NCBI GenBank assembly: GCA_027494015.1 | Contig: JAOSJP010000040.1 | Location: 62,001 to 126,000 of the forward strand | Length of the DNA: 64,000 nt | Direction of reading: 5' to 3' | DNA from: Anaerolineae bacterium | Lineage (GTDB): Bacteria > Chloroflexota > Anaerolineae > Aggregatilineales > Aggregatilineaceae | Part shown: piece by piece, positions 1-64,000 of the stretch | How the letters are laid out: each line of letters begins with the position of its first letter | Position numbering within the stretch: the first letter of the stretch is position 1 | Made by a program: the position numbers and the translations under genes | The notes under the pieces: generated by a model | Database searches by the model: none | What the model was told of the DNA's origin: nothing | What the model saw: only the letters and a program-made list of their open reading frames with translations

Positions 1-1369
1 GCACGTTGTACGCTTCGGCCAGGCTGTCCCACGCCCCATCGCTCGGCTCGGCGGCGATCCACTCGCCGCTGTTCACCCGCCCCCACACATATTGCGGGCG
101 GTTGATGGCGACCGGCGTGAAGGTCGGCCTGGAGGCCCACTCCTGCTCGCCGCGATCCCACACATACGCCGACCACTGCGATTCGCTGTCGCCGCTGCCA
201 AACTGCTGCGGGATGGCCGGAACCGTGTCAATGGGCACATCGGCCAGGTGCAGCACAGGGCACACGGGCGCGCTGGCAAACCCGTCGAACGTGTCTACCA
301 GCGTCTCAAACACATCATAGACGCCAGACTCATCGGCATCGCGCCAGCCGACCTGCTGCCGCGCCGGGTCGGAGAGGGCGTGCGCCGCGTAGGCGCTGAC
401 CATCGCCGCGCCGGAGCGCATCAGCGAGGGCGCGGGCGCGCCATTGTTGTGCTCGCAGTTGGTGTGGGCCACGCGCAGGTAGCCGTAGACCTCTTCCTGG
501 CGGCAGCCGCCCGTAGCGGGGTCATACGATTCGTCACCCGCCCCGAACACATGCCCCACCATCTTGGCGATGAGAATCTCCAGCCTGTCGGTGCCCAGGC
601 CGCCGCCATCCGACGTGACGACCGCCCAGGGGCCGTTGAGCGCTGCGCCACCTGGCTGGCCGTCGCCATCAAACAGACCATCGGCGTCGGCGCTGCTGTC
701 CACCACATACAGCACGAGGCCCCAGTCCGCCCCGCCGCTGACGCGGGCGTTGTGGGCCAGTTGGCGGGTCGCGCTGACATCTGCTGGCAGGCCCGTGAAG
801 GCGCTGGCGACCTGGTGAATCCAGCCGGTGTCTGGCTCTGCGGCGCTGGCGACGCTGCCCTGAACCGGCTCGACGCCCACCTGAATCTTGAGGCGGTCGC
901 CCGCCGGGCCATCGAACGGCGAGACATAGCTGACGTTCCAGGTCAGGTGAGCGCTGGGACGCGGATCGCCGCCGGGCGCTGCGGGCATGGCAGCCACCAT
1001 GGTCCACCATTCAAGCGCCTGGGAGATTTCTTTCTTGACCCCATCCACTTCGCTGGCGGTCCAGTTCTCAGGGCCAGCCGTGCTTTCGACAAAAAGCACC
1101 TTCACGGCCACATCACCGGCCAGGAAGGCGCTCGTCTGTTCGGGCGTGGGCACGAAGGCGGCAGCGTGCGCGCCCGGTGCCCGCGCCTCGCTCGCCTGGG
1201 CAAACGCTACGTTCGGCACCGGTGCGCTCGCCGCGGCCAGGCCCACCCCGGCGGCGGCGGCGTTTGCGCGCCCGGCCCAACCCGGCAGCAGGGTCGTGAC
1301 CAGGACGGTGAGCAGCACCATCCCGGTGACCAGGCTGCGGACTATCCTCTTGAGATAATAACCGCTCAT
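1..1369 (-). CDS. secreted protein with degenerate zincin-like motif (3' end outside window)
   Basis: Reading leftwards from the ATG at 1369, the frame stays open to the window edge, so the C-terminus is missing. The first 37 or so residues form a signal peptide: basic start, hydrophobic core, then an Ala-rich cleavage region. Residues 270-350 resemble secreted metallopeptidase-like proteins in which HExxHxxGxxDE is followed by a Cys/Asn-rich loop and a GWRDAD segment. Here the motif reads KMVGHVFGAGDE (around 540-565), so the first His and the catalytic Glu are replaced while the second His and the DE remain. I infer an exported, probably non-catalytic metallopeptidase relative; the substrate is unknown. 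Base usage matches neighbouring genes and the opposite-strand frame is only a shadow. The existence of the gene is well supported; the family call is from motif recognition only. Confidence 0.7.
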   Translation of the reverse strand, partial: MSGYYLKRIVRSLVTGMVLLTVLVTTLLPGWAGRANAAAAGVGLAAASAPVPNVAFAQASEARAPGAHAAAFVPTPEQTSAFLAGDVAVKVLFVESTAGPENWTASEVDGVKKEISQALEWWTMVAAMPAAPGGDPRPSAHLTWNVSYVSPFDGPAGDRLKIQVGVEPVQGSVASAAEPDTGWIHQVASAFTGLPADVSATRQLAHNARVSGGADWGLVLYVVDSSADADGLFDGDGQPGGAALNGPWAVVTSDGGGLGTDRLEILIAKMVGHVFGAGDESYDPATGGCRQEEVYGYLRVAHTNCEHNNGAPAPSLMRSGAAMVSAYAAHALSDPARQQVGWRDADESGVYDVFETLVDTFDGFASAPVCPVLHLADVPIDTVPAIPQQFGSGDSESQWSAYVWDRGEQEWASRPTFTPVAINRPQYVWGRVNSGEWIAAEPSDGAWDSLAEAYNV

Positions 1370-1633
1370 CGGAAAGCCTCCACCATACCACAGCATTTGC
1401 AGCGTGAGGCTGATCGTTGCGGCTGATCTGGGTCACACGTCCGGCGAAAGCCGGCCCTGTCCCCTTGCTGACCCCATGCGCTCTCACGCTCTATCATTAA
1501 GATAAACGAAAAATCAAAATGATTCAGCAATTGATTGTTATGTTTTCGTGAATTTTCCGTGAATCCGGGACTACCCTCCTGTTTGGGCGGGGCGCAGAGG
1601 GAAATCGCAATCATTGAGAAAGCGCCTCATAGA

Positions 1634-1926
1634 CCTCACCCCCGCTCGGCGCTGGCGCGCCTCGCCGCCCCCTCTCCGTTGACGGAGAGGGGGCAAGCCG
1701 AGCGGGGCGAGGCTGGAGGTGAGGTGGGGCAGGTGTGCCCACTGATGCTCCGAGTGCGGGCAAAACCTGTCAGGTAGGGGCGCTGCTCTGCTGGCGCCCT
1801 GCTTTACCTCACCCCCGCTCGGCCCGCTGACGCGCCTCGCCGCCCCCTCTCCGTCAACGGAGAGGGGGCAAGCCGAGCGGGGCGAGGCTGGGGGTGAGGT
1901 GGGGCAGGTGTGCCCACTGATGCTCT
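1634..1926. repeat. two direct copies of a hairpin cassette in the 1370-2004 intergenic region
   Basis: Copies at about 1634-1752 and 1806-1926 share a GC-rich inverted repeat. The outer arms read CCTCACCCCC / GGTGAGGT, and the centre is CCCCTCTCCGT...ACGGAGAGGGG. Each copy is followed by the same tail, a GGGCAGGTGTGCCCACTGATGCTC-type sequence split by a base or two. Between them lies a GTGCGGGCAAAACCTGTCAGG-like stretch that matches the ends of the element at 4365-4557. The rest of the 1370-2004 region shows no gene. Confidence 0.75.
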
Positions 1927-2004
1927 AATCCCGCTGCTGTTTCGTCCGCGCCCCTCCTGCGCTACAATGGCACGCGCGTTCCTGACCACAGGGAGTCCAA
2001 CCGG

Positions 2005-2994
2005 GTGACACTATCCTACGAGCTTGAAACCGCCAAGACCATCGCCCGCATCGCCGCGGGAATCTGCCAGAACATCCAGGCCGAGCTGGTCAGCCCGTCG
2101 CAGAAAGATGGGCGCGAGCCGGTCACCATCGCCGACTACGCTTCGCAGGCGCTGATTGGCCACGCCCTGTCCGAGAACTTCCCAGACGACGCGGTGCTCT
2201 CCGAGGAGCGCTCTGAGGAGTTCATGCTGCTGCTCAACGACCGCCAGCGCGCGCTGGTCAGCCGCTTCGTCACCGACGCGGTGGGCGGCTATGTGTTCGA
2301 GGAGCAGGTCTGCGCCTGGCTCGACTTCGGCAAGCAGAAGCAGGCCGAGCGCACCTGGATCGTAGACCCGATTGACGGGACGAAGGGCTTTCTGGGCGGG
2401 CGGCATTACTGCGTGGCCATCGCCCTGATGATCGGCGGCGAGCCGGTGCTCGGCGTGCTGGCCAGCCCCGGCCTCTACAGCGACGAGGCCGACCCGCCTG
2501 CCGACACGGGCGCGCTGACCTACGCCATGCGCGGCGCGGGGGCCTACCAGGAGTCGCTGGCGGGCGGTGAACGCACGCCGATCCGGGTCTCTATGAACGC
2601 CGATCCGCGCGCGGCAACGCTGCTGACCAGCTTTGCGGCGGAGCACACCGATTGGTCGTTCATTGACGAGGTGAGCCGGGCGCTCCGTCGCGGGCCGGGT
2701 GCGCCCCGCCGCTCCCTGGACAGCCAGGACAAGTACGCGATGATCGCCAGCGGCATGGGCGATATGTACCTGCGCGTTGTGCCGGACCCGCGCTTCCGCG
2801 AGAAGTTGTGGGATCATGCGGCGGGCTACGTCATCGTCAGCGAAGCGGGCGGGCGAGTGACCGATGTCGCCGGACGCCCGTTCGACTGGACAGCCGGCAC
2901 GCGCATGGTCAGCAACCGGGGCGTGATCGTCACCAACCGCCTCCTGCACGACGCCGTGCTGGAGGCCGTCGCCCGCGCTGGCTGGGCGGAGTGA
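2005..2994 (+). CDS. inositol monophosphatase-family 3'(2'),5'-bisphosphate nucleotidase (HAL2/CysQ-like)
   Basis: A 329-residue protein of the Mg-dependent, lithium-sensitive phosphatase superfamily. The metal-binding motif WIVDPIDGTKGF is at about residues 118-129, with an upstream SEE motif (LSEERSEE) and a downstream WDHAAGYVIVSEAGG block near residue 270. The DPIDGTKGF and SGMGDMYLR features and the length fit HAL2-type enzymes, which hydrolyse 3'-phosphoadenosine 5'-phosphate (PAP) from sulfate assimilation, better than inositol monophosphatases. The GTG start has an AGGGAG Shine-Dalgarno about nine bases upstream. The radical SAM gene starts some 20 bases after the stop, so the two are probably co-transcribed. 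Family is certain; the PAP substrate is an inference. Confidence 0.85.
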   Translation: MTLSYELETAKTIARIAAGICQNIQAELVSPSQKDGREPVTIADYASQALIGHALSENFPDDAVLSEERSEEFMLLLNDRQRALVSRFVTDAVGGYVFEEQVCAWLDFGKQKQAERTWIVDPIDGTKGFLGGRHYCVAIALMIGGEPVLGVLASPGLYSDEADPPADTGALTYAMRGAGAYQESLAGGERTPIRVSMNADPRAATLLTSFAAEHTDWSFIDEVSRALRRGPGAPRRSLDSQDKYAMIASGMGDMYLRVVPDPRFREKLWDHAAGYVIVSEAGGRVTDVAGRPFDWTAGTRMVSNRGVIVTNRLLHDAVLEAVARAGWAE

Positions 2995-3016
2995 CGCTCC
3001 CTCCGAGGAGGTGCCT

Positions 3017-4168
3017 GTGAGGATCCGGGCAGCAGCAGTGCGCCAGGCTCCCCTGGCCGACGCCGCGCTGAGCGGCCCGGCGAAAGTCTACGTCGAGCCG
3101 ACCAACCGCTGCAACCTGGCCTGCCGCACCTGCCTGCGCACGCTGTGGGACGAGCCGCCCGGAGATATGGACGCAGCGACGTTCGCCCGCGTGCTGGACG
3201 GGCTGCGCGCCTGCGTGCCTGTGCCGACCGTCTTCTTCGGCGGGATCGGCGAGCCGCTGGCTCACCCGCGCATCATCGAGATGGTCGCGGCGGCGGCGGC
3301 GGTGGGCGCGCCCACCGAGCTGATCACCAATGGCACCCTGCTGACAAGTCGCCGGGCGCGCGCCCTGATAGACGCCGGACTGGGCGCGCTGTGGGTGTCG
3401 CTGGACGGGGCGACGCCCGCCAGCTATACCGATGTGCGCCTGGGCGCGGCGCTGCCGGACGTGCTGACCAACATGGCCTGGCTGCGCGATCTGCGCGACA
3501 GCCTGGGCAGCGCCGGGCCGGAGATCGGCGTGGTGTACGTGGCCATGCGGCGCAATATCGCTGATCTGCCCGCCGTGCTGCGCCTGGGGCGCGAGTTGGG
3601 AGCGACGCGCTTCATGGTGACCAACGTGCTGGCCTACAGCCCTGATATGTGCGGCGAAGTGCTCTACGCGCGGGCGCTGTGCAATGGCGATCATGGGCTG
3701 CTGCCCGACGTACCAGGGCTGCGCCTGCCCAAGCTGGATCGCCAGTGGGCGGAAAGCGTGCCAGTGCGCGAGGCGGTGAATGGCGCACGAGCAGCGGCAA
3801 GCGGCCTCTCGCGCCCGGTCTATGACCGCTGCCCGTTCATTGAGGATGGCGTGCTGGCCGTTGGCTGGGATGGGCGCATCAGCCCGTGTCTGCCGCTGCT
3901 GCGCACGCATACGTCCTATCTGCATGGCTGCGCCCGCCTGTCGCGGCGCTACATCGTCGCCCATGTGGGCGAGCGCGGTCTGCCGGACGTGTGGCGCGAC
4001 TCGGCGCTGGCCGAGTTCCGCGAGCGCGTGCGCGCCTTCGAGTTCTCGCCGTGCACGCTGTGCGACGGATGCCTGCTCTCGGAGACGAACGACGAGGATT
4101 GCTACGGCAACCCGTTCCCGACGTGTGGCGGCTGCCTGTGGGCGCAGGGCGTCGTCCAGTGCCCGTGA
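3017..4168 (+). CDS. radical SAM/SPASM protein, possible tungsto-enzyme maturase
   Basis: About 383 residues. The N-terminal radical SAM cluster is CNLACRTC (CxxxxCxxC as written, reading CNLACRTC near residue 35), followed by a GGIGEPL SAM-binding glycine motif. The C-terminal part has many cysteines (CPF, SPCLPL, SPCTLCDGC, DCYGNPFPTCGGCLW, QCP), consistent with a SPASM/Twitch domain holding auxiliary FeS clusters. The GNPFP-C-CLWAxGxxxCP ending recalls maturases associated with tungsten-containing aldehyde oxidoreductases; no such oxidoreductase is in the window, so this assignment is tentative. The GTG at 3011 lies inside the AGGAGG ribosome site, so the next GTG at 3017 (spacing five) is preferred. 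Confidence 0.7.
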   Translation: MRIRAAAVRQAPLADAALSGPAKVYVEPTNRCNLACRTCLRTLWDEPPGDMDAATFARVLDGLRACVPVPTVFFGGIGEPLAHPRIIEMVAAAAAVGAPTELITNGTLLTSRRARALIDAGLGALWVSLDGATPASYTDVRLGAALPDVLTNMAWLRDLRDSLGSAGPEIGVVYVAMRRNIADLPAVLRLGRELGATRFMVTNVLAYSPDMCGEVLYARALCNGDHGLLPDVPGLRLPKLDRQWAESVPVREAVNGARAAASGLSRPVYDRCPFIEDGVLAVGWDGRISPCLPLLRTHTSYLHGCARLSRRYIVAHVGERGLPDVWRDSALAEFRERVRAFEFSPCTLCDGCLLSETNDEDCYGNPFPTCGGCLWAQGVVQCP

Positions 4169-4364
4169 GAGCGCACACGAGGTCGGGGATGAGGCTCCTG
4201 AGCCGCAGAGACGCCGAGGAGCGGAGAAAAACTAAGGAAACGGTTCCTGGTGAGTGGTTTCTGGTGATTGGTCAGAGCGACGGCGCTCATACGCGCCCGA
4301 CGAACTGCCAGCAACCCATCGTCACCAACCGGGCGCTCACAACTGACAACGGATCACTGACCAC

Positions 4365-4557
4365 GGGTGCGAGCAAAGGTTGTCAGCGACTTGTTTGACG
4401 TGGGGATATTGACCTCACCCCCAGCCTCGCTACGCTCGGCTTGCCCCCTCTCCGTCGACGGAGAGGGGGCGGCAAGGCGCGTGAGCGCCGAGCGGGGGTG
4501 GGGTAAACCAGGGCGCAGCAGAGCAGCGCCCCTACCTGACACGTTTTGCTCGCACCC
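4365..4557. mobile_element. MITE-like element B, full copy (193 bp)
   Basis: The ends are near-perfect terminal inverted repeats: GGGTGCGAGCAAAGGTTGTCAG on the left and, reading inward from the right, GGGTGCGAGCAAAACGTGTC. The interior is a hairpin cassette with CTCTCCGTCGACGGAGAG at its centre. There is no open frame inside. It lies in the 4169-4631 intergenic gap, which otherwise holds GACAACTGATCACTGA-type simple repeats and no gene. No clear target duplication was found. Confidence 0.65.
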
Positions 4558-4631
4558 TGACAACTGATCACTGACGACTGACAACTGACGACTACCAACT
4601 AACCATCCCCACCGAATCGAGGCTCTCTCTC

Positions 4632-5531
4632 ATGGACACTTCCCGCTTTCACGGCATGATCCCCCCGCTGGCGACGCCGATGCACGCCGATGGGTCGCTC
4701 AACCTCGGCGCGGTGCCCGCGCTGGTCGAGCACGTGCTGGGCGCTGGGGTGCACGGCATCTTTGCGCCGGGCAGCCAGGGCGAAGCCTACGCCCTGAGCG
4801 CCGATGAGCGCGTTGCCGTGCTGGAAGCGGTGCGGACTGCGGTCAATGGGCGCGTCCCGGTCATCGCCGGGACAGGCGCGGTCACCACGCGCGACGCCAT
4901 CGCCCATACCCGCAACGCCGAGCGCGCCGGGGCCGACGCCGTGGCCATCGTCACGCCGTATTTCATCAGCCCATCGCAGGATGAGCTAATCGCCTTCTAC
5001 AGCGACATCGCGGCGGCGACCTCCCTGCCCATCTTCGCCTACTCCAACCCCGCACGGACGGGCGGCGTGCGCGTCGCGCCGGAGACGCTGGCCCGGCTGG
5101 CGGCGGACATCCCGCACTTCGCCGGCGTCAAGGATTCCAGCGGCGATCTGGCGACGACCATGGCCATCATCCGCGCCTGCCCGCCGCGCTTCCGCGTCTT
5201 CACCGGGCGCGACACGCTGATCTACGCTTCGCTGTGCCAGGGGGCGGTCGGCGCGGTGGGTCTGACAATGAACGTCGCGCCGGCATGGTCAGTGGGCATT
5301 TACGAGGCGTTCCGCGCCGGCGATCACGCCCGCGCCCGCGCGCTGCAGGATCGCGTCGCGGTGCTGCGCGAGGGGCTGCCTCGCTTCGGCTCGTATCCGC
5401 TGTGGGTCAAGGAATCGCTGGAGGTGCTGGGGCTGCCCGCCGGGCCGGCCCGCCGCCCGATTCTGCCGCTGAGCGAGGGGCAGCGCGCGGAGCTGCGCGC
5501 GTTTCTGCGCGATCTCGGCCTGATCGGGTGA
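4632..5531 (+). CDS. DapA-family (class I aldolase) lyase
   Basis: A 299-residue TIM-barrel protein of the dihydrodipicolinate synthase/N-acetylneuraminate lyase family. Visible signatures: GIFAPGSQGEAYALS (the phosphate/carboxylate loop, in the place of GTTGE), VTPYF with the family Tyr, and the Schiff-base lysine in FAGVKDSSGD near residue 163. The family includes 4-hydroxy-tetrahydrodipicolinate synthase and several 2-keto-3-deoxy-sugar-acid aldolases. The SQGE loop, in place of GTTGE, argues against a certain lysine-biosynthesis role. A KDG kinase lies about 5 kb away, which makes a sugar-acid aldolase an attractive but unproven alternative. The ATG start gives the expected N-terminus (MDTSRFHGMIPPLATP). 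Confidence 0.8.
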   Translation: MDTSRFHGMIPPLATPMHADGSLNLGAVPALVEHVLGAGVHGIFAPGSQGEAYALSADERVAVLEAVRTAVNGRVPVIAGTGAVTTRDAIAHTRNAERAGADAVAIVTPYFISPSQDELIAFYSDIAAATSLPIFAYSNPARTGGVRVAPETLARLAADIPHFAGVKDSSGDLATTMAIIRACPPRFRVFTGRDTLIYASLCQGAVGAVGLTMNVAPAWSVGIYEAFRAGDHARARALQDRVAVLREGLPRFGSYPLWVKESLEVLGLPAGPARRPILPLSEGQRAELRAFLRDLGLIG

Positions 5532-5555
5532 GCGGGGAGTTCTGTCCAGGCGCGA

Positions 5556-6218
5556 TCAGTTGGTCGAGAAGAACCGGTGCGCCTGGGCCAGGGCGCGATC
5601 GCGCTCCAGTATGGCATCCAGCAAGGCCACTTCGCGGCGGTAGATGGCGCGCATCTCGGCTAGCAGACTCACGGCCTCGCCGGTGGCCAGCAGCGCCTGT
5701 TTCTCGTCAACGGGTATCTGGACCAGGGAGGCGGCCAGGTACCCCAGCGTCAGCGGGTCTTCTGGCAGCGCAGTGGGGTCGAAGGTCACGCTCTCCGACG
5801 CGCGCGCCAGCACCGCCAGGTAACGCTCCACCCAGGGGCGAAGCTGGCGGCTGGCCTGGATCACGTCTGGAGCCTGGGCATCGCCCGGTGCCAGCGGCTC
5901 GACGGTGCCCACCAGGTAGGGCAGCTCGCGCGACAGCGAGAGGATGCGAAAGCGCTCGCGGCCCACGGCGACGATGTTCATGCGCCCGTCTTCCAGATGC
6001 TCCACATCGGTGATCTCCGCGCTGCAACCGACGGGATGCGGCTCGGCCAGCGGCCCCAGGGCCTCGCGCCCCTCGCGGATGAGCACCACACCGAACGACT
6101 GATCCGTCTGAAGGCACTGCGCGATCATGAGCCTGTAGCGCGGCTCGAAGATGTGCAGCGTGATCGGCATGTTCGGAAAAAGCACTGTTTTGAGCGGAAA
6201 CAGCGGCAGCCGGTACAT
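5556..6218 (-). CDS. LON substrate-binding-domain protein
   Basis: A 220-residue protein beginning MYRLPLFPLKTVLFPNM, the hallmark of the Lon N-terminal (LON/PUA-like) domain. IFEPRYRLMI follows near residue 28, and the GCSAEIT and ERFRIL strands further on. There is no AAA+ or Ser-Lys protease part, so this is a stand-alone LON-domain protein of the YcaP/Ycf-type found in many bacteria; a role in recognising damaged or specific proteins is inferred from the family. It converges with the DapA-family gene, with about 25 bases between the two stops. Confidence 0.88.
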   Translation of the reverse strand: MYRLPLFPLKTVLFPNMPITLHIFEPRYRLMIAQCLQTDQSFGVVLIREGREALGPLAEPHPVGCSAEITDVEHLEDGRMNIVAVGRERFRILSLSRELPYLVGTVEPLAPGDAQAPDVIQASRQLRPWVERYLAVLARASESVTFDPTALPEDPLTLGYLAASLVQIPVDEKQALLATGEAVSLLAEMRAIYRREVALLDAILERDRALAQAHRFFSTN

Positions 6219-6319
6219 GAGCCTTTCCTCGAAGAGAGTGGCGGCAGGCGTCGCACCACATCGGGCGATCTCCCCGCGCTATGGCAGATTGTAGACCATG
6301 CCAACCGGGCTGCCCATTG

Positions 6320-6504
6320 GGGTGCGTGCAAAGGTTGTCAGCGACTTGTTTGACGTGGGGGTATTGACCTCACCCCCAGCCTCGCTGCGCTCGGCTTGCC
6401 GCGTGAGCGCCGAGCGGGGGTGAGGTCAACCAGGGCGCAGCAGAGCAGCGCCCCTCACCCCTTACCAACAACCAATAACCAACAACCAACCACCAACAAC
6501 CAGC
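6320..6504. repeat. truncated element B plus CCAACAA repeat tract
   Basis: GGTGCGTGCAAAGGTTGTCAGC at 6320 and the following 35 bases match the left end of the element at 4365. The central hairpin is partly deleted and the right terminal repeat is absent, ending near 6455. It is followed at 6466-6504 by a run of AACCAACAACC-type short repeats that recurs elsewhere in the window (35.9, 42.2 and 62.9 kb). Confidence 0.6.
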
Positions 6505-6506
6505 TT

Positions 6507-7367
6507 TCAGAGCGAGCGCCCGTGCAGGTAGCGCAGCAGCAGGTCTTTGCGCACGAAGAAGAACACGGTCAGCGAGGCCAGAAAACCCGCCAGGTGCGCC
6601 AGGTGGTTGATGCCCTGAATCTCCTCGTCGCTGCGAATGGTCTCCAGCGAGGGCAGGAAGCTGCGCGCCACAAACCAGATCAGCACCAGCCACGCTGGCA
6701 GGGGCACCGTCCAGCGCCAGAACTTGTACTCGTCGCTGGCGACCAGCTTGCGGATGGCCGCGTAGGGAATGCGCAGGATAGTGCCCAGCCCCCACAGGCA
6801 GTTGACCCACGCGCCGGGAAACAGCAGCAGGTACGCGCCCATCACGCCGGAGATCGCGCCGCTGGCCCCGATGGAGGGCAGTGTGTCCGTCTTGGGCGTG
6901 AACAGGACGCTCCCCACGTTGGCGATCAAGCCCGCCAGCAGATAAAACAGCAAGAAGCGCGACGACCCGCAGGCGTCTTCCACGCGCCGCCCGAACGCCC
7001 ACAGATAGATCATGTTGCCGAACAGATGCCAGAAATCGGCGTGCATGAACATCGAAGTGAACGTGGCGAGCGCGGCGATCCCCTCTCCCTGGCGCAGCAC
7101 CTGCTCGTTGAAGCCATACGTGTTGACCTTGCCCACGTAGCTCTCGAAGGTCGGCTGGATGATGATGCCCTGATCCTGCTGTCCGTAGAGGTCTGGCGCG
7201 ATCCACAGCACGAAAATCGCCGTGTTGATCATGATCAGCAGCAGCGTTGCCCAGGGAATCGTGCGATAGCGCACCACGCCGGAGTCGTTGACCGGCATGG
7301 GAAACAGCAGCGTGGACAGGAACAGGATGAGCAGGAAATATGCGAGAATGGCGGCCAGCAGGCACAT
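6507..7367 (-). CDS. rhomboid-family intramembrane serine protease
   Basis: A 286-residue integral membrane protein with six or more hydrophobic segments. The rhomboid signatures are complete: HADFWHLFGNMIYLW (oxyanion/loop region), the nucleophile motif SIGASGAISGVMGAYL, and the catalytic histidine in INHLAHLAGF. It therefore probably cleaves single-pass membrane proteins within the bilayer. I chose the ATG at 7367 (MCLLAAILAYF). An upstream extension of 125 codons is open, but it is the antisense-like shadow of the neighbouring TPR gene and carries no rhomboid features. The TPR gene ends 25 bases upstream, so the two are probably co-transcribed. Confidence 0.87.
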   Translation of the reverse strand: MCLLAAILAYFLLILFLSTLLFPMPVNDSGVVRYRTIPWATLLLIMINTAIFVLWIAPDLYGQQDQGIIIQPTFESYVGKVNTYGFNEQVLRQGEGIAALATFTSMFMHADFWHLFGNMIYLWAFGRRVEDACGSSRFLLFYLLAGLIANVGSVLFTPKTDTLPSIGASGAISGVMGAYLLLFPGAWVNCLWGLGTILRIPYAAIRKLVASDEYKFWRWTVPLPAWLVLIWFVARSFLPSLETIRSDEEIQGINHLAHLAGFLASLTVFFFVRKDLLLRYLHGRSL

Positions 7368-7392
7368 GGCGCGTTCTCTCCAGGCTCTGGCG

Positions 7393-8448
7393 TCACCAGG
7401 GCAGGTATGGCGGGCGGTGATCGCCCACCCAGCCAAGCGTGTAGTACAGCACCAGCACGAACGCGATCCCCAGCAGCACGACTCCGGCGATGCCCAGCCC
7501 GTAGCGCACGCTGGACGGCAGCATGGGCAGGCTCGTTGGCTCTTCCAGGGCGCGGCCCGGCGCGGGCACCGCTGGTCCATCGGCGGGGGTGTGCGGCGGC
7601 GGGGGGGGCGGGACGGCCCCGCCCAGCCACCCGGCCAGCGGGCGCTGCTGCGGCGAGGAGGTCGCCGTGACCAGCAAGTAGCCGCCGAGCAAGCTGACCA
7701 ATACCCCGATCCAGCGGCGCGGCCCCAGCGCGAGCAGGTCAAGCCGGGCGTCCTGCCAGCCCAGCAGCACGTACAGCCCGGCGATGCCCACCGCCTCGCG
7801 CACGGCCAGCCCCACGCTGCCCCGCTCGCGGTCGGTCAGCACGGGCACATAGCTGCGCAGCTTCTTCTCGACTTCCTTGCGCGTCTTGCCGCGCGCGCCA
7901 GTCCGGGCGGCGCGCTCGTACAGGCGCGACGCTTCCACGCGATCCCCCGACTCTTGCTGCAGGTCGCCCAGCTTGACCAGCGCCGTCGGCATGTGGGGGT
8001 GCGCCTCGAGCGCGCGCTCCAGAAAGCCGTGCGCAGTGGGGGACTGGTGGCGCGCCAGATAATAGTCGGCCACCTTGATCACAAGCTGCTCGTCGGCAAC
8101 GGGCAGCGTCGCCACGCGCTCGCGCAGTTCCCGCGCCCAGATGCCATCATTCTGCCGCTCGGCCATGTCTAGGGCGGTCAGGTAGATGGTGGGCACGCGC
8201 GTGCCGGCGTCAATGGCCCGCTGCACCAGCTCTTTGGCGTCCTGCCAGTATTGTAGCTTCCACAGGTGCCCGGCGGCGTTGCGCAGGGCCTGCTCGTGAT
8301 CCACGCGAATCCCCAGCACCTCGACCCACAGCGCGATGGCGTCCTCGATCTCACCGGCCTCGCGGTAAATCTCGGCCCGATCCATCAGGTGCGCGATGCG
8401 CTCTTTATCGGCTGGCGCAACCGGCTCGTCAACTGTCTTGCGCTGCAA
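7393..8448 (-). CDS. TPR/membrane protein, C-terminal part of a frameshifted gene
   Basis: This frame encodes TPR-like helical repeats (MDRAEIYREAGEIEDAIALW, VEVLGIRVDHEQALRNAAGHLW, KLGDLQQESGDRVEASRLYERAA). Hydrophobic segments follow near residues 220-240 and 255-275, then a Pro-rich loop and a final membrane segment (IAGVVLLGIAFVLVLYYTL). The apparent TTG start at 8448 has no convincing ribosome site. The same frame reads sensibly upstream (LAPQTPQTPVGRPASSVIRP) until a run of seven C on the coding strand (8515-8521), where the gene continues in another frame as the 8429-8815 piece. Together they make one protein of about 470 residues. Function unknown; a membrane-anchored scaffold is likely. 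Confidence 0.72.
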   Translation of the reverse strand: MQRKTVDEPVAPADKERIAHLMDRAEIYREAGEIEDAIALWVEVLGIRVDHEQALRNAAGHLWKLQYWQDAKELVQRAIDAGTRVPTIYLTALDMAERQNDGIWARELRERVATLPVADEQLVIKVADYYLARHQSPTAHGFLERALEAHPHMPTALVKLGDLQQESGDRVEASRLYERAARTGARGKTRKEVEKKLRSYVPVLTDRERGSVGLAVREAVGIAGLYVLLGWQDARLDLLALGPRRWIGVLVSLLGGYLLVTATSSPQQRPLAGWLGGAVPPPPPPHTPADGPAVPAPGRALEEPTSLPMLPSSVRYGLGIAGVVLLGIAFVLVLYYTLGWVGDHRPPYLPW

Positions 8449-8815
8449 GGGCCGAATGACGCTGGATGCGGGCCGCCCAACCGGCGTCTGCGGCGTCTGG
8501 GGGGCAAGGCCGGCGGGGGGGCGGCAGGGGGAGCCGGTTCGGGCGCGGCGACGGGGGCGGCGCGGGGCGCTGCTCAGCCAGAAGCTCCGCCCGCCACTTC
8601 TGCGCGGCTTCGCTGGTGGGGTTGACGCGCAGGGCGCGCTCGACCAGCTCGAGACGGCGGGCGGGGTCGGGCGTGGTGCGCGCCAGCCACAGCCAGGCCA
8701 TGTCGTTGTGCGGGTCCAGCTTGAGCGCCTGAACCAGCAGATCGCGCCCGCGCGCGAGGTCGTTCTGCTCGCGGATGGCGATCACGCCCTGGCGGTACAG
8801 CTCCTGTGCGTCCAT
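8429..8815 (-). CDS. TPR/membrane protein, N-terminal part of the frameshifted gene
   Basis: It starts with MDAQELYRQGVIAIREQ and contains two TPR-like units (ARGRDLLVQALKLDPHN, PARRLELVERALRVNPTSEA) before a Pro-rich linker. The ATG at 8815 has AGGGA nine bases upstream; two earlier in-frame ATGs lack this spacing. After the Pro-rich segment the frame turns into Arg/Cys-rich text and stops at 8429. One fewer C in the run at 8515-8521 would join it directly to the following frame, giving LPPPAGLAPQTPQTPVG. It is therefore the front of the gene at 7393-8448, not an independent gene. Confidence 0.7.
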   Translation of the reverse strand: MDAQELYRQGVIAIREQNDLARGRDLLVQALKLDPHNDMAWLWLARTTPDPARRLELVERALRVNPTSEAAQKWRAELLAEQRPAPPPSPRPNRLPLPPPRRPCPPDAADAGWAARIQRHSALAAQDS

Positions 8816-8990
8816 AGCAGCCATTCCCTGTCGCGGTCGCATTGCGCGGCCTGCGGGAGATCACGGACGCACTATAGCATTGAGCTTACGGGCGCACAAC
8901 TGGGCCGGGCGGGGGGCGTAAGAAATCTGTCAGGTAGGGGCGCTGCCCTCTGCGGCCTAGTTAGCCTCACCCTCGCTCGGCGCTCCCCGC

Positions 8991-10226
8991 TCACCGCGCG
9001 AAGTGGGCCACGCACTCGATGTGGTACGTCTGCGGGAACATGTCCACCGGCGTCACCGCCAGCAGCCGGTAGCCGTGCGCGGCCAGCCGCCTGGCGTCGC
9101 GGGCCAGCGTGGACGGCTCGCAACTGACATAAACGAGCGCGCGCGGCCCCAGCGCCACCAGCGCGTCGAGCGCCGCCCCGTCCACGCCGGCGCGCGGCGG
9201 GTCGAGCACGGCGGCGTCATACGGCCCCTCTAGCTCCGGCAGCACCGCTTCGACGCTCCCCTCGATCAGGTCTACGTTGTCCAGGTCGGCCAGGTTGACA
9301 TCGGCATCGGTCACCGCCGGGGGATAGCTCTCCACCGACGTGACCAGCGCGGCGCGCTCGGCCAGAAAAGCGGTGAACAGCCCCACCCCCGCGTAGAGGT
9401 CGAGCACGGTCTCGTCGCCGCGCAGGTCGAGCGCCTCCAGCACCAGCCCGACGAGCGCCTCGGCCTGGGGCAGGTTCACCTGGAAGAAGCCGCCCGCCGT
9501 CACGCGGAAGGGCCGCCCGCGCACCGTGTAGCTGACGGCGCTGGCCCCGATCAGGTTGACCGGCTCGTTGTCGCTCAGCAGCAGGTTGACCGAGACGGGC
9601 ATGGTCACTTCCAGGGCGGGCGCTTCGTCGTCCGCCGTGCTCAGCACGAGCATCAGGTCGCCCGTCGAGCCGGTCTGCACGCGCACGCGGGTCAGCCCCT
9701 GCACGTCCTCGAAGTTCAGCTCGGCCAGCAGATCGCGCAGCTCCGGGCGCAGGATGTGGCACTCGTCAATGGGGATCAGCGTGGTGTTGTCCGTGCCGAC
9801 GAAGCACAGATTGCCCGCCGCGTCCACCTGGAAGGTGGCGTGATAGCGGTAGGCCCAGGCGTCCGGGCTGGCGACCGTCGGGCGGACGGGCGGGTCGCTG
9901 AAGCCGCCGATGCGCCGAAGCTGATCGATCACCACGTCGCGCTTGTAGCCGGGCTGGGCGGCGTAGTCAATGTGCTGGAAGTGGCAGCCGCCGCACCGCC
10001 CAGGGCCGAAGTGCGGGCAGCGCGGCGTCACCCGCTGCGGCGACGGGGCCAGCACGCGCACGTTCTCGGCGAAGGCGTAGCGCCCCCGGTCGTCGGTGAG
10101 CCGGGCCAGGAAGCGCTCGCCGGGGATGGTGTACGGCGTGAAGATGACGCGCTTGCCCTGCCGGGTGAGCGTCTGCCCGCCGTGCACCATCTCTGCGGGC
10201 GTGAGTTCGAGCGTGTCGCCAGCCAT
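8991..10226 (-). CDS. TrmA/RlmD-family RNA (uracil-C5) methyltransferase
   Basis: 411 residues. The N-terminus has a TRAM-like stretch (MVHGGQTLTRQGKRVIF) and then a Cys cluster CPHFGPGRCGGC near residue 70, the FeS-binding region of RlmD/RumA. The C-terminal Rossmann methyltransferase has SAM motif VLDLYAGVGLFTAFLA (about residue 270), DPPRAG (about 343) and the catalytic YVSCEPSTLARD (about 368), whose Cys attacks uracil C6. It therefore methylates U in 23S rRNA or tRNA; which site cannot be told from sequence. The start ATG follows AGGAGCACGC. Its neighbours are unrelated. Confidence 0.9.
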   Translation of the reverse strand: MAGDTLELTPAEMVHGGQTLTRQGKRVIFTPYTIPGERFLARLTDDRGRYAFAENVRVLAPSPQRVTPRCPHFGPGRCGGCHFQHIDYAAQPGYKRDVVIDQLRRIGGFSDPPVRPTVASPDAWAYRYHATFQVDAAGNLCFVGTDNTTLIPIDECHILRPELRDLLAELNFEDVQGLTRVRVQTGSTGDLMLVLSTADDEAPALEVTMPVSVNLLLSDNEPVNLIGASAVSYTVRGRPFRVTAGGFFQVNLPQAEALVGLVLEALDLRGDETVLDLYAGVGLFTAFLAERAALVTSVESYPPAVTDADVNLADLDNVDLIEGSVEAVLPELEGPYDAAVLDPPRAGVDGAALDALVALGPRALVYVSCEPSTLARDARRLAAHGYRLLAVTPVDMFPQTYHIECVAHFAR

Positions 10227-10277
10227 GCGTGCTCCTTTGCGCTGATCGGGGGGTCACAGGGGGCATTGTACCGGGAG

Positions 10278-10310
10278 AGACTTCCGAAGTTTCCAAAACT
10301 TCGGAAGTCT
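10278..10310. repeat. 33-bp palindrome of the AGACTTCCGAAGT family
   Basis: AGACTTCCGAAGT...ACTTCGGAAGTCT forms a nearly perfect hairpin between the methyltransferase and KDG kinase genes, both on the minus strand. The same palindrome occurs at about 11436, 13245, 18247 and 35772, always between genes. Confidence 0.75.
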
Positions 10311-10331
10311 GACGAGTCACAGGGCTGCCCT

Positions 10332-11366
10332 CTACCGCGCCACGCGCCCGGAGGCGTCGCCGCCCACCAGCTTCTCGACTTCGGCCACGGTGACCAGATT
10401 GAAGTCGCCGTAGACGGAGTGCTTGAGGCACGAGGCAGCGATGGCGAAGTCGAGCGCGCGCTGGCGGTCGTCGTAGGCGCGCAGCCCGTAGATCAGGCCG
10501 CCCACGAACGAGTCGCCGCCGCCCACGCGATCCACGATGGGCGCGATGTCATACGTCGCGCCGGTGTAGAAGCGCCCCCCGTCCCACAGCACGCCGGACC
10601 AGGTGTTGTGGCTGGCCGAGATCGAGCCGCGCAGGGTGATGGCGACTGTCTTCAGCGCGGGGAAGCGCGCGTGAAGCTGCTCGCACACGCCCCGGTACTT
10701 CTCCGCCTCCACCTTGCCGGAGATCACATCCGTGTCCGGCGCGTGAATGCCGAAGACCTGGGCCGCGTCCTCCTCGTTGCCGATGGCCACATCGCACAGG
10801 CTGACCAGCTCCGGCATGACCTCGCCCGCCTTCTTGCCCCAGCGCCATAGATTCTTGCGGTAATTCAGGTCGCAGGAGACGGTCAGGCCCATCGCGCGGG
10901 CGGTCTGGACGGCTTCCAGGCAGACGGCGGCGGTGCCGGCGGCGATGGCCGGGGTGATGCCCGTCCAGTGAAACCAGTCCGCACCGGCGAAGACGGCCCG
11001 CCAGTCAACCATGCCCGGCTCGATGGTGGCGATGGCCGAGTGCGCGCGGTCGTAGACGACCTTGCTGCCGCGCTGAGCCGCGCCCATCTCCAGGAAGTAG
11101 ATGCCCAGCCGCTCGCCGCCGCGCACGATCTGGCCCGTGCCGACGCCGTGCCCGCGCAGGAAGCACAGGCACGCCTCGCCCAGGTCGTTGGCGGGCAGCC
11201 GCGTGACGAAATCCACCGGCACGCCGTAGTTGGCCAGCGACACGGCGACATTGGCCTCGCCGCCGCCGTAGGTCACGTCGAACGACGACGCCTGGCCAAA
11301 GCGCAGAAAGCCGGGCGGCGTCAGGCGCATCATGATCTCGCCAAAGGTCACGACTTTCCTGGACAT
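10332..11366 (-). CDS. kdgK: 2-dehydro-3-deoxygluconokinase (PfkB family)
   Basis: 344 residues with the PfkB sugar-kinase plan: start VVTFGEIMMRLTPPGF, substrate motif YGGGEANVAVSLANYG near residue 40, and DLNYRKNLW near residue 178, which is typical of KDG kinases. The C-terminal catalytic motif VDRVGGGDSFVGGLIYG (about residue 286) carries the catalytic Asp in GGGDSF. It should phosphorylate 2-keto-3-deoxygluconate to KDPG in uronate or Entner-Doudoroff-type sugar-acid breakdown. The ATG at 11366 follows GGAGAAAC; a nine-codon upstream extension is open but lacks a ribosome site. No aldolase is adjacent, although the DapA-family gene at 4632 could cooperate. Confidence 0.87.
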   Translation of the reverse strand: MSRKVVTFGEIMMRLTPPGFLRFGQASSFDVTYGGGEANVAVSLANYGVPVDFVTRLPANDLGEACLCFLRGHGVGTGQIVRGGERLGIYFLEMGAAQRGSKVVYDRAHSAIATIEPGMVDWRAVFAGADWFHWTGITPAIAAGTAAVCLEAVQTARAMGLTVSCDLNYRKNLWRWGKKAGEVMPELVSLCDVAIGNEEDAAQVFGIHAPDTDVISGKVEAEKYRGVCEQLHARFPALKTVAITLRGSISASHNTWSGVLWDGGRFYTGATYDIAPIVDRVGGGDSFVGGLIYGLRAYDDRQRALDFAIAASCLKHSVYGDFNLVTVAEVEKLVGGDASGRVAR

Positions 11367-11435
11367 CAAAGTTTCTCCTCTATGAAGCAGCAAAACAGGT
11401 AGGGACGTTGCTCTGCTGCGCCCCGCGCGTTCCAG

Positions 11436-11470
11436 ACGTTCGAAGTCTCGCAGACTTCGGAAGTCTTCAG
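11436..11470. repeat. diverged AGACTTCCGAAGT-family palindrome
   Basis: ACGTTCGAAGTCT...AGACTTCGGAAGT is a degenerate copy of the 33-bp palindrome, placed between the kdgK start and the end of the GH13 gene. Confidence 0.6.
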
Positions 11471-11484
11471 AGTCTACCGTATCC

Positions 11485-12696
11485 TCACCCGCGCCGCCGG
11501 ATCAGGTCGCGGTAGAAGGCCAGCAGATCGGTGTCCTGCCGGTTGCCCCAGAGCATCGGCTCACGGCTGGACTCCAGGCCCAGCGTGCTCCCCTTGCCCT
11601 GACGCTGGCTCAGGCCGACCTCGGTGCCGTAGTAGATGATCGGCGGGCCGGGCAGGCGCATCTGCGCCTCAGCGGCGCGGCGCAGCGCACCCTTGTCGCC
11701 GCCGGCGACGAAGAGGAAGCGATCCATGTCGTGGTTGTCAATGAAGGTGGGCCGCAGGAAGTCACCTTGCCCGGCGAAGTACGCCTCGTGGCGCGCAGCG
11801 AAGCGCTCGAAATCCGCTTCGCTCCAGGTGCGGTAGGCGTAGGTCTTGCGCAGCGCCTCCCCCAGGTGAAAATCCAGGCAGCCGTCCAGCCGCCCGATGT
11901 AGGGCAGCAGGGCCGAGGGCTGGTCTACGATCTCGCCGAAGCAGAAGCAGTCCGGCTTGACGGCGCGGCAGGCGGCGCGAAAGTCTGCCCAGAAGCCGGG
12001 GCCGGGGCCGTTGGCGTAGTCCAGCCGGTAGCCGTCCACGTCGAACGCGCGCAGCCAGTGCTGGGCGATGTCCAGCATCCAGGCACGCGCCGCCGGATGC
12101 GCCAGGTTGATCTGCGGCATAGAGCGCACGCCGAAGAAGGCCCGATAGCCGAGCGGTGAGTCGTCGAAGGTGAACCAGTCACGATAGGGGCTGGCCGGGT
12201 CGCGCAGCGCCTCCTGAAAGATCGGGTGCTGGTGCGAGAGGTGATTGCACACCAGGTCGAGCAGGACGCGGATGCCGCGCGCGTGCGCCGCCTCGACCAG
12301 GGCGTGCAGCGCCTCGTCGCCGCCCAGGCGCGGCTCGGTGCGCATGTAATCCACCACGTCGTAGCCGTGATGCGACGGGCTGACCCAGGTGGGGCTGAGC
12401 CAGAGGCAGGTCGCGCCCAGGCCGGCGATGTAGTCCAGCTTGTCGCGCACGCCCCACAGCGTCCCGCCGAAGAAGCCGCGCAGCGAATCCGGCTGAAGCC
12501 AGTCGCGCCCGTCGCCGGGGTAGAAGCGATCCACGAACACCTGGTAGATGATCGCGCGGCGCGCCCAGCCGGGCGGCTGAAGGCGGTCTATGTGGACGCT
12601 GAAGGTCTGGCCGCGCGCCGGGTCGCCGGGGGGAGCGGCGGGGGCCGGCTCGCCGCGAAAGTGGGCGGCGGCGGCGCGCTCGGCGGTGTCCTGCAC
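11485..12696 (-). CDS. GH13 alpha-glycosidase, catalytic part of a frameshifted gene
   Basis: This frame carries a full GH13 barrel. Region I is DLVCNHLSHQ, region II GYRLDYAN with the nucleophile Asp, region III CFGEIVDQP with the acid/base Glu, and region IV FIDNHD. The start of the barrel (RRAIIYQVFVDRFYPGD) and the N-terminal domain in the other piece resemble cyclomaltodextrinase/neopullulanase-type enzymes that cut maltooligosaccharides. The GTG at 12696 is an artefact of the frame change, because the frame makes sense a little further upstream (EVFADWPDVQDTAE). It lies beside malG-malF-malE on the same strand, consistent with breakdown of imported maltodextrins. All catalytic residues are intact. 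Confidence 0.82.
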   Translation of the reverse strand: MQDTAERAAAAHFRGEPAPAAPPGDPARGQTFSVHIDRLQPPGWARRAIIYQVFVDRFYPGDGRDWLQPDSLRGFFGGTLWGVRDKLDYIAGLGATCLWLSPTWVSPSHHGYDVVDYMRTEPRLGGDEALHALVEAAHARGIRVLLDLVCNHLSHQHPIFQEALRDPASPYRDWFTFDDSPLGYRAFFGVRSMPQINLAHPAARAWMLDIAQHWLRAFDVDGYRLDYANGPGPGFWADFRAACRAVKPDCFCFGEIVDQPSALLPYIGRLDGCLDFHLGEALRKTYAYRTWSEADFERFAARHEAYFAGQGDFLRPTFIDNHDMDRFLFVAGGDKGALRRAAEAQMRLPGPPIIYYGTEVGLSQRQGKGSTLGLESSREPMLWGNRQDTDLLAFYRDLIRRRG

Positions 12697-12717
12697 ATCC
12701 GGCCAGTCGGCGAAGAC

Positions 12718-13099
12718 CTCCGTCGCCGCCCTCCGCCCACGCGCCGACGCGGTAGCGCACGACCGTCCCCTCCGGCTGGGCGGGCAGCGTCCCCTGCCAG
12801 CGCGTCACATAGCCCCAGGCGACGGCGTCCCACACGGTGTCAGTCTGCGCCAGCAACACCACTTGGCCATTAGAGGCGACGCCGCGCGCGCCCGCTGGCT
12901 CGCTCCCGTCCAGCGTGTAGTAGCAGGCTACGCCGTCGGCGGTGAGATCGGTGCCGATCTGCACGGTGAGCGTGACCGGCTGGCCGGGGAGCGGATCGCG
13001 GGGGGACAGCGCGAACCCGTGCTGCACCCCCCGCCGCGCCGTCCGGTGATGGACGACTTTCAGTTCGTCGGTGGCGAACGTCCCGAAGATGAATTCCAT
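12718..13099 (-). pseudogene. GH13 glycosidase, N-terminal domain in a different frame
   Basis: From the ATG at 13099 this frame encodes a beta-sandwich-like N-terminal domain (FGTFATDELKVVHHRTAR, TLDGSEPAGARG, VVRYRVGAWAEGGD) of the kind that precedes the barrel in maltogenic GH13 enzymes. Close to 12718-12735 the text becomes Arg-rich and non-protein-like, while the catalytic frame begins. One surplus base in GGCGACGGAGGTC would rejoin them as AEGGDEVFADWPD. The gene is therefore either freshly broken or, more likely, affected by a sequencing indel. Confidence 0.68.
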
Positions 13100-13117
13100 A
13101 GAAGACCGCCAGAATGA

Positions 13118-13418
13118 GATTGCGGATTGCGGATTGCGGATTGCGAATTTGACAAGCTGTCAGGAAGTCTCTGCGAAATCCAGCAGGCTACCTCACCCCC
13201 TGGCCTCGCTGCGCTCGGCTCGCGGGGAGGGGGGGGGGGGGAATAGACTTCCGAAGTCTTCAAGACTTCGGAAGTCTGGTGTCTGAGCGCGTCGGCGCCG
13301 AGCGAGAGTGAGGTCAACCGAGGCAAGGACACCGTCTCTTCAAATCCCTTACCTGGGATCACTCATTCCGCAATTCGCAATCCGCAATTCGCAATTCGCA
13401 ATTCGCAATTCGCAATCC
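13118..13418. repeat. short tandem repeats, palindrome and G13 run in the malG-GH13 gap
   Basis: At 13118-13150 and 13366-13418 there are arrays of a seven-base unit, GCAATTC or GCAATCC and the reverse. Between them is a cassette that includes a run of 13 G (about 13229-13241) and the AGACTTCCGAAGT palindrome at 13245-13277. The segment from the palindrome through CTTACCTGGGATCA and the tandem array is repeated at 18247-18562. No gene is seen. Confidence 0.75.
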
Positions 13419-13422
13419 CTCC

Positions 13423-14310
13423 CTAGCCCTTGACCGCCCCCTCGGTCAGGCCGCTGACGAAGAAACGCTGGAAGGTGAGAATCAGGATGACGATGGGAAT
13501 GGCGCCGATCAGCGCGCCCGCCGAGAAAACGCCCCACTCGCGGTTGAAGCTATCGCTGATGAAGCGGTTGAGGCCAATAGCCAGCGTCTGCACGTCCTTG
13601 TCCTTGAGCAGCGTCAGCGAGATGATCACGTCGCCGTAGGTGCCGATGAAGGACAGGATGCCCACCACAGCCAGCACCGGCTGCACCAGCGGCAGGATGA
13701 TCCGCCAGAAGATCAGCCAGTCCGACGCGCCATCAATGCGCGCCGACTCGTCCAGATCGCGCGGGATCGAGTCGAAGAAGCCCTTCATCAGCCAGGTGTT
13801 GATGCCCAGCGCCGCCCCCAGGTAGACCAGGATCAGGCCGCCGTGCGTGTTCAGCCCCAGCCAGGACACGTGCGCGCCAATGGTCTGAATGAGCAGGAAG
13901 GTGGCGACGATGGTCAGCGAGTTGGGGAAGACCTGGACAATGAAAACGGTCAGCATCAGGTTGCGCCGCCCCCGGAAGCGGAAGCGCGAGAAAGCGTAGG
14001 CGCTGACCGCGCTGACGGTCACCGTCAGCAGGGCCGTGATCGAGGCCACCTTGATCGAGTTCCACATCCAGGTGCCAAAGGGATGGATGCTGCTGCTCAG
14101 CAATTCATCGTAGTTGCCCAGACCTTTGGCCCGGGGGATGAGCCGCTGCGTGTTGAGCGTGCCCGTCTCGTCGAACGATGCCGAGGCAATCCACACAATC
14201 GGGAAGAAGGCGAAAAACAGCGCCAGAAGGATGATGACCAGCCGGCCCAGGTAGTTCAGCCAGCGGTCGCGCACCATCTTGTTCTCCATGATGTAGCTGA
14301 GGCTAGACAT
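13423..14310 (-). CDS. malG: maltose/maltodextrin ABC transporter permease MalG
   Basis: 295 residues with six predicted membrane helices. The ABC-permease EAA loop, DESARIDGASDWLIFWRIILP near residue 190, contacts the ATPase. The sequence resembles MalG in its start (LGRLVIILLALFFAFFPIVWI) and in its GLTEGAVKG C-terminal tail, which inserts into the translocation path. It overlaps the end of malF by eight bases, so the two are translationally coupled. No ATPase (malK) gene is nearby, so it must be elsewhere or shared with other sugar importers. Confidence 0.9.
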   Translation of the reverse strand: MSSLSYIMENKMVRDRWLNYLGRLVIILLALFFAFFPIVWIASASFDETGTLNTQRLIPRAKGLGNYDELLSSSIHPFGTWMWNSIKVASITALLTVTVSAVSAYAFSRFRFRGRRNLMLTVFIVQVFPNSLTIVATFLLIQTIGAHVSWLGLNTHGGLILVYLGAALGINTWLMKGFFDSIPRDLDESARIDGASDWLIFWRIILPLVQPVLAVVGILSFIGTYGDVIISLTLLKDKDVQTLAIGLNRFISDSFNREWGVFSAGALIGAIPIVILILTFQRFFVSGLTEGAVKG

Positions 14311-15985
14311 TTTCCGAGATCTCCTCCCACGACTGCGTGAAGCGGAAGTTGAAGAAGGTGATCAGGGCGACCATCAGGAAGATGACCAGGCTGATCGTCG
14401 AGGCGAAGCCATAGTCCGCGCCGCGCCCGCTGCCGAAGGCCAGCTCGTAGGTGTAGGTGATCAGGATGTCGCTGTGCCCGGCGGGTTGGTCGGGCGAGAT
14501 GGGCGGCCCGCCTTTGTTGAACAGCTCGACGATGGTGAAGTTGTTGAAGTTGAAGGCGAACGAGGCGATCAGCAGCGGGCCAACCGACACCAGCAGCAAG
14601 GGCAGCGTCAGGTGGCGGAACTGCTGGAGGGCGCTCGCCCCATCCACGCGCGCCGCCTCGTAGATGTCGCCGGGCAGTGATTGCAGCGCGCCGGTGGTGA
14701 TCAGCATCATATACGGGAAACCCAGCCAGAGCTGGATGAGCAGGATGGCCACCTTGACCCATGCGGCGTTGGAAGTCCAGCGCGGGCCAACGTCAATGAA
14801 CGGCAGCGAGGTGAGAAACTTGTTGATCACGCCAAGCTGCTCGTTGAGCAGACCCTTCCACACCAACACGCTGATGAAGGCGGGCATGGCGTAGGGCACC
14901 AGCAGCAGCGTGCGCAGCACAGCGCGCCCCGGCGTGAACTTGACGTTGAGCAGCAGCGCCAGGAACAGCCCGAACCAGAAGGTGATGAACACCGTGAAGA
15001 AAGCGTGACCGAACGTCCACAGGAAGACGCGAATGAACGGCCCGCGAATCTTCTCGTTCTGGATCAGGCGCTTGAAGTTGTCCAGGCCGATAGTGACGTA
15101 ATAGCCGGGGCGGATCACCGGCAGCGACACTCCTTCGGCATCCGTCACCTGGCCCTGCGCATTCCTGTTCGGCCCATCTACCGGCGTGTACGTGCCTTTC
15201 ACGGCCTGGTAGGTCACGCCAAGCTGCCGGTCATACAGCGTGCCGTCGTCGTTGAGCGCGTACTTGGCCTCGAAGCGCCCGGCCTGCTTGGTCGGGTTTT
15301 TCGGGTTGAGCATGAAGGTGCTCTCGTCTTCGCCGAACTGAATCTTGGACAGCACGCTATCGAGGATGGCGATGGTCTTGGCGAAGGGGACGCGCTCCCA
15401 GCCGGGCAGGCCGGTGGGGATGCCGTCTTCGTCCAGCGCATAGTCGCCGAGGTCTACGTCGCTGGCAGGCGTGGCTTCCCCCGGCTCGGCGAAGACCGCC
15501 TCGCCCTCGCCATCCGTCGGGATCAGCCACAGCGCCCAACGGGTGGAGTCTTCCTGCGACTGAAACGCCGTCCAACCATAGGTCTTGGCGTCTTCGGGCA
15601 GGAAGGTGCGGCTGAGCAGCACCTCCTCCGCCTGGACGCGCGTGAGCAAATTGCCGTCTTTATAGTTGGTGAAGGCCACATAAAGGGTAAATATCGTGGG
15701 GTAAATGATCATCAGGATCAACAACGACAGGCCGGGGGTGAACCAGCGGTAAGGGTACATCCCCTCGAACAGAAAGGCGGCGTTGATCCCCAGCGTGATC
15801 ACGGCGACGAAGATCGCCAGGATGTACTCACCATCGCTGACCAGGCGCGCGAAAAACCAGATGGCGAAAGCATCAATGAGCGCCAGCCCGGCCAGGCGCA
15901 GGATAGTCACCGCGAGCGAGCGTGACGAAAACAGCGCGGCGGGCAAGCGAGGAGACGCACCTGGAGCGGATTTCGCGGTTGCCAT
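14303..15985 (-). CDS. malF: maltose/maltodextrin ABC transporter permease MalF
   Basis: 560 residues. The N-terminal hydrophobic helices are followed by a large extracytoplasmic loop (about residues 110-330), comparable to the P2 loop of MalF that grips the binding protein. The permease core carries the EAA motif YEAARVDGASALQQFRHLTLP near residue 440. The loop has fewer sequence landmarks than the core. The ATG follows GGAGAGAGCA. Downstream malG overlaps; upstream malE is separated by a MITE-like element (16108-16334), which could affect relative expression of binding protein and permeases. Confidence 0.9.
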   Translation of the reverse strand: MATAKSAPGASPRLPAALFSSRSLAVTILRLAGLALIDAFAIWFFARLVSDGEYILAIFVAVITLGINAAFLFEGMYPYRWFTPGLSLLILMIIYPTIFTLYVAFTNYKDGNLLTRVQAEEVLLSRTFLPEDAKTYGWTAFQSQEDSTRWALWLIPTDGEGEAVFAEPGEATPASDVDLGDYALDEDGIPTGLPGWERVPFAKTIAILDSVLSKIQFGEDESTFMLNPKNPTKQAGRFEAKYALNDDGTLYDRQLGVTYQAVKGTYTPVDGPNRNAQGQVTDAEGVSLPVIRPGYYVTIGLDNFKRLIQNEKIRGPFIRVFLWTFGHAFFTVFITFWFGLFLALLLNVKFTPGRAVLRTLLLVPYAMPAFISVLVWKGLLNEQLGVINKFLTSLPFIDVGPRWTSNAAWVKVAILLIQLWLGFPYMMLITTGALQSLPGDIYEAARVDGASALQQFRHLTLPLLLVSVGPLLIASFAFNFNNFTIVELFNKGGPPISPDQPAGHSDILITYTYELAFGSGRGADYGFASTISLVIFLMVALITFFNFRFTQSWEEISENV

Positions 15986-16107
15986 TGCTCTCTCCGCGCC
16001 GCATCGTAAGGGTTATCCGGCCCGGTGCGGCGCGCTTCTCCTTTCGGCTGGTGGCCGTTCTTTCCAAAAGGGCCGGCAGCGCGCTGCCGGCCCCTGGGCA
16101 AGTCTAT

Positions 16108-16334
16108 CTAGGGCGCGTTATGCACTTTACAACCCCTATCCCCCGGCTTCTTTCCCGCCAGCAGCCTGGGGTGGTGCTCGGTTTTACCTCACCTCCGTCT
16201 CGGCGCTGGCGCGCCTCGACCCCCCCTCTCCATGCATGGAGAGGGGGAAAGGCCGAGCGTAGCGAGGCCAGGGGTGAGGTAAACAGAGCGCTTCTTTCCC
16301 TGGCCGAGAGTGCTGAGTGCATAACACGCTCTAA
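16108..16334. mobile_element. MITE-like element A, copy 1 (between malE and malF)
   Basis: This 227-bp element starts CTAGGGCGCGTTATGCACTT and ends GTGCATAACACGCTCTAA. Reversing one end gives GAGCGTGTTATGCAC, nearly identical to the other, so these are terminal inverted repeats. The centre is the hairpin cassette with CTCTCCATGCATGGAGAG. Compared with the copies at 32650 and 37571 it is inverted. There is no coding capacity. It occupies most of the 15986-16362 gap. Confidence 0.75.
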
Positions 16335-16362
16335 GCGGTTGTAGAGCAGGCCTGGGCAGGCG

Positions 16363-17565
16363 CTACTCGCCAGCCGCCGCCTCGCGGATGGTCTCCGCCG
16401 CCGCCGTCGCCAGCGCTACCGCATCCTGATCCGGGTTCTGCATGGCCAGGGTGATGGCGTCAGTCCAGGCAGTCCACACCGCCGACATCGCCGGGATCGC
16501 CGGCATGGGCTGGCCCACTGCACCCGCCTCAGCCAGCGCCGCCAGATACGGGTCGTCAACCAGTTCCTGGGCCGAGAGCAGCGCCGGGGCGCGGTTGCCC
16601 TGTTCGTACAGCGCGTACTGCACGTCTTCAGTGGCGACCCACTCGGTCAGGAACGCCTGGGCCAGCAGCGGGTTCTGGCTGAAGGCGCTGACCATGAAGG
16701 CCTGCACGCCCAGGAACGGGCGACCAGGGTCGCCCTCCGGGCCAACCGGGATGGGGGCGATCTCGAAGTTGACGCCCGCGTCCACGAAGCGCTGGATGTT
16801 CCACGGGCCGGTGATGTACATGGCCGCCTTGCTATCCTGGAACAGCGCCTCAGCGTCTCCACCTTCGAGCGAGGACGGCATCATGCCATCCTTGATCAGG
16901 CCCTGCAGCCACTGCAGCGCGGCGACGGAGCCTTCGTTGTCCACGCCGACATCCTCAGCGTTGTAGTTGCCTAACTCGTCCAGGCCGAAGATATAGCCGC
17001 CGAAAGCCGTCTGGATGGGGAAGAAGTGGTACGGGTCGCCGATCTGGCGGATGAAGCCGTACTCCGCCTTGCCTTCGTCCATCAGCGCCTTGGAGATCTC
17101 GACTACCTCGTCCCAGGTTTCGGGCGCGGTGGGCACCAGGTCGGTGTTGTAGAAGAAGCCAATGTTCTCAATGGCGTAGGGCACGCCGTACAACTCGCCA
17201 TCCCAGGTAAAGCCCTGGATGGCCGCCGGCGCAAAGTTTTCCACCGCGTCGCCCAGGTCCACGGGGGCCAGCATACCGTTGGTCACCAGCTCGCCCAGCC
17301 AGTCGTGCGCGCCGATGATGATGTCCGGGCCTTCGCCCGCCGGGGCGGCGATGCGCAGTTGGTCGCGGATGTCGCCGAAGCCCATCTGCTGGACGACCAG
17401 CTCCACGCCGTACTCTTCGGAGAACGACGCGCCCAGCTCCTCGATCACGGCGGAGCGGGTCTCGTCCGTCCAGATGAGCAGGCTGGGGGCCTGGGCCGAG
17501 GTCAGCGCGGGCAGGGCACCCACAACCAGCGCGATCACCAACAACAGGGTCAAATGCTTTTTCAT
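16363..17565 (-). CDS. malE: maltodextrin-binding protein MalE
   Basis: 400 residues. A signal peptide (MKKHLTLLLVIALVVGALPALTSAQA) lacks a clear lipobox cysteine. The mature part has the class I sugar-binding pattern: LLIWTDETRSAVIEELGASF, GPDIIIGAHDWLGELV, and LYGVPYAIENIGFFYN, all typical of MalE-type proteins that deliver maltose or maltodextrins to MalFG. I prefer the ATG at 17565, with GGAGGATACC just upstream, over a start four codons earlier. First gene of the malE-F-G set, with a GH13 enzyme following. Regulation is not visible. Confidence 0.9.
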   Translation of the reverse strand: MKKHLTLLLVIALVVGALPALTSAQAPSLLIWTDETRSAVIEELGASFSEEYGVELVVQQMGFGDIRDQLRIAAPAGEGPDIIIGAHDWLGELVTNGMLAPVDLGDAVENFAPAAIQGFTWDGELYGVPYAIENIGFFYNTDLVPTAPETWDEVVEISKALMDEGKAEYGFIRQIGDPYHFFPIQTAFGGYIFGLDELGNYNAEDVGVDNEGSVAALQWLQGLIKDGMMPSSLEGGDAEALFQDSKAAMYITGPWNIQRFVDAGVNFEIAPIPVGPEGDPGRPFLGVQAFMVSAFSQNPLLAQAFLTEWVATEDVQYALYEQGNRAPALLSAQELVDDPYLAALAEAGAVGQPMPAIPAMSAVWTAWTDAITLAMQNPDQDAVALATAAAETIREAAAGE

Positions 17566-18043
17566 GGTATCCTCCAACAGGTGTGATGTGCTATGAGAAT
17601 GCTTACGTGTGCGGACGATGTGAAATCGGGTGGCTAGCTGCGTTCCTGCGTTCCAGTTCGTCTCAGAACAGCCGGTCTTATTTCCTATTGCTGAACCGCC
17701 AGTGCGATGCGTGCTCCTTTCCGCAACTCTCTATAGTGGCTTTTCAGCCGGCGACCCCTGCTCCATTGAACACACGAGGCAGCCTCCACTGTCGCTCAAC
17801 AAGCAGCGGGCTGCCCCTGTCCGGTTCACCTATGGCCTGTCGCCGGCATCCAACCACCACCAGCCTACACGAGCATCCCAATAGGGATGCTGCCATGCTG
17901 CGCTGAGCCTGCATAGACAGTGTAGGCGACGATGTATTGGCTCAACGCTTACCAACGCTTGCCCAGATTCCTGTCCATCGAGATATATTCCCATTATAGA
18001 CTAAGCCATCACAGAGGCCAACAACAATTCTGGCGAGAGGGGG

Positions 18044-18222
18044 GTCCACGAACGAGTTATCAGCGATTGCCGAAGGCCCCCATCCCCCAGCCCCTTCCCC
18101 CAGCAAAGCTAGGGAAAGGGGAGGCCAGTTCGTCCCTTCTCTAGCTTCGCTGGAGGAGGATTGAGGGGGAGGCCTTCAGCGAACATTCCCAAACTTCTCC
18201 TGGCGACAGGTTGTTCGTGGAC
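18044..18222. repeat. element C copy 1 (GTCCACGAAC ends)
   Basis: The ends GTCCACGAAC and GTTCGTGGAC are inverted copies. Inside is a stretch with CCCCATCCCCCAGCCCC and CTCTAGCTTCGCTGGAGGAGG, shared with two tandem copies at 47.6-48.1 kb. It lies in the 1.2-kb gap 17566-18794 upstream of the CODH operon. The first part of that gap (17566-18040) shows no convincing gene. Confidence 0.65.
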
Positions 18223-18246
18223 CCGGCGAGAGGTGCGCTGCGCAAG

Positions 18247-18562
18247 AGACTTCCGAAGTCTTCAAGACTTCGGAAGTCTGGTGTCTGAGCGCCTCAGCGC
18301 CGAGCGAGAGTGAGATCAACGAGGCAAGGGCCTCGTCTCTTCAATCCCTTACCTGGGATCAGGCAAAGGGGGGCATTTCGGGGAGCTCAAAGCCACCAAC
18401 GGAAGGGGGCAGCGAGGCCCACTCATTCGCAATGGGCAATTCGCAATTCGCAATCCGCACTTCGCAATTCGCAATTCGCAATTCGCAATCCGCAATCCGC
18501 AATCCGCAATTCGCAATTCGCAATCCGCAATCCGCAATCCGCAATCCGCAATCCGCAATCCA
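18247..18562. repeat. palindrome plus 7-bp tandem array
   Basis: AGACTTCCGAAGTCTTCAAG is the left part of a perfect palindrome at 18247-18279. After a segment shared with 13277-13365, an array of alternating GCAATTC and GCAATCC units runs from 18425 to 18562, about 19 units. No spacers of constant length exist, so it is not a CRISPR. No gene is seen here. Confidence 0.75.
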
Positions 18563-18680
18563 TCCCTACGCCCCGCGCGCGATGCCGATTGTGACAAACG
18601 CAAGAAAGATCGGTGATGGTTTTCACTGCATGGCAGACTGGTTTTAGCCCATCATGAAGACTATGGGCGGCTTTAAGCGA

Positions 18681-18710
18681 TTGATTAGTTATAAAGAATA
18701 TTATTATGAA
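18681..18710 (+). promoter_or_regulatory. candidate promoter of the CODH/ACS operon
   Basis: TTGATT at 18681 and TATGAA at 18705 are separated by 18 bases, inside a 45-base AT-rich island in otherwise GC-rich DNA. It lies some 85 bases upstream of the first gene of the cluster. The sequence from 18563 to 18794 is the only unique non-repeat part of the gap. Confidence 0.4.
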
Positions 18711-18794
18711 TAATTCACACGCACTTTGATCACGCTTACAAGACTGCCCAACATCGTTCCTAGCAAGTTGTGGAGGGTCGCAGAGAGCTGTCAC

Positions 18795-19193
18795 ATGGAA
18801 AAACTCACCCTGGAACTCCCCGCCCTGTACGCCGACCACCACGTGCTGGCCGTCCGCCAACTCCTCGCGGAGCTGCCGGGCGTCGCGGCGATCTATGCCA
18901 GCAGCGCGTTCCACGTGGTCGAAGTCACCTTCGATCCCGCGCAGATGGACGCCGAGCGCATTCGCGCGCGCCTCGGCGAAGCGGGCTATCTGGAGCCGCT
19001 GGCTGTCCCGGCTGAATCGGACAGAGCGGCTTACCACTCCGACGATCCCCACGTCTACTTCCGCCACACCGCCGCCTATGCCCACACCGGGCAGACCGTC
19101 GGCTTTGCGCAGCGGGTGGCCCACGCCGGGCGTCCGCTGTGGCCGTGTCCGGGCATGGGGCCGCTGAAGATCACGGATGAGGAAGGGGAATAA
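18795..19193 (+). CDS. small HMA-fold-like protein heading the CODH/ACS operon
   Basis: 132 residues. The first 70 (LTLELPALYADHHVLAVRQLLAELPGV, then VVEVTFDPAQMDAERIRARLGEAGY) match the alternating beta-alpha-beta plan of heavy-metal-associated domains, but the usual metal-binding CxxC is absent: the loop reads YADHH. The tail contains HVYFRHTAAYAHT and LWPCPGMGP, with several His and one Cys. Role unknown; a metal-handling or regulatory protein is plausible because cooS starts two bases after the stop. The ATG at 18795 is preferred to an in-frame start 69 bases earlier because the HMA fold begins here. Confidence 0.65.
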   Translation: MEKLTLELPALYADHHVLAVRQLLAELPGVAAIYASSAFHVVEVTFDPAQMDAERIRARLGEAGYLEPLAVPAESDRAAYHSDDPHVYFRHTAAYAHTGQTVGFAQRVAHAGRPLWPCPGMGPLKITDEEGE

Positions 19194-19195
19194 TC

Positions 19196-21211
19196 ATGGC
19201 AAAAGAGAAACGCAGCCCCGAAGAACTGAGCATTGATCCCGCCGCCCAACAGATGCTGATCCGCGCCGATCAGCTCGGCATCAGCACCGCGTTCACCCGC
19301 GCTGTAGACATGGTCGCCTGCAACATCGGCGGGGCGGGCATGTGCTGCAAGCTGTGCGGCATGGGCCCCTGCCGGCTGACCAAAGATGGTCAGACCGGCG
19401 TGTGCGGCGCGACGCTGGACACCATCCAGGCGCGCAACTTCATCCGCGCCATCGCCGCCGGCGCCGCCGCCCACTCTGATCACGGGCGCGACATGGCCTT
19501 CACGCTCAAGGCCGTGGCCAACGGCCAGGCCGAAGGCTACGCCATCCGCGACGTGGCCAAGCTGCGCAATGTCGCTGCGGAGTACAACATCCCCATCGAG
19601 GGCCGCAGCCCAGAGGAGATCGCCAACGACCTGGCCGACCTGTACATCGCCCAGTTCGGCCAGCAGAAGGGCCGCGTGGCGCCAACTGTTCGCGCACCCA
19701 AGAAGCGCCAGAAGTTGTGGGAAGAGCGGCGCGTGATGCCGCGCGGCGTAGACCGCGAAGTGGTGGAGGCGCTGCACCGCACGCATATCGGCGACGACCA
19801 GGAGGCAGAGCACATCCTGGAGCACGCCGTGCGCACGGCGCTCTCTGACGGGTGGGGCGGCAGCCTGATCGCCACTGATGTCTCAGACATCCTCTTCGGC
19901 ACGCCGGCGCCCATTCTGGGCCAGGCCAATCTGGGCGTGCTGAAGGACGACATGGTCAACGTGATCGTGCACGGCCACGAGCCGACGCTCAGCCAGATGA
20001 TCGTCGCCGCCTCGCAAGACCCGGAGATCATCGCCTACGCACGCAAAGCGGGCGCGAAGGGCATCAACCTGTCCGGCATCTGCTGCACGGCCAACGAAAT
20101 CCTGATGCGCCAGGGCATCCCGGCGGCGGGCAACTTCCTGCAGCAGGAGCTGGCCATCCTCACCGGCGCGGTCGAGGCGATGGTGGTGGACGTGCAGTGC
20201 ATCATGCAGGCGCTGGTCAACCTGGCAACCAACTTCCACACCAAGATCATCACCACCTCGCCGAAGGTGCGCATCAAGGGGGCGACGCATATCGAGTTCG
20301 ACGAGCACAAGGCGCTGACCATCGCCAAGCAGATCCTGCGCGAGGCGATTGACAATTATCAGAATCGCGGCGAGACACAGATTCCCGACGTGCGCGAAGA
20401 CCTGGTTCCCGGCTTCTCGCACGAATACATCAACTACATGCTCGGCGGCAGCTACCGCGCCTCCTTCCGCCCGCTCAACGACGCCATCATGGCCGGGCGC
20501 ATTCGCGGCGTGGCGGCCATCGTCGGCTGCAACAACCCGCGCAGCAAGCACGACTACCTGCACACCTACGTCACGCGCGAGCTGCTGCGCCAGGATGTGC
20601 TGGTCGTCGAGACGGGCTGCGGGGCCATCGCCAGCGCCAAGCTGGGTCTGCTGCTCGGCGAGGCCGGGCTGGACCAGGTGGGGCCGGGCCTGCGCGAGAT
20701 CTGCGAGACGGTCGGCATCCCGCCCGTGCTGCACATGGGGTCGTGCGTGGACAACTCGCGCATCCTGACTGTGCTGACCCAGATGGTTGAGGACGGTGGC
20801 CTGGGCGACGATATTGACCAGGTGCCCGCCGTCGGGCTGGCCCCGGAGTGGATGAGCGAGAAGGCGCTCTCCATCGGCACGTACTGCGTCGCGTCGGGCG
20901 CGTATGTCATCTTCGGCGGCTCTTCGCCGATCGGCGGCATGCCCGACCGCGTGGATGACTCCGACCGCGTGCTGCGCTACATCAGCCAGGGCTGGGAAGC
21001 GCTCTACGGCGGCAAGATGGAATTTATCGCCAATCCCGACGAGATGATCCGCCGCACGCTGGAGCACATAGACAAGAAGCGCGCCGCGCTCAATCTGCCC
21101 GCTTATGATCCGGAGCGGTTCGGGCGCAGCGGCGACCAGCGCATGTTGGAACTCGAAGAACTGCCGCTGGCCGAGCGCCAGGCGGCGCTCTACGGCGTAC
21201 CGGCCAGGTAG
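19196..21211 (+). CDS. cooS: nickel-dependent CO dehydrogenase catalytic subunit (CooS/AcsA)
   Basis: 671 residues, normal family length. It interconverts CO2 and CO with ferredoxin electrons; with ACS the CO is channelled to acetyl-CoA. The N-terminal cysteines Cys42, 50, 51, 54, 59 and 70 (within CNIGGAGMCCKLCGMGPC and GVCGA) fit the D and B FeS clusters. C-cluster ligands are visible: His259 or His261 (VHGHEP), Cys296/297 (GICCTAN), Cys335 (DVQCIMQ), Cys445 (GCNNPR), Cys475 (TGCGA) and Cys517 (GSCVDN). It sits 12 bases upstream of acsB, and the context shows it is the CODH of the Wood-Ljungdahl pathway rather than a stand-alone CO oxidiser. Confidence 0.96.
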   Translation: MAKEKRSPEELSIDPAAQQMLIRADQLGISTAFTRAVDMVACNIGGAGMCCKLCGMGPCRLTKDGQTGVCGATLDTIQARNFIRAIAAGAAAHSDHGRDMAFTLKAVANGQAEGYAIRDVAKLRNVAAEYNIPIEGRSPEEIANDLADLYIAQFGQQKGRVAPTVRAPKKRQKLWEERRVMPRGVDREVVEALHRTHIGDDQEAEHILEHAVRTALSDGWGGSLIATDVSDILFGTPAPILGQANLGVLKDDMVNVIVHGHEPTLSQMIVAASQDPEIIAYARKAGAKGINLSGICCTANEILMRQGIPAAGNFLQQELAILTGAVEAMVVDVQCIMQALVNLATNFHTKIITTSPKVRIKGATHIEFDEHKALTIAKQILREAIDNYQNRGETQIPDVREDLVPGFSHEYINYMLGGSYRASFRPLNDAIMAGRIRGVAAIVGCNNPRSKHDYLHTYVTRELLRQDVLVVETGCGAIASAKLGLLLGEAGLDQVGPGLREICETVGIPPVLHMGSCVDNSRILTVLTQMVEDGGLGDDIDQVPAVGLAPEWMSEKALSIGTYCVASGAYVIFGGSSPIGGMPDRVDDSDRVLRYISQGWEALYGGKMEFIANPDEMIRRTLEHIDKKRAALNLPAYDPERFGRSGDQRMLELEELPLAERQAALYGVPAR

Positions 21212-21222
21212 GAGAGCGACGC

Positions 21223-24200
21223 ATGTCCCGATACATTGCTACGCGCGCGATTCGCGGGGCGAACGCGCTAGTCACCGAAGCAGAGCTGATGCTCGCTAAG
21301 GCGCTCGACGAGAAGGGGCCGGATACGCCCGTCTCTTTCCCCAACACGGCTTACTACCTGCCCGTGATCTACGGCATGACCGGGCGCGAAGTGACCAGGA
21401 TCGGCGACCTGGCCGATGCAGTGCGCCATGCGCGCGAGCTGCTGCACCCAGTCCCCTCGCGCCAGAAGTGGACGCCCTACCTGGGCGAGACGCTCGACAG
21501 CGGCATGGCCACCCTGCTGGCCGCCGAGACCATCGAGGCGATACGCTTCGTCTACGGCTTGCAGCCGGAGCCGTTCCCCGGCATCGAGCTGGCCGGCGGC
21601 ACGTCCTACGGCGGCACCGGCAGTGACCATGTCGGCCACCTCAACGGCCCCATTGACGACATCCAGCTTCGCTCGTGGGGCATCCAGCTTGTAGACGGGC
21701 GTATGCCCGGCTTCGCGGCGATTGTCGGCGCGGCCCGTTCCAACGAGGTCGCCGTCAAGATCGTGCGCGAATTGCAGCAGCGCAACATCCTGTGCTTCCT
21801 CTCCGGCAACGTCAACGGGCGCAGCATCATCCACCAGTTGCAGGAGGAAGGCGTCGAGCTGGGCTACGACACCTACACCGTGCCCTTCGGCACCGACACG
21901 ATCAGCGCCATCTACGCGCTCGGCTTCGCCACGCGCTCGGCGCTGACCTTCGGCGGCATCAAGGCCGGCCAGGCGCGCGATATCCTGCTGTATAACAAGC
22001 AGCGCGTGTTCGCCTTTGTGCTGGCCCTGGGCGAAGTGGACGATCTCAAGTACGCGGCGGCGGCGGGCGCCATCAACTATGGCTTCCCGGTCATCGCCGA
22101 CACGGTCATTCCCGAAATCCTGCCCACGGGCGTCACTACCTACGAGCACGTGGTCAGCATGCCCTTCAACGAGATCGAGGGCAAAGACGACCTGGAGCGC
22201 GCCGAAATCCTGGTGCAGAAATGCATCGAGGTGCGCGGCGTGAAGATCAAGCTCGCCGACGTGCCCGTGCCCGTGCCCTATGGCTCGGCTTTCGAGGGCG
22301 AAGTGGTGCGCAAGGCCGACATGCGCGTCGAGTTCGGCGGCAAATACACGCGCTGCTTCGAGTATCTGCGCATGGTGGACATGGACCAGGTGCAGGACGG
22401 CAAGATCGAGATCGTCGGCCCGACCTTCGACGACATCGAGGCGCAGGGTCACATGGACCTGGGCATCGTCATCGAGGTGGCGGGCCGCCAGATGCAAAAA
22501 GACTTCGAGCCGGTGCTGGAGCGCCAGGTGCACTACTTCGTCAACGGCGCGTCCGGCATCCAGCACATCGGCCAGCGCGACATCGCCTGGATTCGCATCT
22601 CCAACGCCGCCGCCGAAAAAGGCTTCAACCTGGAGCACTTCGGCAAGATTCTGCACGCCCGCTATCACGCCGACTTCGGCGCGATTGTGGACAAGGTGCA
22701 GGTGACGCTCTACACCGACAAGGCGGAGATCGAGAAGTGGCTGGCGCGGGCGCGCGAAGCCTACGATTACCGCAACAAGCGCCTGGAAGACCTGACCGAC
22801 ACGGCGGTGGACGAGTTCTACTCGTGCACGCTGTGCGTCCCGCCCGACCAGGACATCATGCTGGCCGATGGCTCGTTCCTGCCCATCGAAACGCTGATCC
22901 ACCAGACAGTGGACGACGGCCTGCGCCCGGTCATGACCTTCGCTCAAGACCGGCTCACCAGCCACTCGATGGGCGAGTTGTTCATCAACCCCGCTCCGCG
23001 CGAGCTGGTGAGCATCCGCCTGAAGAATGGCAACGACCTGACCCTGACCGCCAACCACAAGGTGCTGGTGGACAGGCCGGAAGGGTTGCTGTGGGTGGCC
23101 GCCGGCAAGCTCCAGGCCGGGGACTACGTGCTGGACGCGCTGCCCGCGCTGGCAGAGTCTGGCGGAGAACCCCCTTACATCATTGACTTTCTGCCAGAAG
23201 ACTACAAAGTTGCGGATGATGCGTTCTACCGGCAGTTGCGCGCCTGGACGCTGGCCCGCTACCCGCGCCTGAGCGAGGCGGCTGGCGCTTTCGGCCTCCC
23301 CTACCGGCGGCTGTACAGCGCGCTCTACTCGCGTCAGGGGGTTTCGCACCAGCGACTGACTATCGGCGAGATCAAGACGGCGCTGGCTGTGCTCGGCCAG
23401 GACTGGGAGGCCGTGAAACAGACGCTGCGCTGCTTCCAGGCGAAGGCCGCGCTGAACCGCACCGAACTCGACGCCGACCTGGTCTATCTGGCCGGCCTGG
23501 TGGCAGCGGACGGTTGCGTGCGCTGGCGCGGCCCCCAGGGACGCAGCGGCGTGTCTGTCCAGTTTACTAACACCGAACCCGCGCTCGTGCAGCGCTTCAA
23601 CGAGATCGTGACCCAGGTCTTTGGGCGCGCGCCCACGCAGCAGACAGTGCCACCCAAGACCAGCCGCTCGGACGACCTGGTGATCGAGGGTCGCCGCGCT
23701 GTCACGGTGGCTGTAGCTGGCAACACCCTGCTGGGCCGCCTGCTCAATGGGCTGGGGATCGGCCTGCCCGACCAGGAGCAAAAATGGAGCGGCTACGCCA
23801 TCTCCGCGCTTCCCGGCGATCTGGTGGCGGCTTTCCTGCGCGGCCTGTTCGACGGTGACGGGCACGTTTCAGGCCAGCGGGCGCTGTTCACCGCGCGCAC
23901 GAAGGGTGAGGCACGCCACGTTCACCTGCTGCTCAAGAAACTGGGCATAGTCTCGTACATCACGCCCATCACACGCGGCTACCAGGTGGCGACCAGTTCC
24001 GATGGCGACGCGCTGCGCTTCCGCGAGCGCGTTGGCTCCGATCATCCGGACAAGCGCGCCCGCCTGGACGCGATCACCTTGCGCCAGGACGAGGGCCATG
24101 TCGTGCGTAACGACACGATTCCCCTGTCCTGCCAGGTGTATCTAACGGCCCTGGCAGAGCGCTATCCGATCCCGGTCAGCCGCTTGCCGGTGGACGACAA

Positions 24201-27200
24201 GACGTTCTCAAGCTGGCGCAAGGGCGAGACTCGGCCCAGCAAGGCCAAGCTCGCGGCTGTGCTGGATGTCCTGAACGGCCTGGTTCCGCCCCAGGACGCC
24301 GATTACGCGGCGCTGCGGGCCTGGGCGCAAGCCGATGTGCGCTTCCAGCAGGTCAGCGAAGTCGTCCCCGTCCCCAGCCAGGGCGAGCGCGTCTACAACT
24401 TCAGCGTCGAGCACACACACAACTACGTGGTCAACGGCGTGATCGTCAAGAACTGCCAGTCGTTCGCCCCAGACCACGTCTGCATCGTCAGCCCAGAACG
24501 GCTGGGGCTGTGCGGCGCGTACAACTGGCTGGACTGCAAGGCATCCTTCAGCATCAACCCCACCGGCCCCAACCAGCCGATCAAGCTCGGCCAGATCATT
24601 GACCCGGTCAAGGGCTACTGGACGGGCACCAACGAGTACGCCGGCATCGGCTCACACGGCACCGTGCAGAAGGTGTCCATGTACTCGATCATGGAAAATC
24701 CGATGACGGCCTGCCTCACCCAGGACGCTGAGGTGATCATTGATGGCCGCCTGACGACCATCAGGGAATGGGTAGACGCTCACCATGGTCAGCCAGGGCC
24801 GTTCGACTCAGTCGCTACGACTCTCGATGATGCTGGCCAAATCACGCCGAGCCGCGTGCTTGGCGTTCATCTCAACCCTGCGCCGCCGTTTTTGGTAGAG
24901 TTGGAGACCAAATCCGGCCAGCGGTTGACCCTGACGCCAAACCATCCCGTCGCTGTTGATCGCTCTGCAGGACAGGTCTGGGTTCGGGCGGACGGGTTGC
25001 AGGTCAATGACCGGGTGTATGCGGCCAGACACATCAAGGTTCAGGAGCATACTCCGCTGGCAATAGACTTGCTGCCGGACGGCTGGCGCATTGCCGACGA
25101 CATCCTGATCACCGAAGCCTGGGCAAAACTGGAGACGGCTTACGGCTCAAAGGCAGCAGCCCGTCGCGCACTGCCGGAACTGCCAGACGTGCGCTCAAGC
25201 TGGTCGCTCTCCCTCTACCGCAAGGTTTGTGAAGGGCTGGGCGAAGACTGGGCCAAGATCAAGACACGTATCCGGCGAGTCGCTCCGCCAGCCGGAAATC
25301 CAGCTCAACGGCTGCCGGAAATCACGCCTGACCTGCTCTACCTGCTTGGTTTCCTGGCCTCAGATGGGTCGCTGAACTGCGTAGGCGAGAGCCAATGCCA
25401 GGCCTTCTTTACCAACACCGAACCTGCCCTGCTGAGCCATATCCAGACAGTCTATGAGCGTGTCTTCCCTGACAAGTCGCTGGGCCGCCGCGAAAAGACT
25501 CACAGCGGTAGAATCGGGACACGATCTATCACCCCGACCAAGACAGGGATGGAGCTTTATGGTTCCAACGCGCTTCTCGGCGCTCTGGCAGATGCACTGG
25601 GCATCCGGCGGGCTGACTCTTCCACCTGGGATTTGAGACGTCTTTTCACGCTGCCCGAAACGCATATCGCTGCGTTCATAGCAGGCGTCTTCGACGGAGA
25701 CGGCTCAGTACGGGTTCGGGAACAGAATGGCTGGATCGTTGGAGAGGCGTACCTGTGCCATAGCGACGAGCAAGCTGCGCGTCATATGGCGCTTCTGCTG
25801 AGACGGCTCGGCATCGTGGCCCATTTCAGCGCAGGCCCGATCTACAAGCTAACCATGCACGGCGCTGACCTGCGACGGTTTGCCTCGCTCATTCACAGCC
25901 ATCACCCCACACGAGCCGAAAAGTTGGCAATTCTAAAGGCTGAAAATGCTGCTGAACTGGATAAGTCCCAGTCGGAAGTGTTGCCCTATGCCGCTGGACA
26001 GGTGCTGGCTCTAGCAGACGCAGCGGGAACATTGAGCACGTCCACGCGCTACTACTATGCAAGCGGGCGTTCACGGCCTGTCAGGGGAAATGTGGCGCGT
26101 GTCCTGGAAGCTCAGCCTGATATAGCCCCAACGCTGCAACCCTGGCTTGAACGCGATGACCTGCTGGACACGGTGACGCGCGTTGAAATGATCCAGAATG
26201 ACGGCAGGTATGAGCACGTTTACAACCTGAGCCTGTTGGACATCAACAGCTACCTGGCAAACGGCCTGCTCGTCAAGAACTGCGGCTGCTTCGAGTGCAT
26301 CGTCATGCTCATCCCCGAAGCGAACGGCGTGATGATCGTCAGCCGCGAAGACACGAGCATGACCCCGGCGGGCATGACCTTCAGCACGCTGGCCGGCATA
26401 GCCGGCGGCGGCCTGCAAACGCCGGGCGTGATGGGCGTCGGCAAATACTACCTGATCAGCCCTAAATTCATCTCCGCCGACGGCGGCCTGAAGCGCGTGG
26501 TGTGGATGAGCAGCATTCTCAAAGAGACGATGGCCGACGAGTTTCGTGTCGCCGCCGAGCGCGAGGGCATACCCAACCTGCTCGACAAGATCGCCGACGA
26601 GCGCAGCGTGTCCGATGTCAGTGAGCTGGTCGCCTGGCTGGAGGAGCACAATCACCCGGCCCTGGCCATGGGGCCGATGGAAGCCAGCGCCGCGCCGGAC
26701 GCAGCAGCGGAAGCCATGCCCGCCAGCGCCGGCGAGATTGACGTGGCGCTCGACGCGCTGGACGAAGCTGCGCCAGCGGTTGAGCCGGAGCCAGAACCCG
26801 CCCTGCCCGAACCGGCGCAGGCCATGTTTGAAGCGCAAGCGGAGCCAGAACCCGCCATGACCCCTGAGCCTGTACCAGCCGATCTGCCGCCCGGCGAGCC
26901 GGGCGCGCCCGAAAGCCCGACAGCCCAGCAGCCGCCGGCCCCTGTGCCGCCCGTTGCGCTGGGCGACGCGGGCGCAGTGTTCTTCGACCAGCTTCGCCGC
27001 GCGCTGGCCGCCGGTCTGCTGGCCGCCGCGCGCGAGCTTGGCGCGGACGTGAGCAGCGTGCCTCTGCCAGCGCCGCCCGCCGCGATTCCCACGCCGCCGC
27101 CGGCCCCTGTTATGCCCGCGCAGGCCGCCCCGCTGCCTCCCGCCCCACCTGCCGAGCCGGTGAAGGCCGAGGCACCCGTCGCGCCGCCCAAACCCGCTGA

Positions 27201-28233
27201 GCCACCCAAGCCCTCCGCCCCGCCCAGGAAGGCGCTGCCGCCCGACAAGCCCTGGCTGAGCGCCGAGACCAAGACGGAGATCGTCAAGGAGAAGTGGCCC
27301 GGCAAGGTGCGCGAGGTGACGCTTGGCGCGACCCAAGAACAGGGCGGCACGCGCGCCCGCGCTCTGACGGTCGGCGGCGAGAGCGCCCTGCCCTTCATGT
27401 TCTTCGAGGGCGACATCCCGCACCGGCCCGCCGTGGCCATCGAGATCGAGGATCGCCGCCCGGAGGACTGGCCGCCAGTGCTGCTGCAGGCGTGGGGCGA
27501 CGCCGCCAACGACCCGGCGGCGTGGGCGCAGGCCGCCGAGAAGGCGGGCGCTGACGCCATCGTCCTGGCGCTGAGCCTGACCGACGCCGACGGCAAGCCC
27601 AACACGCCGGAGCGCGCCGTCGCCGTGACCAAAGCCGTGCTCCAGGCCAGCGGCCTGCCGCTGATCGTCTGGGGGCCGGGCCAGGCCGAGGCCGACAACG
27701 CCCTGCTGGTGCCCGTCGCCGAGGCGACCGCCGGCGAGCGGCTGGCGCTCGGCCTGTGCGAGGACAAGAACTACCGCACCATCGTCGCCACCGCGATGGC
27801 CAACCATCACCTGATCATCGCCCGCACGGCGATGGATGTCAACCTGGCCAAGCAGCTCAACATCCTGATCAGCGATATGGGCCTGCCGCTCGACCGCGTG
27901 CTGATGGACCCGACGACGGGTGCCCTCGGCTATGGCATCGAATACGGCTACTCGGTGATGGAGCGCCTGCGCCTGGCGGCCCTGCAGGGCGACGCCATGA
28001 CCCAGCTGCCGATGATCGTCACGCCCGGCTACGAAGCCTGGAAAGCCAAGGAGGCGAAAGTGGGCGCGGGCGTGCCGGAGGCGTGGGGCGACTGGGCAGC
28101 GCGCGCCATCCACTGGGAGACGCTGACGGCGATGGCCCTGGTCGAGTCGGCGGCGAACATCGTCGTGCTGCGCCACCCGGAGAGCGTCAAGCGGGTGCGC
28201 CTGGCCATTGACGACCTGATGAGCGCCAGGTGA
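21223..28233 (+). CDS. acsB: acetyl-CoA synthase (AcsB) with two inteins, fused to CFeSP small subunit (AcsD)
   Basis: 2336 codons. ACS exteins are residues 1-537, 1078-1163 and 1687 to about 1820. After splicing, Cys535, 538, 547 and 557 have exactly the spacing of the Moorella A-cluster cubane ligands (506, 509, 518, 528), and Cys624-Gly-Cys626 matches Cys595-Gly-Cys597. Intein 1 is residues 538-1077 and intein 2 residues 1164-1686. The N-terminal CODH-binding domain of bacterial ACS is present. A Pro/Ala/Glu-rich linker (about 1820-2008) leads into a complete AcsD (about 2009-2336). The predicted mature fusion is about 1273 residues. The ATG follows GGAGAGCGACGC. The open frame is continuous and codon use is coherent, apart from intein 2, which looks lower in GC. 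Confidence 0.95.
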   Translation: MSRYIATRAIRGANALVTEAELMLAKALDEKGPDTPVSFPNTAYYLPVIYGMTGREVTRIGDLADAVRHARELLHPVPSRQKWTPYLGETLDSGMATLLAAETIEAIRFVYGLQPEPFPGIELAGGTSYGGTGSDHVGHLNGPIDDIQLRSWGIQLVDGRMPGFAAIVGAARSNEVAVKIVRELQQRNILCFLSGNVNGRSIIHQLQEEGVELGYDTYTVPFGTDTISAIYALGFATRSALTFGGIKAGQARDILLYNKQRVFAFVLALGEVDDLKYAAAAGAINYGFPVIADTVIPEILPTGVTTYEHVVSMPFNEIEGKDDLERAEILVQKCIEVRGVKIKLADVPVPVPYGSAFEGEVVRKADMRVEFGGKYTRCFEYLRMVDMDQVQDGKIEIVGPTFDDIEAQGHMDLGIVIEVAGRQMQKDFEPVLERQVHYFVNGASGIQHIGQRDIAWIRISNAAAEKGFNLEHFGKILHARYHADFGAIVDKVQVTLYTDKAEIEKWLARAREAYDYRNKRLEDLTDTAVDEFYSCTLCVPPDQDIMLADGSFLPIETLIHQTVDDGLRPVMTFAQDRLTSHSMGELFINPAPRELVSIRLKNGNDLTLTANHKVLVDRPEGLLWVAAGKLQAGDYVLDALPALAESGGEPPYIIDFLPEDYKVADDAFYRQLRAWTLARYPRLSEAAGAFGLPYRRLYSALYSRQGVSHQRLTIGEIKTALAVLGQDWEAVKQTLRCFQAKAALNRTELDADLVYLAGLVAADGCVRWRGPQGRSGVSVQFTNTEPALVQRFNEIVTQVFGRAPTQQTVPPKTSRSDDLVIEGRRAVTVAVAGNTLLGRLLNGLGIGLPDQEQKWSGYAISALPGDLVAAFLRGLFDGDGHVSGQRALFTARTKGEARHVHLLLKKLGIVSYITPITRGYQVATSSDGDALRFRERVGSDHPDKRARLDAITLRQDEGHVVRNDTIPLSCQVYLTALAERYPIPVSRLPVDDKTFSSWRKGETRPSKAKLAAVLDVLNGLVPPQDADYAALRAWAQADVRFQQVSEVVPVPSQGERVYNFSVEHTHNYVVNGVIVKNCQSFAPDHVCIVSPERLGLCGAYNWLDCKASFSINPTGPNQPIKLGQIIDPVKGYWTGTNEYAGIGSHGTVQKVSMYSIMENPMTACLTQDAEVIIDGRLTTIREWVDAHHGQPGPFDSVATTLDDAGQITPSRVLGVHLNPAPPFLVELETKSGQRLTLTPNHPVAVDRSAGQVWVRADGLQVNDRVYAARHIKVQEHTPLAIDLLPDGWRIADDILITEAWAKLETAYGSKAAARRALPELPDVRSSWSLSLYRKVCEGLGEDWAKIKTRIRRVAPPAGNPAQRLPEITPDLLYLLGFLASDGSLNCVGESQCQAFFTNTEPALLSHIQTVYERVFPDKSLGRREKTHSGRIGTRSITPTKTGMELYGSNALLGALADALGIRRADSSTWDLRRLFTLPETHIAAFIAGVFDGDGSVRVREQNGWIVGEAYLCHSDEQAARHMALLLRRLGIVAHFSAGPIYKLTMHGADLRRFASLIHSHHPTRAEKLAILKAENAAELDKSQSEVLPYAAGQVLALADAAGTLSTSTRYYYASGRSRPVRGNVARVLEAQPDIAPTLQPWLERDDLLDTVTRVEMIQNDGRYEHVYNLSLLDINSYLANGLLVKNCGCFECIVMLIPEANGVMIVSREDTSMTPAGMTFSTLAGIAGGGLQTPGVMGVGKYYLISPKFISADGGLKRVVWMSSILKETMADEFRVAAEREGIPNLLDKIADERSVSDVSELVAWLEEHNHPALAMGPMEASAAPDAAAEAMPASAGEIDVALDALDEAAPAVEPEPEPALPEPAQAMFEAQAEPEPAMTPEPVPADLPPGEPGAPESPTAQQPPAPVPPVALGDAGAVFFDQLRRALAAGLLAAARELGADVSSVPLPAPPAAIPTPPPAPVMPAQAAPLPPAPPAEPVKAEAPVAPPKPAEPPKPSAPPRKALPPDKPWLSAETKTEIVKEKWPGKVREVTLGATQEQGGTRARALTVGGESALPFMFFEGDIPHRPAVAIEIEDRRPEDWPPVLLQAWGDAANDPAAWAQAAEKAGADAIVLALSLTDADGKPNTPERAVAVTKAVLQASGLPLIVWGPGQAEADNALLVPVAEATAGERLALGLCEDKNYRTIVATAMANHHLIIARTAMDVNLAKQLNILISDMGLPLDRVLMDPTTGALGYGIEYGYSVMERLRLAALQGDAMTQLPMIVTPGYEAWKAKEAKVGAGVPEAWGDWAARAIHWETLTAMALVESAANIVVLRHPESVKRVRLAIDDLMSAR
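22834..24453 (+). mobile_element. intein 1 in AcsB (540 aa, LAGLIDADG endonuclease)
   Basis: It begins with Cys538 (CVPPDQDIMLADGSF, block A). Block B has TLTANH (Thr609-x-x-His612). Endonuclease motifs are LAGLVAADG (about 756-764) and LRGLFDGDG (about 872-880). Block F is VYNFSVEHTHNYV. It ends VIVKN, with Asn1077 before the extein Cys1078. The usual penultimate His is Lys. Removal gives the seamless ACS text YSCTLCQSFAPDH. The insertion point is the A-cluster cysteine that bridges the cubane and the proximal nickel. Confidence 0.95.
24712..26280 (+). mobile_element. intein 2 in AcsB (523 aa, LAGLIDADG endonuclease)
   Basis: It begins with Cys1164 (CLTQDAEVIIDGRL). Block B is TLTPNH (Thr1238-x-x-His1241). 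Endonuclease motifs are LLGFLASDG (about 1374-1382) and IAGVFDGDG (about 1486-1494). Block F is VYNLSLLDINSYLANG, without the usual His. It ends LLVKN, with Asn1686 before extein Cys1687. Removal gives ENPMTACGCFECI, the canonical ACS sequence. Codons here are visibly less GC-rich than in the flanking exteins. Sequence outside the blocks differs clearly from intein 1, so this is not a recent duplication. Confidence 0.95.
27247..28233 (+). other. acsD: AcsD domain: corrinoid iron-sulfur protein small subunit (C-terminal third of the fusion)
   Basis: From about residue 2009 the text KEKWPGKVREVTLGA...GGTRARALTVGGE matches the normal N-terminus of free AcsD, and about 328 residues follow, the usual full length (Moorella subunit about 323). 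It includes the TIM-barrel segment MDVNLAKQLNILISDMGL and LMDPTTGALGYGIEYGYS. AcsD pairs with AcsC to hold the corrinoid that carries the methyl group. A separate acsD gene is absent from the window, which supports a functional fusion. Confidence 0.93.
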
Positions 28234-28242
28234 TGACACAGC

Positions 28243-28273
28243 GCGGGGGGCTGCCTGCCAGGCGGCCCCCCGC
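28243..28273 (+). promoter_or_regulatory. strong intercistronic hairpin after acsB-acsD
   Basis: GCGGGGGGC pairs with GCCCCCCGC over nine bases. The 13-base loop can itself pair (GCCT/AGGC). There is no T-run, so it is not a classic terminator; an mRNA-stabilising or attenuating element between the fusion gene and the CBS genes is possible. Confidence 0.5.
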
Positions 28274-28309
28274 CGGCCCTGTCAGCAACTGATAGATGGA
28301 CGCCGCCTG

Positions 28310-28843
28310 ATGACCCAACGCCACCTTGTGCGCGACCTGATGACTGTGGGCGTCCTCACCTGCACGCCGGACGCCACCGTCGCTGAGATCGCGCGGCTGC
28401 TGCTCGAACACAACCTGGAAGGCGTGATCGTCCTCGACCACGAGGGCCACGCCGTCGGGACGGTGACGCAGCATGAGTTGGTCGGCGCGTACCAGCACGA
28501 GAATCCGCGCGCTCTGACTGCCGCGGCGATCATGGGCGAGGACGTGCCAGAGCTGCCGCCCGACATTCCACTCGTCGCGGCGGCGGGCCTGATGCGCGAC
28601 CACGGCTGGCGCGTCGTCTTCCAGATGCACAACACGACGGGCATCAGCTATCCAGCGGCCCAGCTATCCTACGGCCACTTCCTGCGCCACCTCGCTGCGC
28701 GCAGCGACGCCGAGCTGGCCGACCTGGGCATTCGCGCTGCGCGCCAGTCGCCCATGCAGCTTTACGCCCAGAAGCGCGACGCGGCCCGCCGCCAGCGTCT
28801 CGGTGCGGCGGCGGGCGAGCTTATGCGGAAGGGACGTTCATGA
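28310..28843 (+). CDS. CBS-domain protein 1 of the acs operon
   Basis: 177 residues with two CBS motifs: VRDLMTVGVLTCTPDATVAEIARLLLEHNLEGVIVLDHEG (about 6-46) and a second, less perfect repeat (IMGEDVPELPPDIPLVAAAGLMRDHG, about 74-100). CBS pairs form an adenosine-nucleotide-binding Bateman module. The C-terminal tail (SYGHFLRHLAARSDAELADLGI) is shared with the next gene, so the two are paralogues. No attached enzyme domain is present. Lying between acsB-acsD and acsC, it probably regulates or senses energy state for the pathway; this is inference. Its stop overlaps the next start by four bases (ATGA). Confidence 0.82.
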   Translation: MTQRHLVRDLMTVGVLTCTPDATVAEIARLLLEHNLEGVIVLDHEGHAVGTVTQHELVGAYQHENPRALTAAAIMGEDVPELPPDIPLVAAAGLMRDHGWRVVFQMHNTTGISYPAAQLSYGHFLRHLAARSDAELADLGIRAARQSPMQLYAQKRDAARRQRLGAAAGELMRKGRS

Positions 28844-29316
28844 GCGCGCGCGCCCTGGTCCGCGAGTTGATCGGCCCGGCGGTGACCTGCGCGCCGGATA
28901 CGCCCGTCGCTGAGATCGCGCGGCTGTTGCTGGCCCGCGACCTGGAGGGCGTGGTCGTGCTCAACGAGGACGGGCACGCCGTCGGCGTGGTGGGCCAGGA
29001 CGAGCTGGTGACCGCCTACGGGCGTCCAGACCGCGACGGGCTGACCGCCGAAGACGTGATGAACGAGACGATCCCACACGTGCGCCCGGACATTCCGCTG
29101 GCTGCCGCCGCGCAGATCATGGGAGACTTGGGCGTGCGGATGCTGTTCCTGATGCCCCAGCGCGGCGGCATCACCTACCCGGCGGCCATGCTGTCCTACC
29201 GCCAGTTGTTGCGGCACCTGGCCGCCCGCAGCGATGACGAATTGACCGATCTGGGCATTAACGTGGTGCGCCAGCCGCTCCCCCGGCCCCCCGCGCCGCC
29301 GCGCCCCGGCCCTTAG
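28840..29316 (+). CDS. CBS-domain protein 2 of the acs operon
   Basis: 158 residues, a paralogue of the upstream gene, with the same order: LVRELIGPAVTCAPDTPVAEIARLLLARDLEGVVVLNEDG, then VMNETIPHVRPDIPLAAAAQIM, then a tail YRQLLRHLAARSDDELTDLGI. It lacks the extended Lys/Arg-rich end of protein 1 and ends in a Pro-rich tail. The start overlaps the previous stop, so translation is coupled and a heterodimer is likely. The ligand is unknown; CBS modules typically bind AMP, ADP, ATP or SAM. Confidence 0.82.
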   Translation: MSARALVRELIGPAVTCAPDTPVAEIARLLLARDLEGVVVLNEDGHAVGVVGQDELVTAYGRPDRDGLTAEDVMNETIPHVRPDIPLAAAAQIMGDLGVRMLFLMPQRGGITYPAAMLSYRQLLRHLAARSDDELTDLGINVVRQPLPRPPAPPRPGP

Positions 29317-29367
29317 CCCGTGCGGCGCCCGGCGCCGTCCGGCAGATCGCCTGTTGAGGAGACGACA

Positions 29368-30708
29368 ATGGCACTTTCAGGCATTCAGATCTACCAACTG
29401 CTGCCGCAGACCAATTGCAAGGAATGCGGCTTCCCCACCTGCATGGCCTTCGCCATGAAGCTGGCCGCCAAACAAGTCGAGCTTGCCGCCTGCCCCTATG
29501 TCAGCGACGAAGCGAAGGAGAAACTCTCCGCTGCCGCGCAGCCGCCCGTGCGCCTGATCACGCTCAAAGCCGACGGTCACGCGGTCAAGGCGGGCAACGA
29601 GACGGTGATGTTCCGCCACGAAAAGCGCTTCTTCAACAAGCCGGGGCTGTTCGTGCGCGTGCGCGACGACCAGCCGCTCGACGCGATCAAAGCGAAAGTA
29701 TCCGCCGCCGAAGCCTACAAAGTGGCCTATGTGGGCATGGACCTGGCCCTGGACGGTTTCGCCGTCGAGACGGTCAAGGGCGACCCGGTGGCCTTCGCCG
29801 ACGCGGTGGGCGCCGTGCGCGAGGTGAGCGAGCGCCCGCTGATCCTGATGGGCCGCGACCCGGCGGTGATCGCCGCCGGGCTGAAGGCCATTGACGGCGA
29901 GGCTCCGCTCATTCACGGCGCGGACTCGGCCAACTGGGGCGCGATGGCCGACCTGGCCAGGAGCACCGGCGCGCCGCTGTCGGTCATCGCCGACACGCTT
30001 GATGGCCTGGTCGCCCTCAGCAGCAAGCTCAAAGAGAAGGGCCTGGACGACCTGGTGCTGGCCCCCACCGCCCGTCACCTGGGCACGTCGCTGGGCTTCT
30101 ATACGCAGATGCGGCGGCTGGCGCTGAAGAAGAGCTTCCGTCCGGTGGGTTATCCCATCCTGGCCATCCCCGGCGACGCGCCCGATCCGGGCTATGAGTC
30201 GCTGCTGGCGACACAGGCCATCGCCAAGTACGCCGGTTTTGTGGTGCTGGACACCTTCACGCCGGAGCTGGCCTACGGACTGCTCGTGCTGCGCGAGAAC
30301 CTTTACACCGACCCGCAGAAGCCGATCCAGGTGCAGCCGGGCGTCTACGAGCTGAACAACCCGACGCCGGAATCGCCGGTGATGGTCACCACCAACTTCA
30401 GCATCACCTACTTCAGCGTGGCCAACGAGGTCGAAGGCTCCGGGCTGCCCGCCTGGCTGCTGGTGACCGACGCCGAGGGTATGAGCGTGCTGACTGCCTG
30501 GGCCGCCGGCAAGTTCGACGCCGAGCGCATCGCCAAGTCGGTCAAGGAGTTCGGGCTGGCCGAGAAGGTCAGCCGCAAGCGCATCGTCCTGCCCGGTCAT
30601 GTGGCCGTGCTCTCCGGCGAACTCGAAGAGGAGCTGCCCGACTGGGATGTGCGCGTCGGCCCGCGCGAGGCGGTGGACATCCCGTCGTTCATGAAACAGG
30701 CGCTGTGA
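29368..30708 (+). CDS. acsC: corrinoid iron-sulfur protein large subunit (AcsC)
   Basis: 446 residues. The N-terminal [4Fe-4S] domain has Cys17, Cys20, Cys25 and Cys42 (CKECGFPTC...AAC). A TIM-barrel domain follows, and the C-terminal B12-binding domain contains SITYFSVANEVEGSGLPAWLLVTD (about 348-370). With AcsD it carries the methyl group as methyl-Co(III) from AcsE to ACS. The ATG at 29368 gives the standard N-terminus (MALSGIQIYQLLP) after a GAGGAG site; sixteen upstream codons are open but implausible. Adjacent to acsV, as expected. Confidence 0.95.
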   Translation: MALSGIQIYQLLPQTNCKECGFPTCMAFAMKLAAKQVELAACPYVSDEAKEKLSAAAQPPVRLITLKADGHAVKAGNETVMFRHEKRFFNKPGLFVRVRDDQPLDAIKAKVSAAEAYKVAYVGMDLALDGFAVETVKGDPVAFADAVGAVREVSERPLILMGRDPAVIAAGLKAIDGEAPLIHGADSANWGAMADLARSTGAPLSVIADTLDGLVALSSKLKEKGLDDLVLAPTARHLGTSLGFYTQMRRLALKKSFRPVGYPILAIPGDAPDPGYESLLATQAIAKYAGFVVLDTFTPELAYGLLVLRENLYTDPQKPIQVQPGVYELNNPTPESPVMVTTNFSITYFSVANEVEGSGLPAWLLVTDAEGMSVLTAWAAGKFDAERIAKSVKEFGLAEKVSRKRIVLPGHVAVLSGELEEELPDWDVRVGPREAVDIPSFMKQAL

Positions 30709-30718
30709 TACTCGACTG

Positions 30719-32653
30719 ATGGCTGAGCATACTGTCACGTTTGATATTGCCGAAGGCCCCGTCACGGTGCCGACCGGGACACTGCTGACCGAGGCTGCGC
30801 GCCGGGCCGGGGTGGAGATCGCCCAGCCGTGCGGCGGGCAGGGGCGTTGCGGACGCTGCGCCGTGCAGGTGACCGCCGGCACCGTCCGCCGCCGCAGCGC
30901 GCTGCGCCTGAGCGCCGAAGACGTGGCGGCGGGCTACGCCCTGGCCTGCCAGACGGTTGTCGAAGGCGATGTGCGCGTCGTCGTCCCGCCGCAAGAGAAG
31001 ATCGAGCGGCGGCTGACAACGGATCGCACGGCAGCCGAAGTTCAGGTGCCGGAGGGCTACGATCCGGCTCGCGTCCAGCCTATTCACCGCGTGACGCTGA
31101 CGACCACGCCGCCCAGCCTGGACGATCAGACCAACGACTGGAGCCGCTTCCAGACGGCGCTGCGCCAGCACGCGCGCCTGGCCGAAACGCACATCTCGCT
31201 GATGCAGCTTCGCCGCCTGGGGCACATCCTGCGCCGGGGAGATTGGCAGGTCACGGCGGTGCTGGACGCCGAAGCGTGGGACTGCCCGCACTGCCCGGTG
31301 CGCCTGATCGAGCTGAAACGCGGCGCGGTGAACGAAGACTCGCCGCTGTGGGGCGCGGCCATTGACATCGGCACGACGACTGTCTCGCTGTGGCTGGTTG
31401 ATCTGCTGACGGGGCGGGTTCACGCGCAGGTGGCCGAGTACAACGCCCAGATCGCGCGCGGCGAAGATGTCATCTCGCGCATCATCTACAGCGGCAAGGG
31501 CAGCGGCGGTGAGGAACTGCGCGACCTGGTGCTGAACACAATCAAGACGCTGGTCGAAGAAGCCTGCCAGCGCCTGCGGATTGCGCCGACCGAGATCATG
31601 AAGGCCACCATCGCCGGCAACAGCACGATGATCCACCTGCTGCTGGGCATCCCGGCCCGCAGCATCCGTCTGATGCCGTTCGTCACCACTGTCAACCACG
31701 TCCCCACCCTGACGGCGCACGAAGTGGGCCTGGCCATCCACCCGGACGCGACGGTGGACTGTCTGCCGGGGGTGGCCAGCTATGTGGGCGCGGACATCTC
31801 GGCGGGCGTGCTCTCCTCCGGCCTGGACGACACCGAGCTGGTGACGCTGTTCATTGACGTGGGCACCAACGGCGAGATCGTGCTCGGCAACAAGGACTGG
31901 CTGGTGACGGTCGCTGCCTCGGCAGGGCCGGCGTTTGAGGGCAGCGGCGTGCAGCATGGGATGCGCGCCACCAAAGGGGCCATCGAGGAGGTGTGGGTCA
32001 ACGGCAACACCTACGAGCCGACCTACCGCGTAATCGGCGGTGTCAGGCCGCGCGGGCTGTGCGGCAGCGGGCTGATCTCGCTGCTGGCGGAGATGTTCCT
32101 GACCGGCGTGGTGGACAAAGGCGGGCACGTCAACACCCATCTGCCCACCCCGCGCGTGCGGGTCGGCGAGCACGGCCCGGAGTACGTCGTGTGCTGGGCC
32201 GCCGACAGCGCCACAGGGAGCGACATCGTCGTCACCGACGTGGACATAGACAATCTGATCCGCACGAAGGCGGCCATCTACGCCGGCTTCACCGTGCTGG
32301 CGCAGAGCGTTGGCCTCACGCTCGACGACGTGGAGCAGGTGTTGGTGGGCGGCTCATTCGGCAAGTATATCAACGTCGAGAAGGCCATTCAGATCGGCCT
32401 GCTGCCCGACATGCCCTGGGATCGCTTCCAGTTCCTGGGCAACACGTCCATCAAGGGGGCGTACCTGGCGCTGCTCGACCGCCGGGCGCGCAGCCGCATC
32501 AAGGACATCGCCAACCGCATGACCTACATCGAGCTATCGGCGGACAACACGTTCTACGAGGCGTTCACATCGGCGCTGTTCCTGCCGCACACCGACCTGT
32601 CACGTTTCCCGTCTGTGCAGGCGGCGATGGAAGTCAAGAGCGGCAGGGGCTAG
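30719..32653 (+). CDS. acsV: reductive activator of the corrinoid protein (AcsV/RACo)
   Basis: 644 residues. The N-terminal [2Fe-2S] ferredoxin domain has Cys38, Cys44, Cys47 and Cys77 (PCGGQGRCGRC, ALACQT). The C-terminal part is the ASKHA-type ATPase of RACo proteins, with GAAIDIGTTTVSLWLVDL near residue 215 and FIDVGTNGEIVLG near 380. It uses ATP to lower the barrier for reducing inactive Co(II) in AcsC/AcsD back to Co(I). It starts ten bases after acsC. A MITE-like element begins exactly at its stop codon. Confidence 0.94.
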   Translation: MAEHTVTFDIAEGPVTVPTGTLLTEAARRAGVEIAQPCGGQGRCGRCAVQVTAGTVRRRSALRLSAEDVAAGYALACQTVVEGDVRVVVPPQEKIERRLTTDRTAAEVQVPEGYDPARVQPIHRVTLTTTPPSLDDQTNDWSRFQTALRQHARLAETHISLMQLRRLGHILRRGDWQVTAVLDAEAWDCPHCPVRLIELKRGAVNEDSPLWGAAIDIGTTTVSLWLVDLLTGRVHAQVAEYNAQIARGEDVISRIIYSGKGSGGEELRDLVLNTIKTLVEEACQRLRIAPTEIMKATIAGNSTMIHLLLGIPARSIRLMPFVTTVNHVPTLTAHEVGLAIHPDATVDCLPGVASYVGADISAGVLSSGLDDTELVTLFIDVGTNGEIVLGNKDWLVTVAASAGPAFEGSGVQHGMRATKGAIEEVWVNGNTYEPTYRVIGGVRPRGLCGSGLISLLAEMFLTGVVDKGGHVNTHLPTPRVRVGEHGPEYVVCWAADSATGSDIVVTDVDIDNLIRTKAAIYAGFTVLAQSVGLTLDDVEQVLVGGSFGKYINVEKAIQIGLLPDMPWDRFQFLGNTSIKGAYLALLDRRARSRIKDIANRMTYIELSADNTFYEAFTSALFLPHTDLSRFPSVQAAMEVKSGRG

Positions 32654-32875
32654 AGCACGTCATTAACCTGGCACCCTTGACAAGAGAAAGGGGCGCTCCG
32701 TTGACCTCACCCCCTGGCCTCGCTACGCTCGGCCTTTCCCCCTCGCCATACATGGAGAGGGGGGAGTCGAGGCGCGCCAGCGCCGAGACGGGGGTGAGGT
32801 AAAACCGGGTGCTACCCCAGGCTGTTGGCGGGAAAGGAGCCGAGGAACAGGGGTTGTAAAGTGCATACGCTCTAG
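32650..32875. mobile_element. MITE-like element A, copy 2 (between acsV and acsE)
   Basis: 226 bp from CTAGAGCACGTCATTAACC to GTGCATACGCTCTAG. The same ends and central hairpin as copies 1 and 3 are present, with somewhat more divergence at the left end. The TAG of the left end is the acsV stop codon. With a short unique stretch it fills the 315-base gap before acsE. Confidence 0.75.
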
Positions 32876-32968
32876 AGTCCGGCCAGGCTGCCTGGGGTGT
32901 TTGTGCAGACGCCGGCAGGCCAGCCCCACTTCGTGCGATTGATTGCCGACACGGAAAAGGACAAGACC

Positions 32969-33892
32969 ATGTATATCATCGGTGAGAATATTCATATCAT
33001 TTCGCCCAGAGTCAAAGATGCGCTTGCCGCCAAAGACCGCGAGTTCTTCATGGACCTGGCCGTGCGCCAGGTGGAGGCGGGCGCGCAGGCGGTGGATCTC
33101 AACCTCGGCCCGCGCAAAAAGGACTGGGAAGAGGTTTTCCCCTGGATGGTCGAGACGGTCGAGGCGGTGGTGGACGTGCCGCTGGTCTTCGACAGCACCA
33201 ACCTGCTGGGCATCGAGGCCGGTCTGAAGAAAGTGACCAAAGCCCAGCCGATCATCAACTCGACCTCCGCCGAGCCGGAGCGGCTGGAGAAGGTGCCGCT
33301 CGTCGCCAAGCAGTACAACGCCAAGGTGATCGCCCTGACGATGGGCACCAGCGGCATCCCCGTCAGCGCCGACGAGCGCGTCAACATCGCCGTCGAGCAC
33401 CTCATCCCGCGCATGGTCGAGATTGACTATCCCGTGCAAGACCTGATCATTGATCCGCTGGTGCTCACCGTCTCCGGCTGCCAGGAATACTGCCCGGAGT
33501 GCATCGAGGCGGTGCGCATGTTGCCCTATGTGTGGGACCCGGCCCCGCAGATTTCGGTCGGGCTGTCCAACGTCTCTAATGCCGTCCCGCGCGAGAACCG
33601 CCCGCTGATCAACCGCGTCTACTGCGCCATGCTGATGGGTGCCGGCCTGCAATTGATGATCGCCGACCCGTTCGACGAGGAGCAGAACGAGGTCATCCGC
33701 GTCATCGAGCAGCGCGACGAAGGCACGGCCCTGGGCCGCCTGTACATCAAGATTCACGACCGGGTGCAGGCGATGGAGCAGCCGCAGCTCGAGGACGTGG
33801 ACATGAGCGACCCGGAGCAGGCGGCCATCTGGAAGACCGTGCAGATTCTGCTCAACAAGGTGATCTACGCGGACAGCTATCTACAGCAGTAG
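32969..33892 (+). CDS. acsE: methyltetrahydrofolate:corrinoid iron-sulfur protein methyltransferase (AcsE)
   Basis: 307 residues of the pterin-binding (dihydropteroate synthase-like) TIM-barrel family. Signatures: MYIIGENIHIISP at the start, AVDLNLGP near residue 40, VFDSTN near 71 (folate-binding Asp/Asn), and SVGLSNVSNAVP near 196. It moves the methyl group from methyl-THF to Co(I) of the corrinoid protein. It is longer than the about 262-residue Moorella enzyme, with an extended C-terminal tail (IKIHDRVQAMEQPQLEDVDMS). The ATG at 32969 follows AAGGA; 24 upstream codons are open but lie in the gap. Confidence 0.93.
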   Translation: MYIIGENIHIISPRVKDALAAKDREFFMDLAVRQVEAGAQAVDLNLGPRKKDWEEVFPWMVETVEAVVDVPLVFDSTNLLGIEAGLKKVTKAQPIINSTSAEPERLEKVPLVAKQYNAKVIALTMGTSGIPVSADERVNIAVEHLIPRMVEIDYPVQDLIIDPLVLTVSGCQEYCPECIEAVRMLPYVWDPAPQISVGLSNVSNAVPRENRPLINRVYCAMLMGAGLQLMIADPFDEEQNEVIRVIEQRDEGTALGRLYIKIHDRVQAMEQPQLEDVDMSDPEQAAIWKTVQILLNKVIYADSYLQQ

Positions 33893-33987
33893 CGGCAAGT
33901 GCGTTGCCAGCGAAGATGTGACGTTATTCGTCATAAATAACTGAAATTCTGCACTGGGCCGCGCCCTGTGCTATCCTCTACAATGGC

Positions 33988-34168
33988 AGGTGTGTCTGGC
34001 AACCGGCAGACACCATGAGTGGCTCTGCGGATTTCGAATTGCGAAGTTCGAATTGCGAAATAAGGTGTCTGGCAACCGGCAGACACCATGAGCGGCCCTG
34101 CGGATTTCGAATTGCGAAGTTCGAATTGCGAAATAAGGTGTCTGGCAACCGGCAGACACCATGAGCGG
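33988..34168. repeat. 73-bp tandem repeat (2.5 units) before metVF
   Basis: GGTGTCTGGCAACCGGCAGA, followed by CACC, occurs three times (around 33990, 34064 and 34137) with a constant period of 73 bases. The arms GGTGTCTG and CAGACACC make a hairpin. Between them lies GATTTCGAATTGCGAAGTTC, a second near-palindrome. It fills most of the 33893-34197 gap; no gene is seen. Confidence 0.8.
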
Positions 34169-34197
34169 CACCACCAGGTGCTGAAGGAAGTACGCTG

Positions 34198-35688
34198 ATG
34201 CCCGGATTCACGCCCGTCCGACGCTGGCAGCCGCCGTTCTACCCCTTCAAGCGCGAGACGTTCCGCCGGCGGATGCTGGCGCGCATCGAGCGCATGGTCA
34301 AGGGGCCGATGTTCGGCTGCCGCATGTGCGGCAACTGCCTGTTGCAGGAGACCGCCTTCATCTGCCCGATGGAGTGTCCTAAGGGCGCGCGCAACGGCCC
34401 CTGCGGCGGTTCCACCGAGGAGCACTGTTACGTAGACCCCACGCGCGCCTGCGTGTGGTACAAGATTTACGAGCGGTCGTTCAAGATGGGCCGCGAAGAG
34501 AAGCTGCTCGAAGTGCTGCCCCCGCTGGACTGGGACAAGGTCGGCACCGAGACGTGGGGCGACATCTACCGCCAGGTGCGCAAAGTGGGCACGACCAGGT
34601 TCGTTGGCGGGATGCTCTCGCGCGACGCGGCGAAGCGCGCCGCCAACTGGGATGCCGTCTTCCGCCCCGTCCGCCAGCCGGACTGGTGGCAGGGCGACGA
34701 CAAGTATCACCCACCCGCTTATAGCGAGCCGGTCTCGGAGCTGGAGCGGCGGCTGCGCGCCGGCGAGTTCGTCGTCACGGCGGAGGTTGCGCCCCCGCTG
34801 AGCACGGCGACGGGCAAGCTCGGCCAGAATATTGATCTGGTGAAGCCCTACGTGGCCGCCGTCAATTTCACCGACAACCCCTCGGCCACAGCGCGTATGT
34901 CCAGCCTGGCTTGCAGCACCATCGCCGTGCAACACGGGGCCGAGCCGGTCATGCAGATGCAGGGCCGCGACCGCACGCGGGCCACGCTGCAATCGGAGAT
35001 GCTGGGGGCGAGCGCCCTGGGCGTGCGCAACGTGCTGGTGCTCTCCGGCGACAGCGGGCGCATGGGGCCGCCGCCGCTGGGACGGCTGGACATCATAGAC
35101 CTGGACTCGGTGCAGATGTTGTGGGTGTTGCGCCGGATGCGCGACGAGGGCCACTACCTCGACGGGCGTCCGATCAAGTTCCCGCCCAAGGTCTTCCTGG
35201 GTGCGGCGGCGGCGCCGTTCGCCTCGCGGCCCGAATTCCAGGCCCTGCGCGAGCATAAGAAAGTCAACGCCGGGGCGCAGTTCTTCCAGACCAACCTGGT
35301 CTATGACGCCGACGGCTTCGAGGTGTGGCTCAACGAGCTGGCCAAGCGGGACGTCCTGGACAAGGTGTTCGTGCTGGTCGGCGTCACGCCGCTCAAGTCG
35401 CTGAAGATGGCCCAGTACATGCACCACGAGGTGCCGGGCGTGATCATCCCGGAGCGGCTGATCAAGCGCCTGGAAGCAGCCGGCGACGGCGTGCAGGAAG
35501 AGGCGATCACGATCACGCTGGAGCTGATCGAAGCGATCAAGAGCAAGCAGGGCGTGCACGGTATTCACCTGATGGCCGTCGGCTGGGAAGAGATCGTCCC
35601 GCGCATCGTCACCGAGGCCGGGCTGCTGCCGCCGGACTTCGTGCCGCCCCAGGAAGCGCCACAAGAAGCGGGCGCGGCGGCGCGTTAG
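34198..35688 (+). CDS. metF: MetV-MetF fusion: methylenetetrahydrofolate reductase with Zn/FeS domain
   Basis: 496 residues. The front third is a MetV-type (MTHFR C-terminal-like) Cys-rich domain: CRMCGNC (about 41-47), CPMECPKG (about 57), GPCGG (about 69) and CYVDPTRACVW. From about residue 185 a MetF barrel follows (GEFVVTAEVAPPLS, NFTDNPSATARMS, VLVLSGDSG near 285, FFQTNLVYD near 362). MetF reduces methylene-THF to methyl-THF; MetV is thought to relay electrons. In Moorella the two are separate proteins. Being fused, this is the last step of the methyl branch before acsE. Confidence 0.9.
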   Translation: MPGFTPVRRWQPPFYPFKRETFRRRMLARIERMVKGPMFGCRMCGNCLLQETAFICPMECPKGARNGPCGGSTEEHCYVDPTRACVWYKIYERSFKMGREEKLLEVLPPLDWDKVGTETWGDIYRQVRKVGTTRFVGGMLSRDAAKRAANWDAVFRPVRQPDWWQGDDKYHPPAYSEPVSELERRLRAGEFVVTAEVAPPLSTATGKLGQNIDLVKPYVAAVNFTDNPSATARMSSLACSTIAVQHGAEPVMQMQGRDRTRATLQSEMLGASALGVRNVLVLSGDSGRMGPPPLGRLDIIDLDSVQMLWVLRRMRDEGHYLDGRPIKFPPKVFLGAAAAPFASRPEFQALREHKKVNAGAQFFQTNLVYDADGFEVWLNELAKRDVLDKVFVLVGVTPLKSLKMAQYMHHEVPGVIIPERLIKRLEAAGDGVQEEAITITLELIEAIKSKQGVHGIHLMAVGWEEIVPRIVTEAGLLPPDFVPPQEAPQEAGAAAR

Positions 35689-36006
35689 CCAGAACCGGGC
35701 GTAGGGGCGTATTGCATACGTCCCGTAGGGGCGGCGCTCTGCTCCGCCCTGGGCGCGGCCAAGCCCGAAAGAGACTTCCGAAGTCTGCCAGACTTCGGAA
35801 GTCTGAAGCGCGCGCATACGTTGGCACCAGACACCGCGCCCAGGGACGATCATCGTGCGGGCGCGGTGTTGTTGTGAGAGCGGTGATCAGTGATCAGTTT
35901 TCAGTGATCAGAGAGTACCGGGGTTTGTGCCCGACCCTTGATCACCAACAACCAATCACCAACAACCGACTACTGTTCACCGACCACCGAGAACTGAGGA
36001 CTCCCT
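35689..36006. repeat. gap before cooC: palindrome and GATCAGTGATCAG/CCAACAACC repeats
   Basis: The AGACTTCCGAAGT palindrome is at 35772-35804. From 35885 to 36000 there are runs of CAGTGATCAG and CACCAACAACCAATCACC. No gene, promoter or terminator could be assigned with confidence. Confidence 0.6.
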
Positions 36007-36786
36007 ATGAAACTCGCCATCAGCGGCAAAGGGGGCGTGGGCAAGACGACGCTCGCTGCCCTGCTCGCCCAGGTTTACGCCGACGCCGGACGCGACGTGC
36101 TGGCCGTGGACGCCGACCCCGCGCCGTGCCTGGCCGGGGCGCTCGGCTTCCCGCCCGAACTGCGCGCCCGGTTGCGCCCCATCGCCGAGATGGACGCGCT
36201 GATCGAGGAGCGCACCGGGGCCAAGCCGGGCACCGTCGGCGGCTTCTTCACGCTCAACCCGCGCGTGGACGACCTGCCGGAGCGTTTCAGCGTGACGCAT
36301 CGCGGCGTGCGCCTGCTGGAGATGGGATCGGTAGACCTGGGCGGATCGGGCTGCATCTGCCCGGAGAGCGCCATGCTCAAGACGCTGTTCACGCACCTGC
36401 TCTTCCGCAAGGACGACGTGTTGATCCTGGATATGTACGCGGGCGTCGAGCACCTGGGCCGGGCGACGGTGGACTTCGTGGACGCGCTGATCGTCGTCGT
36501 TGAGCCGACGCGACGCAGCCTGGGCACCGCCGCCCAGATCAAGAAGCTGGCGGCGGACATCGGCCTGACGCGACTGTGGCTGGTTGGCAACAAGGTGCGC
36601 GACGAGGAAGAAGCCGCTTTCCTGGCCGCCGAGACGCCCGGCTTGCCCCTGCTGGGCACGCTGCCCGCTGACCTGGCCGTGCAGGAAGCCGACCGGCGCG
36701 GCATCGCTGTATACGATTTCGTCCCGGCCCTGCGCCAGTCCGCTGAGCGCATGGCCGCGACGCTGAGCGCGGAGATTGAAGGCTGA
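36007..36786 (+). CDS. cooC: CooC/AcsF-type nickel-insertion ATPase, first copy
   Basis: 259 residues, MinD/ParA-like ATPase. The deviant Walker A is GKGGVGKTT at residues 7-15; Walker B-like VLILDMYAGVEHLG is near 139. The Cys-x-Cys motif Cys116-Ile-Cys118 (GSGCICPE) matches the metal-binding dimer-interface motif of CooC. CooC-type ATPases aid nickel loading of the C-cluster of CODH; AcsF does this for ACS. The downstream paralogue starts on the last base of this stop codon (TGATG), so the two are coupled. Which protein serves CODH and which ACS is unknown. Confidence 0.9.
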   Translation: MKLAISGKGGVGKTTLAALLAQVYADAGRDVLAVDADPAPCLAGALGFPPELRARLRPIAEMDALIEERTGAKPGTVGGFFTLNPRVDDLPERFSVTHRGVRLLEMGSVDLGGSGCICPESAMLKTLFTHLLFRKDDVLILDMYAGVEHLGRATVDFVDALIVVVEPTRRSLGTAAQIKKLAADIGLTRLWLVGNKVRDEEEAAFLAAETPGLPLLGTLPADLAVQEADRRGIAVYDFVPALRQSAERMAATLSAEIEG

Positions 36787-37574
36787 TGACGACGACCATC
36801 GCCCTGGCGGGCAAGGGCGGCGTGGGCAAGACGACCATCGCCGCCATGATCATCAAGTATCTGGCCCAGACGCAGCGTGGGGCCATCCTGGCTATTGACG
36901 CGGACCCCAGCAGCAACCTGAACATGGTGCTCGGCCTCGATCTGGAATGGACAGTGGGCGACATCCGCGAGGGGCTGCTGGAGAAGGTCAAGGAGTCGCT
37001 GACGGCGGGCGGGGCGGCCATGGGCGCGCTGGACGGCGGCCTGACCAAGCGCGAATACCTGGATTACGAGGTGCGCGCCGCCCTGTCCGAAGGCTCGCGC
37101 TTCGACCTGATCGCCATGGGCCGCTCCGAAGGTCCCGGCTGCTACTGCGCCGTCAACCATAACCTGCGCGAAGTGGTGGACAGCATCAGCAAGAACTACC
37201 GCTACGTGGTCATTGACAACGAGGCGGGCATGGAGCACCTCAGCCGGCGCACCACGCGCGATGTGGAGCTGCTGCTGGTCGTCAGCGACGCCACGCAGCG
37301 CGGCATCGTCGCCGCCGAGCGCATCGCCTCCTTCCGCCACGCGCTGGATATCAACATCGGCGCGGCCTACCTCATCCTCAACAACGTGCCCGGCGGGGTG
37401 ATCCCCGCTCCGCTGCAAGCGCGCCTCGCGCAACTCGATCTGCCGCTGCTGGGCGCGGTGCCGGGCGACGAGAAGCTGGTCGAGTTCGAGTTCAGCGGGC
37501 GCCCGCTGGTCGAGCTAGGCGACGAGTCGCCGGTCTACCGGGCGGTCGCGGCCATGATGGGGCAGATTCTCTAG
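36786..37574 (+). CDS. acsF: CooC/AcsF-type nickel-insertion ATPase, second copy
   Basis: 262 residues. The Walker A is AGKGGVGKTT (9-17), ADPSSNLN is near residue 40, and Cys119-Tyr-Cys121 (GPGCYCAVN) is the metal-binding pair. It is only moderately similar to the gene before it, so this is an ancient pair rather than a fresh duplication. A neat hypothesis is that one copy loads the C-cluster of CooS and the other the A-cluster of the spliced ACS. The symbol is provisional. It ends at a TAG that is also the left end of a MITE-like element. Confidence 0.88.
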   Translation: MTTTIALAGKGGVGKTTIAAMIIKYLAQTQRGAILAIDADPSSNLNMVLGLDLEWTVGDIREGLLEKVKESLTAGGAAMGALDGGLTKREYLDYEVRAALSEGSRFDLIAMGRSEGPGCYCAVNHNLREVVDSISKNYRYVVIDNEAGMEHLSRRTTRDVELLLVVSDATQRGIVAAERIASFRHALDINIGAAYLILNNVPGGVIPAPLQARLAQLDLPLLGAVPGDEKLVEFEFSGRPLVELGDESPVYRAVAAMMGQIL

Positions 37575-37783
37575 GGCGTGTTATGAACTTGGTACCCTTG
37601 ACAAGGGAGAGGGGCGCTCTGTTTACCTCACCCCCTGGCCTCGCTGCGCTCGGCCTTTCCCCCTCTCCATGCATGGAGAGGGGGCGGCGAGGCGCGCCAG
37701 CGCCGAGACGGGGGTGAGGTCAACCAGGAGCTACCCAAAACCGCTGGGGAAAGACAGGGCTGTAAGTGCATAACAGGCTCTAG
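37571..37783. mobile_element. MITE-like element A, copy 3 (after the cooC pair)
   Basis: 213 bp from CTAGGGCGTGTTATGAACTT to GTGCATAACAGGCTCTAG, with the central CTCTCCATGCATGGAGAG hairpin. Both ends carry CTAG, a possible four-base target duplication. It fills most of the 37575-37875 gap; the rest shows no gene. Confidence 0.8.
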
Positions 37784-37875
37784 GGCGAAGGGCCACCTGG
37801 CCCCCACCAAGCAGGGGTAGGGGCGTGTTTGCGATACGCCCCACACGTCTCATTCTGTTAGCTGGATGAGGGACG

Positions 37876-40800
37876 TCAGAAATCAACGGCATTGTCGGCA
37901 TACAGGATGCGGGTTCCCACCTGTTCAATGCCGAAGATGGTCCCGCGCTCGAACTCCTGAATGAACATGATGGATCCCGGGCGTTCGGCACCCGTCGCAG
38001 GCCCCAACGCTTGTGCAACGCCCGGATGATCGCAGTAGACCTGGCCAAAGCCGGACGCGATGTACGGCCCGGAACAGGCGAGCGGCGTGCCCGGAAACCA
38101 GTCGTCGTCGTAGACGGCCCAACGACCATCGTCCAGAATCACGTAGATCATCCGCGTTGGCTCGCTGCGATAGACCATGACGCCGTTGGCGAAGGGCTGC
38201 GAAGTCCCCAGCACGGATTGTTCCCTGCTGACCGGGCAGCCTAGTCGCCAGTGCACCGGTGCCCAGGTGGAGGCGGTGTTGCCGCCCGGCAGATCGCAGA
38301 TGGAGACGCCTGCCGCTTCTGGAGAAGGCAGGCTGCGCAGGTCGCCGCTGTAGTCCAGCAGGTCCTGGCGAATCCAACCATAAGAGCCGTCAACGCGCGC
38401 GTAAACCCAGTCATTGCGGAGACTCAACGGGTCAAGCGAGCTGTTCTGGCTGGCGGTCAAGACGACGGGATAGCTGGTGCCGGGGCCGGATCGGATATTG
38501 ACCTGCTCGCTGCCCCTGATACGAGCAGCGAGGGGCGCAGTAGCGCCTGGCTCAGTTGCGGAGAACGCGACAGACAGCGCGGGTAGAGGGGCGATCAACT
38601 GTCCGGGGTGCGTCCTGTCTGCCGCTGGCCGCCAGGCCGGGCTGTCGCTCCAGGAGTTGAGCGGGGTCAGGCGGCGCGGGCTGCTCCCGTCCGCCGTCAT
38701 CAGGTAGATCGCGCCGACTCCGTCGCGGTCGGAGATGAAGGCCATGTACTGCCCATCCGCCGACCACTCCGGCCACCAGTCATTGGAGCTTGCTGTCGTC
38801 AGGCGGCGCAGGTTGGAGCCGTCGGCATTGATCACGTAGACTTCAAACTGCCCATCGCGGTTGGACTGGAAGGCGATCTGCGCCCCGTCCGGCGACCAGG
38901 CGGGGAAGCCGTCGTTGCCGGGGCTGAAGGTCAGGCGCGTCTGGCCGCTCCCATCGGCGTTCATCACGTAAAGCTCGTCGTCCCCGTCGCGCGAGGAATT
39001 GAAGGCGATGCGCGTCCCGTCCGGCGACCACACCTGGCCGCCGTTACGGGTGCCCGGCGCAGTCAGACGGGTGAGGCCGCTCCCGTCGGCGTTGATCACG
39101 TAGATGTCGCTGCCCCCGTCGCGTTCAGAATTGAAGGCGATGCGCGTCCCGTCCGGCGACCAGGCCGGGTGATAGTCGTTGGCCGGGTGGTTGGTCAGGT
39201 TGCGCAGCCCGCCCCCGTCTGCGCCCATCACGTAAATGTCGGCGGTGCCCGCGCGGTCGGAGTAGAAAGCCAGGCGCATCCCGTCCGGCGACCAGGCCGG
39301 ATCGCGGTCGTTGGCGCGGTCGTTGGTCAGGCGGCGCGGGTTCGACCCGTCCGCGCTCATCACGTAGATTTCGCGGTTGCCGTCCCGCTCGGAGACGAAC
39401 GCGATCTCCCCCCAGCCCCCGCCGAGCGGCGTAGGCGTGGGCGGGCCGGCGGGCGTGGGCGTGGATAGCTGCGTCTCGCCGGCGCCAGCGGGCACGGCGA
39501 TGCGGAAGCCGAGCACATAAGTGACGTAGTCCGGGTAATTGCCGCCCTGGTAGAAGGCCCGCGCGTAGCGCGCCTCGTTCTCCCACGAGCTGCCGCGCAC
39601 GTTGTGCATGTCGCCGAAGGGCGGGCCGAGCGGGTCGAGCGTGCCATCGGTCAGCGTCGCGTAATAGTCGCGCCCGTAATAATCGGCCACCCATTCCCAG
39701 GCGTTTCCGGCCAGGTCGAGCGCGCCCACCCACGATACCCCGGCGGGATAAGCCCCCACCGGGCTGGTGCCGCTCGTGCAGCGCTCCAGGTTGGCCAGGG
39801 CGCACGTTGCCGGGCTGTCGCCCCAGGGATACGTCCAGTTCTGCGGCCCGCGCGCGGCAAATTCCCACTGTGCGCCCGTGGGCAGCGCCGCCCCGATCCA
39901 TTCGACGAAAGCGGCGGCGTCGAGCCACGAGACCCAGGTCACCGGGTGATCGGCCAGAGCCGGGTTGTCGAAGGCCGTCCGGTCGCGCGGCGGCGCGCAC
40001 GCCCCCGCGCTCACGCAGGCGGCGTACTGCGCGTTGGTGACTTCCGTCTGGCCGATCCAGTAGGCGCTCAGGCAGACGCGGCGCACTGGCTTCTCGTCAA
40101 CGTCGCCTTCCTCGCTGCCCATCATGAAGCAGCCCGGCGGCACGCCCACCAGGGGAATGCCGCGATAATCGCCGAGGACTGGCACCCAGGCAGTGTTGGC
40201 GCTGCCCACAGGGAGAGAAGTTGCGCCGGGCGGCGGCGGGAAGACGACCGGCCCGGCGGTGGGCGGCGGCGTGGCCGTTGGGACGGGCGAAGGCGTGGCG
40301 GAGGGCGTGTCGGTGGGCGTGGGCGTATCCGTCCAGGCGGCAGCCGTCGCGGTCATGGCGGCGTTGGCCATCGCTTCAACTGTCGCCTCCCAGTCGGGCG
40401 TTGGCGTGTCAGTCGGCGTGGGCGTGCTCGTCCAGCTTTGCGCGGTCTGGGTCAGTCGCTCGGCAACCAGCGCCTCTGCCGTGGCCTCAAAATCGGGCGC
40501 CGGCGTGTCAGTCGGCGTGGGCGTAGACGTTGCGGCGGGCGATGGTGTGTCGCTGGGCGTCGCAGTAGCGCTCGGCGTTAAAGTCAGCGAGGGCGTGGCG
40601 GTGGCGCTGGGCGTCGGCGAAGGGGTCGCGGTCGCTGTGTCCGGGGGGACGGTCGGCGTATCCGTGCTCAGAACTACCAGGCCGCCCGCGCGGGTGGGCG
40701 TCTCCGTCGGCGCGGCAGTTGCGGTGGCCGAGGGCACAGCCAGCGTCCTCGTGAGCGTTGCGGTCGCCGTGTCCGGGGGGACGGTCGGCGTATCCGTGCC

Positions 40801-42117
40801 CAGGATCACCAGGCCGCCCGCGCGGGTAGGCGACTCGGTCGGCGCGGCGGTGGCGGTGGCCGAGGGCACAACCGGCGTCTTCGTGAGCGTCGCGGTCGCC
40901 GTGTCCGGGCGAACGGTCGGCGTATCCGTGCCCAGGATCACCAGGCCACCCGCGCGGGTAGGCGTCTCCGTCGGCGCGACGGCGACCTGCGTCGGCGAGG
41001 CGGTAGCAGTCGGAGTCGCCTCTTCGCCGCCGCCGCCCAGGACGATCACGCCCACCGCCGCCAGCGCGACGAGCAGGACGATCACCGCGCCCCAGACCAG
41101 CCGCGCGCGGCCTCGCCCCGGCGGACGGCCCGTCCCCGGCGCGGCGGGCGGCGTGAAGCCCGCCGAAGGCGGGGGCGCAGGCGATGGGGACAGCGGCGAG
41201 GGTGTGCTGACCAGGACGGGCCGCTTGCCTTCGAGCGGGCGGGTGAGGAACTGCGTATCCTCCCCGACCTCGCCCGCCGCAGCCCGCTCAAATGTCTGGG
41301 CGAAGGCAGTCACCGACGGGAAGCGCTCGCCAGGCGACTTGGCCAGCGCCCGTTCCAGCGAGACAGCGAGCGTCGGCGGCAGGTGGGGGCGCAGGACATG
41401 CGGCGGCGTGGGCGCTTCGTGGAGATGCTTGTGCATCAGGCCGTAGGGCGTCGGAGCCTGGAAGGGCACCTGCCCGGTCAGCAACTGGTAGATTGTCACG
41501 CCCAGCGCGTACTGGTCGGTGGCCGGGACGGGCTGCTCTGCCCGCCATTGCTCCGGGGCCATGTAGAGCGGCGTGCCCAGCACGGCCCCGGTCGCGGTCA
41601 GGGCGCTGGTGTGCTCCAGCAGCTTGGCAATGCCGAAGTCTACCAGGAAGGCATTGCCGTGCGTGTCGAACATGATGTTGCTGGGCTTGATGTCGCGGTG
41701 GATGACGCCCTGTTGGTGGGCGTAGTCGAACGCGCTGGCGAGCTGGCTGAGCAGCCGGGCGATTTCGCCGAGCGAGGGCAGCGGCGCGCCGCTCGTCTCG
41801 CGCTGAGTCATGCGGTCGGCCAGCGTGCCACCGCCCAGCAGGCGCATGACAATGTAGCTGGTGCCCCCCTCGACGCCGTAATCATAGACGGGGATGATGT
41901 GCGGGTGCTCCAGCGAGGCGGCGGTCTCGGCTTCGCGCGTGAAGCGGGCGACGAAATCCGCGTCAGCGGCCAGGGCAGCGGGCAGCACCTTGACAGCTAC
42001 GGCGCGCTTGAGCGCCCGCTGGTACGCGCGGTAGACAGTGCCCATCCCGCCCCGGCCCAGCAGCTCGCGCAGCTCGTACTGCCCTAACGTCTGGCCCGTG
42101 AAGTCTTCGCTGCTCAT
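37876..42117 (-). CDS. modular Ser/Thr protein kinase with formylglycine-generating-enzyme-like, TolB-propeller and SH3 domains
   Basis: 1413 residues. The kinase (about 14-280) has GRGGMG, Lys43, HRDIKPSN, DFG and APE-like motifs (YMAPEQWR). A membrane helix (about 340-359) is followed by a long Thr/Pro/Ala linker with repeated TPTRAGGLVILGTDTPT units (about 365-640). A sulfatase-modifying-factor-like domain (about 644-876; GCFMMGSEEGD, EVTNAQYAAC, LPTGAQWEFAARG, GFRIA) comes next, then at least six TolB/WD40-like beta repeats (about 900-1170; WSPDGTRIAF) and a bacterial SH3 domain (VNIRSGPGTSYPV). Kinase inside and large modules outside suggest a sensor. Substrates are unknown. Confidence 0.88.
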   Translation of the reverse strand: MSSEDFTGQTLGQYELRELLGRGGMGTVYRAYQRALKRAVAVKVLPAALAADADFVARFTREAETAASLEHPHIIPVYDYGVEGGTSYIVMRLLGGGTLADRMTQRETSGAPLPSLGEIARLLSQLASAFDYAHQQGVIHRDIKPSNIMFDTHGNAFLVDFGIAKLLEHTSALTATGAVLGTPLYMAPEQWRAEQPVPATDQYALGVTIYQLLTGQVPFQAPTPYGLMHKHLHEAPTPPHVLRPHLPPTLAVSLERALAKSPGERFPSVTAFAQTFERAAAGEVGEDTQFLTRPLEGKRPVLVSTPSPLSPSPAPPPSAGFTPPAAPGTGRPPGRGRARLVWGAVIVLLVALAAVGVIVLGGGGEEATPTATASPTQVAVAPTETPTRAGGLVILGTDTPTVRPDTATATLTKTPVVPSATATAAPTESPTRAGGLVILGTDTPTVPPDTATATLTRTLAVPSATATAAPTETPTRAGGLVVLSTDTPTVPPDTATATPSPTPSATATPSLTLTPSATATPSDTPSPAATSTPTPTDTPAPDFEATAEALVAERLTQTAQSWTSTPTPTDTPTPDWEATVEAMANAAMTATAAAWTDTPTPTDTPSATPSPVPTATPPPTAGPVVFPPPPGATSLPVGSANTAWVPVLGDYRGIPLVGVPPGCFMMGSEEGDVDEKPVRRVCLSAYWIGQTEVTNAQYAACVSAGACAPPRDRTAFDNPALADHPVTWVSWLDAAAFVEWIGAALPTGAQWEFAARGPQNWTYPWGDSPATCALANLERCTSGTSPVGAYPAGVSWVGALDLAGNAWEWVADYYGRDYYATLTDGTLDPLGPPFGDMHNVRGSSWENEARYARAFYQGGNYPDYVTYVLGFRIAVPAGAGETQLSTPTPAGPPTPTPLGGGWGEIAFVSERDGNREIYVMSADGSNPRRLTNDRANDRDPAWSPDGMRLAFYSDRAGTADIYVMGADGGGLRNLTNHPANDYHPAWSPDGTRIAFNSERDGGSDIYVINADGSGLTRLTAPGTRNGGQVWSPDGTRIAFNSSRDGDDELYVMNADGSGQTRLTFSPGNDGFPAWSPDGAQIAFQSNRDGQFEVYVINADGSNLRRLTTASSNDWWPEWSADGQYMAFISDRDGVGAIYLMTADGSSPRRLTPLNSWSDSPAWRPAADRTHPGQLIAPLPALSVAFSATEPGATAPLAARIRGSEQVNIRSGPGTSYPVVLTASQNSSLDPLSLRNDWVYARVDGSYGWIRQDLLDYSGDLRSLPSPEAAGVSICDLPGGNTASTWAPVHWRLGCPVSREQSVLGTSQPFANGVMVYRSEPTRMIYVILDDGRWAVYDDDWFPGTPLACSGPYIASGFGQVYCDHPGVAQALGPATGAERPGSIMFIQEFERGTIFGIEQVGTRILYADNAVDF

Positions 42118-42179
42118 GGCACGTCCGTGTTCGGTCTTCGCTGGCTAATCCTCGCCCTGCCAAAGCGGCAAGACGATGG

Positions 42180-42285
42180 GGTTTCTGGTTTTTGGTTGTT
42201 GGTTGCCAGGAAAGCACACCCGTCACAAAGCCGCCTTCACCAGTCACCAAAAACCAAAAACCAATTACCAAAAACCAAAGCAATG
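42180..42285. repeat. inverted GGTTTTTGG / CCAAAAACC repeat in the kinase-WXG100 gap
   Basis: CTGGTTTTTGGTTGTTGG near 42186 and CACCAAAAACCAAAAACC near 42245 are inverted relatives around a short unique segment. The same repeat family is seen at 35.9 and 62.8 kb. The surrounding gap 42118-42653 contains no gene. Confidence 0.7.
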
Positions 42286-42424
42286 TGGAGTATAGCGGAG
42301 GTGAAGGGACGCGCACAACCTGCGCATAGCCAGGCAGCGCGACGAAAGCGGCCAGTCCGCCTATTCTTTTATCCATTTTTACTCATCTGCATAGCATTTT
42401 TACGTGGATCGGCGGTTACACACC

Positions 42425-42454
42425 TTGACAAACGATTGTCGAGTCCCCTACACT
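42425..42454 (+). promoter_or_regulatory. promoter of the WXG100 operon
   Basis: TTGACA (42425) and TACACT (42449) with an 18-base spacer form a sigma-70-type promoter about 200 bases upstream of the first WXG100 gene. GACAA-ACGA-TTGTC overlaps the -35 element and is a possible repressor site. Confidence 0.62.
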
Positions 42455-42653
42455 GGCTTTAGTCACGCTCGATTGTGCAGAAGTATTGTGTGTCTAACGC
42501 AGGCGATAGTGGCGGGGGCGAAGGAGGGGGAGACCGATCTAGCCGAATCTAGCAGAAACACGCACTGCTCAGGGACGCAACGTCGCCCGCATGTCCTGCG
42601 AGTGGCGTGCTGCGCTAACACAAGAGGACAAGCAAAAGTAGCAGGAGGTCAAC

Positions 42654-42965
42654 ATGCCCGGTTTCGGTGGAAAGATCCAGGCCGACTACGACGAACTGGC
42701 CAACGTCGCCAACGAGTTCTTGCAGGAGTCGGCGGGCATTGAGCAGCTCACCAACCAGATCAACAACCTGGTGGGCGAGCTGGAAGGCGGCGGCTGGATT
42801 GGGCGCGGCGCGGATGCGTTCTACGCCGAGATGCATGACCTGGTGAACCCAGGCATGCAGCGCCTGGCGCGCGCGCTGGAAGACGCCGGCAGCGCCATCA
42901 AGCAGATCAGCAATCTCGTTTCCCAGGCCGAGCAGGATGCCAGCTCGCTCTTTGCAAAGCAGTAG
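42654..42965 (+). CDS. WXG100-family protein 1
   Basis: 103 residues, all-helical. GGWIGRGADAFYAEM near residue 44 is a Trp-containing WxG-type turn between two amphipathic helices, as in ESAT-6-like proteins. An AGGAGG site precedes the ATG. First of four adjacent small genes with the same plan. Such proteins form helical-hairpin dimers and are often secreted by type VII systems; no secretion ATPase is in the window. Confidence 0.85.
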   Translation: MPGFGGKIQADYDELANVANEFLQESAGIEQLTNQINNLVGELEGGGWIGRGADAFYAEMHDLVNPGMQRLARALEDAGSAIKQISNLVSQAEQDASSLFAKQ

Positions 42966-43020
42966 CGTATGCAGCGCTTGGCGCGCCACTCGCTGATGCG
43001 CCAACGATAAGGAGGTCACG

Positions 43021-43317
43021 ATGCCTGACGTACAAATGGATTATGACCTGATGGAAGATATGGCCCGTCTCTTCAGAGAAGGCAGCCAGCATCTGGAGGA
43101 CCTCAAGCGCGCGATGCAGAACATCGCCGGGCGGCTGGAGGATGGCGCTTTGCTCGGTCGGGGCGGTGATGCGCTGGCCCAGGCCATTCGCGGCAGCCTC
43201 AACGCGCGAATCGGGGCCTTGCAGGACAAGCTCGATGAGTTGGGGATGGATGTCTACGGCGCGCTGGTAGACCTGCGCGACGGCGACACAGAAGCGGCCA
43301 GCCGCTTCAAGGGCTAA
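43021..43317 (+). CDS. WXG100-like protein 2
   Basis: 98 residues, two predicted helices around GALLGRGGDALAQAI, where the Trp of the WxG motif is replaced by Leu. The closing LRDGDTEAASRFKG resembles protein 4 (LRDGDYSGSQRF), so proteins 2 and 4 form one subtype. AAGGAGG site ahead of the ATG. A heterodimer partner of protein 1 or 3 is likely; this is inference. Confidence 0.8.
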   Translation: MPDVQMDYDLMEDMARLFREGSQHLEDLKRAMQNIAGRLEDGALLGRGGDALAQAIRGSLNARIGALQDKLDELGMDVYGALVDLRDGDTEAASRFKG

Positions 43318-43333
43318 AGCGAGGTGAGGTGCA

Positions 43334-43657
43334 ATGTCCATTTTTAGCTGTGTTATGAGCGATGTACAGGATGTCGTCAGCCAGGTAGTGCAGCAGGCTA
43401 ACCTGGTCGAAGAAGTGGCCGGCGGTATCCGCAGCGGGTTGGGGCCGATCACCGGCGGAGCCTGGACTGGTGCGGGCGCTCGCGCCTTCACCGAGGAAGT
43501 GCAGACTCGCCTGATCCCGGAGATCATGGCGCTCATCGCGTCTATTGGAGGCTTCGGCGGCAACATCACCTCCGCGCTGAACCTTGTCCAGCAAGCCGAT
43601 AACGATGTCTTTGGCGTCGCGGGCCAGGTCACCGACATTTTCGATTCGATCTTCTAA
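43334..43657 (+). CDS. WXG100-family protein 3
   Basis: 107 residues with GGAWTGAGARAFTEEV near residue 42, the classic WxG turn, and flanking helices. Its start lies 16 bases after protein 2. Same subtype as protein 1 by its Trp turn. A GAGGTGAGGT site precedes the ATG. Confidence 0.85.
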   Translation: MSIFSCVMSDVQDVVSQVVQQANLVEEVAGGIRSGLGPITGGAWTGAGARAFTEEVQTRLIPEIMALIASIGGFGGNITSALNLVQQADNDVFGVAGQVTDIFDSIF

Positions 43658-43704
43658 TTCCGCCCCGCTATCCGGGCGCAAGTGTTTGAGCTAAGGAGGA
43701 TGAC

Positions 43705-43998
43705 ATGGCCGAAGTCTCAATGGACTATGACGCCGTACAGAAGTTGTCCGACAGTTTTCGCTCCTCCAGCGACACGATGGAGGCGGTGAGCAAGGCCCTC
43801 GAAGTGGCGATCAGCATCCTGAAAGCAAGCGCCTTCTTCGGCATGGTCGGCAACCTGGCGCTGGCCCACTACCTGGAGGGCATCAAGCCCAACGTGGATC
43901 GGCTGGCTGCGACCTGCGAAGAGCTGAGCATGGATCTCATCGGGGCGATCATCAGCCTGCGCGACGGCGATTATTCCGGCTCGCAGCGCTTCGTCTAG
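43705..43998 (+). CDS. WXG100-like protein 4
   Basis: 97 residues, helix-turn-helix of the same length, with the turn FFGMVGNLALAHYLEG lacking Trp. Its start (VSMDYDAVQKLSDSF) resembles protein 2 (VQMDYDLMEDMARLF). TAAGGAGG site ahead of the ATG. Last gene of the operon; a hairpin terminator follows at 44041. Confidence 0.8.
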   Translation: MAEVSMDYDAVQKLSDSFRSSSDTMEAVSKALEVAISILKASAFFGMVGNLALAHYLEGIKPNVDRLAATCEELSMDLIGAIISLRDGDYSGSQRFV

Positions 43999-44040
43999 CC
44001 CGCCCCTGGCGTTCCGCGCGAACGCAGACGCTCCCCCGAA

Positions 44041-44080
44041 ACAACAACACCCACCGCAGTCGCTGGTGGGTGTTTTGTTG
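44041..44080 (+). terminator. hairpin terminator after the WXG100 operon
   Basis: ACAACAACACCCACC pairs with GGTGGGTGTTTTGTTG; the stem is about 13 bases with an 8-9 base loop and T-rich 3' arm. It lies between converging operons and may act in both directions. Confidence 0.82.
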
Positions 44081-44156
44081 GGCGGGGATGGGGTCCACTT
44101 CATGCTGGCGAAATGCCCCCGCCTGACAGGCCTTGCACGCACCCGTCTGGCCGCGC

Positions 44157-45122
44157 TCAGCCCGCGCCGAGCACCTCGCGGTTGCGCACGTTGTCATAGC
44201 GCCCCTCCAGCAGGGCCTTGCGCACCGCGTCGGCGGCCTCCACGCCCACCTGACTCTGCGCCTCGTGCGTGCTGGCTCCCAGGTGCGGCGTGTGGATCAC
44301 ATTGGGCAGGCCGATCAGCGGATGATCGGGCGCGGGCGGCTCCGGGTCGTAGACATCCACCGCCGCGCCGGCCACCTTACCGCTGCGCAGCGCCTCGGCC
44401 AGGTCGGCGCTGTTGATGAGCGCCCCGCGCGCCGTGTTGATGATCAGCACGCCGTCTTTCATGCGGGCGATGGTCTCGCGGTTGATTATCTCGCGCGTCT
44501 CGTCGGTGACGATCAGGTGCAACGACAGGACGTCCGCCTCGGCCAGCACCTGGTTCAGATCGGGGATCATCACCAGGCGGCGGGCCAGACGCTCTGGCAC
44601 GAAGGGATCGTAGGGGAGCGCAGCCATGCCCAGGGCTTTGGCCCGCTCGGCGACGGCGTGCCCGACGCGCCCATAGCCGATGACGCCCAGTGTCTTGCCG
44701 GCAAGCTGCGTGCCGACGAATTTGTTCCGCTCCCAGTGGCCCTCGCGCAGCGAGCGGTCGGCCTGGGGGATGTGGCGGGCCAGGGCCAGCATCAGGGCGA
44801 TGGCGTGCTCGGCAGTCGAGACAGTGTTGGCTTCGGGCGTGTTCATAACCACGACGCCGCGTGCCGTGCAGGCGTCCAGGTCAATGGTGTCCACGCCCAC
44901 GCCGGCGCGCACCACGACTCGCAGGCGATTGGCGTGTTCCAGCAGGGCGGCATCCACGCGCGTGTCGCTGCGCACGATCAGCGCGTGCGCCTCCGGGATG
45001 CGCTCCAGCGTCTGCTCGCGGGTCATCTTGCCCGGCGCATGGACTTCAAACTCGGTCACCGAATGGAGTGCGTCCAGCCCCGCCTGGTTGAGCGTATCCG
45101 GCACAAGCACCAGGTAGCGCAT
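44157..45122 (-). CDS. serA: phosphoglycerate dehydrogenase-like D-2-hydroxyacid dehydrogenase
   Basis: 321 residues. The Rossmann NAD motif is VIGYGRVGHAVAERAKALG near residue 146; INTARGALIN and DVYDPEPPAPDHPL follow, and HTPHLGAST carries the catalytic His. No ACT regulatory domain is present, so it is the short form. The partner aminotransferase gene starts only a few bases upstream and the pair fits the first two steps of serine formation from 3-phosphoglycerate. The ATG at 45122 follows GGAGCGTGAGACG; an upstream 24-codon extension is unlikely. Other D-2-hydroxyacid substrates cannot be excluded. Confidence 0.85.
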   Translation of the reverse strand: MRYLVLVPDTLNQAGLDALHSVTEFEVHAPGKMTREQTLERIPEAHALIVRSDTRVDAALLEHANRLRVVVRAGVGVDTIDLDACTARGVVVMNTPEANTVSTAEHAIALMLALARHIPQADRSLREGHWERNKFVGTQLAGKTLGVIGYGRVGHAVAERAKALGMAALPYDPFVPERLARRLVMIPDLNQVLAEADVLSLHLIVTDETREIINRETIARMKDGVLIINTARGALINSADLAEALRSGKVAGAAVDVYDPEPPAPDHPLIGLPNVIHTPHLGASTHEAQSQVGVEAADAVRKALLEGRYDNVRNREVLGAG

Positions 45123-45126
45123 CGTC

Positions 45127-46224
45127 TCACGCTCCTTTCGCCAGGAACTCGTCCATCGCCGCGAACAGAGCTTCCAGATGCTCCGGCTGCGCATCGCCCA
45201 TGTGCGCGATGCGCAGCGTCTTGCCCTTCAGCTTGCCGTAGCCGTTGGAGATGGCCATGCCCCGCTCGCGCAGGAAGGCGTTGAGCGCGCCGATGTCAAT
45301 CCCGCGCGTGTTGGCCAGGGTGCTCACCGTCGGCGAGTGGTAGCCCTCCTCCGAGAAGGGGGCGAATCCGGCCCCGCGCGCCCAGGCGCGGGTCATGGCG
45401 GCCATGCGCTCGTGGCGGGCGAAGCGCGCCTCCAGCCCTTCGGCCAGCATATCGTCAAGCTGCTGGTCGGCGGCGTACATCAGCGAGATAGGGGGCGTGG
45501 CCGGGGTGTTGTTCTTCTGATGGTGTCGGTCAATCTCCAGCACGTCGAAGTAGTAGCCGCGATTCGCTACCTGGCGCGCCCGTTCCAGCACGGCGGGCGA
45601 CACGGCGGCGAAAGCCATGCCCGGCGGCAGGGCGAACGCCTTCTGCGTGCTGGTCAGGCACACGTCAATGCCCCAACCGTCCACGTCCACTTTCGCCCCG
45701 GCGTAGATGCTCACCACGTCCACCAGAAAGAGCGTGTCCGGGTAGTCGCGCAGCACTTCAGCGTAGTCCTCGACCGGGTTGCGCACGCCGGTGCTCGTCT
45801 CGTTCATCACGCAAGCCACCGCGTCATACGCCTGGCCGCGCAGGGCGTCGGCGAGCTGCTCTGGCTTGACCGCCTGGCCCCACTCGACGGCGATCACGTC
45901 TACCTGCTTGCCGTTGAGCTGGCTGACTTCGGCCCAGCGCTCGCTGAAGGCCCCGCAGACCAGATGCAGCACGCGCGCCTCGTCGCGCACCGCACAGCGC
46001 GAGGCGGATTCCCACACACCCGTGCCCGACGAGGTGTAGAGGTAGACCGGGTGCCGGGTGAAGAACGTCTGTTGCAGCTTGGGCTGCATCCGCGCGTAGA
46101 GCGCCGCGAACTCACCCGAACGATGCCCGATCATCCAACCGGCCTGGGCGTCCAGTATCTCCTCGCGGACTTCGACGGGGCCGGGAATGAACAGGCGGAC
46201 GTGTTGTGCGCTTCGTAGAGCCAC
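45127..46224 (-). CDS. class V aminotransferase (serine-glyoxylate/phosphoserine-type)
   Basis: 365 residues of the alanine-glyoxylate/serine-pyruvate aminotransferase family (LFIPGPVEVREEIL start, YLYTSSGTGVWESA near residue 62). The PLP lysine is in TSTQKAFALPPG near residue 190. Beside serA, it is the likely second enzyme of serine synthesis or of serine-glyoxylate exchange. The GTG start at 46224 follows AGGAGGAATGCCCC. The stop lies four bases before the serA start, consistent with coupling. Confidence 0.84.
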   Translation of the reverse strand: MALRSAQHVRLFIPGPVEVREEILDAQAGWMIGHRSGEFAALYARMQPKLQQTFFTRHPVYLYTSSGTGVWESASRCAVRDEARVLHLVCGAFSERWAEVSQLNGKQVDVIAVEWGQAVKPEQLADALRGQAYDAVACVMNETSTGVRNPVEDYAEVLRDYPDTLFLVDVVSIYAGAKVDVDGWGIDVCLTSTQKAFALPPGMAFAAVSPAVLERARQVANRGYYFDVLEIDRHHQKNNTPATPPISLMYAADQQLDDMLAEGLEARFARHERMAAMTRAWARGAGFAPFSEEGYHSPTVSTLANTRGIDIGALNAFLRERGMAISNGYGKLKGKTLRIAHMGDAQPEHLEALFAAMDEFLAKGA

Positions 46225-46270
46225 GGGGCATTCCTCCTTAGTATGTTATATGCCTTGCGGGATGGAGATC

Positions 46271-46336
46271 GTGAGTCAGGAGTCGGGAGTCGTGAGGATA
46301 TACCACCGTGCGCATGACTCCCGACTCCTGACTCAC
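46271..46336 (-). promoter_or_regulatory. 21-bp perfect hairpin between the isomerase and aminotransferase genes
   Basis: GTGAGTCAGGAGTCGGGAGT plus one base is exactly complementary to the stretch 24 bases downstream. The element is read in the minus-strand transcript just before the aminotransferase start. It has no T-run. It may be a relict small mobile element or an attenuation hairpin. Confidence 0.6.
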
Positions 46337-46378
46337 AACTGCTTGCTGCAACCTTGAGCGGGCTTCTCGACTTCTCCC

Positions 46379-47461
46379 TCACGTTCGCGCGGCGAGCAAG
46401 TCCTTAAGCTCTATGATCGGCGCGATCTCCGTCGGGTCGGCCCCGTAGGCCATCGCCGCGTAATAGCTCACGTAGTCGCCGTACTGGATGGCGTGGCACA
46501 TCTGAGCCAGCGCGCTCTGCCCCTGGGGGCGGAACGTGTCGGTCATGATGCCGTTCTGCAGGCAAAGCTGCGCGGTAAGCTCGTGGCGCAGGGCTACGCG
46601 CGGGTGATCGTGCTGGCGCGAGGTGATGAAGATGGTCACGAAGTCTATCACGTGCTCAACAGGGAAGCCGATGCCGGCGATGGTGTTATGGTTGCCCTCT
46701 GGCATGGCCTCGAACTCGGCCCACGCTTTGGCATTCTCGTTCATCTGGCACTTCCAGCGCCGCGCGACCGGCTCGAACAGCCCGCCGCCGAAAAAGACCG
46801 GGATGCGCCCGATCAACTGGCCGGCGCCACGCTTGGCCTGGTTCTGCGGGACGGGGCTGCTGGCCGTGTAGCGCGAAACGTGCTCGCGCAGCACGGCAAT
46901 CGCTTCCCGCACGTCGGAGTCCAGCGTGGTCATCAGGCCCAGCCGGTGAGCCAGCCCCAGCAGCAGCCCCCAGCTCCAGCCGAGCGCGGCGCGCGGCTGG
47001 CTGGCGTAGGCGATACGCCACAGCGGGTAGCCGTGTGCGGCTGCGTGAGCGGCAAGCTGCCCGCCGGCGGTGACGGCCAGCAGTCTCGCACCCCGCCCCA
47101 GGGCCTGCCCGGCGGCGGCCAGCGTCTCTTCGGTGTTGCCAGAGAAGCTGCTGGCGATGACCAGCGTCTCCGACCCCTGGGCGTAGGCGGGCAGGTCATA
47201 GCCGCGCACAACAGCCCAGGGAACGGCGGACGAAGCGGCGATCAGCGCGCCGGTCAGGTCGCCGCCGATGGCCGAGCCGCCCATGCCGGCCAGCACGATC
47301 TGGCGCGGGCTGTGGTGCGTGTTGGGCAGAGGCATGGTCTGGGCGGCGGCCCAGGCCGCGGCAAGCTGGTCTGGGAAGGCGTCAATGTGGGCCAACATGT
47401 GTTCGCGGTCCAGCGCGGCGAAGCGGGCTTGATCGTCGAGATCGAGATTGAAGAAACTCAT
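46379..47461 (-). CDS. bifunctional phosphoglucose/phosphomannose isomerase
   Basis: 360 residues. Two SIS sugar-phosphate-binding halves are visible: IVLAGMGGSAIGGDLTGAL near residue 53 and LVIASSFSGNTEETLAAAGQ near 95, and a second half with PVFFGGGLFEPVARRWKCQMNEN. The catalytic Glu and His are in EFEAMPEGNHNTI near 265. It interconverts glucose-6-P or mannose-6-P and fructose-6-P. The ATG at 47461 is preferred to a start 16 codons earlier that lacks conserved sequence. First gene of the three-gene minus-strand group. Confidence 0.9.
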   Translation of the reverse strand: MSFFNLDLDDQARFAALDREHMLAHIDAFPDQLAAAWAAAQTMPLPNTHHSPRQIVLAGMGGSAIGGDLTGALIAASSAVPWAVVRGYDLPAYAQGSETLVIASSFSGNTEETLAAAGQALGRGARLLAVTAGGQLAAHAAAHGYPLWRIAYASQPRAALGWSWGLLLGLAHRLGLMTTLDSDVREAIAVLREHVSRYTASSPVPQNQAKRGAGQLIGRIPVFFGGGLFEPVARRWKCQMNENAKAWAEFEAMPEGNHNTIAGIGFPVEHVIDFVTIFITSRQHDHPRVALRHELTAQLCLQNGIMTDTFRPQGQSALAQMCHAIQYGDYVSYYAAMAYGADPTEIAPIIELKDLLAART

Positions 47462-47610
47462 TGTAGCTCTTGCTCCAACAGGTGAACGGGGCAGTGCCAG
47501 AGCAGACATCTGGCAGGCGCCGCGAGCGAACGCGCCCCATCGTACCGCATTCTGAAGGATTGTCCCATGTATGTTTTCGACCGGGGTGTGAGCAAAGGTT
47601 GACGGTGACT

Positions 47611-48085
47611 CACCGGGCGCAGGGTACTGGCCTCACCCCTAGTCCCGCTGCGCTCGGCTGGATGCCGCAGGCCCCCATCCCCAGCCCCTTCCCCCAGCAA
47701 AGCCAGGGGAAGGGGCGAGCGGCTCGCCAGATCGTCCCCCCTCTAGCTTCGCTGGAGGGGGGATTGAGGGGGGAGGCGTTCAGCGAGCATCCCCGAGCTT
47801 CCCCTGGCGATAGGTTGTTCGTGGACGCTGGGGGACGTGTTGATAGCGACTCGCCGGGCGCAGGGGCATTGACCTCACCCCTAGTCCCACTGCGCTCGGC
47901 TGGATGCCGCAGGCCCCCATCCCCCAGCCCCTTCTCCCAGCAAAGCCAGGGGAAGGGGCGAGCGGCTCGCCAGATCGTCCCCCCTCTAGCTTCGCTGGAG
48001 GGGGGATTGAGGGGGGAGGCGTTCAGCGAGCATCCCCGAACTTCCCCTGGCGATAGGTTGTTCGTGGACGCTGGGGGACGTGTTG
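47611..48085. repeat. tandem element C copies 2 and 3 (243-bp period)
   Basis: TAGGTTGTTCGTGGACGCTG occurs at 47811 and 48054, and the whole preceding block, from ACTCRCCGGGCGCAGG through CCCCATCCC, CTCTAGCTTCGCTGGAGG and the ending, is duplicated in direct orientation. Copies differ by a few bases. It occupies most of the 47462-48160 gap. Very similar to element C at 18044. No gene. Confidence 0.8.
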
Positions 48086-48160
48086 ACAGCGACTCGCCGG
48101 GCGCAGCGGGGCTGTGCCCCTACCTGACAGGTCTTGCCCGCGCCGCACGCGGAATCAGCC

Positions 48161-48189
48161 TTGACAGCCCCCTGGCCTGGTGCTAAGAT
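48161..48189 (+). promoter_or_regulatory. rpsL: promoter of the str operon
   Basis: TTGACA at 48161 and TAAGAT at 48184 with a 17-base spacer form a near-consensus sigma-70 promoter. It lies about 230 bases upstream of rpsL, leaving a long leader that may hold control signals. Confidence 0.8.
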
Positions 48190-48416
48190 TCGCACGCTCT
48201 ATTCTCAGGCGGCGCCAACCCTGTCGCGTGGCAGGGCAATGGCGACCGAATTGGATGAGTTCTCGACCGTGAGGCCACCCGTGCCGCTAGTTTGGATGGC
48301 CTCACGGTCTGCCAGCGAGCGGGCGTGCAGTTGAACGCCCGTTGTCGCGCCTTAATAGCAGCGAGGAAGCCAGGGGAACAGCCGGTTGACGCCCTGGCCT
48401 AGAGATGGAGGCAGGT

Positions 48417-48851
48417 ATGCCGACAATCAACCAACTTGTCCGCAAGGGCCGCCAGCCAAAGCGCAAGAAGAGCAAGGCCCCGGCGCTGCAATACACGTTC
48501 AACTCGTTTTCGCAGCGACGCACGCGCCAGCCCAAAGGCTCTCCGCAGAAGCGTGGCGTCTGCACCCAGGTCAAGACTATGACCCCCAAGAAGCCGAACT
48601 CGGCGTTGCGCAAGGTTGCCCGTGTGCGCCTGAGCAACCAGATCGAGGTGACGGCCTATATTCCCGGTGAGGGCCACAGCCTGCAGGAGCACAGCGTGGT
48701 GCTCGTGCGCGGGGGTCGTGTGAAAGACCTGCCCGGCGTGCGCTATCATATTGTGCGCGGCACGCTGGACGCAGAAGGCGTGGCCAAGCGCGAGCAGGGG
48801 CGCAGCAAGTACGGCGCCAAGCGGCCTAAGGCAGCCAAGGCCAAGAAATAG
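48417..48851 (+). CDS. rpsL: 30S ribosomal protein S12
   Basis: 144 residues; starts [20 protein letters not shown], and [15 protein letters not shown] and [18 protein letters not shown] are typical. This protein of the decoding centre is the classical streptomycin target. First gene of the str operon; ATG after GGAGGCAGGT. Confidence 0.97.
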
Positions 48852-48873
48852 GCTTCTTCTGGAGAGATAGACA

Positions 48874-49344
48874 ATGGCTAGACGGTACAAGCCCCCTAAG
48901 CGGCGGATCGAACCGGACGTTAAGTACAACAACGTCCACGTCGCCATGTTCGTCAACCGCATGATGCATGGCGGCAAGAAGAGCACTGCCCAGCGCGTGC
49001 TGTACGACGCCCTGGAGATGGTTGAGCAGCGCGCCAAGCGCGACCCGGTAGAGGTCTTTGAGCAGGCGCTGCGCAACGTGACCCCGGTCCTGGAGGTCAA
49101 GCCGCGCCGTGTGGGTGGCTCGACCTATCAAGTGCCCGTCGAAGTGGAGCCGTCGCGCGCCCTTTCGCTGGCGATGCGCTGGCTGCTGGCCGCAGCGCGC
49201 GGGCGCGGTGGGCACAGCATGTCCGAAAAGCTCGCCGCCGAACTGATGGATGCGGCCAGCGATCAGGGCAACGCCATCAAGAAGAAGCAGGATACGCACC
49301 GCATGGCCGAGGCCAACCGGGCGTTCGCGCACTACCGCTGGTAG
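48874..49344 (+). CDS. rpsG: 30S ribosomal protein S7
   Basis: 156 residues; [20 protein letters not shown] start and [16 protein letters not shown]. It binds the 3' major domain of 16S rRNA and nucleates head assembly. It follows rpsL at 22 bases, a normal str operon order. Confidence 0.97.
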
Positions 49345-49377
49345 TGCCGGGTATATAGGAAAGCATCGTCACTCGTC

Positions 49378-51480
49378 ATGGCTAAGAAAGCCGCCGCTAC
49401 CGAGCATGCCCTGGACCTGAATCGGGTCCGCAATATCGGCATCATCGCCCATATTGACGCTGGCAAGACAACCACCACCGAGCGTGTGTTGTACTTCGCC
49501 GGGCGCATTCATCGTATGGGCGAGGTGCACGATGGCGCGGCGACTACCGATTATATGGACCAGGAGAAGGAGCGCGGCATCACCATCACCGCTGCTGCGG
49601 TGACGGCTTTCTGGAACAACCACCAGATCAATATCATTGACACGCCAGGGCACGTGGACTTCACCGCAGAAGTCCAGCGCAGCCTGCGCGTGTTGGATGG
49701 CGGCATTGTCGTCTTCGACGGCGTGGCGGGTGTCGAGCCGCAGTCGGAGACAGTCTGGCGGCAGGCCAACGAGTACGGCGTCCCCCGAATCTGTTTCATC
49801 AACAAAATGGATCGCGTTGGGGCAGATTTCCGCCGCTGCGTGACGATGATCACCAATCGTCTGAAGGCCAATCCGGTGCCCATCCAGATGCCGTATGGCG
49901 AGGGACTGGAGTTCGCCGGGATCATTGACCTGCTGGCCATGGAAATGGTCACCTACGGCGACAGCCTGGGCACAGCGATTGAGCGCGTGGCCATCCCCGC
50001 TGACGCGCGCGAGCGCGCCGAAGCAGCCCGCACGGCCATGATCGAGCAGATCGTCGAGCACGACGAGGCGCTCACCGACAAGTATCTGAGCGAAGAGCCG
50101 ATCAGCAATGAAGAGCTGGTCCGCGCCCTGCGCGCATCCACCATCGCCGGACAGACTCACCCTGTGCTGTGCGGGTCTTCGCTGCGCAACAAGGGTGTGC
50201 AGCTTCTGCTCGACGCGGTGGTGGACTACCTGCCCTCCCCGCTGGACATCCCGCCGATCCAGGGCACTAGCCCGAAGACTGGCGCGACCGAGGAGCGGCA
50301 CTCAACGGATGATGAGCCGCTGGCGGCGCTCGTCTTCAAGATCGTCACCGATCCCTTCGTCGGGCGGCTGGCTTTCTTCCGCGTCTACTCCGGCGTGATC
50401 CACGCCGGCTCGATGGTGCTGAACACGTCGAAGGATCGCAAAGAGCGCATCGGGCGCGTCGTGCGCATGTTCGCCGACCGCCGCGAGGATGTGGCAGAAG
50501 TGCACGCGGGCGACATCGCGGCCACGCTGGGCCTGAAGGACACCTTCACCGGCGAGACACTGGCCGAGCAGAGCCGTCCCATCGTGCTGGAAGAGATTCA
50601 CTTCCCAGAGCCGGTCATTTCGGTGGCGATCGAGCCGAAGACCAAGGCCGATCAGGACAAGATGGGCATTGCGCTGGCCAAGCTGGCCGAAGAAGACCCG
50701 ACATTCGTCGTCCGGGTCAATGATCAGACTGGTCAGACCCTCATCTCCGGCATGGGCGAGCTACACCTGGAAGTGCTGGTCGAGCGCCTGTTCCGTGAAT
50801 TCAGCGTGGATGCGCGCGTGGGCAAGCCGCGCGTCTCGTACCGCGAGACGATCCTGCAGCGCGCGCGCGGCGAAGGCCGCTTTGTCCGCCAGACGGGCGG
50901 CAGCGGGCAGTATGGGCACGCGGTGATCGAAGTCGAGCCGCTGCCCGCAGACGCGCCCGAAGACGTGGTCATTGAGAACAAGGTCGTGGGTGGCGCGATC
51001 CCCAAGGAATTCATCAAGTCCATCGAGAGCGGCATTCGTGAGGCGGCGCAGAGCGGCGTCATCGCCGGGTTCCCGGTCGTGCGCTTCAAAGCGGCCATTG
51101 TGGATGGCTCCTACCACGAAGTGGACTCATCCGACCTGGCCTTCAAGATCGCCGGCTCGATGGCCCTCAAAGACGCTGTGCAACGTGCGCGCGGCATCCT
51201 CATGGAGCCGTACATGCGCGTGGATGTGGTCGTGCCCGAAGAGTACGCCGGCGATGTGCTGGGCGACCTGTCGGGCCGCCGCGCCAACATCAGCGGCGTT
51301 GAGACTCGGGGCGACGGCCTGTCGTCCATCGAGACCGAAGCTCCTCTGGGCGAGATGTTCGGCTACGCGACCAACCTGCGCAATAGCTCGCAGGGGCGCG
51401 GCAGCTTTACGATGGAGTTCGAAAAGTACGTGCCTGTGCCTGACTCCCTGATGGAAGCGATCATCCGGGGCGGGCATTAA
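49378..51480 (+). CDS. fusA: elongation factor G
   Basis: 700 residues; GTPase motifs [15 protein letters not shown] (G1), DTPGHVDF (G3) and [10 protein letters not shown] (G4), then domains II-V with GEQ-like [11 protein letters not shown] in domain IV. It translocates tRNA-mRNA on the ribosome. ATG 49378 lacks a strong Shine-Dalgarno. Confidence 0.97.
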
Positions 51481-51554
51481 GCGCCCGGCGTGGCCCAGGC
51501 AATAGCGATCGTTTGGCCTGACAAGGCGAGAATACACGGCTAGCAGGAGGTATC

Positions 51555-52754
51555 ATGGGCAAGGGGAAATTTGAGCGGACGAAGCCCCATGTGAACGTGG
51601 GGACGATCGGCCACATTGATCACGGGAAGACGACGCTGACGGCGGCGATCACCAAGACGCTGGCTTTGAAGGGGTGGGCGGACTTTCGGGCGTTCGATTC
51701 GATTGACAACGCGCCGGAGGAGAAGACGCGGGGGATCACGATAGCCATTTCGCACGTGGAGTATCAGACGGCGAAGCGGCATTACGCGCATGTGGACTGC
51801 CCTGGGCACCGGGACTACATCAAGAACATGATCACGGGTGCGGCGCAGATGGACGGGGCGATTCTGGTGGTGGCGGCGCCGGACGGGCCGATGCCGCAGA
51901 CGCGGGAGCACGTGTTGTTGGCGCGGCAGGTGGAAGTGCCGGCGATGGTGGTATTCCTCAACAAAGTGGACATGATGGACGATGAGGAGCTGCTGGAGCT
52001 GGTGGAGTTGGAGTTGAGCGAGCTATTGGAGAGCTACGAGTTTCCGGCGGACACGCCGATGATACGGGGGAGTGCGCTGAAGGCGTTGGAGTGCACGAGC
52101 ACGGATCCGAGCGCGGCGGAGTACGAGTGCATCTGGAAGCTGATGGACACGGTGGACAGCTACATCCCGACGCCGGTGCGCGACTTTGACAAGCCGTTCA
52201 TGATGGCGGTGGAGGACGTGTTCAGCATCAAGGGGCGGGGGACGGTGGTGACGGGGCGGGTGGAGCGAGGGGTGCTGAAGAAGGGGGAAGAGGTCGAGAT
52301 TATCGGTCTGCGCGACGAGAGCATGAAGACGGTGGTGACGGGGATTGAGATGTTCCACCAGGAGTTGGATCAGGCGCAGGCGGGGGACAACGCGGGCATC
52401 TTGCTGCGGGGGATCACGCGCGAGGAAGTGGAGCGGGGGATGGTGCTGGCCAAGCCGGGGAGCATCACGCCGCACACGCGGTTCATGAGCGAGGTGTACG
52501 TGCTGCGCAAGGACGAGGGTGGGCGGCACAAGGCGTTTTTCACGGGGTATCGTCCGCAGTTTTACATTCGGACGATGGACGTGACGGGGAACATCACGCT
52601 GCCGGAGGGGGTGGAGATGGTGATGCCGGGCGACAGCGTGAACCTGATGGTGGAGTTGATCACGCCGGTGGCGCTGGAGCGCGGCTCGCACTTTGCCATC
52701 CGCGAAGGGGGCCTGACCGTCGGCGCAGGTGTCATCACCGAGATTCTCGACTGA
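51555..52754 (+). CDS. tuf: elongation factor Tu
   Basis: 399 residues with [14 protein letters not shown] (G1), [13 protein letters not shown] (G3) and NKVDMMDD (G4), and all three domains. It delivers aminoacyl-tRNA. Codon use is strikingly different from neighbours: CGG and GGG dominate from the start to near 52670, then CGC/GGC usage returns in the final 28 codons. This suggests conversion from another tuf copy or from another source. The stop is intact. Confidence 0.97.
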
Positions 52755-52772
52755 GCGAGTGATTGTCTGTGT

Positions 52773-52833
52773 GGAGACTGGCAAGTTGCACTGCGCAGGG
52801 CATGATACCAGACAGTGGTCTCTGCCAGTCTCC
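52773..52833 (+). promoter_or_regulatory. 11-bp hairpin between tuf and rpsJ
   Basis: GGAGACTGGCA pairs perfectly with TGCCAGTCTCC over a 39-base loop. It has no T-run. It separates the str and S10 parts of the superoperon and may tune read-through. Confidence 0.5.
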
Positions 52834-52874
52834 CCCAGTTGACTTCTAACAGGTAGGAAGTCTGAGGAAACCCT

Positions 52875-53183
52875 ATGGCCAAGCAAAAAATCCGCATCCG
52901 GCTCAAGGCGTATGATCACCGCGTGCTCGACCAGTCTGCTCAGCGCATTGTAGACACGGCTGAGCGCACCGGGGCGCGTGTGGTAGGCCCTGTGCCGCTG
53001 CCCACGCGCATCGAGCGTTTCACCGTCCGCCGCTCGCCGTTCATTGACAAGGACTCGCAGGAACACTTCGAGATTCGGACGCACAAGCGGCTGATTGACG
53101 TGCTGGACCCAGACGCGAAGACCATTGACACGCTGATGCGGTTGAACCTGCCGGCTGGTGTGGATATCGAGATCAAGATTTAG
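52875..53183 (+). CDS. rpsJ: 30S ribosomal protein S10
   Basis: 102 residues; [21 protein letters not shown] start and the [20 protein letters not shown] signature. Protein of the 30S head, also used in NusB-NusE antitermination. Followed by a 202-base gap with a GC-rich hairpin before rplC. Confidence 0.97.
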
Positions 53184-53192
53184 ACAGCCGGC

Positions 53193-53225
53193 CCAGGCCG
53201 CGCGCCAGGCGCGCTGCTGGCCTGG
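53193..53225 (+). promoter_or_regulatory. GC-rich double hairpin between rpsJ and rplC
   Basis: CCAGGCC/GGCCTGG flanks a perfect inner inverted repeat GCGCGCC-A-GGCGCGC. Such a leader could be a site of operon feedback control or processing; no T-run is present. Confidence 0.35.
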
Positions 53226-53385
53226 CGGACCAGGGGCCTTGCCAGATGACACCGGTCGCCGATGGCAGCAGCCCTGGGGCCGAGCGCCAGGCTCGCTCGG
53301 TAACATGCGACAAGACAATGGTTGAGGCGACGAAGCAGGGATGATGGGCGACTAGATGTCTTCGCTCAGTCCCTTGGAGGCAGTG

Positions 53386-54033
53386 ATGAAGGGCATCATT
53401 GGGAAAAAAGTGGGCATGACCCAGGTCTTTGACGATGACGGACAGGTGATCCCGGTCACGGTCATCCAGGCTGGGCCGTGCTATGTGACTCAGATACGTT
53501 CTGAGGAGAAAGATGGCTATACCGCCGTGCAGCTTGGCTTCGAGGAACTGCCGCCCAAGCGAAACGGGGCGTCGCGGCTGACCCAGCCCAAGCGCGGCCA
53601 TCTGCAGCGCAACGGCATGGCTCTGCCCGACCTGCGCGTGCTGCGCGAATTCCGCGTCAAGGAAATTGACGTGGAAGAAGGACAGAAGCTGCTGGTCAGC
53701 GATGTCTTCGCGCCAGGCGAGCGCGTGGATGTGGTCGGCACGTCGAAGGGGCGCGGCTTTGCCGGAACGATCAAGCGGCATGGTTTCAGCCGCCAGTCGA
53801 AGACGCACGGCGCGTCGGATCGCGAGCGCGCGCCCGGCTCCATCGGCTCCACGACGACGCCCGGTCGCGTGCTGAAGGGAACGCGCATGGCTGGCCGCAT
53901 GGGTGGCGAGCGCGTCACCGTGCAGAATCTCGAAGTGGTCGTGGTGGATGCGGAAAAGAACATGCTCGCTGTGCGCGGGTCGGTCCCTGGCGCGCGGGGC
54001 GGCATCCTCTTGATCAAGCCGTCGCGCAAGTAG
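53386..54033 (+). CDS. rplC: 50S ribosomal protein L3
   Basis: 215 residues; starts [20 protein letters not shown], with [20 protein letters not shown] and the C-terminal GAPGxRGG-like loop. It assembles on 23S rRNA early. ATG 53386 after GGAGGCAGTG is preferred to a start ten codons upstream. Confidence 0.96.
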
Positions 54034-54070
54034 CGCCAGCAGACATGGCCGCAGCAAGGAGTCGTGAATC

Positions 54071-55018
54071 ATGTTAGTACCAGTTCGTAACATGGCCGGT
54101 GACCAGGTGGGCACCATCGAGCTGCCCGCCGACATCTTCGAGGTTGAGGTCAACACGGGCCTGATGCACCAGGCATACGTGCGCCAGATGGCCAACGCCC
54201 GCCTGGGCACGCACAAGGCCAAGACGCGCAGCGAGGTCAACCTGTCGAAGGCCAAGTGGTACCGCCAGAAGGGCACGGGGCGCGCCCGTCATGGCGCCCG
54301 GTCGGCCCCCATCTTCGTCGGCGGCGGTGCGGCGCACGGGCCGCGCCCGCGCGACTACAGCAAGGCCATGCCGCGCAAAATGCGCCGCCAGGCGCTGCGC
54401 TCGGCGTTGTCGGCCCTGGCCGCCGACGATCAGATCGTCGTCGTGGACTCGCTGGCGGTGGACTCGTCCAAAACGCGGGCCATGAGCGATGCGCTGCGCG
54501 CTCTGGTTGGCGATCAGAGCGCCCTGCTGTTGCTGGCCGACCGCAACGAAGCCGTCGAGCGCAGCGTGCGCAACCTGAGCAACGCGCGCTACCTGCGTGC
54601 GTCTTATCTCAACGTGCGCGACCTGCTCTCGCACGATAAGGTCGTCATCCCTCAGGATGCGCTGGATGTGATCCGGGGCTTTCTGGGGCGGCGGCGGATC
54701 GCTAGGAGGAGCAGCACGGTGAGCAAGCAACTGCATCTCTATGAAGTCATCAAGCGCCCGGTGATCACCGAAAAATCGCACGTGATGGCCGCTGAGCAGC
54801 GCCAGTACGTGTTCGAGGTAGACCTGCGCGCCAACAAGATTCAGATCGCCGAGGCGGTCATGCGCGTCTTCAATGTGGACGTGCTCAAGGTGCGCACGAT
54901 GGTCATGCCGCTCAAGCGCGGGCGCCGTCTGCGCAAAGCGTATGTGCGGCAGCCCGCCTGGAAGAAGGCGGTTGTCACCATCCCTGCCGACCAGTCAATC
55001 AGCCTGTTTGAGATGTAA
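54071..55018 (+). CDS. rplD: 50S ribosomal proteins L4 and L23 read as one frame
   Basis: 315 codons. Residues 1 to about 213 are L4 (KWYRQKGTGRARHG, FVGGGAAHGPRPRDY). From about residue 217 (VSKQLHLYEVIKRPVITEK) the text is full-length L23. At the junction 54700-54722 sits AGGAGG and a GTG start codon for L23, and a TAG in the next frame (one base from in-frame). One more G in the preceding GGGG run would end L4 normally at that TAG (FLGAAADR-stop). Either a true fusion or, more likely, a single-base indel; see findings. Confidence 0.85.
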   Translation: MLVPVRNMAGDQVGTIELPADIFEVEVNTGLMHQAYVRQMANARLGTHKAKTRSEVNLSKAKWYRQKGTGRARHGARSAPIFVGGGAAHGPRPRDYSKAMPRKMRRQALRSALSALAADDQIVVVDSLAVDSSKTRAMSDALRALVGDQSALLLLADRNEAVERSVRNLSNARYLRASYLNVRDLLSHDKVVIPQDALDVIRGFLGRRRIARRSSTVSKQLHLYEVIKRPVITEKSHVMAAEQRQYVFEVDLRANKIQIAEAVMRVFNVDVLKVRTMVMPLKRGRRLRKAYVRQPAWKKAVVTIPADQSISLFEM

Positions 55019-55101
55019 GTGGATTGGCAGCGGCGGCGCTCAGATATCCGCACCTCACGGGGCTAATGAGCGCAGCCGCGCGGAGATTATGAGGTAAGCA
55101 C

Positions 55102-55938
55102 ATGCCGGTGAAGAAGTACAAGCCCACATCGCCCGGTCGTCGGGACATGACGGGCAGCACGTTCGAAGAGATCACGCGGGCCAAGCCGTATCGCGGCCTG
55201 CTGACCGGCCTGCGCAGGCGCGCCGGTCGCAACAGCGGCGGGCGGGTCACCGTCCGTCATCGCGGCGGCGGGCACAAGCGGCGCTATCGCCTGATTGACT
55301 TCAAGCGCAGCAAGCTGGACGTCCCGGCGCGCGTGGAGTCTATCGAATATGACCCGAACCGCTCGGCGCGCATCGCCCTGCTGCTCTACGCGGATGGCGA
55401 GCGGCGCTACATCATCGCCCCGCTGGGGCTGCGCGTCGGCGACACGGTGGTCAACGGGGCCAGCGCCGAGGTGCGCGTGGGCAATGCGCTGCCCATTCGC
55501 CTGATCCCGGTCGGCTCGCTGGTGCACAATATCGAGCTGGAGCCGGGGCGCGGCGGCCAGTTGGCGCGCGCGGCGGGCACGTCGGCGCAACTGCTGGCCA
55601 AAGAGGGCATCTATGCCCAGCTTCGCCTGCCCAGCGGCGAAGTGCGCATGGTGCACGAGAACTGCATGGCGACCATCGGTCAGGTGGGCAACGCCGAGCA
55701 CGGTAACATCAAGCTGGGCAAAGCGGGCCGCAAGCGTTGGCTGGGGTGGCGGCCCACGGTGCGTGGCACGGCGATGGACCCCAACAGCCATCCGCACGGC
55801 GGTGGTGAAGGGCGTTCGCCCATTGGCATGCCGGGGCCAAAGACCCCCTGGGGCAAGCCCGCGATGGGCAAGAAAACCCGGCGCAACAAACGTACTGACA
55901 AGTTCATTGTCCGGCGTCGTGGCAAGCGTCGGCAGTAG
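55102..55938 (+). CDS. rplB: 50S ribosomal protein L2
   Basis: 278 residues; [19 protein letters not shown] start, [13 protein letters not shown], and the peptidyl-transferase-related C-terminal [22 protein letters not shown] with the conserved His in HPHGGGEG. Fourth in the S10 order. Confidence 0.97.
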
Positions 55939-55952
55939 GAGGCGAGGCTGAT

Positions 55953-56225
55953 ATGTCGCGTTCGCTCAAAAAAGGGCCGTTTATAGACCCGAAGCTGCTG
56001 CGCAAAGTCGAACAGATGCGGGAGCGCGGCGATAAGAAGGTGATCCGCACCTGGAGTCGTGCCTCGACCATCTTCCCGCAGATGGTGGGCTTCACCATTG
56101 CGGTCCACGACGGGCGCCGCCACGTGCCGATCTATGTCACCGAAAACATGGTCGGCCACAAACTGGGCGAGTTCGCCCCGACGCGGACCTACCGGGGCCA
56201 CCTGGCCGAGAAGAAGAAGAAGTAG
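55953..56225 (+). CDS. rpsS: 30S ribosomal protein S19
   Basis: 90 residues; [20 protein letters not shown] start, [19 protein letters not shown] and the basic [14 protein letters not shown]. It binds with S13 in the 30S head. Confidence 0.97.
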
Positions 56226-56253
56226 GTCGAGACGGGGATAAGGAATTTACGCT

Positions 56254-56601
56254 ATGGACGTTCGTGCAACTGCCCGCTACCTGCCGATCTCGGCCCAGAA
56301 AATGCGCCTGGTCTGTGACCAGGTGCGCGGCATGGATGCTGACCAGGCGCTGACCGTGCTGCGCTTCATGCCGCACAAAGGGGCCGGCCTGCTTTCCAAG
56401 CTGATCGAGTCGGCCATCGCTAACGCCGAGCAGAACTTCGAGATGAACCGCCGGGACCTGTATGTGACGCACCTGGCGGCCAATGAGGGGCCGCGTATGA
56501 GGCGGATGAAGGCCGGGGCGCGTGGCCGCTACAAGCCGCGCGTGAAACGCTCGACCCACCTCGTCCTCGTGTTGACTGAGCGTCAAGAGGAGATAGCCTA
56601 G
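56254..56601 (+). CDS. rplV: 50S ribosomal protein L22
   Basis: 115 residues; [20 protein letters not shown] and the beta-hairpin [21 protein letters not shown] that lines the peptide exit tunnel. Slightly long C-terminus is normal for the family. rpsC starts two bases after its stop. Confidence 0.97.
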
Positions 56602-56603
56602 GT

Positions 56604-57278
56604 ATGGGACGCAAAGTACACCCAGTTGGCTTCCGACTCAAGATCAACCGTGACTGGTCTGCCCGCTGGTTTGCCGAAGGCGACCGTTATCGCACCCTGC
56701 TGCAAGAGGACTTCAAGATTCGCCAGTATGTCCAGAAGGAAGCCGAGCGCGCCGGTATCTCCGGGGTGGAGATCGAGCGCTACCCGAACCAGGTGCAGGT
56801 CACGCTGTTCACGGCCAAGCCCGGCATCGTCATCGGGCGCAAGGGCGAGAGCGTCAAGAAGCTGCGCCAGGGCCTGGAAGAACTGACCGGCAAGAAGGTT
56901 AAGGTCGAAGTCGAGGAGATCGAGAAGCCCGACCTGGATGCTCGCCTGGTGGCGCTGAACATCGCCGGCCAGCTTGAGCGCCGCATCGGCCACAGCCGCG
57001 CCATGAAGCGCGCCATCGGCCAGGCCATGCGCCAGGGGGCCAAGGGCATCAAGATTCAGGTCAGCGGTCGCCTGGCCGGGGCCGAAATGGCCCGCCGCGA
57101 ATGGCAGATGGAAGGCCAGGTGCCTCGTGCCACCCTGCGCTCGAATATTGACTTCGCCACTGCCGAGGCGCTGACCACCTACGGGCGTATTGGCGTCAAG
57201 GTCTGGATCTACAAGGGCGAAGTTCTGGGCGAAGAGAAGCGCCAGGCCGAGCCGACCGATGTCTATGTGAGTCAATAG
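56604..57278 (+). CDS. rpsC: 30S ribosomal protein S3
   Basis: 224 residues; [20 protein letters not shown] start, KH domain with [13 protein letters not shown] (GXXG loop, GRKGE near residue 75), and the C-terminal [20 protein letters not shown]. Head protein forming the mRNA entry site. Confidence 0.97.
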
Positions 57279-57345
57279 GCAGAGCGCCTGGGCCGCCGCC
57301 GCTGGCTGGCGGTGGGGCGTTCTGACTTTCGAGGAGTGGACGAGC

Positions 57346-57780
57346 ATGTTAATGCCAAAGCGGGTAAAGCACCGCAAGCAGTTTCGAGGGCGGATGAAAG
57401 GCGTGGCCGGGCGCGGCAACACAGTCCAGTTTGGCGAATATGGCTTGCAGGCGCTGGAGCCGGCCTGGATCACCAGCCGCCAGATCGAGGCTGTCCGTCG
57501 TACCATCATGCGCCACATCCGGCGGCGCGGGCGCGTGTACATTCGCATCTTCCCCGACAAGCCGGTGACCAAGCGCGCCGCCGAAAGCCGCATGGGGAAG
57601 GGGAAGGGGTCGGTGGATCATTGGGTGGCGGTGGTGCGCCCAGGGCGCATCATGTTCGAGATGGCCGGTATGGACGACGAGACCGCGCGCGAAGCCCTGC
57701 GCCTGGCCGCCTACAAGCTGCCGATTGCCACCAAGGTTGTCCGCCGTACAGACCCGATCAGCGGTGAGGAGGTCTCGTAA
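57346..57780 (+). CDS. rplP: 50S ribosomal protein L16
   Basis: 144 residues; [27 protein letters not shown]-like [18 protein letters not shown], and [20 protein letters not shown]. Located near the A-site tRNA on the 50S. Its TAA shares one base with the rpmC ATG. Confidence 0.97.
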
Positions 57781-58007
57781 TGCGCAGGACAGCCGAAATT
57801 CGCAAGATGACCGACGCCGAGATCGCCGGGGCGCTCGATGATGCCCAGCAGGAGATGTTCAACCTGCGCTTCCAGCGGGCATCCGGCCAGCTAGAGGACT
57901 ATACGCGCATTCGCCAGCTCAAGAAAGACATCGCGCGCCTGCTGACCGTTCAGCACGAGCGCCGGCTGGCAGCGGAGCTTGTCCAGCAGGAGGACACCGA
58001 TGCCTAA
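57780..58007 (+). CDS. rpmC: 50S ribosomal protein L29
   Basis: 75 residues, helical hairpin with ADAEIAGALDDAQQEMFNLRFQ-type plan and LEDYTRIRQLKKDIARLLTV. It lies at the tunnel exit, next to L23. The end overlaps rpsQ by eight bases. Confidence 0.95.
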   Translation: MRRTAEIRKMTDAEIAGALDDAQQEMFNLRFQRASGQLEDYTRIRQLKKDIARLLTVQHERRLAAELVQQEDTDA

Positions 58008-58296
58008 CAATCGTAAACGGCTGGAGGGCCGTGTGATCCGCAACTCGATGGACAAGACGGTCGTCGTGGAAATCGAGCGGGTGCACCCCCACCGCCTGTA
58101 CAAGAAGGTCGTGCGCACCACCAAGAAATTCATGGCGCACGACGAAAGCAATGCCATCCCGGTGGGCGCGTTGGTGCGCATCGTCGAAAGCCGCCCCATC
58201 AGCAAGAACAAGCGTTGGGTGGTGGAGACGGTGCTGGAAGCGCCAGGCCAGGCCGAGGCGCTGCCAGCCATCCTTGACGAGGCGGAAGAACAATGA
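58000..58296 (+). CDS. rpsQ: 30S ribosomal protein S17
   Basis: 98 residues; [21 protein letters not shown] start, [21 protein letters not shown] and [16 protein letters not shown] 58000 after GGAGGACACCG chosen; a start seven codons upstream is less likely. Four-base overlap with rplN. Confidence 0.95.
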
Positions 58297-58664
58297 TCCA
58301 ACACGAGTCACGACTGAAGATCGCCGATAACACCGGCGCGCGCGAAATCCTGGTCATGCACATCACCGGCGGCTCGCACCACAAGACCGGCGTGGTGGGT
58401 GATGTCGTGATCGGCACGGTCAAGTCGGCAGCGCCGCAGGGTGCGGTGAAAAAGAGCGAGATCGTGCGCGCGGTCATCGTCCGCACGGCCAAAGAGTACC
58501 GCCGCAGCGACGGGTCGTACATCAAGTTCGACGACAACGCAGCGGTCATCTTGCAGGGCGAGACGAAAGACCCGCGCGGCACGCGCATCTTCGGCCCGGT
58601 CGCGCGCGAGCTGCGCGAAAAGGGGTTCATGAAGATCGTCTCGCTGGCACCAGAGACGCTCTAG
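58293..58664 (+). CDS. rplN: 50S ribosomal protein L14
   Basis: 123 residues; [20 protein letters not shown] start, [16 protein letters not shown] and [18 protein letters not shown]. Contacts 16S at an intersubunit bridge. Confidence 0.97.
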
Positions 58665-58703
58665 CGCGGCTGTGGGCCGGCGCGAGACGGGAGTGAGGCA
58701 GCA

Positions 58704-59027
58704 ATGCAACGGATCAAGAAGGGCGACACTGTTGAGGTGATCGCCGGCAAAGACAAGGGTGTGCGCGGCGCGGTGCTGCGCGTGATCCCCAAGAAAGACC
58801 GGGTGGTGATCGAGCGCGTCAACGTCGTCAAGAAGCACCAGAAGCCGGTTCAGGCCGGGCGCGGCCAGGTTCAGCCGGGCATCATCGAGTTTGAAGCGCC
58901 GATCCACCTTTCTAACGTGATGATCGTCTGCACCCAGTGCAGCGAGAAAACGCGGGTCGGCTATCGGATGGCGGAAGACGGCAGAAAAGTGCGCGTGTGC
59001 CGCAAGTGCGGCGCCGACATAGACTAG
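58704..59027 (+). CDS. rplX: 50S ribosomal protein L24
   Basis: 107 residues; [24 protein letters not shown] motif and [13 protein letters not shown]. The C-terminal CTQCSEKT...CRKCG is a four-Cys zinc-type pair, typical of bacterial L24. Confidence 0.96.
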
Positions 59028-59055
59028 CCGTCTCCGCCAAGTGAGGTCAGAGACT

Positions 59056-59604
59056 ATGGCAAGCAATCGTCTGCTGGAACGCTACCGCACCGAGGTCGTT
59101 CCGGCCCTGATGGAAGAGTTCAGCTATTCCAGCGTGATGCAGGTGCCCCGCCTGACCAAGCTCGTGGTCAACATCGGCGTCGGCGAAGCCCTGGACAACG
59201 CCAAGGCGCTCGATGGCGCGGTTGAAGACCTGCGCCTGATCACCGGCCAGCAGCCGGTCATCACCCACGCGCGGCGCAGCATCGCCGGCTTCAAGCTGCG
59301 TGAAGGGCGCGCCATCGGCGTCAAGGTGGACCTGCGCGGCGAGCGCATGTGGGCGCTGCTCGACCGCCTGCTGAACGTCGCTCTGCCCCGCACGCGCGAC
59401 TTCAGCGGCGTCAGCCCGGACTCGTTCGATGGGCGCGGCAACTACACGCTGGGCCTGCGCGAGCAGCTGCTCTTCCCGGAAATCGCCTACGACAAGATTG
59501 ACAAGGTGCGCGGGCTGGAGATCACCATCGTGACCACCGCGCGCAGCGACGAAGAGGGACGTCGCCTGCTCAGGCTGCTGGGCATGCCGTTCCGCGAGCA
59601 GTAA
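59056..59604 (+). CDS. rplE: 50S ribosomal protein L5
   Basis: 182 residues; [19 protein letters not shown] start, [20 protein letters not shown] and [19 protein letters not shown]. Binds 5S rRNA. The ATG at 59056 is preferred over a start five codons upstream by N-terminal alignment. Confidence 0.96.
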
Positions 59605-59655
59605 GTCACGTTCAGAGCGTCAGGCCATTCTCGCTGGTGAGGAAGGAAGGTCTCG

Positions 59656-59862
59656 ATGGCCAAGAAGTCTATGGTAGCGCGTGAGACACGGCGCAAGTAC
59701 AAGGTGCGCGTGCGCAATCGCTGCCAGTACGTAGACCCCCATTCGGGGAAAGTATGCGGTCGTCCGCGCGGCTATATCCGCCGCTTTGGACTGTGCCGCA
59801 TCCACTTCCGGGAGCTGGCGCTCGAAGGCCAGATTCCTGGGGTGGTCAAGTCTAGCTGGTAA
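59656..59862 (+). CDS. rpsN: 30S ribosomal protein S14 (zinc type, with loop insertion)
   Basis: 68 residues; C-terminal [20 protein letters not shown] is normal. The usual CxxC first pair is replaced by Cys-x10-Cys ([12 protein letters not shown]), and the last Cys of the second pair by His (CRIH), leaving a possible Cys3-His zinc site. The short length marks it as type Z. Confidence 0.93.
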
Positions 59863-59878
59863 CTGACCGGAGCAAACC

Positions 59879-60283
59879 ATGCTAAGCGATCCTATTGCTG
59901 ATATGTTGACCCGCATTCGCAATGCCATCATGGTCGGGCATAGCACGGTGGCTATCCCGCATTCCAAGACCAAGCTGGCCATTGCCCAAATTCTCAAGGA
60001 TGAGGGGTACATCGCCGATGTGGTGGAAGAAGAGGGCAAGCCCGCTTCGACCATCGTGATCACCCTCAAGTACTGGGGCAGCCGCCGCGAGCGCCGCCCT
60101 GTCATCAGCGATCTCAAGCGTGTGAGCAAGCCCGGTCGCCGGGTGTATGTGGGCAAGAACGACATCCCCTGGGTGCTCAGCGGAATGGGCATTTCGATCC
60201 TGACCACCCCGCGCGGCATCATGACCGGCCAACAGGCGCGGCGTCAGGGTGTTGGTGGCGAGGTGCTGTGCTACGTCTGGTAA
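59879..60283 (+). CDS. rpsH: 30S ribosomal protein S8
   Basis: 134 residues; [20 protein letters not shown] start, [14 protein letters not shown] and the RNA-binding [20 protein letters not shown]. In many bacteria it represses the spc operon by binding its mRNA. Followed by a 181-base gap without a gene. Confidence 0.97.
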
Positions 60284-60464
60284 AGGCGCAGCACAGCGCC
60301 GAGGGCACGCCTGAACTGGGCCGACGGGTGCCAGTAGAGGCTCTGGTCGAGGGAGTGGAAGGGAGCGCTTCTTCTCTTCGCCCAGAAGTTCTACGCCACA
60401 CCCTGGCCCGGCCAACGTCCCTGGTGCTGCTTATCGTCAGCATGTTGAAGGAAGGATAGGAACC

Positions 60465-61010
60465 GTGTCACGTATTGGGAAGAAACCTATTCCGATCCCG
60501 GACAAGGTTCAGGTGACGATTGACGGAAGCCAGGTGACCGTCAAGGGTCCGAAGGGGGAACTGCATCATACGTTCCCTGCCGAGATGGTCATCAAGCAGG
60601 AAGACGGCCAGATCGTGGTCGAGCGCCCGTCCGACCAGCGCCAGCATCGCGCCTTTCATGGCATGACGCGCGCCCTGATCGCCAATATGGTGACGGGCGT
60701 CAGCGCTGGCTTCGTGCGCGTGCTGGTCGTTGAGGGTGTCGGCTACCACGCTGAGATGGACGGCAAGACCCTGGTGATGCACCTGGGCTATTCGCACTCC
60801 ATCCCGGTCGAGCCGCCTCTTCATGTGGCCTTCGTCGTCGAAGAACGAGGCCGGATCATCCGCATCAGCGGCATAGACAAACAGGTGGTCGGCCAGTTGG
60901 CGGCCAACATTCGCGGGCTGCGGCCCCCGGAGCCTTACATGGGCAAGGGCGTGCGCTATGAGGGCGAGCGCGTCCGCCGTAAGGCAGGTAAAGCGGGCAA
61001 GGCTGGCTAG
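60465..61010 (+). CDS. rplF: 50S ribosomal protein L6
   Basis: 181 residues; SRIGKKPIPIPDKVQVTID start, GPKGELHHTF and the C-terminal GLRPPEPYMGKGVRYEGE. GTG start at 60465 preceded by AGGAAcc. Near the factor-binding site. Confidence 0.96.
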   Translation: MSRIGKKPIPIPDKVQVTIDGSQVTVKGPKGELHHTFPAEMVIKQEDGQIVVERPSDQRQHRAFHGMTRALIANMVTGVSAGFVRVLVVEGVGYHAEMDGKTLVMHLGYSHSIPVEPPLHVAFVVEERGRIIRISGIDKQVVGQLAANIRGLRPPEPYMGKGVRYEGERVRRKAGKAGKAG

Positions 61011-61035
61011 GCTGTAGTGCGTAGAGAGTGAAGCC

Positions 61036-61398
61036 ATGAGTGAGAAATCGCGTATTGCGCGCCGACGCCGTCATCGCCGTGTCCGCGCCAGAATTGCTGG
61101 CACGCCAGAGCGTCCGCGCCTGAATGTGTTCCGTAGCCTGGGCAACATCTACGCCCAGGTCATTGACGACGTGGCCGGCCAGACGTTGGCCTCGGCCTCT
61201 ACCATTGACCGCGAGCTTCGCGGGCAGCTTGAGGGGAAGTCCAAGACGGACGCCGCCAAGCTGGTCGGTGAGCTGGTCGCCCAGCGCGCCCAGGCCGCCG
61301 GGATCAAGCAGGTCATCTTCGATCGCGGGGGGTACCGCTATCACGGTCGGGTCAGGGCGCTGGCCGACGGCGCGCGCGCCGCTGGGTTGGAGTTCTAG
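61036..61398 (+). CDS. rplR: 50S ribosomal protein L18
   Basis: 120 residues; [21 protein letters not shown] start, [14 protein letters not shown] and [20 protein letters not shown]. Binds 5S rRNA with L5. Confidence 0.97.
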
Positions 61399-61477
61399 GA
61401 CGAGTGCACCCGGTCGCCAGGCAAGGGCGCGGGAGTGCGCCCGACCTGGCACAGTGGGCTGACTTTTGGAGAGAACC

Positions 61478-62020
61478 ATGGGAAGACGAGAACCACGACG
61501 CGAAGAGGAACGAGACGAACTCGACGAGCGCGTCATAGACATCAGCCGCGTCGCCAAAGTGGTGAAAGGTGGCCGTCGTTTTGCCTTCCGCTCAGTGGTG
61601 GTTGTCGGCGATAACAGGGGCCAGGTGGGCATTGGCGTCGGCAAGGCGCGTGGCGTTCCCGATGCCATCCGCAAGGCGTCGGAGCGCGCGCGGCGCAACA
61701 TGCACGCGGTGTCGCTGACGGGCACGACCATCCCCCATGAGGTGACGGGTCGGCGCGGCGGCGCGAAGGTCTTTCTGAAGCCCGCCTCGCCCGGCACGGG
61801 CGTGATCGCGGGGGGTGGCGTGCGCGCCGTGCTGGAAGCAGCAGGCGTGCGCGACATCCTCAGCAAGAGCCAGGGCAGCGCCAACACGCTGAACGTGGCC
61901 TATGCCACCATCGAGGCGCTGGCCCAGCTCAAGGACAGCGCAACCCTGGCGGCCATGCGCGGCAAAGACCCGGCGCAGCTCCAGCCCTTCTGGAATCGCG
62001 GGAGGAAGCCGAATGACTGA
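61478..62020 (+). CDS. rpsE: 30S ribosomal protein S5
   Basis: 180 residues; [51 protein letters not shown] and [18 protein letters not shown] 61478 after GGAGAGAACC. The end overlaps rpmD by eight bases. Confidence 0.97.
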
Positions 62021-62204
62021 CAAGAAGCTGCGCGTCACGTTGGTGCGCAGCCCCATCGGCTACAATAAGCGCCAGAAAGCCACCGTCAAGGCGCTGGGGC
62101 TGGGCCGCATGAACTCGACGGTGGTGCATGACGACACGCCGCCTATCCGGGGCATGATCCACAAGGTCATCCACCTGGTGAAGGTCGAGGAGATCGAGGC
62201 ATGA
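62013..62204 (+). CDS. rpmD: 50S ribosomal protein L30
   Basis: 63 residues; [20 protein letters not shown] and [20 protein letters not shown]. The start at 62013, after GGGAGGAAGCCGA, overlaps the rpsE stop; the ATGA overlap with rplO indicates coupling. Confidence 0.95.
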
Positions 62205-62728
62205 AGCTACACGACCTGCGCCCAGACAAAGGGGCCACAAGACCACGCAAGCGCGTGGGCCGGGGTATCAGCGCCGGCCAGGGCAAGACGGCGGGACGCG
62301 GCACCAAAGGCCAGGGCGCGCGCAGCGGCGGCGGCAAGGGTGCCTACTTCGAGGGTGGACAGCTTCCGCTCGTGCGGCGCCTGCCGTTCAAGCGCGGCTT
62401 CACCAACATCTTCCGCGTCGAATACCAGGAAGTGAACCTGGAATCGCTGGCGCGCGCCTTCAACGACGGCGAGACCGTCACCCCGCAGACCCTGGCAGAA
62501 AAGGGCCTGATCAAGAAGGCCGACGAGCCGGTGGTCATCCTGGGGGAGGGCGATCTGAGCGCCAGGCTGACCGTCAGCGCGCACCGCTTCTCGAAGAGCG
62601 CGCAGGAGAAGATCGAGGCCGCCGGCGGCTCGGTGCAAATCCTTGAGCTGCTGGTGAGCGGCGCGCGTGCGACCGTCAAGAAGCTGCGCAAGGACCAGCT
62701 CGGCAAGCTGCGCGCCCAGCAAGAGTGA
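62201..62728 (+). CDS. rplO: 50S ribosomal protein L15
   Basis: 175 residues; [21 protein letters not shown] start, [37 protein letters not shown]-terminal extension is mildly long. Ends before a repeat-rich gap ahead of secY. Confidence 0.97.
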
Positions 62729-62819
62729 TGAGCGCGCTCGCCTGGTGGTGGCAGGCCGGGTGCCCGGCACCCGCCTGCCCTGGTTCGGGCCACTGCATGG
62801 AGGGTGTAACCGGGCTTGG

Positions 62820-62945
62820 TGCACGTGCAGAGGGTTTCTGGTTTTTGGTTGTTGGTTCTTAGTTGTTGGTTTCTTGGTAGAATCGGCGCGCAGCGGTTCT
62901 GCCAGTAACCAATGACCAACAACCAACAACCAATTACCCATAATC
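62820..62945. repeat. inverted GGTTGTTGGTT/AACCAACAACC repeat between rplO and secY
   Basis: CTGGTTTTTGGTTGTTGG near 62831 and ACCAATGACCAACAACCAAC near 62910 form opposing arms around a 40-base unique centre. Same family as at 42.2 and 35.9 kb. It would fold into a long stem inside the superoperon transcript. Confidence 0.7.
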
Positions 62946-62998
62946 CATTCGCGTCCAGCCCGGTTTCTCCATTAGATTAGCGGATAAGGAATGACACC

Positions 62999-64000
62999 AT
63001 GATCGAGGCGCTACGGAATGCGTTCCGGCTGCCAGACCTGCGGCGGAAGATGCTCTATACGCTCTTCATTCTGATCATCTACCAGTTTGCCGCGCATGTG
63101 ACGGTGCCAGGGGTGCAGCGCGAGGCTCTAGATCAACTGTTCAGCGACAACGAATCCGGATTCCTGAGCGTGCTCAACCTCCTGTCGGGAGGGGCCGTCT
63201 CCAATTTCAGCGTGATCGCCAACGGTGTGTACCCGTACATCACCGCCTCGATCATCCTGCAATTGCTGGTGCCCATCATCCCCCGCCTGGAAGCCATCGC
63301 CAAAGAGCCGGGCGGCAAGGAAAAGATCAACCAGTACACCTACTACCTGGCGATCCCCATGGCGGCCTTGCAGTCTGTCGGCCAGATCAACATCTTCCAG
63401 AGCCAGATCAACCAGTCGGGCATGGCGGTTGACCTCATTGAAGGGTTCGGCTTTGGGGCCGGCAGCAACCTGCTGACGACGCTGTCGGTCATCGTGACGA
63501 TGACAGCAGGGACGATGTTCGCCATCTGGCTGGGCGAGCTGATCACCGAGCAGGGCATCGGTAACGGTATCTCGATCATCATCTTCGCCGGCATTGTGGC
63601 CCGCGTGCCTGCCAGCCTCTTCCAGTTGCTTCAGGGCGAGGCCGCGGCCTTCAACCTGATCACGTTTGTGGCGCTCACGCTGGTGACGGTGGTGGTCATC
63701 GTGATCATCCAGGAAGGCACGCGGCGCATCCCGGTGCAGTATGGCAAGCGCGTGCGCGGGCGCAAGATGTACGGCGGCGGGGCCACGCACATCCCGCTCA
63801 AGGTCAACACGGCGGGCATGATCCCGCTCATCTTCGCCCAGTCCATCGTGACCTTCCCGGCCATCGTCGCGGGCTTCTTCAGCGGCGACCTGGCCACGCG
63901 CATCCAGGATACGTTTGGCAACCAGACCGGGTTCCTCTACTGGTTCATCTACTTCTGGTTGGTGGTAGGCTTCACGTTCTTCTACACCAACGTCATGATC
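62999..64000 (+). CDS. secY: preprotein translocase subunit SecY (3' end outside window)
   Basis: 334 residues of the N-terminal part. PDLRRKMLYTLFILIIYQFA is the first helix region, GVYPYITASIILQLLVPIIP the plug/helix 2b region, and IQEGTRRIPVQYGKRVRGRKM an end of a cytosolic loop. It forms the SecYEG channel. The ATG at 62999 follows AAGGA. Normal spc-operon position after rplO. Confidence 0.97.
   Translation, partial: MIEALRNAFRLPDLRRKMLYTLFILIIYQFAAHVTVPGVQREALDQLFSDNESGFLSVLNLLSGGAVSNFSVIANGVYPYITASIILQLLVPIIPRLEAIAKEPGGKEKINQYTYYLAIPMAALQSVGQINIFQSQINQSGMAVDLIEGFGFGAGSNLLTTLSVIVTMTAGTMFAIWLGELITEQGIGNGISIIIFAGIVARVPASLFQLLQGEAAAFNLITFVALTLVTVVVIVIIQEGTRRIPVQYGKRVRGRKMYGGGATHIPLKVNTAGMIPLIFAQSIVTFPAIVAGFFSGDLATRIQDTFGNQTGFLYWFIYFWLVVGFTFFYTNVMI

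What the first reader, a model, noticed from the sequence alone, without database searches (positions are those of the whole stretch)
22834..26280. Two inteins placed exactly at the nickel-ligand cysteines of acetyl-CoA synthase
Removing residues 538-1077 and 1164-1686 from the ORF restores continuous ACS. The +1 cysteines of the two exteins then fall at mature positions 538 and 624. Aligned with the Moorella numbering (offset 29, confirmed by matching Cys spacing at 535/538/547/557 versus 506/509/518/528), these are Cys509 and Cys595, the ligands of the catalytic proximal nickel. Both inteins therefore make A-cluster formation conditional on splicing. Insertion at conserved active-site cysteines is common for inteins, but two in one ACS at two such ligands appears highly unusual. 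I do not recall inteins described in ACS.
Basis: partly seen in the sequence, partly recalled or inferred. Interest (0 to 1): 0.95.

Follow-up and report, generated by a model that had tools for sequence, protein, structure and literature searches.

The report
Twin inteins at ACS's nickel cysteines
In this bacterium the gene for acetyl-CoA synthase, a key carbon-fixing enzyme, is interrupted by two intein sequences placed exactly at two cysteines that correspond to the active-site nickel ligands, so the enzyme would work only after both inteins have, as predicted, cut themselves out of the protein.

Summary
Confirmed to the residue. One open ORF (21223-28233, 2336 aa) encodes acetyl-CoA synthase (ACS) fused to the corrinoid-protein subunit AcsD, with a 540-aa intein (a) and a 523-aa intein (b). 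Their +1 cysteines align with Moorella Cys509 and Cys595, which hold the proximal nickel (ligand roles recalled). Both have class 1 splicing residues, LAGLIDADG motifs and confident intein-fold models. It is not a one-off: in 183 ACS proteins (62 of them found with the inteins as query) all 115 long inserts sit at exactly these two sites, and 20 proteins carry both. Each site holds one intein clade in the trees. Synonymous divergence and tree conflict indicate horizontal movement of both, so the primary reading is two selfish homing inteins that must splice before the A cluster can form. Both families share unusual assisting residues: Lys, not His, before the terminal Asn, and Asn in block F. 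Placement at nickel ligands is largely explained by conservation and does not itself show regulation. I found no paper describing inteins in ACS. Splicing itself is predicted, not tested.

The parts
21223..28233 (+). acsB-acsD fusion gene with two inteins: 2336-aa precursor, 1273 aa after removal of both
21223..22833 (+). N-extein: ACS residues 1-537 (CODH_A_N and CdhC domains; Cys535 = Moorella Cys506 by the same offset)
22834..24453 (+). Intein a, 540 aa: Cys1, block B T72-x-x-H75, LAGLIDADG motifs at 219 and 335, block F Asn522, penultimate Lys539, Asn540
   Evidence: AlphaFold2 pLDDT 87.5, pTM 0.88; best PDB match 2cw7
24454..24711 (+). Middle extein, 86 aa; first residue = Moorella Cys509, also holds the equivalents of Cys518 and Cys528
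24712..26280 (+). Intein b, 523 aa: Cys1, block B T75-x-x-H78, LAGLIDADG motifs at 211 and 323, block F Asn505, penultimate Lys522, Asn523; GC3 0.656 against 0.89-0.91 in the ACS exteins
   Evidence: AlphaFold2 pLDDT 88.7, pTM 0.89; best PDB match 2cw7
26281..26679 (+). C-extein of ACS, starts Cys-Gly-Cys = Moorella Cys595-Gly-Cys597
26680..27276 (+). Linker rich in Pro, Ala and Glu between ACS and AcsD (boundaries approximate)
27277..28230 (+). AcsD/CdhD domain (corrinoid iron-sulfur protein small subunit), fused in frame, residues about 2019-2334
19196..21211 (+). Anaerobic CO dehydrogenase catalytic subunit, directly upstream
   Evidence: TIGR01702, over its cut-off
29320..30708 (+). AcsC-like large corrinoid iron-sulfur subunit (gamma)
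   Evidence: NF003195, over its cut-off
30719..32653 (+). AcsV-like corrinoid activation protein (below the curated cut-off)
32897..33892 (+). Pterin-binding protein, AcsE-like methyltransferase candidate (name inferred)
36007..37574 (+). Two adjacent CbiA/MinD-type P-loop ATPases, candidate CooC-like nickel-insertion factors (role recalled, not tested)

Best explanation
The ACS gene carries two full-length inteins with homing-endonuclease motifs, inserted exactly before the codons of the residues equivalent to Moorella Cys509 and Cys595; each is predicted to excise itself by class 1 protein splicing, and only the doubly spliced ACS-AcsD protein would be able to build the nickel-containing A cluster. 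Shown: boundaries, residue identities, intein folds as models, recurrence at the same two sites, one intein clade per site, low dN/dS, and sequence signatures of horizontal transfer in both families. Inferred: that splicing occurs; that the same thiol serves first as splicing nucleophile and later as bridging nickel ligand; that the unspliced precursor is inactive; and that the inteins persist mainly as selfish homing elements aimed at highly conserved active-site codons.
For: Pfam/NCBIfam intein, LAGLIDADG, ACS and AcsD models tile the ORF. +1 residues align to Moorella 509 and 595. All 58 a inteins and all 57 b inteins of the survey, window included, have Cys1, a block B TxxH, terminal Asn and +1 Cys. 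AlphaFold2 models match intein/homing-endonuclease structures over most of their length. 115 of 115 long inserts in 183 ACS proteins fall at the two sites. Empty sites in relatives: L003 lacks b, L006 and L007 lack a. Each site holds one clade (30 a and 28 b rows; 17 and 16 rows). Mobility: between window and L006, intein b has dS 0.214 (95% interval 0.16-0.27) against 0.522 (0.43-0.63) in the ACS exteins; intein b GC3 is off; intein a of four ACS proteins only 45-47% identical to the window's nests inside the a inteins of window-like ACS, AU p 8e-31. dN/dS of the endonuclease part 0.10-0.28 in five relatives. In 8 of 8 genomes checked all ACS C-terminal-domain pieces lie in one gene, so no intein-free copy was found there.
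Against: No splicing, expression or activity data. The penultimate His (G:6) is Lys in both inteins, block F position 4 is Asn, and b also lacks the block F His (my reading), so slow or incomplete splicing is possible. Both inteins of L001 and intein a of L003 are more diverged from the window's than the exteins are (dS 0.35-0.42 against 0.19-0.23), which shows no recent sharing there. L007 and L004 show no clear difference. The genome of the window is not held, so a second ACS copy there cannot be excluded.
Confidence: 0.88

Rival explanations
1. The inteins have become regulators: splicing is conditional (redox, temperature or metals such as Zn or Ni) and gates A-cluster assembly, switching the Wood-Ljungdahl pathway on after translation.
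For: Both +1 thiols align with the later metal ligands. Both families conserve the same non-standard residues, Lys at G:6 (52 of 58 and 51 of 57) and Asn at F:4 (56 of 58 and 55 of 57). 12 of 57 b inteins lack an endonuclease-sized insert yet persist. Zinc binds a catalytic cysteine and reversibly blocks the DnaB intein of Mycobacterium smegmatis (PMC7360933, passages), so metals can gate an intein.
Against: Patchy occurrence: at least 14 of 151 ACS-bearing genomes of the class sample. Transfer signatures and low dN/dS in the endonuclease fit selfish spread. Site choice is largely explained by conservation: 11 of 85 Cys/Ser/Thr are at least 95% conserved, six of them A-cluster Cys.
Confidence: 0.15
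2. The inteins are decayed or splice poorly, and the ACS of this organism is non-functional or yields mainly cleavage products; since AcsD lies after both inteins, C-terminal cleavage could free it without making ACS.
For: Assisting residues His G:6 and Asp F:4 are missing in both. A database gene call of the window's own protein starts at Met1161, dropping the first half (P0178).
Against: Nucleophiles, block B and frame are intact; ACS exteins have dN/dS of about 0.10-0.15 against five relatives; the A-cluster cysteines are kept; intein-bearing ACS is the only copy found in 8 of 8 genomes checked.
Confidence: 0.07
3. The insertions are an assembly chimera or another kind of insert.
For: Intein b has a lower GC3 than the exteins.
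Against: Same boundaries in many separate assemblies and collections, with open frames.
Confidence: 0.01

Closest known systems
Class 1 inteins with LAGLIDADG endonuclease (PDB 2cw7 'intein homing endonuclease II', TliVMA 7qss, PI-PfuI 1dq3)
   Same: Fold in the models, Cys1, block B Thr/His, C-terminal Asn, +1 Cys, two LAGLIDADG motifs
   Different: Sequence identity 14-18%; Lys at G:6 and Asn at F:4, where the review PMC4031507 names His at G:6 and Asp, Cys or Trp as the common F:4 residues (passages); host is ACS
Double inteins of haloarchaeal MCM (PMC10643990, abstract and passages)
   Same: Two inteins close together in one gene, each with its own endonuclease; single and double alleles both occur
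   Different: Host is a metabolic metalloenzyme; the empty sites are 86 codons apart; both +1 residues align with nickel ligands; intein spread in ACS is inferred from sequence, not tested
Nearest non-ACS inteins by sequence: a V/A-type ATPase subunit (P0168), MCM helicases (P0169-P0173) and an archaeal-type helicase (P0193)
   Same: Splicing and LAGLIDADG domains, about 22-30% identity over long stretches
   Different: Their C-termini read SN (P0168) or HN (the other nine shown), not KN
Conditionally splicing inteins (mycobacterial DnaB, PMC7360933, abstract and passages)
   Same: Inserted in a conserved host protein; a metal that binds a catalytic cysteine can stop splicing there
   Different: No condition-dependent splicing tested here

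Membership tests
Intein (class 1) | In-frame insert whose removal restores a continuous conserved host protein | tested here: met
Intein (class 1) | Cys/Ser at position 1, block B TxxH, terminal Asn, +1 Cys/Ser/Thr | tested here: met
   58 of 58 a and 57 of 57 b, window included
Intein (class 1) | Common assisting residues: penultimate His (G:6) and block F Asp/Cys/Trp (F:4) | tested here: not met
   Window has Lys and Asn in both inteins. These residues assist and are not obligatory: splicing without a penultimate His is in print (title seen in the reference list of PMC4031507)
Intein (class 1) | HINT fold | tested here: met
   AlphaFold2 models and Foldseek matches; prediction only
Intein (class 1) | Autocatalytic splicing | not testable with these tools
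   needs expression
LAGLIDADG homing endonuclease | Two LAGLIDADG motifs with acidic residues | tested here: met
   LAGLVAADGC and LRGLFDGDGH in a, LLGFLASDGS and IAGVFDGDGS in b
LAGLIDADG homing endonuclease | Cuts the empty allele and homes | tested here: inconclusive
   Transfer signatures in sequence; cleavage not tested
Acetyl-CoA synthase (AcsB/CdhC) | A-cluster cysteines 506, 509, 518, 528, 595, 597 (Moorella; list recalled) | tested here: met
   all six 100% conserved in the 36-row diverse set
Conditional (regulatory) intein | Splicing that responds to a signal | not testable with these tools
   no expression data

The most novel reading that the evidence does not exclude
Two ACS-specialised intein families, sharing an unusual Asn/Lys splicing centre, use the thiols of Cys509 and Cys595 first as splicing nucleophiles and then as nickel ligands, so that metal or redox state decides whether the A cluster is born: a post-translational gate on the Wood-Ljungdahl carbon-fixation pathway, spread between bacterial phyla by homing.
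Probability: 0.12. Interest if true: 0.88.

Novelty: new member of a known kind. Interest (0 to 1): 0.62.

Why it matters
ACS is a hallmark enzyme of the Wood-Ljungdahl pathway, and its A cluster needs these cysteines. Inteins whose +1 thiols would become bridging nickel ligands tie protein splicing to metallocluster assembly in one chemical group. That makes two questions directly testable: whether metals compete with splicing, and whether an intein can gate carbon metabolism. The two sites also give a natural record of intein invasion (empty, single, double and endonuclease-less alleles) in a metabolic enzyme, and warn that ACS in such genomes can be truncated or misnamed by annotation.

Tried and rejected
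Assembly artefact: rejected by recurrence. Other insertion sites in ACS: none found in 183 proteins, but 62 of these came from searches with the inteins themselves as query, and the extein search listed only 120 of 1593. Phage or plasmid vector: a viral scan with alignment A3 (intein a first, b rows included) gave 20 weak relatives (best segments 22-46%), phages one RecA intein at 21.5% for intein a, plasmids nothing for intein b; b was not run on phages, nor a on plasmids. Whether a and b are sisters: unresolved; a V/A-ATPase intein falls between them, but a+b as one clade is not rejected (AU p 0.21). Host genome: not held. Taxonomy of the distant hosts: of the ACS proteins under 60% identity I saw an informative source name only for P0157 (Candidatus Aerophobetes); P0141 is named 'bacterium'. 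Co-occurrence of a and b in the extein-search set (9 both, 4 a only, 23 b only, 81 neither; p 0.001) ignores kinship and is not used as evidence. Paper searches on conditional splicing and penultimate residues gave background only; the library was not asked about every possible name of ACS.
Full report
What is there. The ORF at 21223-28233 (+) is open for 2336 codons. Pfam and NCBIfam place CODH_A_N, CdhC, an intein, the middle of the ACS C-terminal domain, a second intein, the rest of ACS, and CdhD/AcsD along it. phmmer against PDB sequences breaks ACS into 10-538, 1078-1164 and 1686-1820. Intein a is residues 538-1077, intein b 1164-1686; removing them gives 1273 aa. Directly upstream is the CO dehydrogenase catalytic subunit; downstream are two small proteins with weak matches to CBS-domain families, AcsC, an AcsV-like protein, a pterin-binding protein and two CbiA/MinD-type ATPases, so this looks like a Wood-Ljungdahl operon.

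The nickel ligands. The 87 residues from the +1 Cys of site a to the first Cys of intein b align to 509-595 of Moorella ACS (1oao_C), and the extein after intein b to 595-727. That Cys509, Cys595 and Cys597 hold the proximal nickel, and that Cys509 bridges to the [4Fe-4S] cluster, is recalled knowledge. All six A-cluster cysteines are 100% conserved in 36 diverse ACS rows.

Is the placement special? ACS (756 aa) has 85 Cys/Ser/Thr, the possible +1 residues. Local conservation ranks site a 2nd and site b 15th of the 85. Two sites drawn at random from the 85 would both be among the three proximal-nickel ligands with probability 3/3570; drawn from the 11 Cys/Ser/Thr that are at least 95% conserved it is 3/55 (arithmetic). 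Conservation thus explains most of it. A study of native insertion sites reports a mean of 8.3 A to active-site residues against 21.1 A for other Cys/Ser/Thr (PMC3359363, passages), so active-site placement is normal for inteins.

Splicing anatomy. Intein a: Cys1, T72xxH75, Asn522 in block F, Lys539, Asn540. Intein b: Cys1, T75xxH78, Asn505, Lys522, Asn523. Across the survey Cys1, TxxH, terminal Asn and +1 Cys hold in 58 of 58 a and 57 of 57 b inteins; penultimate Lys in 52 of 58 and 51 of 57 (His in one each); block F Asn in 56 of 58 and 55 of 57 (the motif was not found in 2 a rows, and 2 b rows have Cys). Four distinct non-ACS C-terminal motifs that a pattern scan recovered in the same genomes all end HN with Asp in block F; that scan was not exhaustive. 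Of ten non-ACS relatives, nine end HN and one SN. The review PMC4031507 names His as the penultimate residue and Asp, Cys, Trp as common in block F (passages). A Lys/Asn centre therefore looks unusual, though splicing without a penultimate His is known (reference title seen there).

Structure. AlphaFold2 models, from shallow alignments of 9 and 12 rows, reach pLDDT 87.5 (a) and 88.7 (b), pTM 0.88 and 0.89. For both, the best PDB match is 2cw7, an intein homing endonuclease, followed by TliVMA and PI-PfuI inteins.

Recurrence. A scan of species genomes kept 80 loci of 291 relatives; the query contained the inteins, so the ranking favours them. From the layout of matches in all 80 and motifs in 16 of them, site a is occupied in 6 loci (L001-L005, L008; L004 and L008 are two contigs of one genome), b in 10, both in 4 (L001, L002, L004, L005; in L002 and L004 one intein is cut by a contig end). 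A protein search with the middle extein under a length window of about 812-2583 aa listed 120 of 1593; of the 117 covering both sites (P0002, P0025, P0031 left out) 81 have neither, 23 b only, 4 a only, 9 both. Most intein-free ACS is shorter than that window, so these shares are not prevalences. With two further searches using an a and a b intein I aligned 183 ACS proteins (the window, 120 and 62; 11 non-ACS hits dropped) by a splice-aware alignment over ACS residues 1-756: 115 long inserts, 58 at 537|538, 57 at 623|624, none elsewhere; of 172 covering both sites 81 have none, 36 a, 35 b, 20 both. In an evenly drawn sample of the class of G003, 151 of 396 genomes have ACS and at least 14 carry an intein: 2 a, 10 b, 2 both; six with cut or unclear ACS pieces (G454, G456, G491, G499, G517, G636) were not resolved, and the row list was cut. 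In the phylum sample I saw split ACS in 2 of 49 ACS-bearing genomes of 400, one being the centre genome itself. In 8 of 8 genomes checked the ACS pieces lie in one gene.

Evolution. Each site's inteins form one clade (30 a and 28 b rows, SH-aLRT 100; 17 and 16 rows, bootstrap 100). Intein b of window and L006: dS 0.214 (0.16-0.27) against 0.522 (0.43-0.63) for exteins, so b most likely moved after the hosts parted; intein b GC3 is 0.656 against 0.89-0.91. P0021 and P0189 share 59% of ACS but 75% of intein b; P0007 and P0127 45% of ACS but 57% of intein a, while window and P0105 share 77% of ACS and only 53% of intein a. In trees of 32 hosts, four distant ACS (one of them, P0133, fused to CODH) form a remote clade, yet their a inteins nest inside those of the 16 window-like ACS; holding those 16 together is rejected, AU p 8e-31 (quick trees, group chosen by host identity). 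Results the other way: a is more diverged than the exteins between window and L001 or L003, and b likewise between window and L001 (0.35 against 0.19); L007 and L004 show overlapping intervals. dN/dS in the endonuclease part is 0.10-0.28. 12 of 57 b inteins but 0 of 58 a inteins are under 300 aa, too short for the endonuclease.

How it most likely works. Translation gives the 2336-aa precursor. Each intein folds as its own HINT domain, shifts the upstream peptide bond to Cys1, passes the N-extein to the +1 Cys, cyclises its Asn and leaves a native peptide bond. The two +1 thiols, freed by the last acyl shift, would then take up the cluster and nickel. All of this is inferred from residues and family knowledge. 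AcsD, downstream of both inteins, is made as part of the precursor. I take the inteins to be selfish elements first; regulation is possible and untested.

Literature. Searches of the held PMC library: intein with acetyl-CoA synthase (3 papers), carbon monoxide dehydrogenase (3), Wood-Ljungdahl (0), Chloroflexi (15), CODH (1), acetyl-CoA decarbonylase (0), Anaerolineae (0). I read the intein passages of five (PMC6390638, PMC3087415, PMC2718504, PMC12713403, PMC11021460); none places an intein in ACS. The others were seen as listings only; subscription papers and InBase were not searchable. Some database entries already bear names such as 'CO dehydrogenase/acetyl-CoA synthase beta subunit/intein/homing endonuclease' (P0126, P0129), so automatic annotation has met these inteins.

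Noticed in passing
window 26680-28230: ACS is fused in frame to AcsD (corrinoid protein small subunit) through a Pro/Ala/Glu-rich linker; many listed relatives also carry PF03599 (whose length window favours such fusions).
   Followed up: partly
P0178 against window 21223-28233: The database gene call of the window's own protein begins at Met1161, just before intein b, and two relatives (P0179, P0180) begin at the same place; the reason is unknown.
   Followed up: partly
P0133, P0136: Intein a also sits in CODH-ACS fusion proteins (Prismane domain plus ACS) of a distant lineage (P0133).
   Followed up: partly
Intein b survey (12 of 57): Endonuclease-less mini-inteins were found only at site b, not at site a (0 of 58).
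   Followed up: partly
L006 9870-11438: Intein b of L006 has Gly in place of the acidic residue of the first LAGLIDADG motif (alignment), so its endonuclease may be dead although this intein is closer to the window's than the exteins around it are.
   Followed up: no
window 28310-29316: Two tandem small proteins with weak matches to CBS-domain families sit between the ACS-AcsD gene and acsC.
   Followed up: no
window 37876-42117 (-): 1413-aa protein joining a protein kinase, an FGE-sulfatase-like domain, WD40-like repeats and an SH3 domain.
   Followed up: no
G001-G012 genomes: 8 of 12 genomes, most of them chosen for their ACS inteins, have intein hits over the family cut-off; in G001, G002, G003, G005 and G008 such hits lie on contigs other than that of ACS, so these hosts hold further inteins.
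   Followed up: partly
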